Source: Pilatotrama ljubarskyi
Lineage: Eukaryota > Basidiomycota > Agaricomycetes > Polyporales > Polyporaceae
Length of the DNA stretch: 49,699 bases
Direction of reading: 5' to 3'
NCBI GenBank assembly: GCA_022385805.1
Contig: MU277704.1
Span: 248,269-297,967 of the forward strand
The notes beneath the pieces are model-generated. The model was not told the DNA's origin and ran no database searches. It saw only the letters and a list, made by a program, of their open reading frames with translations. The number at the start of each line of letters is the position of its first letter. The stretch's first letter is position 1. Of the stretch, positions 1 to 49,699 are shown in pieces. The position numbers and the translations under genes were made by a program.

Positions 1-177
1 AAGCATATCGACATCCGTTACCATGCCATTCGCGACTACATCGAGAATGGACTCGTCGAAGTATTCTACGTCGACGGTAACGATAACCCGGCCGACCTCT
101 TCACGAAGAACTTGGGTCACGTCAAGTTCAATAGATTCAGAGACCAACTCAGCCTCGAGTTTTATGACTCGGCCTAA
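1..177 (+). CDS. Ty1-copia pol polyprotein, C-terminal end (partial)
   Basis: This is the last 58 codons of a copia-type retrotransposon polyprotein, open from the first base of the window and ending in TAA at 175-177. The reading contains KHIDIRYHAIRDYIENG and later GNDNPADLFTKNL, the characteristic end of the copia RNase H domain, which degrades the RNA strand during reverse transcription. It is nearly identical to the end of the pol frame on the minus strand at 47451-48075, so both belong to one family. The rest of the element lies before the window. It is followed by a purine tract (about 225-235) and the 3' LTR at 236. Confidence 0.93.
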   Translation, partial: KHIDIRYHAIRDYIENGLVEVFYVDGNDNPADLFTKNLGHVKFNRFRDQLSLEFYDSA

Positions 178-235
178 TCGGCTGCTTTCAGTGCCATACG
201 CTCGCGTGCACCCCGTTGCACTTAGCGAGGGGGAG

Positions 236-502
236 TGTTGAACTAGGCGCTTAGTAATAGCAGCATAGTCAACCGGTCGCACTTAGTCATAGGTGCTGAC
301 GCACGGACAATAGAGTTTGTGGCTGGTAGATACTGGATAGTTCTAGCACAGCCACATGTACAGTAGTACATAAGACCGCTCTGTAGGAGCGGATCTCCAA
401 GTCGCTTTCTACCCTCAACCACTACGTGTGCCTCTACCCAAGTGCTCCACAGGTAAGCTGAGCCTAGCGGGCTTTCCGCTGCGTGCCAAGCCCTGCTCAA
501 CA
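236..502 (+). repeat. 3' LTR of copia element (family copy 1)
   Basis: A 267-bp LTR that begins TGTTGAACTA and ends CCTGCTCAACA, so TGTTGA and TCAACA are inverted ends with TG...CA termini. A purine tract (GCGAGGGGGAG, about 225-235) directly precedes it, as expected for the plus-strand primer. The same LTR occurs on the minus strand at 47127-47392 with about 11 differences. This copy reads TACATAAG where the other has TATATAAG, so its TATA-like promoter may be weakened. The flank that would carry the target duplication begins at 503 (cctac). Its partner is outside the window. Confidence 0.92.
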
Positions 503-3346
503 CCTACAGCCTCTGATCAGCTCCTATCTACAATCTGTCGGTGGAAGGGGCGTGGTGCCTCTATCAAACCCATGGGCCTCCATAAGCATGTCAGTATGAA
601 GGAAGGCCAACACGGAGGCCAAATCACGGAACTCGAGAACGAGGGGTCCCATGTGAGTCGCTACGCTGCAAATCCAAGCCTATGCTGCGCTCATCACTAG
701 CGCGACACATCAAGGACCTCCGCCTCAAGGCGTGTCAGGTCCAATGCAGCCGATGCGGGGTATGTAAGTGGTACGATTTGTAACTCACGAAGCACAGGGC
801 GGTGTGGAACTGCATCCCCGCATTCGCCGTTGCTTCTGGCTCTCGGGCTGACAGTGCTTGGAGCCAGCCCGGGCCTGCAGGGTTCCGGTTTTCGTGTCAA
901 TTTTCCCTGGGCCAATTTTGCGAGTTCCCTCCGTTCCTCCCCCACCATCCGCCATTGAACCGTAGCGTTGCAAGGGTTCAAATGTCCTTCGTGCATATCT
1001 GCAACTGGTCGTTGCCTAACCCGCCGCTCTGCATGCACTGCCTCGAGGTCTGCCAGTGGCCATCCCTGTACCTCAACACTGAGATTGCATACTGGTGTTG
1101 TACCTCGTAAATGTAATAGTACTCTATACCGGCTACATCTTGCTCATGCTGTACGTGCTTGTAACTCTTACGTGCGCTCGTGCGCTCGTGTGCTCGTGTT
1201 GGTCACATGTGTCCGTTGTTGGCTACCTTCAGTGTGCACTGCTGTAGAGGGCCGTCCTAACCCATCTCTGAAGTGACAGCGCTGGCAGACACCGAGTGAG
1301 TCCCGGGGTAATAACAGCTCAGGGAGGTGCATACTGTCACGCTCTACACGCTGAAAGCGGCTGGACTTGGGGATATGCAGTGGAAAGGCGTAGAAAGGCT
1401 GGTACTTGTCGCAAGACTCTGCGATGACGATACAGTATCGCGAATTGAAAGCAAGTGTTATGTACCAGATCACCGTAAACATTGGCTGCTTCCATTTGCA
1501 TTTGGAAGCTAAACCATAAGGCCTATCCGTTTCTTGCTGCCTCAACTGCTGGCGCACAGTGCAGATGCTTTGCTTGTCCCGTCCTGAAGAGAGCCAGCGC
1601 CATCACCGCAAGGCCGTCCTCGTCGCTGCTTCCAATAATCCACGGGCTGCATTACCCATCTCGAGGAACAAAACGGCCGGAGACCCAGCGAAGGTACTGA
1701 TCGTGAGTTAGAGCTCTAGAGAGCGCCGGAGGTGTGGCTAAAGACGCCCGGCGAATGTGGATGCGGTGGTAGGACCCCTGCCAGCCCCAGAAGTTCCCAG
1801 GCAACGTCCCCTTTTGTTTGGTGGCGGGAATGATCTCGGGAAGCCTGTTATGTCCCTCATTTGGGAGAGTGTCAGTCGGATTCTGAATGGTTTATTACGG
1901 GCGCACGGCAGGCGGGGTTGAGAGCTTGGTTGGGATGCTTGGGGTCCTAGTGTGTTGTCGCTGGCCACGTAACCGTCGTGAATCGTCCGAAGATCAAGAG
2001 AAAGAACGCACACTCTCTTAAGACCTCCAAAGACTCGTTTGATCTTCCGCGCATTCACCAGCATGCGATAATGGCTTGCATAGCTACGCCTCAACCGTCT
2101 TTGCAACAGTGGCACAGTCGCGGAGCGTCCAGGATGTATACGTACGGCAGTTGTCCTCGCACATCCTGCATCGTCTGACAGGGATATATCCACATAGCTT
2201 TGCGACTCGGTGCATTCCATGAACAGCATGGGTAGAAAGACATTCCTCGCATGTGAGAGTGAACACTCCCCGAGTACTCCGCGTTCCTTCGACTACAGGG
2301 CGAGTACGGATACCGATCAGCAAACTCGACCACAACCATTCCAGAAGCTGTGCGGACTCACGTCTATGCAATTCGTCTTTCGGCGGTCCTGCGAAAAGGC
2401 ATCGCGCAGACACGTCCTTCAACAAGCTCGGCACAATATGCTTGTGACTCTCGATTAACCGAAGGTATGATGATGCTGGCGAGATGTGTTTCATCGCCCA
2501 ATGTCATAATAGGACGATGCTACTCACCTTGTCAAAGCGAGACTGTTCAAGATTAATCCACGCTCTTTGGATGTCCCCAATGGTAGACCGGGGCTTGGAC
2601 GTCCTCGCTTGGAACAGCGACGCATGCGTACGTCCACGCCCTGGCACCTGGCAAAACCCATCTGTATTAGTTTCGGCCAACGCTCTCATGTTGCTTTCGA
2701 CGTGGGGCTTGGTCGCAGATGGGAACAGATAGGATTGCTGAGCGCACCTTAGCCTATCAGACGAGTTCACAAAGGAGACACACATTGTCTTAGCCTTCCT
2801 TGGCTCAGTTGGGCAGCGAAGGCGATGGGCCGATGGGCATTCTGGGAGCCGCCTTGTGTATGTGGCCTATATAGGTTGGGCGGTCGACGTACGAACGCGA
2901 ACCGTACGCCTGTGAACGATCGGCTTGTCTCTCGCTCGTGCTCGCTACCGTCTGGCTCTTCCCTCACCGAGTGCGAATCGCTGCGAGAGACGTTCGTGTC
3001 GGGAGACTAGCGTCGGACGTCTCGCTCCGGTGCTCGTATTCTTGACCGAGGCTGCTGCGAAGGGTCCGAGTTGTCGTATCGCGGATTCGCCGTAGGAGGA
3101 CGCCGACGGCTTCCTTTTTGCGCCGAAGCGTCTCCTCTCCTTTCAACGCCCCCAGAAGGCCCGTATAGTCTGCGATGAGAACGCAACAGAATGCAGTGAC
3201 GCGCGGCGCATGCAAGAGACGACAGAGTGGACAACGTGGTGAGTGGCTTTCCCCCTCTACACTCGAAGGGCTGAGTTGTTCGAGAAGGACCTTTCCAGAT
3301 CCTGCCGGACATCCAATATCCAGCCTGAGGATTCCATCCCACGTGC
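503..3346. other. Gene-free stretch
   Basis: I see only short open frames without coherent splice sites, domain signatures or codon bias on either strand. A 9-bp tandem pattern (about 1171-1198, cgtgcgctc-like units) is the only low-complexity feature. Degraded transposon or gene remnants are possible but I could not identify any. Confidence 0.5.
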
Positions 3347-3365
3347 CGAGTGCGTCGATGTTCAA
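3347..3365 (+). promoter_or_regulatory. 19-bp shared upstream element, copy A
   Basis: The sequence CGAGTGCGTCGATGTTCAA lies 195 bp before the start codon of zinc-finger gene A. It is identical, base for base and in the same gene-relative orientation, to the elements before gene B (18473-18491, minus) and gene C (21148-21166). I found no fourth copy by eye. It could be a transcription-factor site or a core promoter element; that role is inferred from position and conservation. Confidence 0.75.
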
Positions 3366-3560
3366 ATATTGTCCTGCAGGTGAAGCTTTGCTTTGGTATG
3401 TTTGCGGTGGTTGCAGTTAAGCGCTCCTAGAAAAGGTGCGGTCACTCTCCACGATTAGCCAAACCACTCCTCTGCACCTCCCTCGCACTACGTTGCGCAT
3501 CTCCGTTTGCGAAATTCACCTTCATCTACTCCCAGTCCATCACTTCACATCATCGAGACC

Positions 3561-4687
3561 ATGCACCCTACCATCGAAGTCGGTTCCTCCTCCGGCCCCT
3601 CCTCCGTTCCCGTGTCAGGCAGCTTCGACAACAATCCCTCCAACGAGCCTGGCCTACCTACGCATTCAATCGCCGCTTCATGGTTCGAAGGGGACCTCTA
3701 CTGCGAAATCAATGAATTCGATTATGATCCCGCGCTCACGCTTAACGGCGTCGAGGTAAGTCTCTCGGCGCGGTACCACCAGGATCATTGACTGACAGCT
3801 CTCTTTTACTTGCTACAGTTGGGAATCCGCTTCCCGACATACACAAGAGTCTGGGACGACGACGATGGCGCCTCCGCCCATGACGCGACTCCGTCAGGCC
3901 CATCGACCATCCCCAGTCCTCCCCTGCGCCCACGCTCCCGCAGTCTCCATCAGTCGCGCCCTTCCTCGCCCTCGCCGTCGAATGCTAGTGGCCAGACGCA
4001 AGCTCTTTCGTTGGATTGGCAGGTCGCACCGTCAGTGGGAGAGAATGAAGGGGTCGAGAGTGATGCAACCCGCGGCCAATTGCAGACTGTGGCTATTCAG
4101 GTGTGTATCACCCACTCCGGCATGTCTCCTCATACTGATCCACCTCCTCCCAGACCGTCACGTCAAATGAGGGTGACTACCAGCCGGAGGCGGGCCCTTC
4201 CAGGCTCGCCGTCGGCCCCTCGTACGTCGACGGCTCAGATAGCCACAGACAGAAGCGGCCTCGCGACGAGGAAGACAAAGAGAATGTTCCCGCGGTCGAA
4301 CAAACTCTACCATCCGCTCTCAGCTCTCCGCCCGCCAAACGCGCTAGGCTAGAACCTTCCGAGCCTCCCGTTCCCGCCACCGCGCCGATGCCAGCTGCCA
4401 CGGGGCAGGTCTGCAGGCTGAACCAGGGGCAGTGCACGCATCCGCTCACTGGTGACTACGACGTGGACCGAGCTCATCTGAACTCGCACCACGACTATGC
4501 AGATGGCAGGTTCAGGTGCACTTACCCTGGCTGCGCGAAACACTACGCGCACAAGTGCAACCGGGGTACACACGTCATGAACAAGCACTGGGGACGTAAG
4601 TTCATGTGCGATGTGCCTGGCTGCGGTAGATTGTACGCTGCGCAAGCTGAGATACCGCGGCATAAGAGGACCGCGCACCCTCCATGA
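3561..4687 (+). CDS. C2H2 zinc-finger protein A (336 aa, 3 exons)
   Basis: Exons 3561-3755, 3819-4100 and 4154-4687, joined in phase 0 with canonical gtaagt/cag and gtgtgt/cag introns of 63 and 53 nt. The N-terminal half is Ser/Pro-rich and probably disordered. A KEN tripeptide (about 201-203, DEEDKENVP) precedes a basic PAKRAR stretch. Then come three finger-like units: a degenerate one (CRLNQGQC...HLNSHH, about 246-272) and two standard C-x4-C-x12-H-x4-H fingers (about 281-304 and 311-334) joined by HWGRKF. The protein ends three residues after the last finger pair. The family is expected to bind DNA in the nucleus as a transcription regulator. It is a paralogue of genes B and C and shares their 19-bp upstream element. 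The target is unknown. Confidence 0.85.
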
Positions 4688-5269
4688 CCGGTACGTTCCC
4701 CCTTTGCCAGTGTCTGTTTCGCCCTGCCTGACCGCTTCGCAGCATCCGCTTCCACTTCACCCGTCTGTGATACCCCGTCTTCCGACTAGATACCCGGATT
4801 TGCGGATCCTCCCAGGTATACCAACATTTTTTACTCTCTGTGCTATGTCACCTCGCATGCTGCTCCCTCATCTGCATGTACTCTATCGTCCACACACGCT
4901 CTGTACTCTATTCGTTGTACATTGTACTGTATACTCTCACTGCTCTATAAAATGCCATGCATGAGATTAGTCATTACCGTGTGATTGTACCAAGGGGTCG
5001 CGATCTCGAGTAAAAAGACGTCTGAGCTGCACGATCTAGAATAGTTACGCTTGTATGAAAGGCAGCGGGATCGCCCTTTATACTTTCTCTTATTACGAAG
5101 AGAAGTCGTTGGAGGTCGCCCTCGGACAAAATGCACGACAACACTCACGCTGGACATCTGTACGCAGCTCTGACGATCCGTCGTGTCTATTGCAAAACTG
5201 CAAGCGACTCGGGGAACCGCATACACTCTGATGAGATATCTGCATGGACTGCCATCTACTGCGCTTGCT
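4688..5269. other. Intergenic spacer between convergent genes
   Basis: This region holds the 3' ends of zinc-finger gene A (+) and the F-box gene (-). The sequence around 4790-4970 is pyrimidine/AT-rich with TGTAC-rich stretches, as is common in fungal 3' untranslated regions. I see no coding signal. Confidence 0.5.
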
Positions 5270-6967
5270 CTACACTCGCGCCTCCACCGTATCCCTCCTA
5301 CGCTCCGACAAAAGACCGTCGACCCGGACACCTTCAGCACACTCGCCGGCATCGAATACGAAGTGGCACGTCCGACAAGTATCGATAACGAAGCTTGACG
5401 GTTCATCCACGCCCTGCGCTGTCGCGCGCGCGAACAGCTGCGCGGCCAAACTCGTCGTCTGCACCGTCGCTACAGACGGCACGCGCACGGCGAACTGCTT
5501 GATCTGCCTCCCAGCCAGTCTGCGCGCCGCCAGCCACGCCGCGAACACGTCCAAGTCTACGTACGCATTGTGCGGGTCCTCCGGAAGAACGGCGACGCAG
5601 AATTGCAGCGCTTCTAGGCGCGGGAGGAGGTCGCCGCGCTTCCGGAGATGCTCAAGTATGCTCTCGATGAGAGGAGCCCCGCCGACGATCATAGCCCCCA
5701 GGTTGGGGAAGGAAGCTAGCCACGCGTCCCAGTTGCACTGACCGGGCAGCCCTGGGGCGACGTGCAGTTGCATCGAGAGGATCTTGGATGCCTCGACCAG
5801 TTTAGGAAGGTCCCGGAGGACGTATGGACAGCATACCGGAAGCATGCTCCTTGGGCCGTCGTCGTCGTTGCCGCTAGCAGGAGTCCCGGTTTTTCCCACA
5901 TCCAAGCTACCAACCTTGATGCCCCATGCGGAATCGTGCTGATCGCCCGTGAGGGCGGCCTCATTGAGTCCGAACAGGCGAAAGTCCTCTTCGAGCGCAG
6001 CAGATCCGAGGTATACCGCGATGCTCTGCGACTGCGCGACCATGGGAAGAGCATGCAGCGGTTGAGGGAAGAGGTCACCCGCTAGCCACCCCTCGTACTC
6101 GTCCGGGTCGGGAGGGGTGTTCGCATAGGACGCTTCGACGTAGAAGGAAGCCGACGCAGGGATTCGAATCCATTGGAGGAACCAGCCGAGGTCCCAACCG
6201 GACGAGTCGCACATCCGCAACCGTCGCATCCGCGGTAACCGCACGGGAACCAGCTCGCCCGGCCTCTGCACAGTGTATCTCTCGCGCAAAGGAAGAGAAT
6301 CGAATATGTACAATTCCTCTAGATCGGGGCACGCGTTAAGCAGTCCGTACAGTGTCGTCTCCGGGTGCTCCCATACGTTGACGATGGACAGTTGCGTCAG
6401 CCCACGGAATGTTCCCGGGACGACCGGGGCAAAGTGCTGTATGGTCAATGCACGTAGGTTCGGTAGAGCGTCCGGATTGATGCAGAACTGGAGCGTCGGC
6501 TCAGGTTTATCGCGCGACAATATGAGGCTCCTCATAGGCGCACCAACACGCTCGACGAAGTTGCGAACCCAAGCGGCCTGGCGGTCGTGAAAGCCGACCG
6601 CGAGCCGCTGGATGGGATTGACGCGGCTCCGGACATATTCAAACATTTGTGGCCGCAGGAATAGGTCCAAAGGTGCGCGGCGGGCGCGGTTGAGAAGGGT
6701 GGAGACCGCACTGCGGTCTCGTGGGTGGTGAAAGAATGAGAGTGTTGTCCATAGCATCCGGCAGTGTAGAGCGATGTGACGCCACCGACGGCAGACCCAC
6801 GTTACGCGGATCCATTTGGCCTGGAAGCCTTGCAGCTGCCTGTCCTGTTGGGCCTGAAGGATCTCGAAGATATGCAGCAGTAGTTCCGACGGCAAGCGGT
6901 TGATGCTGTCTCTAGGATATACTACCACAGCGGGATGAGTGGTTGGGTGGAGGACTAGGGATGACAT
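5270..6967 (-). CDS. F-box protein with leucine-rich-like C-terminus (565 aa)
   Basis: A single uninterrupted frame that starts MSSLVLHPTT and ends TAG at 5270. Residues about 19-68 (INRLPSELLLHIFEIL ... VTWVCRRWRHIAL ... LW) form an F-box-like domain of the kind found in very large numbers in Agaricomycetes. Such domains bind Skp1 and recruit substrates to SCF ubiquitin ligases. The remaining ~490 residues contain repeated short Leu-rich stretches (for example LPNLRALTIQHF, LTQLSIVNVW, CPDLEELYIFDSLP) that resemble irregular leucine-rich repeats used for substrate binding. The substrate cannot be predicted. No intron is needed, and the start chosen is the first Met before the F-box. Convergent with zinc-finger gene A. 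Confidence 0.85.
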   Translation of the reverse strand: MSSLVLHPTTHPAVVVYPRDSINRLPSELLLHIFEILQAQQDRQLQGFQAKWIRVTWVCRRWRHIALHCRMLWTTLSFFHHPRDRSAVSTLLNRARRAPLDLFLRPQMFEYVRSRVNPIQRLAVGFHDRQAAWVRNFVERVGAPMRSLILSRDKPEPTLQFCINPDALPNLRALTIQHFAPVVPGTFRGLTQLSIVNVWEHPETTLYGLLNACPDLEELYIFDSLPLRERYTVQRPGELVPVRLPRMRRLRMCDSSGWDLGWFLQWIRIPASASFYVEASYANTPPDPDEYEGWLAGDLFPQPLHALPMVAQSQSIAVYLGSAALEEDFRLFGLNEAALTGDQHDSAWGIKVGSLDVGKTGTPASGNDDDGPRSMLPVCCPYVLRDLPKLVEASKILSMQLHVAPGLPGQCNWDAWLASFPNLGAMIVGGAPLIESILEHLRKRGDLLPRLEALQFCVAVLPEDPHNAYVDLDVFAAWLAARRLAGRQIKQFAVRVPSVATVQTTSLAAQLFARATAQGVDEPSSFVIDTCRTCHFVFDAGECAEGVRVDGLLSERRRDTVEARV

Positions 6968-7332
6968 GATGGAAGCGGATGTGTTAGAGTTGGTGGTTCA
7001 GATGGAGAGGAGTTACGGTTGAGGACTAGTTGCACCACGTACAATAGGTCAATCATCCGAGCGGCGGCGAATGCTGTATAGGAGAGGATTTGGCCCCGGC
7101 CTTGGAGCTAGCTAGCATTGACGAGCTGGCATTGGCAGGCGGCGGACCCTGAAAGCGATGAATAGTCTCAGTGTTTCTCTCAACGCAGTCGTGCTTACAC
7201 TCGGGGCATCGCATCCAAAGAATCGTCATAGAAGCCTTCCATGATCGAGTGAAGGAGAACTCGGTATCAATGATTCAACGCATCCCCAACCGTGGGTGAC
7301 TTGTGAAAGGGCCACCGGAGCCCGAGAGCATA
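6968..7332. other. Spacer upstream of F-box gene
   Basis: Probable promoter region of the F-box gene on the minus strand. I see no clear TATA box or other recognisable element. Confidence 0.4.
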
Positions 7333-7334
7333 TA

Positions 7335-7717
7335 CAGTCGTTTGCATAATAAAGTGCACTCGCATGCGCGGCGATATCGTGTTTGGTCATATTTGCGGCG
7401 CCAAAGAAGTCCGATATAGTAGGCACACGGCGCCTGATCAAGAGAGGACTCGCAAGCCGGCACAGTCACAGTGGGGCCAAACTCATCCCATCTCCTCTCG
7501 CAAGTACACCAAATAAGTTTTATGCGTTGAGTGAATGCTCGGACTGCTTCCGGATGGAACTATTCAATGAAGAGGTGCAGAGAGCCGCTATCGGCGCGCA
7601 CACTGGGTTCTTGATCAGGCGCTGACCGCTGCCAAATCAGGTTTCTTCACCTGGAACAAATACAGCCAAATAGCAATCGGCCGCGTGCGCGAGTGCACTT
7701 TATTTTGCAAACGACTG
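7335..7717. mobile_element. MITE with Tc1/mariner-like ends
   Basis: A 383-bp segment with terminal inverted repeats of about 29 bp. The left end (7335-7363) begins CAGTCGTTTGCATAATAAAG, and the right end (7689-7717) reads the same on the minus strand with one substitution (CAGTCGTTTGCAAAATAAAG). Both ends are directly flanked by the dinucleotide TA (7333-7334 and 7718-7719). A TA target duplication and a CAGT start are typical of Tc1/mariner transposons. There is no transposase frame inside, so this is a non-autonomous miniature element. Weaker pairing continues inside the repeats (GCGCGGCGAT versus GCACGCGGCCGAT). Confidence 0.8.
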
Positions 7718-8045
7718 TAGTGCTGGCAGCGTAGCAAGTACTCATTGTCCGTCCGCGTGACCGAACGCGCCACTTGCCTAGGCCAAAAGGCTTTGCGCGG
7801 CTTGTTGCTCGGCCAGCAAACGCTGGGAAAGCCATCCCTCCATCCACGGTCCACCATCAGGACCACCTTTCTAGACCGGTCAGTTGACGCGAGCAACAGT
7901 GCAGCGCCACAAACACGATCCTGCCGGTACGCTGCGTCAACGTCATGGTTGCCACGAAGACGCCTCCTGAGCACCCATCGGACGCGCTCGCGCAGGTGCA
8001 TCATGGATACTCGCGCAAGCGAACGCCAAACTTATCACAGGCCGA

Positions 8046-8078
8046 GTATGATGTCAAAGCCTCTGCGAGGGATATAAA
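8046..8078 (+). promoter_or_regulatory. Promoter of small stress-type gene 1
   Basis: GTATGATGTCA (8046-8056) is followed 17 bp later by TATAAA (8073-8078), about 90 bp before the start codon at 8170. The neighbouring paralogue has the same arrangement. TGATGTCA resembles a half-conserved ATF/CREB (bZIP) site; that reading is inference. Confidence 0.6.
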
Positions 8079-8169
8079 CCCGCAGAGCTGCGACGGAGAG
8101 ACCTCAGAACATCCAACGACCTCACAGCTCTCCTGACCACCACAAACACTCCTCGCGCACACTCACATC

Positions 8170-8526
8170 ATGTCCGACAACTTCAACAACAACAACAACA
8201 TGCAGGGCGGTAACAACGCCCAGTTCAGCGGCCAAGGCGGCCAGCAAGGCGGCGAGAAGCCCGACTGGATGGACAAGGGCATCGAGGCTGCCGGCCAGAA
8301 GGCGGGAGTCAACGTGGTACGTATCCCCTCGTACCGTCTGGTGGGATAGCATGCCGCTCACCTTCTACTACAGAGCCAGAAGAATGCTGATACCGCCGGG
8401 GACTTCGCCAATAAGGAGTTCAAGCAGAAGGAAGGTGAGCTGGGCGTACTTGGCCTGTGATGTTTACGCAGGACGAATCGCTGACTCTGCACGCGTTCAG
8501 GTTTCGGTCTTCCGGGCGTGCACTAA
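8170..8526 (+). CDS. Small Asn/Gly/Gln-rich protein 1 (77 aa, 3 exons)
   Basis: Exons 8170-8316, 8374-8434 and 8501-8526, all with GT-AG introns. The short N-terminus is Asn/Gly/Gln-rich (NNNNNMQGG, GGQQGGEK). It is followed by a compact conserved part, PDWMDKGIEAAGQKAGVNV, then NADTAGDFANKEFK and the end GFGLPGVH. Exons 2 and 3 have exactly the same lengths and phases (61 and 26 nt) as in the gene at 9238, so the two are tandem duplicates. I do not recognise a named domain. The composition resembles small hydrophilic stress-associated proteins of filamentous fungi, but no function is assigned. No signal peptide or membrane segment is visible. Confidence 0.82.
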
Positions 8527-9125
8527 GAGATCGCGAACAGACATGGATGCAAAGACCCTTGAATGTAACGATAGCCAGTTGTAAAACAGTTCCCTCTCCT
8601 ACGCCATGGCATTCTACGGACCGAGCGCGTGATAGTAGCTCTTGCTGTGGTGAACGCAGTCGAGAGTCGTTTGAAACTAAAGTTGTTTGCGATAGACCGT
8701 GAGAAAGCCCTCGGAGCAAGTTGGATGAGGACAAGAAGCGCTGGGGTGAGTGGAGTGGCCTAGTGTCCTGTCCCAGAAAGGCAAGTCTAGTGTTCAGCTC
8801 TCCCCACGATGCCGGAACGCTCCATAGGAGCGCGCCTGATATCAACCGCCTCATGATCTTGTTGCCAGATCCTCGCGGACCCGTACGCTAGGAAGCTCTT
8901 AAGCCGACAGCGATATTCAACATCGCCTCCAGTCGAGAGCCCTGCACGACGTGCCGGCAGGAGGAACGGCGGTCAGCTCGGGGCCGACGGCGTGGAGTGC
9001 GCCGTTTGCCAGTGGGGCGCAGGAAAGCACGACGTCATGTGTCCACGCTCGCTGCTGCCCTGTGTCCCTTGCTGCGCTCGTCCAAAATCGGCAAGGCTCC
9101 TTCCATCTACGCTCCATCTCTCCAG
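8527..9125. other. Spacer between the tandem paralogues
   Basis: No supported gene. A short stretch near 8725-8745 (LDEDKKRW in one frame, followed by gtgagt) looks exon-like but cannot be extended into an open structure. The region probably holds the 3' UTR of gene 1 and the upstream promoter of gene 2. Confidence 0.4.
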
Positions 9126-9152
9126 GTATGATGTCACCGCAGCCTATATAAA
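9126..9152 (+). promoter_or_regulatory. Promoter of small stress-type gene 2
   Basis: GTATGATGTCA (9126-9136) is identical to the element before gene 1. It is followed 11 bp later by TATAAA (9147-9152), about 85 bp before the ATG at 9238. The shared layout suggests common control of the pair. Confidence 0.6.
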
Positions 9153-9237
9153 CCTCTCGCCCGCATCTTCTGCAGCACAATCGCTCTCGCACTCCCCACT
9201 GGCACTTCATCCTCGCCCGTATACAAACGCTACCACC

Positions 9238-9743
9238 ATGTCTGATTCCTGGAACAACACCTCATCCTCCACCGGCACGGACTCCGAGTACACCCAGGGC
9301 CCCGGCGGCGGCACCCACTCCGAGGGCTTCAACCAGGGCCAGGGCACCGGCGGCGCCTACGACGAGATGCAAAGCTCCCAATCCTCCAACATGGGCGGCG
9401 GCCAGGGGGCCATGGGCTCTGGCGTCGCTGGAGGCTACTCGGGAAACCAGGGCGGCCAGACCCAGACCACGGGCGAGAAGCAGGACTGGCTTGACAAGGG
9501 CCTAGAGTCCGTCGGCAAGAAGGCCGGCATCAATGTCGTGAGTACCCAATCAATTCAAGCAGCCCTTCCGGTCCGTGCTAATATTCGATGTACGTAGAGC
9601 GACCAGAATGCCGACAAGGCTGGCGATTTCTTCAACAAGGAGGTCAAGGAGAGATTCGGTAAGTGCCCGCCGCTTGTCATGGTGCCGACGGGCAAGTACT
9701 GATGAGATGGCTTGCAGGGCGTAATATCCCTGGCGTAAACTGA
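9238..9743 (+). CDS. Small Gly/Ser/Gln-rich protein 2 (128 aa, 3 exons)
   Basis: Exons 9238-9537, 9598-9658 and 9718-9743. This is a longer paralogue of the gene at 8170. An extended low-complexity N-terminus (residues about 1-80, repeated Gly, Ser, Gln and Asn) precedes the same core, QDWLDKGLESVGKKAGINV, then NADKAGDFFNKEVKERFG and the end RNIPGVN. The core and splice positions match gene 1 exactly, while the N-terminal extension accounts for the size difference. The sequence predicts a soluble, hydrophilic, largely disordered protein. The family role is unknown to me. A stress-related role is only suggested by composition and by the TGATGTCA/TATA promoter shared with gene 1. Confidence 0.83.
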
Positions 9744-9853
9744 ACGGCTCACATCGGACTTCGGATAGAATGGACTTCTCTGTAACATAGCATTTGTATA
9801 ACGCTGGTATCACTCTGCCTCTCTCGATCGAGGCTGCGACAGAACGGCCGTAT

Positions 9854-12800
9854 TTATACTCGTGTGACCATAAAATCTTGAAGAAACGCCCGCGCTCGTA
9901 CAACCCGTCCATCCTGTCGAAAGTCTTCCAGCGCACGCTCAACAGCTCGATCCAGTTCAGATGCCAATAGCCTCTCGAGCCCTTCTCGGAGGCGCTTCGA
10001 GAGCTCTTCGACCTGCGCAAAGCGATAAATCACGCGCACACATTTCAGGGTAGGAACACTCACGTTCTCTCCACTAAACATCGTGAAGTGATCCCCAGGG
10101 ACGTCCCAAATCGCCATCGTCTCCCCTCCGAGGGCCTCCTCCCACAGCGGCATCGTCCACCGGTCTCGCTCCTTCGCCAAGAATGCACGTACGCGTCCGT
10201 CAAGCTCTTGTTCTCCGCCGCGATCATGAACAAGGCCTGTGCCCTCCCTCGCACGCAGATACACGGCGCGCAGACGAGGAGCGCGCCCACGCTCATACCC
10301 GACGAGCGCGCTCGTTGCAGTCTTCATCTGCTGGACGAACCAGCCCGCCGCGTCCGCGCGCCCAGCTCGACCGATGTGGTCACTGGCAGTGGCGCAGGTC
10401 GCGTCAAACTTCTCGCAGTCGTCACGTTGAGTTCCTGCAAGGCGTGTGGCGACCGCGGTGATGAGCCAGTCCGGAAGAGGGCTACGCGTCTGCGGTGCGG
10501 GGGCGTCGATAAGGATGAGGCCCTTCACGCAGACGCCAATGGCGATCAGCTGTCGCGCGAGCTCGTAAGCAACGACACCGCCGAACGACCACCCTGTCCC
10601 GACACGTACATGTCAGTAAGCACGACGAAGCTTTCGGATCGCGCACAGCTCACCTCCAATTAAACATTCGCCCTCGAAGCACCTCCTACTCTCCTTGAAG
10701 TACTTGAACTCCTCAATGAGCGTCATCATGTAGGACACCGCCATCGCCTGCAGCTCCATACCCAGGGCATCCTCGCACTCGAAGAGTTTCGAGAAGTCGT
10801 GGTTCCTGAATGCCCAGACATCGCATCCAAGCGACGCGAGGCTCTCGTAGCTGGACACGGTCCCGCTGCCGTCGTGGATCAGGAAGAGCGGGGGCTTGCG
10901 CGGGCTTCCTGCGGGTGCACGCTGGAGACGAACGAGCTCTGCGCCGCACACTGACGGTACCCTCTCATGCAAGCAGGGCGGTGCAGCGTAATCGACAGGC
11001 GGCGGTTCGGTCTGGAGCGGAGTGCACCCGTCAGGCTCTGGGAGTGGATTGATCTGAACAGGAGTGCCTTCTCTAATCACGCCAGCCGCGTCGAGCGCGA
11101 AGGTCTGCAGGCGTACCTCGCCCGTAAATCCCACGAGCACATCGTCTCTAAGTGGACACAGATCGTGTCCGGACGCGCCGGGGGGATCTATCACAGTGCC
11201 GGCGATCAACGCCTTCTCCGCGCTCTGAGGCACGCAAGGCTTCAGCTCTTCCGGCTCGTCCGCGCACAGAGTTAAATCGCCATCTTCAACGGCCTCGCGC
11301 GCGTGGCCGGAGGGATGGTCCCTCCTGTACTTCTCCAGAACGAGCTCCACCAGGCGCCCCACCGTCTTCGCGCTCGACAGCGTGCGAGCGTCGAGCTTCA
11401 ACGGACGCTCCGGCGGGCTCGTGTTCAGCCGGGCTGCGATCTCCCAGAGCATCAACGAGTCGATGCCGAGGTGCGACAGAAGCGGGTCGCGCCCGACTCT
11501 AAGATGGTCCTCTGGAATGCCTGCCGTCTCTGCGATGATGCGCATGACGTCGCGCGCGAGGTCGCCTTTGGCTTCCTCGAACGTCTGAGTCCTTGGTGTT
11601 GACGTCGAGTACTCGCTGGGTGTCGGAGGGACACAGTCGTCGCGTGGAGTGACGGCATTATGCCCTGCAGCGGCAGCTTGCAACGCCTTCGCAAAACTGT
11701 CCATCGCGACTCGGCGGAACCACACCCGTTTCAAGCGCGTCACTACGCGCTGGCGCGGATCGTCCACCTCGACCGCGTATACGTCCACTGCTATAGCCCC
11801 TTCCTGTACCCGCGTGACTGCCGCGTACACGCCGTACCGCGCCTTGACGTCCAAGCCGTGCTGGAGGAGTTGTGCCTTTTCAAACCGCGAGCAGATGTAC
11901 GCGTCCGCGCCGCGCAGGCCATACAGGAAGTTCACCAGGAAGCCGGAGACGTGGAAGAGCGCATCAACAAAGATGGGGTGCGCGACGAACGGCCCAGACG
12001 TAGCCGTCTTCGGCAGCTGGATGATAGCATACGCCTTGGAGGAAGGAGCACTAACAGTGATGTTCTCGATGACGCGGTAGATGTCTGAGTAGATCACGAT
12101 GGCAGGGAACAGCAAGTCGTAGACCGTCCGAGTATTGAAGGTCTCGGGTGCGCTGGCGGAGGTGGGCTGCAGGACACCTTGGGCCTCGCGCTTGACCATG
12201 GCCTCGATACTAGAGAACTTGGAGGAGCGTGTTTCCACGGGAGTCAGCTTGAAGGAGCCCTTGCAGTGCACCTCTTGCACCGCATCGCCTTCTGCTGTTC
12301 GGGATACAGTAAACGAGCCCGCACGGTCGATCGACTCGCACAGAGTGATCTCCACCTGCAGGTTATGGGGGCGTCCAGGGATATAGACCAGCGGTGCCGG
12401 GTAGAAGACGTCTTCCAAGTCGAGATCGTCATCCTTGTCCATATGCAAGTGAGCCTCGCAAGCGGAGGTGACAGCTGAGAGGACCAACTCCACGTAGATC
12501 GAGGCAGGGCAGAGCGGAGATCCGACGACAAGATGTCCTTGTATGAGGGTGGCGAAAGACGAAAGGTCCGTCTCGTACACCTCTACGACCGCCGAATCGC
12601 GTCGAACGTGCACATTGCGGCGCTCTAGACGCACATGGGAATCACGTTCCTCAGGCAAGCATCGTTCCTCGTAGGGCACCCAGAACCGCGTCTGCGCAAA
12701 GGGGTACGCCGGGAGGTCTACGAGCCTAGCACCAGGCGTCAAGTCATTGAACACCTTCCGCCACCGCACGGGTACAGACGTGCAGTACAGCTTCGCCAGC

Positions 12801-15694
12801 GCCGCGCACATCGTTTGGAGGTCGGGGAGTCCCTTACGCAGAGAAGGCAGCAGAAGCGGCGTCTCGGCAACCTGGAAACCTCGGAGGAGCGGCAGAGTCA
12901 CAGGGTGGGGGCCCATCTCGATGCATGCCGCTACGGACGAGAGGTCGATCTGCGCGGCCAAGTCAGCCATGCCCTGCTGGAACCGTGCTGGTTTTCGACA
13001 GTGGCGCGCGAAGTACGATTCGTCGAAGGCGCTAGCATCTCCGGGGTGAATCAGGGTGCCGGTGACATTCGACAGCACAGGAATCGTCGGGGCGGACAAC
13101 TTGATGTCCCGGGACAAGGCATAGAGCGCGGGGAGTGCAGAATCCATGGCGGCGGAGTGGTACGCGTAGGGCACGACGAGACGACTGTGATGTACTCCTC
13201 GCGTATCCAAACGCTTCTCGAAGCATTTCAGCTCATCGAGGGGACCGCCGACTACGAAATTTGACTCGCTATAACGTACAGATATCAGGTAGCGTGCGTT
13301 ACGACGCAGAGGAAGGCCACTAACCTGTTATAACAACAAACCTCCAGGTGCGAGAAGCGCCCCACTCCGATGGACGATGCGATGGCGTCCGCCGACGCTC
13401 TGACAGAGGTCATGCCAGTCGGCTCAGCAATGCTGCTGGCGGATATGGCCTCCGCGCGTCTGATCACCAGACGGAGGGCATCAGGCAGAGTAAGGCAACC
13501 GGCGACTGCCAGCGCGGCGAACTCGCCGAAACTACAGCAGCAAACGCATCAGCAGGATGCATCTCTGGACAGGAAACATCGACAACGTACCTGTGACCCA
13601 CCACAGCATGTGGGCGAACTCCCCAAGATATCCAGACTTGAGCAAGGGCGTACTCGACGACGAACAAGGCTGCCTGGTGTGAAGCGAAGCGCGCGGATTC
13701 GCCCGGACCTGAGGGGAATACTACGCCTTGGAAGAGGTCCAGGACTCCCGGGCTCCCCAACTCCAAGAGCTCGTGATGGCACTCATCCACGACGTGAGCG
13801 AAACCCGGGAAGCGCTTGTACAATTCGCTGCCCATACCGACGTACTGTGAACCTTGGCCCGAGAATACGAAGATCACCTTGTCGCAAGGTCCGGCTTCGA
13901 CTGCCTTCGCCACTCCAAGATCAGCGATCAATTCTTCCTTCGAGCTTCCCATGATTGCGATACGATACGGATAAGTCTGCCGACGGGCTGTCGCAGAATA
14001 GGCAAAGTCCTGTAGTGTGGCCTCATCCTGGACGCGCTCGAGCTCGGTGAGGTAGGCCTTCCGGCGCTGCTCCAGAGCAGCGAGGCTCCTACAAGAGAGT
14101 CCAACTAAAAGCTCTCCGGCGACGGGGGCGGGACGAGGAGGCATACCGTGCTCTTCAAGAATCAGTGCGCTGTTGGACCCAGCCGCGCCAAAGTTCGCGA
14201 GTATCGCGATGCGCCTGCGGTTGTCCGGACACACCCAGGGAATCTCGACAGTATTGATGCGTATGTTGTCGATGGAGAGGTCGGGGATCCTAGGGTTGAG
14301 CTTCTCGAACGAGATATGCCGCGGTATAGATTGATGGCGCATCATCAGGATGAGTTTCGCCAGACTCGCTGCTCCGGAGGCGGCCTCAGCGTGACCAATG
14401 TTCGCCTTGATAGACGTGATATAGAGCGGATTGGTGTCGTCTCGACCGACTGCGAGGACCTTCCGGACCGCTTCGAGCTCAGCAGGGTCGCCCGCTTGCG
14501 TTCCTGTCCCGTGACATTCAGCGACGCTGATGTCGCGAGGATCAAGTCCTGCGGAGGAGACGAGTTTCTTGAAGAGTGCAGCTTGAGCGTCCACGTGGGG
14601 ATGAGTGATTGATGATGCGTTTCCTGACTGGTTGAGTTCAATGCCCCGGATGACGGCCAGAATCCTGTCGCCCTCGGCGATCGCATCGTCGAGGCGCTTG
14701 AGCACGAAGAGACCACAGCCCTCAGAACGACAGTATCCGTCCGCTGAGGCATCCCAGGGGCGGCACTGACCAGTATCGCTCAGAAAATGCCCCCGAGCGA
14801 GACCCAGGTACATCTGAGATAGGTGGTCAAGACTGACTCATGAGAAAACGATAGAAATAGCTCACGTCCGGACTGGTTATGATGTTGACTCCGCCCGCAA
14901 GTGCCGCATTGCAGTCACCGGAAATGAGAGCGCGACACGCCTGGTGGATGGCGACAATAGAAGATGAGCATGCTGTGTCCAGTACCATCGAAGGCCCGCC
15001 GAAGCCGAACACGTAGGACAATCTTCCACTGAGGAAGGCCGGGAGGGTACCTGCTGACGCCTCAGTAGAGACATGGAGAAAACGACAAATTTGATCACCA
15101 GTGCTGTAATACACGTCGACGTTGGTGCGCAGATTTTGGACGTAATCGTTCGTCGCTGCTCCGATGAACGTGGCGAAGGTGTCCGGATCGAAAGTAGGCG
15201 TCGCGGCAGGAGAATACCCCGCATTCTCGAGCGCTCGATGGGCTAGTCGTAACAAGACTCGCTGTTGCGGATCCATGCTACGCGCCTCTCTGGGCGATAT
15301 CTCGAAAAACGTGTTGTCAAACATATCAGCGTGATCGATGAAGTTGCCCATCGTGACGTTCATCCTTCTGGAAGCGGTATCCGAGTGTCGAGGATGCGTA
15401 TGGGCAGAGACTTTGAAGCGAGTAGGAGGAATCTGATCGACAATGAAGTGTTACCGCATAAGACGCTTGCTAAATAGAATGAACCTGTTCGACCGTGTTC
15501 AAGCCTTCCTGCAGAACCCTCCACAAAGCTTCGGTATCCTCCGCTCCAGGAAACTCGGCGGCGATGCCAACAATTGCAATTGCTTCTGGGTTGAGGAGGT
15601 GGGTATCGACGCTTCCTGTCTGAGGACAAGTCGATCCGTTTGCGAGCCGCCTTTCATAGCTCTCAGCCACACTAGTGCCCTCTCTTCCCGACAT
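9854..15694 (-). CDS. Non-reducing polyketide synthase, KS-AT-PT-ACP-TE (1836 aa, 7 exons)
   Basis: Exons (minus strand) 15694-15485, 15432-14866, 14813-13591, 13531-13325, 13268-10654, 10593-10064 and 10012-9854. All splice in frame and restore motifs across junctions. Visible domains: ketosynthase with DTACSSS (active Cys about 225), [10 protein letters not shown] and [10 protein letters not shown]; malonyl acyltransferase with [12 protein letters not shown] and GHSFGE (Ser about 667, codon split by intron 3); product-template domain with [15 protein letters not shown] (His about 981) and PIFVDALFH (Asp about 1171); one acyl carrier domain with [10 protein letters not shown] (Ser about 1340); thioesterase with GGWSFGG (Ser about 1610) and PGDHF (His about 1776). 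No ketoreductase or enoylreductase is present, so an aromatic product such as an orsellinate-type acid is expected from the family. The usual N-terminal SAT starter-loading domain is absent: the protein begins about 30 residues before the ketosynthase. No tailoring enzymes are adjacent. Confidence 0.93.
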
Positions 15695-15908
15695 CTAGTC
15701 CCAGTCAAGAGACGTTTCAGTTCCTGGTATTATTGTCCCGCGGCATGGCGATGTTAGCGCGACTCACCAGTGACAAGGTACGACTACACAGAACACTGGG
15801 CGCTCCCTAAAACCTCTGGAGGGGACGGAGAGCTCCGGTCGTGTCGAACCCTGCTATGGCGAGGGGGAGATGCAGCTCACAGAAAGCGAGCGAGAGCGGC
15901 CCTATATA
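15695..15908 (-). promoter_or_regulatory. Polyketide synthase 5' region with TATA-like site and possible leader intron
   Basis: On the minus strand, TATATAGG (15908-15901) lies about 210 bp before the ATG. A good intron (gtgagt at 15766, ending ...gactag immediately before the ATG) could be spliced from the leader. No reading frame with a Met continues through the sequence upstream of that donor, which argues against a hidden upstream coding exon here. Confidence 0.45.
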
Positions 15909-16980
15909 CGATTTTGCATTTGACAGCTCATGAGCCATGCAAGTACGGAAGCACGCCACACGGGCACCTCGAGCATTCTGGTCGAAGGTGGATATGTTGG
16001 CAGAATATGCTGTTCGGGAGACAGGAACGACGTTTCTTGTGCGTAGCATGTTCTCTCGCAGAAGACAAGGAAGGCGCGAAGTCACGAACTCTGCCGGCAA
16101 GCTTGTCCAAACACGAACAAACTCTCACGCTCGACAGCTCAACACAACTCGATACACACACACGGTGCTGTATTAGCCATGACTGTCTTCGCAGCTAACT
16201 GGAAAGCAACGCATGCAGACTTGGAGATCAGTAGCGCAAGTGCAGTAGGCTGGGCAGGCTTCGTGACCACTCGCTCGGTGACTGACGGGCTTACAATCAT
16301 TGTGGACTGCACAGTAAGTAGCGAAGTTGGGCCAACACCTCATCATAGTTACAAACCGCACTGCAGAGTTATAACGGCGACGAAATACGAGCGAATTATG
16401 AGATACTTGGCGGTCGAGAGACGGTGCCCGGGAGTTTGACGACGCAGTGCAGTGAGCAGCAGATGGCGCGGGGGCCCGATTGGCTCACACTCCTCGCGTA
16501 GGAAGCCTGGCTTCCGCAGAATGGGCTAGGCTCCTTCCCAGAAAGTCTTCGGGAAGTCGATGAAAGAGCCTGTCTTGCACATCAGGTTGTCAGTATCTCA
16601 AGCAGTAATTCGGGCGGAGACTAGTGGTACATACCCCGGCCGCGGACAATCAACGCTTTGTGCCAGTTACGGGGTAGCAGGATCAAGGAGCTGCTGGGAA
16701 TGCTACACGTGGAGGAAGGCGGTCGAGAAGATGTCGAATAGGAAGGAGGGAAGGCCTCGAGATGTGCCTAAAGCGAGGAGTCTTCATACGCGCGAGGCGA
16801 AGGTACTCTTCTCGTGCCATCAGCGACCTTGTTCCTGGTGCGAGCGTTCAGCCACGGAGATCGTCATACTAGACCGCATGTCTTACTTTCGGCGCTGCGC
16901 CGAAGCTTGTAACTCCTTTGCGACTGTGATAGATGTTCGCCATCGATGCCGCTTAGATCGACCAACATTCATTGGTCCTC
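15909..16980. other. Spacer between polyketide synthase and zinc-finger gene B
   Basis: No supported gene on either strand. In particular, no frame resembling a SAT domain was found. The part near 16981 is the 3' flank of zinc-finger gene B. Confidence 0.5.
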
Positions 16981-18324
16981 CTAAGTGGGAAGGACTTCAC
17001 CTGTCATACTATCGTCAGTAGGGAGCTCGATCATCATGAAGACATCGAGTACTTACCTGGATGGCGCCTTTCAAAATGACGCAGCATAGAGTCCAGACGG
17101 CTCAGGGACTTCCCGCATAGCGGACATACCGCTCCCCATCCCCAGTGGACCGTCGCCATATGCCGGACCAGGTTCGCCAAAGTCTTGGCGGTCGCAGTGC
17201 AGTTCCCATATTTGCATGGTAACACCGTCGGCTCGGGCACATTCTCTTTCTCCTTTCCTTTCCCCTTCCCTCGAGTCTTGCCCTTGATGCCCGTCGCGAC
17301 CGCCAGGCATTCAGGATAGTGGGCTTCCTTGAAGTGCTTTAGGGCGATTCCGCGGCTCACTCGCGCCTGACAACGGTCAACGCCGCATCGAGTGCCGGTG
17401 ACCTTCGTATCGTACTTCCGCGCCTGCTGTACAGCCATACGAGAGCGCTTCAGCGCAGGGGCGTCGCAATGCGATTCGACGGCCGCATCGCTCAGAGGGG
17501 AAGACAACCCGACGGCGTCCTCCCGGACGTCTTCTTCTTCCACATCTCCCTCGTGGGCGTAGGCGAACGCGTTATCCCGCTTGCGCTTGGGTCTGAGCGT
17601 GCGATGGGGAGGAGCGGGAGCGGAGTCCATGATTGAGGAGGAGCCTTTTGGGCTTCCCGGACTCCGACTCTCCATCTAAGGATGGTTACCTAGTTAGTGG
17701 AAAAAATGGCACGACTTCACTGTTCTTGCGCACCAGGCCCGACCACTGATCCTCTCGCTCATCATCGGATCCCCACACCGCCACGTCCTCAATGCGCGCG
17801 TACTCGTCTGCCCCCATATGCTCACTTATCAGTGACGAGCGGAAACGCTAGAGGGTGCGAAGCTCACCTTCGCGATCACAGCCTGCGTCCCAAAAACCGT
17901 CTTCGGACTCTTCGCCACATTCGGACGCTTCTGCATCTTCCGACTCTTCCTCCTCTTCAACCTCTTCACCATCTTGATCTCCGGTCGCTTCTGAGGTCTC
18001 TTCTTCGACCTCGAGCGAGTCTTCATCTTCGTCTGACGCGTACACAACGCCGGTTACCTCGAAATCATCGCTACCGACCTCCACGTCGTCGAGGTCAGCA
18101 TCAGAGGAGTAGCCACGAATCTCTCTATCGAGTTCCTCCTCGTCCAGTTCGACATCGTTCGCGTAGGTGCTTGAATTCGAAGCTTGACAGAACGAGTGCG
18201 GAGATATCGAGGTGCGCGTCGATGCTTCACGATTGGTGAGGCACGAGAGTGGATGTGAGAATTGGCCAGCCTCTTGGGAACGTGCAAGGCGTTCGGAAGC
18301 AATGACGACGGAGGAGGCGCGCAT
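16981..18324 (-). CDS. C2H2 zinc-finger protein B (389 aa, 4 exons)
   Basis: Exons (minus) 18324-17868, 17807-17734, 17675-17057 and 17000-16981. Introns are 60, 58 and 56 nt with good branch sites. The N-terminal third is highly acidic (many Glu/Asp, about residues 60-150), which could act as an activation region. Exon 3 carries a basic stretch (LRPKRKR), ALKRSR, a first finger (CGVDRC...HFKEAH, about 274-296), a Lys/Gly-rich linker, a KEN tripeptide (about 320-322, KEKENVPEP), and two further fingers (CKYGNC...HMATVH, and CPLCGKSLSR...HFERRH) joined by HWGWGAV. The last exon adds only EVLPT. If the final intron (donor gtaagt at 17056) is retained, the frame stops at 17034 instead. Paralogue of genes A and C, with the same 19-bp upstream element. 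Confidence 0.82.
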
Positions 18325-18472
18325 TGTGGACGGATGCTAGATGGATGTATGCGTGGTGGTTGATGGATGGAGTGTTAGAGGTATGGAGAGAGTAAAAAAG
18401 AGTAGGTCGCGGTTGTGGTTGACTGAGCGCGCCCGCGCTGTAAACAATTGCAAAGTACCCGATCGCGTTCGG

Positions 18473-18491
18473 TTGAACATCGACGCACTCG
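18473..18491 (-). promoter_or_regulatory. 19-bp shared upstream element, copy B
   Basis: CGAGTGCGTCGATGTTCAA on the minus strand, 148 bp before the start of zinc-finger gene B. Similarity to copy C extends outward on both sides (TCACG and CGCG blocks upstream, C then GAA downstream). This suggests either common descent of the promoter or a larger site. Confidence 0.75.
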
Positions 18492-21147
18492 ACGCGTCCC
18501 GCGCGTGACCGTAACTCGCGTGTCTGGACATTCCTTTGTCTGAGCAGCGCCATCGAAACTCAACGATGCACAGTACACCATGAGACGTGGGATACTCACC
18601 GATGTCTGACAGCACCCTCGCATGGCGCGCATTGTGTGTCCCCGCGAGAGCCACATAGCGTGCACCTGCACCGAACTCGAAAACCCCTCCAAGACGCGCA
18701 GCAGGTGACATCTCCACCTCGCGAACGTGCGCCGCTGGAACGTAACCGGGCGGGAGAACAGCGTGAAAGCGCGAGGATCGCCATCCGCTGACCAGTGGTG
18801 CGAAACGCGAGGCGGCCGCCCAGCCTGCCCGGACTATGCTCTGGACGTCCCGTAGATATGCATCCGGATGTCCTTTGATGCATGGGCAATGCGCATTCTC
18901 CCGGACGAGGACAAGTTTCTGGATCGACCTTCGTACTACAACGGCACTGCTGAACGCGCTATGGCTCGATCGCCTAACTGTAACGCGCCCTTTCAAAGGT
19001 ACGTTTCGGGTTTCGCTCCTTCCTGATGTCTAGTCTCCGTGGTATATCTGGCTACAAAGCGCTTCCAGCTTGTGCTCCCCACGCCGTGAGGACAGAGCAC
19101 AAGCCGGAAGCACTGTAACAGACATTGTGATGCGGCAGGGCAGCAGAATGCCATCGCCCAGCGTCTTTGTCAGGATGATTGGCGAGGCACCCTGTTGCAG
19201 CTCTCCTGCTGTGGATTAGGCTTTCCCGATGGCCAAGACTGGAGAAGCAGTCGTTGAGCACTCATTGCATGTCCGTAATGCGGGTGCAATACGCGACTCC
19301 TGCTTGAATAGCACAAAAGTGGCCCTATGCTTCTCGGCTCCTTTGCTCGATACAGTGGCAATGCGCGCCATGGCCACACCTGTGAAGAGCAGTCAGACAA
19401 ACAATGGGAGCGTCCACAAATCATACACAACCGCAATCTCCATATTTCCTCACGCGAGGCTGATCGTTCCCACACAACACAAGAGCAGAAGATGGTTACG
19501 GTATCCCTGACATGCGTAATCATTCAAGGCAGCCTGAGCTTGATTTCCGGTTTACAGAGGATGCGACCCGTACGAGCGTGAACTGTTGCTTGACAAGAGC
19601 GAGAAAAGAGGCAACCTCAGCATGAGAGACGAATGAGAGAGGTTTCAGGGACAATCGGAACAAGGAAGGCCGCGGGAGCGCGCTCGAGCCAATCACGCTA
19701 TCAGAATATGTACACACTCCGATGATAGGATCGTTCTTCAACATCTTCAACTTCTTGTACGAGCACACACTCTTCATCGCACCTCCACCATGGAATGTAC
19801 TCCTTCTCTCGCTGTTCAATCACTCAGAGCTCCAAAGACCACGGCTTCTTGGAGTTACTGAAGGTGAGCCTTTGAGGGCTCGCGAAGACGTCCACTCCGA
19901 CAACGCCGTCGTACGGACAAAACGGACCACAAAGGCGATCTGCTGATCAGACCCGCATGTGCACTATCCTACACGGCCACGCCCAAGGACCCGCAACGCA
20001 ACGCAAGATGGCGGGCGGATGCTTGCTGGTGTTGAGCTCTGTGGAGGCGACGCGTCAGCGACTCAGCATCTCGCTAAGTCGGCCTATTAACCCTAACCAC
20101 GGTAAGCATCGACCGAGCGCTAGTCTTTGTCTCCGCCGACCACCGCGGGTCTCCTTGATCGAAATGCATGGGACCGCAAAAGCTCGCGTTCCATGGCTTA
20201 TAGATGACATTTGCTTCTTACTCTTGCTCGGGTGACAATGACTATGGCCTGGAAAGATGAAGTGCGCGGCCCGACGAGCAGAATCGTTCAATCCATGTAT
20301 TGGGCGATCCTTCTCACGTTTCCCTTTGTCCAAGTGGGAACCACTCCTACGAATGTCTCCCTGTTTGGGTTCAAAGCACAAGTGTCAGCTGCGTTGGAGA
20401 CCTACGAGTAACGGGGACTCTCCCCAGACTGGGTACCGCAAACGATGCACACCGAATGTATGGACGCATGGCAGATCACATCGGTGGATTCCGCGTCATT
20501 ATACCTAGATTTAAAGCGATTTCAACGGGCTGGACATTGAGCGCACTCTCCGAGTAGCTGGAAGCCCTCTTTGACGCATCGGTGACCAACAATTGCAGAT
20601 GTGCAGGAGCTTTCGGCCCCACAATGAGAGGTGCCGATGGCTCATGCAGCACGCGATTGCCTCTTTCGAGGCCGCGAGTTCCTCACTGGCTATCACAGAA
20701 GCCTAGGCGGCATCATATAGTCTGCGGGGACATAAACGCAATATATCGGCATCGCACCGTCCTCCGGCGCTGTCCAGACGCTGTGTATAAAAGCAGGAGA
20801 GGGATAGGAGAACCAAGGATGTCCTCTAGAAGCCATTGGGCAGTCATGAGGCTTTCACGCACCTGGAACTTACTCAAGATCTCTTCAGAAGCGGTCTGGA
20901 AGTCACAGGCTTCTTCGCGCATTTGGCGTGGTGGTGTCCACGCACCCAGGACGACCGTACTAGACGTGGCCCAAGCTTTGAGATGGGGAGCCACAAAGTC
21001 TGGACGGCGCCGATCAAGCGTTCATACGAAGAAGTGAGTCGTATAAGGCGTCGCAATGTTCGTGGTGCTAAACAATAGTGATACAGAGCACGACTGTAGA
21101 ACGCCTCAGACGAAAGCGCCATTGTTGTCACGTTCGCGCGGCGCGAT
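18492..21147. other. Gene-free stretch between divergent zinc-finger genes B and C
   Basis: 2.6 kb without a supported gene. Several short open frames exist but none combines coding bias with splice sites. The two ends act as the promoters of gene B (minus) and gene C (plus). Confidence 0.5.
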
Positions 21148-21166
21148 CGAGTGCGTCGATGTTCAA
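21148..21166 (+). promoter_or_regulatory. 19-bp shared upstream element, copy C
   Basis: CGAGTGCGTCGATGTTCAA, 168 bp before the ATG of zinc-finger gene C, identical to copies A and B. Confidence 0.75.
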
Positions 21167-21334
21167 CGAAATAAGGTTCGGGCTTGCTTGTGGCCCACAG
21201 CTCAAAAGGTGAGCGCGCTTCCAACCGCCCTCTCCCGCCGCGCATCCCGCACATCTCGACGCATCCCCTCTCTTTTGCTACCGCTTGGGCTTCGCATCCT
21301 TTCCATCACGCCCTTCTTCACCTGCACCCACGGC

Positions 21335-22801
21335 ATGGATTCATCACGTTACGAGTTGCTCAAGGAGTGGTTCGACGTGGACAAGTTCGAGGCGGATTTC
21401 GGAGGTTCTGTTGAGAATACGGAGAACCCCAGCGGAGACACATCGGTCAGTCTTCCTCTCTATTTATGCAGACTCGGAAGAATTGAACATGCGGAGCTGT
21501 TCTACAGGGTATTCTCGGCGACGTCACGATGCTGACCCTTCGGGCTAGCTCTTCCACAACCAATCACACCCTTTCATCTCGCGAAGCGTCCCATGCCGAG
21601 CCCCAACCGAGCAACCCATGTCTAACACCATACCAGCCGCCAACGCCCTTCGGTAGCCACGCACACTCGCCTACAACGGAACACAGATGGCGGCGTTCAT
21701 GTACTCGGGAAGAAGCGATGGCTATCCATGAGGACGCGATCAGGGAGCGGAATGAGGTGGCAACATCGCCTGCTGTCCGGCTTGGAGGAAGGCCATCACC
21801 GAGTGGTGATCCAAGCCATTCCGAGGTACTCCATTCTCAGCGCCTGCTCTTCCTGGAAATGGCTCACTCATATCTCTGTCGTTTCGTGTTCATAGCTCGC
21901 TCCAAGTGCTTCCCATAGCAACTCTATCAGCGGTATCTCTTCGCCACGTCGAGCTTCCCAGCAGCCGCAACCGTTGCCGGCTTTAAACGCTCCCGACGTC
22001 CCGAATACTCCCTTCATCCATCACGACGACAAGGAGAATCACCCTCCTCTCGAAGGAGCATCCTTGGCGAAAAACATCCCGCGTCAACGTTCCTCAGACG
22101 ATCTCGTGGGTATTCATGGTCGAAAACGCCGGCATTCAGCGACACAGGCGGATTCGGCGGCAGGCGTATCTATGACAGTGGCTGCCGGCCACGACGGACC
22201 CTCGAATCACAACCAGGCGGCGCCGAAGAGACTTCGTACGGGAAACAAAGGCCGGAGAACGCAGCAGGAGTTGCAGGCGGATCAGAGGCGTTCAAGTGGT
22301 GCGAGGACCTGTGGGCTGGACGGTGGATGCTCCTGGGCCTTGGCCGGCGAAAGGGAGGGGCGCGCCCATATTCGATCACAGCACTATCCTGCCCAATCAA
22401 CGTCGCCGGCCTCCTCGTCATTGTCTATAGACTCGTGTTCGAACTCTGTCCCTCTGGAACATGGTTCAGACCCGGATTCGGACTCGGACTCGGAGGCGGA
22501 CTCGACGGCGGACTCAGAGGTGGAAGATGAGACGGGGCTTGCGGACGGAGACCGGCCGTGGCGGTGTACGCACGTCGACTGCGATCCTCCAAAGCGGTTC
22601 GTCAATCGACAAGACCTGATCCGTCACATCGAGTCGGCGCACTGGGGCTCGACATTCGTGTGCGAAAAGTGCGGCAGGGACTTCAGTCGTCGGTACGCCC
22701 TGGTCCGGCACCGTAGGAACACAAACGCCTGCCAGAAACGGAACAAACGCAGACCATCCAAGAAGCCGCAGCCACCCGGAAAGCGGAAGAGGCGGAAGTG
22801 A
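21335..22801 (+). CDS. C2H2 zinc-finger protein C (444 aa, 3 exons)
   Basis: Exons 21335-21445, 21508-21825 and 21896-22801, all joined in phase 0 as in gene A. The first exon encodes MDSSRYELLKEWFDVDKFEAD, loosely like the WFEGDLYCEINEF segment of protein A. The middle is Ser/Pro-rich. A KEN tripeptide (about 189-191, HDDKENHPP) precedes APKRLR and a degenerate first finger (CGLDGGC...HIRSQH, about 282-306). An acidic Ser/Asp linker leads to finger 2 (CTHVDC...HIESAH) and finger 3 (CEKCGRDFSRRYALVRH, closing with Cys rather than His). HWGSTFV joins these two. The tail is strongly basic (KRKRRK). A nuclear DNA-binding regulator is expected; the target is unknown. Confidence 0.86.
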
Positions 22802-23261
22802 GGTGCGTGGCTCTCCTAGTCGGTGCTATGTCTTCCGAGTCTAACGCCTCTTGTTGCCCTCGTCACGCAGGAGCACACAGTCTGAACCCTCTCACCTGCG
22901 AGGAGCTTGACTCGTGTGCTGCAGTAGCATGTGCGGCCACATTCACAACTCTCCCTTCTGGTAGTGATCAACACCTATCCTGTACTAGTCACGCAGAGGA
23001 TATCAGGACCTGTATTCATAGCTGTTCGGTCAAAATGGTGCTTACACATCGTCAGCTCCCGTTTGCTATGCGACGTAAGCCTCGCAAAGTGACCCTCCAC
23101 ATATATGCGTTTGGAGCTCGTTATTTTAAGAGGCTGTACGTGCGACCTCGAGCGGGAGTCCCGCTCGAACCGTGCTGCGGTTCACGATTGTATGGCTGTG
23201 GCTTGACACGTTCACTAGGCCTTCCTAATCCGGTATTTACACCACGGGACAATGAGCGCCT
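22802..23261. other. Spacer upstream of the heat shock gene
   Basis: An open frame runs through this region into the heat shock gene, but it lacks domain signals and contains the promoter, so I treat it as non-coding. Confidence 0.5.
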
Positions 23262-23388
23262 ATTCTGGACTGTTCTCGTACTTTCGTCGACCCACCCGGA
23301 GCCCACTCGAGAACTGTTCTCGACAAACTCGAGGACTCTCTGGATCGCACATGCGACTTCTGCACCCCCTCGTCCAGAGGGATATAAG
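23262..23388 (+). promoter_or_regulatory. Heat-shock element and TATA box
   Basis: From 23262 to 23291 the sequence falls into six 5-bp units, ATTCT GGACT GTTCT CGTAC TTTCG TCGAC. It has three perfect nTTCn units alternating with degenerate nGAAn units, the layout bound by heat shock factor trimers. A palindrome, GAGAACTGTTCTC, follows near 23311. TATAAG is at 23383-23388, about 120 bp before the ATG. Site assignment rests on pattern only. Confidence 0.65.
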
Positions 23389-23508
23389 GGGCCGGGTCTT
23401 CGCCCCAGCAGCCCAACGAAAAACAACAAAGCACTCGAAGTCGCATATACCCCAAACCACTTAACGCTCTTCTTCACCACTCTCGCCTTTACTTCCTTCT
23501 CGGACGAA

Positions 23509-24120
23509 ATGGCGCTCGTCAACTTCTTCAACGACCCCTTCTTCAGCGACCCCTTCTCCGAGTTCGACCGCCTCTTCGATGAGGCGTTCGCTCGTCGCAC
23601 CGGCGCTGCGCCCAACAACAACCGGCAGCTGCAGGCGCAGAACGGCAACAGCGCACCTCGCGTCCTCCGCCCAAGGTAAGCATCTCCCGCTCTCCTTGTA
23701 TACCATCTGGGCACAATACTGACATGTCGTGCTTGCAGAGTTGACGTCCACGAAGACAGGGAGAAGAACCTCGTCACCGCGACGTTCGAGCTCCCGGGCA
23801 TCAACAAGCAGGACGTGAACATCGACCTGCGCAACAACGTCCTCACCGTCTCGGGCGAGTCGAGGGCCGAGCAGGAGAAGCAGGAGAACGGCTACGTCGT
23901 CCGCGAGCGGCGCTTCGGCCGCTTCGCACGCTCGCTGCCTGTTCCTGAGGGCATCAAGGTATGTCAACCTCTCGCATAGTCTGTAGACGAAGGATAGAGA
24001 ACTGACTTGCGCGTCTTACAGCCCGAGGAGATCAAGGCCGCGATGGACAACGGCGTTCTGACCGTCACCTTCCCTAGGCAGACGGCGGAGCAGCAGCCCA
24101 AGAGGATCACCGTCTCTTGA
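23509..24120 (+). CDS. Small heat shock protein, Hsp20/alpha-crystallin type (161 aa)
   Basis: Exons 23509-23675, 23739-23958 and 24022-24120. The N-terminus MALVNFFNDPFFSDPFSEFDRLFDEAF is typical of fungal class I small heat shock proteins. The alpha-crystallin domain runs from about residue 56 (VDVHEDREKNLVTATFELPG) to the end. It includes NNVLTVSGE, RRFGRFARSLPVP and the AMDNGVLTVTFPR signature. A C-terminal PKRITVS takes the place of the I-x-I tail anchor. The product is an ATP-independent cytosolic chaperone that holds unfolding proteins as oligomers. Heat induction is supported by the upstream heat-shock element. Convergent with UBA2. Confidence 0.95.
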
Positions 24121-24497
24121 GCGAGCCGTGGCTTGATCGTGGTTGACTGTGTTGTTTCCGATTACCCTCATTCGTTGTAACCTCACATCCGCTCATGTAT
24201 CCATAGTCCATCCATTCGCATTCATATACCATCTATTTCTTCGGAACGAACAGTGGGCATAGCGTGAAAGTAGTTGTGATTCTTCGAACGACCAACTGAC
24301 CAAGACCCCGCTCACTTGACGAACGACTCGTCAGCAGTGGTTCATGACGACACAAGAAGGCTACGATAGGAGAAACCCAGACTCAACAGGCACATACTTG
24401 AGCATACTGTAAGACCGGATACAGCGAGCGACAGCAAGATAAGAATACGACAAGTCAGCCAGAGGCCTCAGGAGGCCTGCCAGCCACGCAGCGGCAG
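24121..24497. other. Short spacer between convergent hsp20 and UBA2
   Basis: 3' flanks of both genes; no coding signal seen. Confidence 0.5.
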
Positions 24498-27400
24498 CTA
24501 GTCGATCTCTATCACATCCGGGTCCTCCTCGATCGTCTCCCCCGCGCTGTCCAGCATGATCAGCCCGTCCTCCTCTAGCCTCCGCTTCTTGCTTGGCGTG
24601 AACGGAACCCCGCCCAAATCTGCTGCCGTACGCGCGCGCTTGGCCGACGGCTCGTCGACCTCCTGGATCTCGTCGTCGTCGGGCGCGGCGCGCTTCTTCC
24701 CTGCCAGCGTGGGCGGAGGAGCTGGAGGCGGCGTAGCAGGACGCGGTTTCTCCCTGCGTGGCGGCTTGGGTAGGGGAGAGGGTAGGATGAGCGCTGGGCC
24801 GTCTGTGGGATGGTTCGGTCTACGGTACCGCGTCAGCTACCTCTTCCCAAACCAACGGAAAACCTAACAGAAATACGTACGGAAGGACGCCAATCGCAAG
24901 CTGGATCGTCGCATACTCCCCATCCTCGTCCACGATCGAGAGGAACTTGCCCCGCGTGACGTTCAAGCTCTCGAGCGTGCGGTCGTTGTTATCGTCCCAG
25001 TCCGGGTCGCTCAACACCCTCTTGTCCTCGTACACGCTCACCTCCTCCGGGCCCTCTCCCTCCCCTTCCCCGCTGCGCCCCAGCACCCCATCCACGACCT
25101 CCCGCAACGTCACCCTCGCCGGGTCGCACCTCACCTCCGCGTACACGTCGCGACACACGCCGCACGCGGGGTTCGGCGCGCACATCGCGATTGCGCTGAG
25201 CGGCATGCTCGGCTTGAACTGCACGTGCACGTTACGCAGGAGCGCGTACGAGCGCCGCAGGAGGTGCAGGGCTTGCAGCACGATGAGCCCCGCGATGATC
25301 GCGTTCGTCGTCGCGATCGCGGGGATAATGTTTCCTGCCATCTCTGTAGAGTGGCACGAGGGTTAGAGGTCTGTGAGGAAGGAGGGAATGGGAGGAGGAA
25401 AGACGCACCTTTGACTTCCCAGCGACTCTTGCCCGGGATACCGTACGCGGCGGAGCGGAGGTTCGCGGCAGCGGTGACAAAGTCGAGTGTATCATCGTCG
25501 TCCTTGTCGAACGAGATCGTGTCCTCCCCAGCTCGCAGACGCGCCGCGAGACGTTCCGTACTATACATATCGTCTTCAACATCCACTGTCCAACACGGTC
25601 GCCAAACAGAAGACGACGCACCTCGAGACGAACAGCTCCAAGTTGTCCTGCAACGACAACGCGCGCTGGTCCTTCAGCCCCGCAGACCCCGCAGCCGCCG
25701 TCGCGGCTGTCGTCGTGCTCGAACTAGCTCCATTGCCGGTACCGTTCAGCTGCTTCTCCGTCGCCGAGCTGCCCTTCGCGCCGCCGATCGTCTGCGCCTG
25801 CGCGGTCGGAGTAGCAGAGCCGTTCTGCGATGGACGATTGAGGACGAACGTCCCTGCGCGGATCGCGTCAAAATCGAGCGGGACAGGCGGTGCCCGCGAG
25901 CGCCACATGTCCGCCATGGAGAGAAGGTTCAGAATGTCCGCGTGGAAGACCTGCGTGTTCGTCCAGACGCAAGTCAGTCTGGCTTGATAGCAAGATAGAG
26001 CGAGAGGGAGAGGAGCCGCTCACCTTGTTGAAGACAATCTTCGCGGCGCTGGAAGAGGAGGCCTGTTCGGCGGGTGCGGCGCGCAGGGCCGCGCGGACGG
26101 CTTTGAAGGCTTGCGCCTCTTTGCGGAGCGCCGCGATCTCCTTCGCTATGCACACAGAAGGAACTTCAGAGTTCTCTCTTGACCGAGACAGGGATGAGTG
26201 ATTCCTACCATTCTCGCCCTGCTTCTCCGCCTCGTCCAGCTCGCTCCCCGAGTCCTCGTCCTCCCCAAACAGCTGCCTGAAAGATACCACGCGCCCGCGT
26301 CAGCTACCGCTCTCTCCAACTAACGCTGTCCTAGCGGACTTACGGCATGAGGTAGCTCTTCGCCCACACTATGCAGTGTATGGGCTGCGACGGCGTCGAG
26401 CGGATCGTGCACACCGGGAACGTCTTCGGCGTCGGCTTCGGCACGCAGTCGAAGCACTCCGCGCGGTCCTGTACGCGGTTCCGTTTCGTGAGCATTCCCA
26501 TCACTCTCGTTCTCATGCAAAGGCGGCGGGGAAGGCAAGTCGACCTCGTAGGGTCGGCATGGCCGGTACAGGACGTACCTTGAGGATGGGCTGCACCTGC
26601 CCGAGATAACCGGCCGTGCCAGACTCGACGAGCGGGACGTTGGCGGCCATGCACATCTTGTTGACGTGCCGCCGAGCATCTGCAGGCGAAACCCTGTGAG
26701 CGCCTCATGCAAGCAGAAGCAGCATTCCTTGCGCAGAAGCCAGTACTATGTCGCATGATAGCCAGACGAACAGCGCATAGCTCCGCCGACGTTGCAGATT
26801 CTGAGACCCGTAGCTAACACCACGGCACCGCCATGCATAGTCTTGCTCTTCGTGCAACCTGGAGTACGGCGCTCCGTCGCTCGGAGGATGGCTGTGCAGA
26901 CGGGTGGGCTCAGAGCACAGCGGCTCGAGCAGCGTATCTTCGTACGCAATGGCTAATACCAAGGGCTCGCAGACGGAATAGGGGAACAGGCAAAGGTAGC
27001 GCGTAAAACCATAGTAGCATGGCCCACAGCTACTTGGCCCACACGAGCACCCGGAAAAGAACACCACAGAGACACAGCACGGAAGGCAGCATTGTCGATG
27101 ACGCACGGGTGAGGTGGAGGTGGATGTGATAGTCGGGAGAGCACGCGCTATTAGGACGGGGTGCTTACCGAGGTTATCTAGAGCATTGAGCACAATGTCG
27201 AAGCCGCGGAACCACGAGACGTCAAACTGAGGCTCCTTTATGTTCGCGTGTATGGGAGTGATCTTGACGTTCGGGTTGAAAGCAGAGGCGGTCTTGGCTG
27301 CGACCTATACCGAAGCAGCGCGTGAATCCGGGGTAATGGCGAAGGGTGCATGTGGCAGGGGGCGAGAAGGCCTCTGTGAAGAGACGTACCATGGCCTTGC

Positions 27401-27704
27401 TCTGCTTAATATCTTTCTTCCTGAAGAGGAATTGGCGGTTCAGATTAGAGAGGTCTATAGTGTCGAGGTCGAGTAAAGTAATGTCGCCGAAGCCGGTTAG
27501 GACGATGTTCTTCACTGCACGGGGGAGCATCAATATCAAGAAGAAGCATGTTCTTCTAGCATTCATAGGCATCAGTTAGTGTGCGAACGTACGTAGTTCG
27601 CAGCCAATACCACCCGCGCCGACGAGGAGAACCTTGGTGTGGGACAGACGGCTGTAGAGCTCCTCCCCGAGGATGGCCTTGGCGTGTGCCGATCTTCCGC
27701 TCAT
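24498..27704 (-). CDS. UBA2: SUMO-activating enzyme subunit 2 (684 aa, 11 exons)
   Basis: Exons (minus) 27704-27593, 27514-27390, 27304-27169, 26679-26579, 26468-26344, 26276-26209, 26145-26024, 25950-25622, 25560-25409, 25343-24881 and 24819-24498; all junctions keep frame. Near the N-terminus, [16 protein letters not shown] is the ATP-binding loop of the adenylation domain, followed by [17 protein letters not shown]. The catalytic cysteine is about residue 178 in [11 protein letters not shown]. Zinc-binding CxxC pairs are CFDCVP (about 163-166) and CGVCRDVY. A ubiquitin-like domain precedes a Lys/Arg-rich C-terminus with KKRAAP and AKRAR, which serve as nuclear targeting signals in the family. 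With AOS1 it activates SUMO and passes it to UBC9. Length matches the family. Intron 3 is unusually long (489 nt). Confidence 0.96.
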
Positions 27705-30700
27705 GTTGTCGTTCCGTAGCAGCAGCTGCTGCTGCAGGAGACGGAGAGAAGCAGGTGGAGGAGCTGAAGGAAGAGAGCGTCGAAGGAAAGACGAGCTGCA
27801 GTCGCCACAATCCAAGTTCCACTCGCTCTCCGGTGCGACTCGCGAGAACCAAGCGCACGCGTGACACGGTCCGCCCATTTGCGTACCGCATCGCGTGATG
27901 CTGTGCCCGTGACTGTACCGTGACGCGACGCGTCCAGACCGTCACACAGCTGCCCGCGGGCGTTTATGTAAACGTTTACGACTTCTTTGCAGCCTCCGCA
28001 TACAAGCACCGCGTCGGCGTACTAATATGCCTGTGTACCTCAGGCCAGACTGCGAGCAGTACAAGCCAACGCATATGAAAGATGATATGACCGTCCGCGC
28101 CCACTAAAATACTAAAGTCTTGCAGAAGGATGCTTCGATGAAAAATCAAGCCATTCGACCGACCATCTCGACCGCCCCCTAGCTGACCCGAAGCTGCATG
28201 TATATTAATATGGCGATGTACTAGGTATGTGGAGATGTCGTTGGCAGTGATAGGTTGACCTCGGTGGCCTGCGAGTGGCAGATTGCACAGTTCACTGAGA
28301 GTCGCTATCGGGGACCACACAGCTCGCGTCATTCTGTCCATCGACGCCGCAAATGTCTTGCCCTGCTGCGTACCAAGTATTGAGCGTTCATAGCTCCGGT
28401 GACCCTCGTCCTCGCTTTCCGTTCTTCTCTATTGTCAATGGCATCTTGCAGCAGCTTCCCCGTCGCCCTCGATCTCTGAACTGCACCCCGTCTTCCTGCT
28501 GGCTGAGCCCCGGCTACTACTACTTGAACGTGGAGGCTCCCGCATGAGCAGCTGAATCACGGTCCATCTCCCACATTTGCGAGTGTACTATGCGAATGTA
28601 CCATGTGCGCTACATGATGAGACATGCGAGTAGTAGGGTCCCACTTAGGACATCTCACCGGTACAGGTCTTTAGAGAGGCCTATTCTAGCTTCCCCTGTC
28701 TCCTGAGGCTCGATTGTTTGCAATGGAAGCTCGTCGCGTCTATCTCTCATCCACCTCCAACTCCTCCCCTCCGTGCGCCCTCTCAGCCCGAGCATTCACG
28801 GTTCGATACTATGGCTGACTCTCACCCCAAGGTTTTTCAGGGTTGCCAGTACGTGCGATACTCCCCATATCGTATCAGCAGCGTCAACCTCCACTTTCCC
28901 TCGCTCTGCTGGCACTGCGGTCCATCATGACACTACATACACACCTCGACGCTATTGGTGAGAAGCACAAGTTCATTCCATTCCTGAGCTTCTGCGCTGA
29001 TACTTCTATCAATCTGCGTCGCCAGGGGCATCGTGCGCACTTTATCCGGGAACTGCCTACGGCTGATCGAGGATCCAATGTCCATCCCTCTTGGGTCGGC
29101 TCAATGGAGCTAAGTGATTGTTTGCTGCCGCGGTTGGTTAGTCACCTCGGCGGTCTCGGTGCGCGATACGCCCGACGGGTTCCCACTACCGGTGTGTGCG
29201 TGTGTACCGTACATAAACAGCAAATTCGGTGAGTTTCACCCTCAACAGGAACGCGGGCCCTACTGGAGCTCCCCGAGGTCCCGTTCTATCGTTGCGTGAG
29301 AATCGCCCACGTACGGCAACTCTCGTCCTCCACCTGATAACGCTGACGCTCGATCCCTCGGTCGGTAAAGCACTCCTCTAAAGCATCGTCGACAGCACTC
29401 GCCCTGAGGAAGGCACCTTGTTGCGCATCTCATTGTCTGTGTTCAGACACAGGTTCTCTTATACCAACTCAATCAGCCGACGCCCGTCAGGCAGGTCAAC
29501 ACCTGACCATAAGTACGGCTTGTTCGCCTCGGTGTCCAGCCCTTGGCGTAAGCAACTATCCTCGCGGCGATGCGAAGAAGCTCTTCGGCCACGCTGAACC
29601 GTCCCGGAGCGCTCTCATGCGCTCAAGAAACCCTGCACGCAACGGGGAGTGCCTTCACCTTCTCACTCGCATGCCCCGCACCTCGCGGGACAGTCGGCGA
29701 AAAAAAGAGGAAAGCCAGCTGCCGGTCTCTCTTGCAGAGCGTGGTGGTAAGTTACAACGAGCGAGTACGGCGCCCGTCCGGACTCTGCTCGCTACCCTAT
29801 ATCGCGCGGCCACGAGCCGATAAAACCCAGCCTGAAGTGCCGGCCGGGCCCTGGGTTCTCACTGTCCGCCGCCACGCTGCAAGCTGTCAATCCCAAAGTG
29901 GACGAGATTTCCTCCCCCCCTTCCATGGAGCGATTCCGAACGTCCAGAGCACGGCTGCCATCCCGCATTATACTGCCGGAGGACGTTGTCGTCCGACATC
30001 ACCGAGACTTGCCCACGGCCCCGACGCCCGCTGTCGGGACTGTTGGGGACAATGCTAGCACTCCGCGGCGACGGACATCGCCGGGGTCCTGCCGGCCGTG
30101 CTGTGCTCTCGGGCTCCCGGGAGGTTGAATACAATGTGCACCGCGCGAGTGGCCGGGATATCGATGGAGCTGACGAGCGCATAGGAACCTGCTCTTCATG
30201 GGCCCCTTGGTACCAACTCGTACGATGCGCCCGCAGTCGCTCTGCGATTCGGAGGCCCAAGTGCTGCTGCGTGAAGCCTGAGGAATTCAGAACGAACTTG
30301 CTGTGGAGCATGGAGACGTACTTAGCGTCCTTGGCACAGGTGCGTATACATACATACGCCGCTGTATGACCCTAGGATGATGATCTTCATGTCAAGTAAC
30401 ATGTTGGAAGGCCTGCGGGGCCCGCGTCAACGTCAGAACGGTTGTTGTTAGATGGTGCGACCTGGCACTTGTGTTGTGCTTCTCGCGTTCCCTCGGTGGG
30501 GCCTGGACGGCGCCCTGGAGACTCTTTCAGATGCTCTGTTCACGAGGATGGGGAGGTGGAGCAGAGAGATGCGGGGAATCAGGCTGACAACGTTGTGCAC
30601 AGACCCTGTTCGGTGTACTCCTAAGTCCGACCTGCGCTCAACCATAACCTCGTCCCAACTTGGTGGGCCCGCCGTACTTCAGACTTACAGGTATGATGCC

Positions 30701-31702
30701 AAGAAGGAGCCTACTTCCGAAGTTCTTCTCTTGCGTGCGTATGTTGTGTTCTATAAGCTGTCGAGTGATTCTCAGATCACCGACACATGCGCATCATCGC
30801 GACCGTGGGAGGCCCCTCCTTCGGAGCCGAAATCCACAGGCTCGTCCCGATTTGCCCTCTCGCACACGGTACTGTAGCTCAGCGAACATTATCCTGCAGC
30901 GGTTCCCTTCAATAAGTGATGCTCGGCATATGTACACAATCATCCTCCCCTCACCAGACCGCCGAGAACAGAGAACACCTCTGAGTTTTTAGCCCACCGA
31001 CGGGCGGCGCTGTACAGTATGATGTCAGGGCGACGCAATAGCTACCGCCCTGTGACCTCCGTGAGCGCGAGAACACACGTCCTTGGCTTTCGTCACCTTG
31101 GTAGCGTAAGTGACAGCTGGCCATGCCGCCTCCGCACGTACGGGATGTAACGGCCCTGACCGAACTGACTTGCAAACTCGCCGCTGGGAGCAGTGGGGTA
31201 ACAAGCTTGTAGTAGCGCGCCTAGGGCCGGTCCTATGTGCACACTCGAGCTCCACCCAACGCTGGCGTACGTCAGGATCCGAATCGGATCCCGCCCTTGC
31301 AATATATTGCAGCTACTGTATGATATATGATGGCTGTCGCAACTGCGCCCGCCTTCTCCTCGGCGCGCTGTGACACGTACCGAACGGGCGATCCCCGAAC
31401 AGAAGATAACCCTCCTGGGTTTGACGTGAAACGAGTAGCGGACGCAGTCCGAGTACTTAGATACAGCACGCACGGACTCGACGGACATATCCTTCTCGAT
31501 TTTCGCAAGAGTTCCTCCGAGCTATGTCTCGATCAGAACGCGCCACAAGCGTCTTCCCCCCTCATCCCGTCCATATTGCCAAAAAGAACCCGGACGCCCC
31601 GCGCGCGCGCCGGAGCTTCTCGCCTCGCCCGCCGTCCGATCCTCCCCCCATCCGTGCCGTACTACTTCGTACACAATTCTCTCAGGTCACATCCTCTCTG
31701 TC
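27705..31702. other. 4-kb gene-poor region upstream of UBA2
   Basis: No gene could be supported. Two short exon-like pieces were seen: MADSHPKVFQ at 28812, followed by a usable gtacgt donor, and CCVKPEEFRTNLLW near 30275, followed by gtgcgt. Neither could be joined to a continuing frame. A copy of GTATGATGTCA, the motif before the small stress-type genes, occurs at 31017-31027 with no identifiable gene after it. Confidence 0.45.
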
Positions 31703-31810
31703 TCACGAGAAGTCCGACGACTCCTCCGAGTCCATGATGTGCGCAGCGCCGAACAAGCCGGCCGGGTCGACGACGTGCACACGCGCGGGGTCCTCCTCCT
31801 CGCCGCCCTT
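31703..31810 (-). CDS. Candidate terminal exon of an unidentified gene
   Basis: After a plausible acceptor (ttgag with CTGAG branch-like sequence just before) the minus strand reads GGEEEDPARVHVVDPAGLFG and ends DSEESSDFS then TGA at 31703. Codons are strongly GC-ending and the acidic Ser-rich end looks protein-like. I could not find convincing upstream exons between here and the end of the GH16 gene at 32714, so this may be a chance frame or a gene remnant. Confidence 0.25.
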   Translation of the reverse strand, partial: KGGEEEDPARVHVVDPAGLFGAAHIMDSEESSDFS

Positions 31811-32713
31811 CTCAATTCCAGCTCAGTCTTCTGACCATCAAACCTTCTCCAGCCTTCTGCGCCCCCGTCCTGGAACGAGATGACGCGTCTGTGAGGTCTT
31901 GCCGTGCACACCTCCGCTGTGGGTCTAGAATCTATATGTAATGTGATCGCCATGGTAGTAGTAGCTATCGCTATCGACGGTACGCCCAACGAAGCCTCGC
32001 GATATGCGCGAGACTCACAACATACAGGTCGGCACAATTCAACAGCAACGGGGATGCGTACGCAGCAAGCAGCTAGCTAGGAATGCAGGATGCATTGTAT
32101 TCGGTCGCGCAGCGGCGGTGGTATATATGCAGGAGAGGGTACTGGAGTACGTCGAGAATAGTAGTGCGGGAAAAATGCGGCGTGCAAAGAAGTGTAAAGG
32201 GCATGAACAAGGCGTGCTCGTGCGAAGCGTGAAGTAATGTAAGAATGCAACAGATGACGCGGCGTAGGACGACAGCACAGCGGGAAGGTGATCAAAATGA
32301 GCGGATGCGCGTGGGTACGAGTCCGACGTGCGGTACGTAAGGAGCAAGAATGGAACAAGACGCAACATAAACATACACCTGAACGTGGGGCAGACAACAC
32401 ATACTAAAAGGACAGCACGCTAGATGTAGCAGAGGTGGCAGACGGAGGGAGGAGATAGGACGCGCAAGAGGTGCTTATACGGTCAGGGAGAAAAGGGGGG
32501 ATATGGCACAGTCTAGCAGCAAGTCGTGTTTGCGTATGCATCTGAATGCGAGTGTCTGAGGAAGTAGTAGCAGTTGTATTCTTGTCCGTGTCAGTCCGTT
32601 CACGAGGGGTAGAAATATTCGTCTGGATGGGTCGTCTGTACAATCGACAGGGTCTCCGCGACCGGTCGAATGAAGAGTGGATAGGGGCTAGAGGGGATCG
32701 GCGACCGTGGAAT

Positions 32714-35539
32714 TTAGCACGTTCCGTCCTTGAGCTTCCACATCTTGACGTAGTCACTACGACATCCCTGCGTCAGCGGCCTTCCTCACTGACGACAAAA
32801 GTGGGAAAATACTCACATGCGGAACGCGCGGTCGTTCGCATCCGACGGCCAGGTGGACGCCCACTGGTCCTGCGCCTTTGCGAAATCGCGCATCGCGCTC
32901 TTCGAGCCGTCGAACCACGGCTTGTTCCCCACATTATCCGGGAACCATCCGCTCGTGCCACCCGCAGCGAGGTCCAGGATAAGGTAAAACTCTGTGAAGG
33001 GAGGGAAAGAAGAACGGAGATAAGCATACGCCGCCCAACGTCAAGCCAAACGCCACATCAGAAGCACAACATGAACGTACCCTGGTCGAACGGCGCCGCG
33101 GCGCTCCCGCCCTGCTGCTCCCAGATGTTCTCCACGACGACGGCGACGTTCGAGCCGTTCGTCGCGGTCGCAGGGTAGTTCCCGCGCTTGAAGAAGTCCT
33201 TGCCGCCCTTGCCGGTGATCTTGAGGTTCATCATCGCCTGCAGGCGCGTGTCGACGTAGAAGCGCATCCAGTCCGGCGTCCACTCGAGCGCATACGTGTG
33301 GAACTCCTTGTCGTACGAGCTCTGCTTCTGCGACCACCACCCGAAGATGTGCGTCTGCACCGCCTGCAACACGCCGTAGTTGAGCGAAGCGCGCACGAAA
33401 TTCACGCCCTGCGCGGGGTACGACGGGGCGTTCCCGCGGGATTCCATGATCTGCGCGCCGCTGTCAGTATTCATCGTCGAAATGACAGGGCGCTGCAGAG
33501 ACACTCACGTCGATCTCGCCGCTCAGGGGCCACGCGCCATACTTGTTGTCCTTGGGAAGCATCCAGATGGCAGGCCAGAGCCAGTCACCGCGAGGCAGCT
33601 TCGCACGAACCTCTACTTTGCCAAAGGCGATGGAAGACGAGTTCATGGTGCTGATCCGCGCAGACTGGACGGGCTGGATGGTCGATCCATCGCCGTTGCT
33701 GGACTTGACCGAGCAAGCAGTCTGATCGAGTTCCCGTCAGCATCACACTCGTGGCGTAGCAGTCGAAATCACCGCCTAACCTTGTTGTTGGTCGTGCAAG
33801 CGTCGCCAAGATCGAAGCTGCCGCCATCAAGGATCGCGTCTTTGCCGATCTTGTCCGATGTGAGCGTCGGCATGATATACAGCTGCCCGTCCTGCACGAA
33901 GAGGTTGTCGCTCGAGTCCGTCGTCATCTGGAACTCGCCGTTGCCGAACCCGCCGAGCTCGACGTCCCTCGTCCACGTGTTCTGCAGGTCGAGGTTGTCG
34001 AACGGCTCGTCAAGCACCATGCACAGATCCTCGTCCTTGAGCAGCAACACGCTCGAGTACCCGAAGAAACACAGGACCGCCGCCCCTCCAACGCCGAGCA
34101 TCATCGCGAAGAACGTGAGCCACCACGACGCACGGTCACGGCAGTCGCGCTGCTTCAGCCACGGCTTCTCCTCCTTCGAAAGCTTGTGTTCGAGACGGGA
34201 CGAAGGCATCGGGGGCTTCGTCTTGCGGGGCAACGCAGTCATCGACGAGTTCGTGCCGGTCGGTGGGTAAGGATAAGGGTATGACGGGGGAGACCAGAGC
34301 GACGACGTCGGACGCGACGCCGGCGAGAGGAACGGTGCACGCATGTTAATCGCCGGACTCGAGTTCGTACGGGGGATCGCGCCATCATAACCTGGCCAGT
34401 AATGTTAGCATCCATTCTGGGACTTCCATGAAACATGCATCGTAGCGCGACTTACCGAAGTGCTGGTTCAGGGCGGAGCTGCTCCCCGCCATCGCGGCGG
34501 CGGCGCTGTTCCTGTAGAGGTTATTCTGACTCGCCATCGGGCTTGGTGGCGTGGCGCTGCCCTCCCGGGAAGGCACGCCGTTCTCCATGAACGGCGCGTA
34601 CGGGCGTGCCAGATCACCGTCGAACTCCGACGTGCCGGGCGAGACGAGCCCGTACCCCGCCGCACCGGCACCAGGTGGGTACACAGTACCCGCATAGCCA
34701 GGCGAACGGGGAAGTCCCGCCTGAGCAGCCTCGCGAGCGCGAATGCTGTCGAGCGACGCCCGGCGGCCCATACCAGGGATCGGGGTGCCTGGATCCGGGT
34801 TTCCGGGATGCGACTGGAAGGGGAATGCAGAGGGCGGCGGGCGGGCGCCTGCGACGGCGGGTGGCGCTGCACCAGCTGGCATTCCATATACCGAACTTGT
34901 CGGAGTGTCGAACGGGTTGGATTGCGCTCCGGGCGAAGTGGGCGCCACAATGGACGAGCGCCTAGGAACGGGGGCCGCGGTAGCAGTAGTCACGTCCTCG
35001 CTATCTGCCTCGGGAGCGTACTCGTTGGCGACCGAGGAACGGCGGCGGTGGTTGCGCGAGCGGACGCGTGGGTTGGAGGGGGAGACAGGCTGCGTCGGCG
35101 CCTGCGTGGATGCGCGCGAGCGGGCAGACGAGCCCCGTGTGCCCGCAGAAGTGCGCGCAGCCGAGTTCGCAGCACCCGCACCAACCCCGGCCATGCCAGA
35201 GTTTGCTGGGGCGGGGCTATCGGAGTCGCTCTGGTCGTTCACCGAGTTGTTTTCCGAGGACGCGCTGTAAGACGAACGGGCGTCGTTGCCCAAGAAAAAT
35301 GGACGGGGAGGGGAAAGTGGGGCGCCTCCAGCTGCATCAGAGGACCGACGCCGGGCAAAGGCGGCCGCGATGGGAGTGACGGAGGGCACGGGGGAGTGTT
35401 GTGCGAGGTTTGCCTCGTCCTCGCTCGAGTCGTTGTGGGCCGAGTTCGAGTGGGAGTTGGAGGAGGGTGGCGAGTGAAGGGCGCGATACGCGTCTGCGGA
35501 CGAGTACGCGGTGCGTCCCGAGTCTCTCTTGCGATACAT
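32714..35539 (-). CDS. KRE6: GH16 KRE6/SKN1-like beta-glucan synthesis protein (831 aa, 6 exons)
   Basis: Exons (minus) 35539-34456, 34391-33781, 33721-33509, 33450-33081, 32991-32817 and 32756-32714. The first ~440 residues are Ser/Pro/Ala-rich and probably a cytosolic tail. A single transmembrane segment (about 450-478, WWLTFFAMMLGVGGAAVLCF) makes this a type II membrane protein. The lumenal part is a GH16 domain with WLWPAIWMLP and the catalytic GEIDIMES, where Glu 634, Asp 636 and Glu 639 sit on either side of an intron junction. It ends RIDYVKMWKLKDGTC. KRE6 and SKN1 proteins act in the secretory pathway or at the plasma membrane in beta-1,6-glucan assembly. The symbol marks family, not proven orthology. 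It is transcribed divergently from the GT2 gene. Confidence 0.94.
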
Positions 35540-37209
35540 GGCTGTAGTGTGTGTGCTTTACTGCCGCTGCTCACTGAAAGGTGCACCTCGCGTCGGGGGA
35601 GAGGGAGGACGACGGGGAGGGTGGGCCGCCGTCGACGTGGAGAGGAGGAGGGAGGGGGAGAGTCGCGGGGAGCGCGGTGTTTTGTGTGGGCGAAGAGAAG
35701 GGAAGGAGTGCACGAGGAGGATAAGACTCGCCGTCGGATTTTGCAGCCATGTTCGTGTTGAGCAGATAAGCCCGTCCGTCCAGGCAGCCGGCCATCTCCC
35801 AGCGCTCCCTCCACCGGCCCTTGCATGGTGCACGGGGTCCTGTCCGGTCGCAGTAAATCACTCCTGCGGCCTGGCCCCTGCTCCACCCGTTGCCCGGTCA
35901 CCAAACGTCAGTGCGTCACCTCGCTGGAAAATCCAGCGCGAAATGGGTTTACGCCCCGTCGATTTCTGCTGCTGCCCGCCGCACCGACGGGCCCGCCCGC
36001 TGCAGTCGGTACCGACGGAATACCACAGCACCGAGTCGGGAGGCAGGGCACAGCTGAAACGCACGGGAACCTATTGCCGCTCCACTCGGTCGCCCTGTCC
36101 GTGCGCGCACACGAGCGGGACGCGGATGCCGAAGCTGGGAGGCGTGCGTCCGAGTTCAAGGCCTCATAGCGATCGTTACACTTCATGGACGCCAGTTGAA
36201 TGTCGCGCGTTGTGCAGGCCGCACCCGCGCCCCGCTGGGCAATCTGACATGTCGGCGCGACGGCAACGTGGGGTTACAGCGGGTTCGGCACGCGCATCAC
36301 TGCCAGCTGCGGTCTGGCTCCCAAGTTTCGAGTGCAAGTGCACGGGCACAGACCTCCTCGAGATATCTACCGTGTCGTCGTGCGTGATGGCGAGTGCAAT
36401 TTTTTCGCGCGCCGGTCTGAACGGGGGAGAGATATCCCGTTCCCATATGGGGTGTGAGAGAGTGACGTCAGTGCACAACTACACGGGCGTTGTGTGTGTT
36501 GTCTTGGGGTGCCGGGGTTCTTCCGGGGTCCCGGGCGTAGAGTAGCAATATTATGGAGCATCAGATCTCCCGAAATAGCGTACGCGGCGTGCCTATGACG
36601 CATTGGGTGATCTATGACGGGTCGCGTAGCAGGCCTGCTGCTGCAGCATCTGTCGTGCTGCTATAGAATATGTACGGTGGACCTTGGGTAGGTAGAGAGG
36701 CGTGTGCACTCGCCACTGCATGCTACCAAGGGGATGATAGCGGGCTGCAGGAGAGGAGGAGAGACGGGAGCGCGGGGCCGAAGAGAAAGCAGCGGAAAAG
36801 AAATGATCGAAAGGGGAGAGAGAGGCCGCTAGCGCCGGGGGATTGATCGCTGGCCGAGATAAGGGACACGGGCGCCTAGTGGCCGGAGACGGTCTGCGTC
36901 GGCTGCGGTTGGCTGGACGCTGCCCTTGCGGGAGTTGTTGCCTGGATTTTCGTGTGAACACAGCGCCCGCGTTCTTGATGGTAATTGCAGAAGAACTCCA
37001 TCCGCCATGCGTCTGCACGCCGTTCGCCCTCCTCTCCTCCGTCCCCGGTCCTTTTCCTCTTTACCACCACCTCCCTCGCCCCGCCCCGCCCCCTCCTCCC
37101 TCCTGCTAAAATTGTCCCTTCCCTCCTCCTGCCCTCTCTCGAGCGCACGAGTTCCAAGGCCGTCCTCGCCCCGTAGTCCTCGCCAGTCCGCTCGTCTCGC
37201 CGGCACGAC
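35540..37209. promoter_or_regulatory. 1.7-kb divergent promoter region between GH16 and GT2 genes
   Basis: No supported gene. Long pyrimidine-rich tracts precede both start codons (about 35580-35700 read on the minus strand, and 37020-37140 on the plus strand), as is common in fungal core promoters. A perfect palindromic CRE-type site, TGACGTCA, lies at 36463-36470, near the middle. Confidence 0.5.
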
Positions 37210-40200
37210 ATGGATTACGACCGCTACGACGCCTTCCTCCACCACATCTTCAAGCAGACCCAGGGCGACGCCTGGTTTCGCCCCAACGAGGACAACATCG
37301 CTGTCGGTGTCGCCCTCCGCGTAGACAATGGCGAATACCGCGTCTTTCCCTACGAGAACCTCGGCCTCGAGCCCTTCGAGGCCGCCATCCGCGTTCTCAA
37401 CCCTGCCGTCGCCGTGAAGGTTCGCAGCGCGGCAGTTCACGCCGCATTTTCCGAAGTGTACGTCCGCCGCAGTAAAACGACCGGTTCTCAGCAGAGCGAG
37501 TACTAACCGTATCATAGTGGACCCGACGACAAGTCCATCTACATTGATGCCAACACGCGCATCCAGATACTGGAGACAATGGTCGACCTGCCGACGGCCG
37601 ATAAGGAGCAGAGCGCGGCGTTCATCGTGAGTGTCATGAACTATCATTTATCAACTGCGCCTTGCCCCATCCGCGCTCCCTGTATGCGCCATGTCGCGCT
37701 CTGTCGTGGTGTTCCCCATGAGCCGCGGTCCGTTCGCGTTCATGTCTCGTCAACGTTGTACGCGCACCTACACTGCATTGGATCGGTTGCCCTTCCTGCA
37801 GATCTTAGCGTCGAAACATCCGCCTCAGGTGGAGTTCGTCGTTGTGCTACAAGGCAGGGCCCCTCTTCCCTTGCTTGGCTTACCCGCCTTACGCTCAAAT
37901 TTCGCCTTGGCTGCGAGCGGGCCCGTGGCGGCGTTCTACGAATTTCCGCGCGCGCCGCAGACGTAAAGGGAGATCGCTGAGCCCGATGGCGGTGGCGAGC
38001 TCGATCGAAACCGCGAGTGCCGGACAAAAACCCGATCGAGGGTCGGGCGGGCGCTTACACCTTGTGATCGAATGATGCGCTCCCGCTCTGGTTTGGCCGT
38101 TGTGTAGACTCAGCACAGCATGCCGCCCCTCGCGCAAGGGGTGCATTCCTCGACGGCGGCGATGCTCCCGCCCCTAGGCACTGCAAACGCTGCGCGACGT
38201 CTCCGGGGCGCGAATGCGCACTGAGTCGCCGGGCGCCCATGTTCATTTTTGGCGTCGGAGTCGACACGTTGCTGACTTGACGCGACTTTTTCTTAGCGCG
38301 ACGAGCGAGTGCTCGTAGTCTGGTCGGATTCAATTGACAACATCATCCCGACGTGCCACGACTTCGAGGAGCGGCTCATCAAGCTGCTCTGGCGGTCGCG
38401 TCCAGGCGCGTTCCCAGGCTCGCATCCGACCAGTACGAACAGCCATCCGGCCAGTGTCGCAGGTGAGCATATCTACCTCTTATCGTTCTGTGTCGCTCGG
38501 GAATCCGCCTCTGCATTGCCGCGAACGGGGAATTGTGGCCGCGGACGACCCTTCGCGCCTATCGGCAATAGGCATGGATCCGCCCCGAGCGTATCTGTTA
38601 CGTTTGCTCTGAGGATCGCTCGGAAGCTGCGCTTCTGCCGCCTCCTCGGTCGGCGTCGCGAGGCGTGCTTGGGAGTTTTGCTTCTACGCCCGCGTTAGCT
38701 TCTAACCTGCGTAAATCCCCTTCCATCACTCTCGGCGCCTTCTCTTTGAGTACCATATACGTTCATTCAGGTTCAGCCTCTAGGCTTCTGTCGTATCGGG
38801 GCGTCCGTCTTGGGATATGTGCTAACCGATAGCGGCTCTTCCCTTCTCAGGATCTGTCTCTGGGCACTCGCTCCAGCAAATCAACACTCGTCTGTCGCAG
38901 TCGCAGTTGCGACGCAACTCAGTCCTCCCGCAGGGCCCCGGGACACCCGGTGTGGGGACGCCCGTGCCGGGCACGCCGCGCGGCGTGTTCATCGGCTCGG
39001 GCGGCGTGCTGGGTATGAGCGCGGAGGACCTGGCGCTTGGTGACGAGAAGGACGCGGACGTGAAGGAGTCGTCTGCGGAGATGCGCACGAAGACGAAGCG
39101 CACGTGGTGGGGCGGGAAGAAGACCGTGACGGTGTCAGAGGCGGCGAGCGCGGTCGATACGTATGCGGACGTCGAGGCGGGCCCTGAACCCAGAAGGCCG
39201 ATGCTCCTCGCGCCGATATACAACGGGTTGGCGGCAGGTCTGAGCATATGTAGGTTGGATTTGCTTGAAAGTATGGGATGTATACTGACGTGGGCGTGGG
39301 ACAGTCTTCATCGGCAACGGTGTCAACATCCTGCTGCAGGAGGTTCAGCTCGACGGCAACTACATCCGGTTCGCGCTCTGCGCGGTCATCCCGCTCTTCT
39401 TCTGCGTGTCCCTGGTATGTCGCCTCTCTCCCTGTTCCCTCCATCGACGGCGCTTCTAACATGTATCGCGCAGTTCTTTTCGATCCAGATCATCCAGAAC
39501 GTCTCCATGTGCATCGGCCCCATCGCGCAGTACCATCAAAACTCGAAGTACTACTCCGCGGTCAAGCCCCGTCCGAACAAGGCAGTCGACAACAACCTGC
39601 CGCACATCACGATCCAGATGCCGGTCTACAAGGAGAGCTTGGAGGCTGTCCTGTATGTTCCCTACCACTGTTGGCAGGCAACAAGAATGCTGACAAGTCT
39701 GCAGGGCACCCTCGATCGAGTCTCTCAAGAAGGCTATGCAGACGTATGCCCGTCAGGGTGGTACGTCGACGATCTTCATCAACGACGACGGTCTCCGGCT
39801 GCTCCCTGTCGAGGAGCGTGACGCCCGGATCATGTTCTACGCCAACCACGGCATCGGCTGGGTCGCCCGCCCGAAGCACGACGACTCCCCCGGCGGCTTC
39901 AAGCGTGCCGGTCGCTTCAAGAAGGCGTCGAACATGAACTATGGTCTCTCGCTCTCGCTCAAAGCTGAGAAACACCTCGAGGCGCTCCTCGCTCGCGAGA
40001 AGGCGCGTCCCTCTGGCACCGGCTCCGTCAACTCACGCAGCCTCCCCGGACATGGCGTGAACGAGGAGATGCGCTACGGCATGCAGTACCGCAACCACGA
40101 CGGCGACGAGCAGGGCCAGCTCAATCAGGGCTTCGGCGAGCGCGTGAACCCGCCCCCGAGCGACGTCAGCTCGCAGGACGAGTGGGAGGACCTCGAGGAG

Positions 40201-41798
40201 AAGGCGCTTCAGATGGCTATCGACGAGGTGTACGAGGCGAGCGGGCGCAAGTTCAGGCCTTGGGCTGCGAACGGGCGCGCGTGCCGTCTGGGCGAGATCG
40301 TGCTTATTGTCGACTCCGATACGGTTGTCCCTGAGGACTGTCTCCGGGACGCCGCGCGCGAGATGGCGGAGTGCCCCACCGTGGCTATCATCCAGCACGA
40401 GTCCGGTAAGTCTCTCGAGCTCGCCTCTAGAGAAGGAGCAGCGCACTCACGATCGCATTGCAGACGTCATGCAGGTCGCGCATCACTACTTCGAGAATGG
40501 CATCGCGTACTTCACCCGGCGTATCAACAAGTGCATTTCGCTCAGTTGTGCGAACGGCGAGGTTGCGCCGTTCGTCGGTCACAATGCCTTCCTGCGCTGG
40601 CGCGCGCTCCAGGACGCGGCGTTCATCGACCCCGCTGACGGCCAGGAGAAGATCTGGTCCGAGTCAAACGTGTCCGAGGACTTCGACATGGCACTCCGGC
40701 TGCAGATGCGTGGGTACATCATCCGTTGGGCGACGTACTCCAAGGGCGGCTTCAAGGAGGGTGTGTCCCTTACCGTCGACGATGAGCTCAATCGGTGGCA
40801 GAAGTACGCCTACGGTGAGTATCTAAAATGCGCACTGTATCGGACGTGGAGCTGACGACGTGAACGTAGGCTGTAACGAGCTGCTGTTCAACCCGCTCGT
40901 TCAGTGGTGGCGCAAGGGCCCTATCGCGCACCAGATCCACCGCTTCCTGTGGTCGAACGCGCCTCTGCACTACAAGTTCTCGATGATGGCGTACATGTTC
41001 TCTTACTGTGAGTATCGCCTCGACTTATGCTCTCGTGCGTCTTGCTGACGCAGGCCTTCGCAGACGGTATCGCCGCGGCGATCACGATCAGTATCGTGAA
41101 CTACCTGCTGCTTGGATTCCAATTCCCCGTCGACGGCTACTACATGCACAGTTTCGAGATCTGGCTCGCGACGACCATCGTGTTCATCGGCTCTGGAAAC
41201 GTCGGCTTCACGCTGCTCGAGTACCGTCTTGGCGAGAAGTCCTTGGTACGTCGAACTGAAGCTGCTCGTATCGGACCGGTGGCTGACCAGCGATATTCCA
41301 GGCCTCCTCGTTGTTCCAGAACATCATGTGGATTCCCTTCTTGTGCGTATCTCCGGCCCTGGACCCCGTCAATGCCTCCCTTTCGCTGACATGTTCCGTT
41401 ACAGCTTCTTCTTCTTCGGTGGTCTCTCGATCCCGGTGTCGCAGGCCATCCTCGCGCACTTGTTCTCGTACAACATCACTTGGGGTGCGACGAAGAAGGA
41501 GGTCGAGCGCTCGAACTTCTTCAAGGAGGTGCCCAAGATCTTCAAGCGGTTCTGGTTCATGTGGCTCCTCTCCTGGGTCATTGTCGCTGCGATGGTCATC
41601 CTGAGTACGCCGCTTGTGCCGCTGGAATGGCGCATAGATGGTTCGGCATGGGCCGTCATCTTCCCTCTCGCCGTCGTCACGGGCTGCCATATCCTCTTCC
41701 CGGTACGTAGCTCTCGTGTTCGTGCTTGTTTTCCGGTACTGACCGATACCTATGATCAGATCGTCCTCAACCCATGGTTGATGATCTTCTCGTACTGA
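37210..41798 (+). CDS. Membrane glycosyltransferase family 2 (986 aa, 13 exons)
   Basis: Exons 37210-37457, 37518-37626, 38297-38462, 38851-39249, 39305-39414, 39474-39652, 39705-40405, 40464-40814, 40870-41007, 41064-41245, 41302-41342, 41405-41702 and 41760-41798; every junction is in frame. A hydrophilic N-terminus of ~300 residues precedes two membrane segments. The catalytic domain follows with PHITIQMPVYKE, FINDDG (about 431-432), VDSDTVVPEDC (DxD about 607-609), SEDFDMAL (about 709-710) and NRWQKYAYG, a variant of the QxxRW motif. Several more membrane segments close the protein, which ends PWLMIFSY. The layout is that of processive GT2 synthases (chitin, cellulose and hyaluronan synthase-like). 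It most resembles the fungal GT2 family linked to hyphal growth on solid surfaces (recognition from memory). The sugar and product are unknown. Introns 2 and 3 are unusually long (670 and 388 nt). Confidence 0.92.
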
Positions 41799-42722
41799 AC
41801 GCGTCGTCGTTTCAGGACCGTTTTTTCTTCGCCTGTGCATATACCATTACGATACCTCCCGGACGCTCTCAGCCCGCATACCTACCGCCATAGTACAAGC
41901 CGTATGGACTGCCCCCACCCTCCTTTTCCTCGCATCGCACGGCGTGCGGCTCGTTCCTTACGCTCGTGCGGCGTGCCCCCGCCGCGGTGCTCACGTCCCA
42001 CGTTCCTGCCGTGCACGAACCCTGAACTGCTGTTGCGTTATATAGCTCCCACCATGACCCTCTTCTAGCTCTCATATACGTCTAGTGTACGCGATCTTGG
42101 ATCATGGACCGAACGACCTCTCGTGTGGCGTGTTCCCGCGTTGCCGCGTCGTATCCTCCCGTCCTCCTGCCCGGCTCTACCAGTGCTCCTTCCCAACCGA
42201 CCATACTGCTACAATCCGTTTGATGCGCATCCGCCCCAGCCACTATGATTCTCGCGCGCATACTATTACTTCATGTTGTCTTATAACGTGTATCCCTTTC
42301 CGTGCTTTTTGCTGTTGCCACTCACGCTTACATAGACTGCTTGCAATGATAGTCCATCGAAAATATGGTTCATCTCTCCGCACCGCGGCTGGACGTGATC
42401 CAGCGACTTCAGTACATACCCCACTTCGTCCGACGATCTCGTGAGCGCTGCGGGGTGCTAGTGTTGGGAGCTATGCGGAGTTGCTCCCGGCCCAGCCAAG
42501 TATCTCGCCCTCCGTGGGGCTTCTGGGTTGTCTCCTCGTACAAATTAATCCGCTGCGGGGGAGTCGGCATGTATGGAATCCCGTCCGGTGCGCCTGCTCC
42601 TTCAAGCTTGAAGCCTGGGATTCTCAAAGGGCCGACGGGCCCGTGCTCGCGATGCACCCTATGGAAGTATTGCACAACTTGTATGGGGCATGCGCACACT
42701 AGAACATCTGGAATTCGAGATT
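41799..42722. other. Spacer downstream of the GT2 gene
   Basis: Pyrimidine- and AT-richer sequence near 41820-42350 is consistent with 3' untranslated DNA. No gene is supported. Confidence 0.45.
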
Positions 42723-43046
42723 CTACTCGTCCATTCCTTCTTCCAACCAGTCTCCTCCGCCGGACGACCCCGCTCCATAGCTAGAGCTCGCGTAAACCGC
42801 GTTACCAGAAAGCGAAGACGACCGTTCCCTGACCTGGGCTGCCTGGACGCCGGCAGTGTCGCGACCAGTACCGCCTTCCTCGTTGTCCCGCTGGCCGTTC
42901 TCATCGTCCTGAGCTACGGCAGTCTGCTCCGCGGACGAGACGCATGATGTCGGCAGAGTGTCCGAGCCGAGAGTGTTACCCGAATTTGAATGGGGAGCGA
43001 CGGTGCCATCATCGTCGCTCCCGCCCGCCCCATGATCTTCGGACAT
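42723..43046 (-). CDS. Acidic Ser/Gly-rich hypothetical protein or terminal exon (107 aa)
   Basis: From ATG at 43046 the minus strand encodes MSEDHGAGGSDDDGTV..., rich in Asp, Glu, Ser and Gly, ending GGGDWLEEGMDE. Upstream on the same strand (about 43240-43340) one frame contains a clear hydrophobic helix, YAVLFLLFTALTIWYLEF, followed by a gtgagt donor. The gene may therefore be a small membrane protein of which this is the cytosolic tail. I could not find splice sites with matching phases to join an ATG at 43453, the helix and this tail, so the structure is unresolved. No family recognised. Confidence 0.35.
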   Translation of the reverse strand: MSEDHGAGGSDDDGTVAPHSNSGNTLGSDTLPTSCVSSAEQTAVAQDDENGQRDNEEGGTGRDTAGVQAAQVRERSSSLSGNAVYASSSYGAGSSGGGDWLEEGMDE

Positions 43047-44069
43047 GGTGATCTTGCAACGACAACGAAAGGGAAGGGTACGTGAGTGGTGAGCCGCCCT
43101 GTAGGAGCCAGCCAAGATATATGACACGACGATACCGAGGTGTATGGCGTCCTGAGATAAAACGCCTAAGCGTAGTATGGAAGTTCCTAGGCACATTCAG
43201 ATGTCTTTGTGAGGATGAGACGTTTCATAACCACTCACCTGTCGGGTTCGACAACAACCTGAACTCGAGGTACCAGATGGTAAGTGCGGTGAAGAGCAAG
43301 AACAACACCGCATACAAGCTGTGCACAACCTCGGACCGACTGGAGCAACTTCAGCGGTGGCCTGTAGACCTCTGGCACCACAGCCACCCGGGGTCCAGCC
43401 GGTTCCGATGGTAGGTGGCGTCGCCGATGGGTTGTCAATGTGGCCTTCGTTCATTAGAACTTCCCCTTCCGAATGCTGACAGACTCATGCTACACGGTAT
43501 GCTGAGCGGTGAAGGCACTGAGAGACGAGTCTCAGGTGACTCCGGGCACCTTAAGCAAGCTTGGTTGTACGCGAGCGAACCCTAACCATATGTAGTCGAA
43601 GAGAAAGGGTATCACCATGGTTTCGAAGACAATGGGTGACGACTGACGAACTACAGTACACCACGCAGCGATGAGTAGGGACAATCATCCGGGGCAGACT
43701 GCGGAGTGGCGTCTTGGACTACGCGTAGTACCATCAGACCTCGTAGCGAAGTTGCACTATCAAACTGCGTTGTGTATCGCTACTCCGAGTCCCACTTTTA
43801 CACCGCTGTTCGGGCCTACGCTATCACGTTTTCTCTTCAATTATCGCTCGTCGCAAATTACTTTCATGCCTACGACTCGGATCCAGGTGCTGAGAGTACC
43901 ATGATAGAGAGTTTCCCAATCGATGTCTCAGGGGATCTCGTGTTCTGGAGAATAAAAGGATAACTCAGCACCGCCGTGTGTGAATTCACAATCTGCTACC
44001 TCGCATACTCTGCTCGGTATGGCGCCAGTTAAGCAATTGCGATTTCTGTCAAACGGACGAGAGCTCACC
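43047..44069. other. Spacer before the hAT element
   Basis: Apart from the hydrophobic frame near 43240-43340 discussed with the hypothetical gene at 42723-43046, I see no coding signal. Confidence 0.4.
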
Positions 44070-47000
44070 CAGTGTTGTTCAGAGTCAAGGTTAAGGTCAC
44101 GACCGAAAGGTCGCATTCTTGACCGAGTCAAGTCAGGACGCGGTCATGACAGTGAGTCAAGGGTCAGCACGTGATATGCCCGAGGTGTCCGTGCCGGCGG
44201 GATCGACAGAGGAGTGGCTTGAACGTTGTAGCAGACTGGTATCCATCTCAGCCTGAGTGCAATGAGATTGGCTGCATTGGTTGCGAGGGATTTTGGGCCG
44301 ACGAGTCGGTCAGCAAGTGTGTTGGCATTTATCTCTCTTCACCCTATCCCTACACGACTCGAAGTGAGCTGGTAGCTGGTATCTCCATAATGCCGCCACA
44401 GACACCGCCTGCTGTTGCGAACAAGCTCGGAAACGACGAATGGGTGAAGAACCAGTTCCTTGGGAATGGAACACGTCCTGGTAACAACAAATCGCATTGG
44501 AATCGCTGGTGTAAGCGTTGCCTGGAAGCACAGGTCGAGGCCATCGTTCAGGATGAGGTTAGACGTTTCGAAGCCCATGAGCTGAACGTGCTTCGCGAAG
44601 CAGAAGCCATACAGGCAGATACTGCGTTCTCCCAATAACAACTGCATGTCACGCATTATCTTATTGTGCTCGGTCTCGACAAAATCAGTTCTCGCAAACC
44701 CAGGGTCCATGTTGCCTAAGCCGATTGTTTCGAAGTTGGATTCACTCATCACGCATCTGGCAAACTGCAAGAATGTTACAGAGAGTGTCCATAACCACGC
44801 AGTGCTCCTCAAGCAGCATAGAACTCCACCAAAGTCGAGATACGACGGCAACAAGGAGAACCAGCATCTCGGGAGCCGTGTCCAGACTCGGCGGACCCTG
44901 CTTCTCTCTCCGCTCGCCGTCGGCGGTGCTGGTCCTTCCCTTACTGGCATGTCCTCTTCCCCATCCACCCCGACACCTCTGCCTGGCGGAAGTCGACTTC
45001 TTGCACGCTCTGACACCTTGCTTCTCTCCCCTGCGCCGCCTAGTGCTGGTCTGGCCTCCTCTCCAATTACGAGGTTCATGCATATGAACTCCGACCGATC
45101 GAGCAGCACATCACCACTCAAACGGACGCACACGGAATCGGAGTCAGAATCCGAGTATGCGGCATACCTTGGGGTTGGCTCGGATGCACTTGCGTTCCCT
45201 CCTCGTCTAAAGGACGAGTTCCAAACAGATTTCTGCAAGCTTCTCCTCTCTGGCAATTGTGCCTTTCGATTGGCTGAGGCACCCTACTGGCGGTACTTCT
45301 TCACGAAGTGGATCCCTGGCTCGGAGCTTCCCAGTCGTCAGGCTGTCTCAGGCCGCATCCTGGATGCTGAGGCGGACCGCGTTGTCGAGGGGATGAAGAT
45401 ACATCTTCAGGGACGGTACGGAACAGGGCAGTCTGATGGCTGGAAGAGCATCTCAAAGGCTTCAATCATCGCGTCAATGGTGAATGCGGAGTACGATGTA
45501 CGTGTACTAACCCTCCCTGGCATGTTTGATGGCGAGCAGCTGGCTGACCACCATATCCGTATGCAGCCCTACATCCTTCACTCACACGATGTAACGGAAC
45601 AGCCCAAGACGGCAGAAAACCTTCTCAAAATTGTCGATGCCGAGATCGACTTTTGTGAGAAGGTTCTCAACATCATTCTGGCCGCATGGTGCACGGATGG
45701 TGGCGGCGATTGTGCGAAGATGCGTCGCCTCCTGAGGGCCAAGCGGCCTGACCTTGCCACGCCTCACTGCTGGTCACACCAGGTATACTTTGAACGCTCA
45801 TTGCGCCAGATCAAGAACTAAGATTGCTTCAGATCCGCTTGACTGTTGGTGACTACCTCAAGGCGAAGTTACCGGTTGTGGGCGTTCTGGATGTCGCCCT
45901 CGAGGTCATCAAGTGGTTCAACAACCACACCGGTGCGCTCGCACTTCTTCGCCAGGAGCAGCAACGGCAGTACGGTCGCGTTCTCGCCTTATTCCGCCCC
46001 GTTCCCACACGCTGGACGTCACACTACCTCTCTGGAGATCGTCTGATTGAGACAGAGGATGCCATGCGCGTCTGCATTGTTACTTCGAAGGCGAAGCTCG
46101 TCACGTGTGCTGGCAAGGAGCGGTCCCAAGTCGAGAAGGCGAAGAACCTCCTTGGCAAACTTGAGGAGCCGTTGTTCTGGAGCCTGCTTCGCGAGTGAGT
46201 CATGGGATTCACCTATACGATCTAATTTGGCTGATAGATACTAAATAGGGCACGTACACACCTTGAGCCTCTCGCCATCGCTTGCAATGCTACGCAGGGG
46301 GACAATGCTCGGCTTGATGTCGTCCTGGTCACCCTCGGTAACCTCTATCACGTCTACAGCGACACTTCCCGATTTGATGAGACCGTACGCGCGATTATGC
46401 ACAAGAGCTTGGAGATGCGATGGAGGAAGGTCGGGAGCGAGCGGGATCTGTACATCTTGGCTATCGTGTTGAATCCGTTCCTCTGCCTCGCTCCCCTTCG
46501 CAAGAACAATCCTCTTTCCACGTGTCAATCTCTCTGGCAAATGTTCAAGCGCAACTATATTCGAATGATCGAGATGCCAACGCCTGCAGACGTCACAGCA
46601 CTCTACGCGGCATTCATTGAGTACCTGAGTGGTATCGGTGAATGGTCAGATGAAGCCATGGGCCTTGAGGAGATTGCACAGATGGCAGAGCACTCGGTGA
46701 GTATAGCACTGCCCCGCAGATCACTCATGCGAACGTGCACCGGCTCACCATTACTACTATACAGGGAAATCATATCAATATGATGACAATATGGCGTGGC
46801 ATCGACACTCACGATGTCTCCGGTGCAAACGGACTTGTCAAATTCGCATTTCGGCTGTTCGCAATAGTTCCCAATTCAGCCGGTGTCGAACGGCTGTTCA
46901 GCCTCCTCGGGATTGTACAAACAAAGCACCGCAATCGCCTCGGTGTCGAGAAGTCGAGGAAGGTCGTGCTCGTCAAGGCTCATATCAACCGCACCCATGG

Positions 47001-47126
47001 CACGGGACGTCAGCAACAGCCTCGCCATTTCGGGAAGAAGGAGGCTGCCGGCGAGGAGGTCGAAGGGTCAGACGTCCCCCCCATCGCTGAAACACCCACT
47101 TGTACCACGGCCGACCTCACATCCCA
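44070..47126 (+). mobile_element. hAT-type DNA transposon, 3' end cut off by a retrotransposon
   Basis: The proposed left end begins CAGTGTTGTTC at 44070, a hAT-like terminus. It is followed by about 100 bp rich in GTCAAG/GGTCA repeats of the kind that serve as subterminal transposase sites. The preceding octamer agctcacc (44062-44069) would be the 8-bp target duplication. The transposase gene fills the interior. The right end is missing because a copia LTR starts at 47127; it should lie beyond the window on the far side of that insertion. Confidence 0.7.
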
Positions 47127-47247
47127 TGTTGAGCAGGGCTTGGCACGCAGCGGAAAGCCCGCTAGGCTCAGCTTACCTGTGGAGCACTTGATAGAGGCAC
47201 ACGTAGTGGTTGAGAGGAGAAAGCGACTTAGAGATCCGCTCCTGTAG
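44390..47247 (+). CDS. hAT family transposase, last codons supplied by an inserted LTR
   Basis: The N-terminal exon from ATG 44390 (MPPQTPPAVANKL...) carries a BED-like zinc-binding part (HWNRWCKRCLEA). The next exon runs from about 44690 to 45782, followed by 45833-46194, 46249-46696 and 46765 onward, with in-frame GT-AG junctions. The first junction (about 44.56-44.69 kb) is unresolved: the two frames differ by one base, so a small intron or a frameshift lies there. Catalytic-core landmarks are SDGWKSISKASI, CTDGGGDCAKM, ATPHCWSHQ and RWTSHYLSGDRL. The C-terminal dimerisation region is NSAGVERLFSLLGIVQTKHRN. From 47127 the frame continues into the copia LTR and stops at 47245-47247, replacing the native end. 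The enzyme cuts and joins hAT ends in the nucleus; it looks largely intact and recent. Confidence 0.85.
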
Positions 47248-47392
47248 AGCGGTCTTATATACTACTGTACATGTGGCTGTGCTAGAACTATTTAGTATCT
47301 ACCAGCCACGAACTCTATTGTCCGTGCGTCAGCACCTATGACTAAGTGCGACCGGTTGACTATGCTGCTATTACTAAGCGCCTAGTTCAACA
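47127..47392 (-). repeat. 3' LTR of copia element (family copy 2)
   Basis: A 266-bp LTR on the minus strand with the same TGTTGA...TCAACA ends as the copy at 236-502 and about 96% identity to it. It keeps a good TATA-like TATATAAG (minus strand, near 47255) that is altered in copy 1. Confidence 0.92.
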
Positions 47393-47450
47393 CTCCCCCT
47401 CGCTAAGTGCAACGGGGTGCACACGAGCGTATGGCGCTGAAAGCAGCCGA

Positions 47451-48075
47451 TTAGGCCGAGTCGTAAAACTCAAGGCCGAGTTGGTCTCTGAATTTGTTGA
47501 ACTTGACGTGACCCAAGTTCTTCGTGAAGAGGTCGGCCGGGTTATCGTTACCGTCGACGTAGAATACCTCGACAAGTCCATTCTCGATGTAGTCGCGAAT
47601 GGCATGGTAACGGATGTCAATATGCTTCGACCGACTTTCAGTGACTGGGTTCGAGCTCATAAAGAGTGATCCCTGATTGTCACCGGCAATGGGAATGGGT
47701 CCGAGTTCGTAGCCGATCTCGCCAAGCAAGTTGCGGATCCAGACTACTTGGCGACTACAGTCGCTGAGCGCCATGTACTCGGCTTCAGTGGAAGAGTGCG
47801 CAACAGTCTTCTGCGCTCTCGAATTCCAGCTGAAAATACCATTCGCCAGCTTCACGAAGTAACCCGTTTGGGAACGTCGTTTCACTGGGTCAGAGGCCCA
47901 GTCGGAGTCCGTGCATGCGCATAAGCCAAGACCCGATGCACCGTCGTATACCAGGGAATATGACCTGGTTCCGATGAGATAGCGGCAGATATACAGCGCG
48001 TAACTCAGGTGCTCGTGCGAAGGGTTCGCTGCAAACTGCGAGAGTTTGGTCACGGCAAATGCGATGTCAGGTCGT
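47451..48075 (-). CDS. Copia pol polyprotein, end of RT and RNase H (partial)
   Basis: 207 codons and a stop, open from the breakpoint at 48075. The frame starts RPDIAFAVTKLSQF, the conserved end of copia reverse transcriptase. It then shows RNase H residues in CTDSDWASD, HSSTEAEYMALSD and GDNQGSLFM, and ends GLEFYDSA. It synthesises element cDNA in cytoplasmic particles. The upstream part (rest of RT, integrase, gag) is cut off by the nested element. No stop or frameshift is seen in the visible part, which suggests a young copy. Confidence 0.92.
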
Positions 48076-48445
48076 TGATGAACTCGACGAGCGTTGGGCT
48101 GGTCGAAGATAGAGGGTGAGTCCGCCAGGTGTGTCGCAGGGGGTGACCGGGAGAGAGAGAGTGGGTGTTTGAATGTGGATGTATAGAGGCGTCGAGTAAA
48201 GACAGTGAGTGCGCGCGCGGAGACGTAGAGCGAAACGGGTCGTAAGAGTGTCCCCCCGTCCTCGAATCTCTGAACTCGCACTATATGTGTATGTAGATAG
48301 GGGCTATGATACAATCTCGGCCCTCAATGTCGGCGCTACGGTAAATGCGAACGAAACGGAAAATAAACACTTACGAGCCTGGCAACGAACTGACCGGATA
48401 CACACGGGTACCCGCTACCAGCTCAGCCGCGCGGGCTGCCCATCA
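48076..48445 (-). repeat. 3' LTR of TRIM-like element
   Basis: The proposed 370-bp LTR starts TGATGGGCAG and ends GTTCATCA on the minus strand, with TGATG/CATCA inverted ends. Its last 95 bp (48076-48170) are identical to 49605-49699. The inner boundary is inferred from the adjacent purine tract, because the matching sequence lies outside the window. Confidence 0.75.
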
Positions 48446-48455
48446 TCCCCTCCTC
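48446..48455 (-). other. Polypurine tract of TRIM-like element
   Basis: GAGGAGGGGA on the minus strand lies directly before the TGATG start of the LTR, the position of the plus-strand primer in LTR retrotransposons. Confidence 0.65.
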
Positions 48456-49584
48456 ACTGAGCACTGGACCGTCCTCGGTCCTCGTGACCCGGAGATCCCG
48501 AAGTGCAGCGGGGGAGCGTGATGCAAAGACGACGTTAACGAAATCGGTTATGGGACAGAAGTATGGCGTGACGTAGACGGGCGACGGCGGCGAGATGAAG
48601 AAGGCGGGACAAAGAAGGCGAGGCGACGCAGGAGAGGTGTTGAATCGAGGAGAGGGAAAGCAAGAGCGAGATGATGAGGACGTGGCGCCGCGAAAACGAG
48701 GGGACGAAGGTGAAGGGCGCTCGAGTGATTTGGGCAGGGCCGCGTCGGATCGCGAGATGCTCGGGGGTTCTCGGGGATGCTCGGGGATCGTGACGTTGAG
48801 GAGGCCGAGGAGACGCGGGGGCGAGACCCGTATGTTGGTCCTAGCGCGACTGTACCGAGAACAACTTGAAGCGCGGAACGATGCGGTGCGAGGACGGAGG
48901 ACCACTGGGGTGCGCGTGGCTTCCTGAGTACTAGCGCCGGGCTGGAAAGCGGTATCGCTGCGGCAGACGGCGAGGTGACTTGGACCAGCAAAGCGGCGAA
49001 CGGCGGTAATGTTGACCTTGGAGATGGGCCCGCGAGGACCTCCGGGAAACGAGCGAGGCTCGATCGAGTCTGGAATGAAGAGGCATGTGGCGGCAGCGTG
49101 TCGAGGGCGGTGGTGGTGTCCACGAGACGAGAGCATGCGCGGAGCCTGGGTTCCGGATGTGGCTGTGCTGCTTTTGCGACAGGCTCGATCGCGGGAGGAG
49201 CGTCCTTCGGCAGCTATGCAGACACGGGCAAACCAACAGCGATCGCGTTGGGCTGGAGGTCCGAACGCGAGGGTCCCAAGATACCAATGGATTGAATCGA
49301 GAACTGAGCCCCGCGGCGGCGCTGCGTTCGCGAAGGGGAAACTGGTCTTGGCTGAGCGAGCGCGAGCGGCTACTTGGTGGAGTTAGGAGGGCGGAAGCAA
49401 ACTTCAACGCGCGAGAGCCGAGGGCGGAAGCAAATGCGTGCTCCGGATAGTTGCGTGCGGAAGACGGAGACAGGCGCTGCGGGCGTGACGACGCCGGGGA
49501 GCAGAAGTTTTTGGAGGAGAGGGTTGAGGGCCCGGGATGACCGGTACCAGCCTGGAGGGACAACTGGGAAGAGAGACTCTTGTA

Positions 49585-49602
49585 CCCTCGCGGTGGGCTC
49601 CA
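49585..49602 (-). other. Candidate primer-binding site of TRIM-like element
   Basis: TGGAGCCCACCGCGAGGG on the minus strand begins two bases inside the LTR. The leading TGG would pair with the CCA end of a tRNA. I could not identify which tRNA, so the assignment rests on position and the TGG start. Confidence 0.5.
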
Positions 49603-49604
49603 GA

Positions 49605-49699
49605 TGATGAACTCGACGAGCGTTGGGCTGGTCGAAGATAGAGGGTGAGTCCGCCAGGTGTGTCGCAGGGGGTGACCGGGAGAGAGAGAGTGGGTGTTT
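49605..49699 (-). repeat. 5' LTR of TRIM-like element (truncated by window end)
   Basis: 95 bp identical to 48076-48170 in the same orientation, ending GTTCATCA at 49605 on the minus strand. The rest of this LTR, and then the remainder of the copia and hAT elements, should follow outside the window. Confidence 0.8.

Follow-up and report, generated by a model that had tools for sequence, protein, structure and literature searches.

A 19-bp element recurring in the promoters of one C2H2 zinc-finger gene family of Pilatotrama ljubarskyi

Why should three dispersed and distantly related zinc-finger genes be preceded by the same 19 letters? The source organism, Pilatotrama ljubarskyi, is a wood-rotting fungus, and the window considered here is the whole stretch of 49,699 nucleotides that was analysed. 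The 19-mer, CGAGTGCGTCGATGTTCAA, is found in three exact copies: at 3347-3365 on the forward strand, 195 bp before the ATG of gene A at 3561; at 18473-18491 on the reverse strand, 148 bp before the ATG of gene B at 18324; and at 21148-21166 on the forward strand, 168 bp before the ATG of gene C at 21335. An earlier note had placed it at these three sites and strands, 148-195 bp upstream of genes of one C2H2 family and in one orientation relative to the gene, and each of these points holds. The note's further claim, that the recurrence exceeds chance, is borne out by 100 shuffles of the window, which yielded 0 occurrences (0 expected by chance). The rest of the window, scanned with up to three mismatches, holds no fourth copy. 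The 19-mer is probably a promoter-proximal cis-regulatory element, kept by purifying selection before the members of one family of C2H2 transcription-factor-like genes in Trametes-related polypores and most likely read by a single common factor that switches the family as a unit.

Across the 33.1-Mb genome, the element is nearly restricted to this family. With up to two mismatches, it occurs at 10 places, seven in promoters of C2H2-family genes and three in one tandem triplet; an eighth family gene, H, has a copy with three mismatches. With up to three mismatches, there are 24 places for the 19-mer versus nine for a reversed-pattern control, so that the word is not common genome-wide, a check that had been set beforehand. 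For comparison with homologous promoters, the element can be written as YCGARYGCRTCRATGTTCAR. A degenerate 20-mer finds 22 places with up to two mismatches (three for its reversal) and 10 with none (the eight promoters and two members of the triplet), a test that is partly circular because the pattern was built from these same copies. Counting against exclusivity, the 13-base core is common when one mismatch is allowed (237 places versus 86 for its reversal). Five other exact core matches were considered as extra targets and rejected: all lie inside open frames of unrelated sequence. Three are plainly coding-like (two stretches that we take to be CTP-synthase-like and P450-like, and a 332-codon frame), and the frames around the remaining two do not exceed 122-152 codons. 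Chance recurrence is ruled out by the shuffles, the genome scan, and the degenerate-pattern scan. Tandem Repeats Finder reports three arrays in the window, all of them away from the element sites, which removes a tandem repeat as the source, and a transposon end was set aside as unlikely since no flank is common to all copies.

The element varies little in placement as well as in sequence. Each of the eight copies points the same way with respect to its gene, and their distances to the ATG span a narrow range (148, 149, 162, 168, 177, 181, 195, and 251 bp), measured from start codons that match annotated proteins for F and G and were called here for the other six, the annotated start of E being different. 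When the eight promoters are aligned, 14 of the 19 element columns are invariant, and information drops directly beside the 19-bp block. The flanks of 19 of the 28 promoter pairs are no longer alignable (z < 3 on both sides); the other nine keep some likeness (z >= 3 on one or both sides), so common descent accounts for part of the picture. Promoters A, B, and C have nothing else significant in common (local-alignment z <= 0.8), and their proteins are distant too. The earlier note had reported flanking blocks common to B and C, which did not survive testing: the flanks score z 0.8 upstream and 0.6 downstream, and for each of the three 10-base words they have in common, the spacing to the element differs between the two promoters. 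Promoters A, B, and C cannot be aligned over their full length, which rules out a recent segmental duplication for these three genes. The core of the earlier proposal, a kept promoter element tied to a C2H2 family, therefore stands, given this and the scarcity of the 19-mer genome-wide, and it now extends to eight genes. Retention is not strict in H, where three element letters are altered though the gene looks intact.

Gene A (3561-4687, forward strand) has exons at about 3561-3755, 3819-4100, and 4154-4687, and gene C (21335-22801, forward strand) at about 21335-21445, 21508-21828, and 21896-22801, the introns of both being called by eye. Each product has a DKEN motif, a basic stretch, and three fingers, which in A are C-terminal. 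Gene B (17053-18324, reverse strand) has a first exon from 18324 and a finger exon at about 17675-17053; its 3' end and inner introns are provisional. The products of all three genes carry C-terminal C2H2 fingers and are related; across the family, the proteins are about 20-46% identical to one another. Eight aligned family proteins have 12 invariant columns (six Cys, four His, and two Arg), the Cys (in three pairs) and His showing finger-type spacing. Among the four proteins scored against Pfam PF00096, B (28.5) lies above the cut-off of 25.2, F (19.2) and H (14.8) lie below it, and A has no match. In E, annotated as P0002, the Cys and His continue in the third-finger part. The tripeptide KEN, possibly a KEN-box (APC/C degron), is read in A, B, C, E, F, G, and H and in the remnant of gene D, and in B it sits between fingers and not in the stretch ahead of them; it was not seen in gene I, whose last exon alone was read.

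Genes D and E were found via the element and are not independent of it. Protein searches (E <= 1e-4) reached seven genes with readable upstream DNA (A, B, C, F, G, H, and C48:29652), six of which carry the element; they also reached gene I, which starts too near its contig end to enter this count. The exception, C48:29652, is a zinc-finger gene related to F (E 1.4e-8) in which the roughly 3 kb preceding the frame hold no element at up to five mismatches; the element of F lies 7 kb away. Except for this copy of F's own, no element (up to three mismatches) lies within 20 kb of 24 other zinc-finger-like places.

Gene D is broken. Its element, at C35:239694-239712 and about 9 kb outside the window, has two changed letters, both at CpG, and its promoter shows clear flank likeness to that of A (z 8.5 and 9.5). 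A degraded finger-like remnant at 586-780 on the forward strand (finger profile E 0.0034; best family BLASTP only E 0.029) is read as the 3' part of this gene, and copia-like LTR sequence lies between it and the promoter.

The near letter-perfect 19-mer precedes the family genes and hardly anything else in the genome, and it thus looks like a common control switch. A common DNA-binding factor would recognise it upstream of each family gene, and binding there would switch the whole family together as a co-regulated unit. Protein binding, an action on transcription, and activation rather than repression are each inferred. At 19 bases, the element exceeds most single-factor fungal binding sites, a point against the one-factor reading. 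Judged from the finger sequences, a common activator fits better as the candidate binder than the zinc fingers themselves, the other possibility that the earlier note had raised. Auto- and cross-regulation by the family's own proteins would suit genes whose products have sequence-specific DNA-binding folds, and multi-finger proteins would be in keeping with a long footprint; Arg at position 6 of finger 2 and Arg at position -1 of finger 3 each occur in seven of the eight proteins compared. By the C2H2 recognition code, on which the contact-residue argument rests, the finger 2 contacts (-1/2/3/6) nevertheless vary among paralogues (HCNT, TANR, NQDR, NQGR, DQGR, QVNR, and THDR in a table that omits E). 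One identical 19-mer is not expected for all members when contact residues differ in this way, which leaves auto-regulation possible but rather unlikely.

That the element is a mere leftover of a promoter copied with each gene, by segmental duplication or gene conversion, is very improbable. The genes are indeed paralogues in constant orientation, and the promoter pairs at z >= 3 (strongest in A-D, G-H, F-G, and B-D) speak for copying, but promoters A, B, and C lack any other significant likeness, and it is not credible that gene conversion acted on just these 19 bp at eight separate places. Slighter still is the chance that the element acts in 5' leader RNA. Every copy contains an ATG, and at 148-251 bp from the main ATG the element could fall inside a leader; the short frames opened by the element ATG, however, differ in length and sequence, and conservation is about as tight 5' of it as 3' of it. 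The element might instead be a chromatin or genome-structure signal (e.g., a silencer, insulator, or nucleation site) and not an activator site, in which case a triplet without a gene would be natural. The copia-like sequence adjoining gene D and the position of the triplet would agree with this, but constant orientation and a narrow start-codon distance in eight genes fit a promoter better, and such a signal is improbable.

The triplet, on contig C36, consists of three element matches in tandem with no recognisable family gene nearby, and is the exception to the family restriction. It is flanked by coding-like frames that stand about 4 kb apart. As the promoter of a decayed family gene it was rejected (tblastn E 0.35 or worse); a family-profile match (E 3e-4) was likewise set aside, as the frame reads Arg/Pro-rich without finger cysteines, and a finger-profile match (E 0.035) falls in a frame 3 kb from the triplet. 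Reading frames adjacent to the triplet have per-codon scores of -0.12 to 0.02, below the 0.10-0.23 of the training exons, but two family exons score 0.05 and 0.01, not clearly above them, so that coding next to the triplet is unlikely rather than excluded. Partial core copies show no excess nearby (two extra per 10 kb versus 0-3 extra in four other 10-kb loci).

In general, the upstream activating sequences of fungal regulons are short kept words at a narrow distance from start codons and rare in other promoters. The 19-mer resembles them in its narrow start-codon distance across a gene set; it differs in being 19 bp long and nearly invariant and in that the genes are paralogues encoding regulator-like proteins. 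Among the open-licence papers listed in literature searches, none deals with this element or C2H2 family, and none contains the element's 15-letter string. A survey of C2H2 genes in another agaricomycete, Flammulina filiformis, likewise includes promoter analysis, with 2-kb promoters scanned against the PlantCARE catalogue; in the parts consulted, it describes no long element common to one subfamily (PMC11433517).

Since the proteins have diverged to the extent given above and the promoter word is nearly fixed, the element could serve directly as bait in a search for the factor and as a route to learning when an uncharacterised regulator-like family of white-rot fungi is used. If the preferred reading of a common promoter switch is true, the family would be a testable case of constrained expression with specificity free to evolve. 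More speculatively, an expanding, fast-diverging transcription-factor family may stand under one dedicated 19-bp switch, whose reader would be either a single factor with a long footprint or a heterodimer. New copies would appear and their proteins diverge to new targets with every letter of the switch kept, giving one timed burst of regulators, perhaps removed together via their KEN motifs, and the C36 triplet would serve this circuit as an array of high affinity.

Searches for homologous proteins gave matches in Trametes, Cubamyces, and one ENA contig only. Those of Trametes cingulata (OH77DRAFT_1438094, OH77DRAFT_1522555, and OH77DRAFT_1553508), Cubamyces menziesii (C8Q70DRAFT_1054618), and Cubamyces lactineus (C8Q73DRAFT_788953) are annotated "hypothetical protein" and share with the Pilatotrama family its basic stretch and the fingers at the C-terminus. 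KEN is present in all three T. cingulata proteins, as in Pilatotrama, and absent from all three Cubamyces and ENA proteins; in the two from Cubamyces, REN or DEN takes its place.

The promoters have a second word in common, TTAGCC, which in A occupies 3455-3460 on the forward strand inside an 18-bp block that recurs in promoter D. It stands between element and ATG in half of the eight promoters (A, D, F, and H), with eight copies in 1,431 bp of element-to-ATG sequence versus seven in the entire window.

A 19-bp element, CGAGTGCGTCGATGTTCAA, lies upstream of three genes in the window, A, B and C, each of which encodes C-terminal C2H2 zinc fingers. It matches exactly at 3347-3365 (+) before gene A, 18473-18491 (-) before gene B and 21148-21166 (+) before gene C, the three places and strands reported in an earlier note. 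With up to 3 mismatches allowed, the window holds no further match, and 100 shuffles of it gave none. The position 148-195 bp before C2H2 genes described in that note was also borne out (A 195, B 148 and C 168 bp to the ATG), as was the single orientation relative to the gene, which extends to family genes D to H elsewhere in the genome, each read individually.

In the 33.1-Mb assembly, CGAGTGCGTCGATGTTCAA occurs at up to 3 mismatches in 24 places (9 for the reversed pattern). The rarity that the earlier note proposed to check is found: at 2 mismatches or fewer the 10 places are the promoters of A, B, C, D (C35:239694), E (C48:5732), F (C48:22806) and G (C153:6646), plus three tandem copies on contig C36. 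One 3-mismatch place (C153:10180) was read and belongs to the promoter of family gene H, and the 13 others were counted without individual reading, at a level where the reversed control gives 9. Family genes lie downstream of the element in D to H (D is broken), at 181, 149, 162, 177 and 251 bp from the ATG, respectively; the ATGs of F and G match annotated proteins P0001 and P0010, whereas P0002, the annotated protein for E, starts elsewhere, so that the first exon given here for E, as well as the start codons chosen for A, B, C, D and H, is a call of this analysis. A degenerate form, YCGARYGCRTCRATGTTCAR, derived from these same copies, has 22 places when 2 mismatches are allowed, versus 3 for its reversal; of its 10 zero-mismatch places, eight are the promoters and two belong to the C36 copies.

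The family proteins have their parts in a common order, with the N-terminal stretch followed by the tripeptide KEN, a basic stretch and the fingers, except in B, where KEN lies between fingers. Scans of four proteins matched no domain in the N-terminal stretch, apart from one weak Mitofilin match below cut-off in H, and the Pfam C2H2 model cut-off is reached by one of four proteins tested (B). Sequence likeness is low: BLASTP gives E 3e-7 for A-C, 8e-8 for B-C and 1e-3 for A-B, in the family alignment the proteins are 20-37% identical to F, and the closest pair, H and I, shares 46% over 191 residues. BLASTP ties gene E weakly to the family (E 0.001 to 0.002 against F, H and I), and its membership is seen in the aligned Cys, His and basic stretch. 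Among the best candidates sharing exact words, beyond which further relatives may exist, homologues outside P. ljubarskyi, a Polyporaceae polypore, were found in Trametes cingulata (three), Cubamyces menziesii, C. lactineus and one ENA contig. The first 23 kb of contig C48 contain E and F, and G, H and I lie together on the 18-kb contig C153. In the public annotation G is split into two records, P0006 and P0010, whose contig is listed with 26,332 bases, a mismatch with the 17,973 bases of C153 here. Part of the family may be one cluster that the assembly broke, in a set of 173 contigs much of whose sequence is near contig ends anyway.

Across the eight aligned promoters, 14 of the 19 element columns are invariant; the variable columns are 4 (G/A), 5 (T/C), 8 (G/A), 11 (G/A) and 19 (A/G). 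The base directly 5' of the element is T in six promoters and C in two (1.19 bits), the base directly 3' carries 0.7 bits, and stray flank columns further out reach up to 1.46 bits. When both flanks were locally aligned with the element removed and scored as z against letter shuffles, 19 of 28 promoter pairs remained below 3 in both. Because the other nine keep flank likeness, some common descent of the promoters is visible, most clearly for A-D (z 8.5 and 9.5), followed by G-H (8.2), F-G (6.0), B-D (5.1), D-F and D-H (4.2), B-F (3.2), and A-F and B-E (3.1). Among A, B and C the element is the sole shared sequence (flank z at most 0.8); these promoters are not end-to-end recent duplicates, and the flanking blocks that the earlier note assigned to B and C were not recovered (z 0.8 and 0.6).

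Protein searches with finger regions (F, A, C, H and E) reached 24 zinc-finger-like places outside the family, many of them weak. The 20 kb to either side of each are free of the element, with up to 3 mismatches allowed, save that F's own copy sits 7 kb away on the 3' side of C48:29652. Of all the non-members, C48:29652 comes closest to the family (E 1.4e-8 to F), and the roughly 3 kb preceding its long frame contain no match within 5 mismatches. Of the seven testable genes reached by protein search at E <=1e-4 (A, B, C, F, G, H and C48:29652), six carry the element, a count that avoids circularity by omitting D and E, which were found via the element, and that also omits I (C153:17213), whose open frame has only about 200 bp of contig upstream of it. 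Exact matches to the 13-base core, GCRTCRATGTTCA, number 16 genome-wide, 11 of them at element places already named; the remaining five (two on C16, one each on C18, C52 and C111) are within open frames of unrelated sequence, three plainly coding-like (PYMNIDAGTM, ICPGRHFADASMF and a 332-codon frame) and two less certainly so. This short core alone is not specific, since with 1 mismatch it occurs in 237 places versus 86 for its reversal.

In general, fungal upstream activating sites are commonly placed at such a distance from the start, and a promoter word marking a regulon is a known kind of feature. The element is the sole feature common to all eight promoters, in one orientation throughout, and from this arrangement we infer a putative common factor that would bind it in each promoter, so that the family would be switched together. 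The main rival is auto-regulation by the zinc-finger proteins themselves. The finger contact residues (positions -1, 2, 3 and 6) of seven family proteins (A, B, C, F, G, H, I) were compared with one another and with those of one T. cingulata protein. Arg occupies position 6 of finger 2 in seven of the eight, and likewise position -1 of finger 3, but the other contact positions vary between proteins, which under the C2H2 recognition code makes it unlikely that they read one identical 19-mer. A separate common factor thus remains the preferred reading. Unusual here are the length of the element, how little it varies while the proteins have diverged strongly, and its near confinement to a single regulator-like family; among open-licence papers, none on the element or the family was found.

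The C36 copies form a head-to-tail triplet with a 22-bp period (C36:198175-198237, or 4676-4738 of the stretch L010), one copy having 1 mismatch. The coding-like frames that enclose this locus are about 4 kb apart, and the frames directly beside the triplet are not clearly coding. Family searches gave no convincing match and no recognisable family gene at this locus, and the 10 kb around the triplet holds two extra near-core words, no excess over other loci.

In gene D, the promoter and first exon give way to other sequence, after which comes a KEN-bearing piece at 7725-7970 of L009, the stretch of contig C35 that holds it. Beyond this piece begins an LTR-like sequence, which recurs behind a copia-like frame at window 1-300. 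Window 586-780 holds a degraded finger-like remnant. D appears to have been interrupted by inserted sequence (window 1-780 and L009 4695-8028), part of it a copia-like LTR element with whose end the window begins; on our reading, its promoter, KEN piece and the window remnant would be pieces of one broken gene. A second copia-like fragment, at 47451-48314 (-), has nearly the same frame as one ending near window 176. Two letters of D's element are changed, each at a CpG, which is what a loss of constraint would produce; this sign is suggestive only, because the intact-looking H has three changes.

The promoters of A, D, F and H have a second word, TTAGCC on either strand, in the interval from the element to the ATG. 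The eight promoters hold 8 copies in 1,431 bp from element to ATG, versus 7 in the entire 49.7-kb window, a density whose significance is post hoc, the word having been picked by eye and A and D being sister promoters; the 300 bp upstream of the eight elements contain none. Elsewhere in the window, the frames at 9854-14813 (-), between genes A and B, presumably resemble polyketide synthase, and a 391-aa open frame at 44646-45821 (+) contains a GNKEN stretch.
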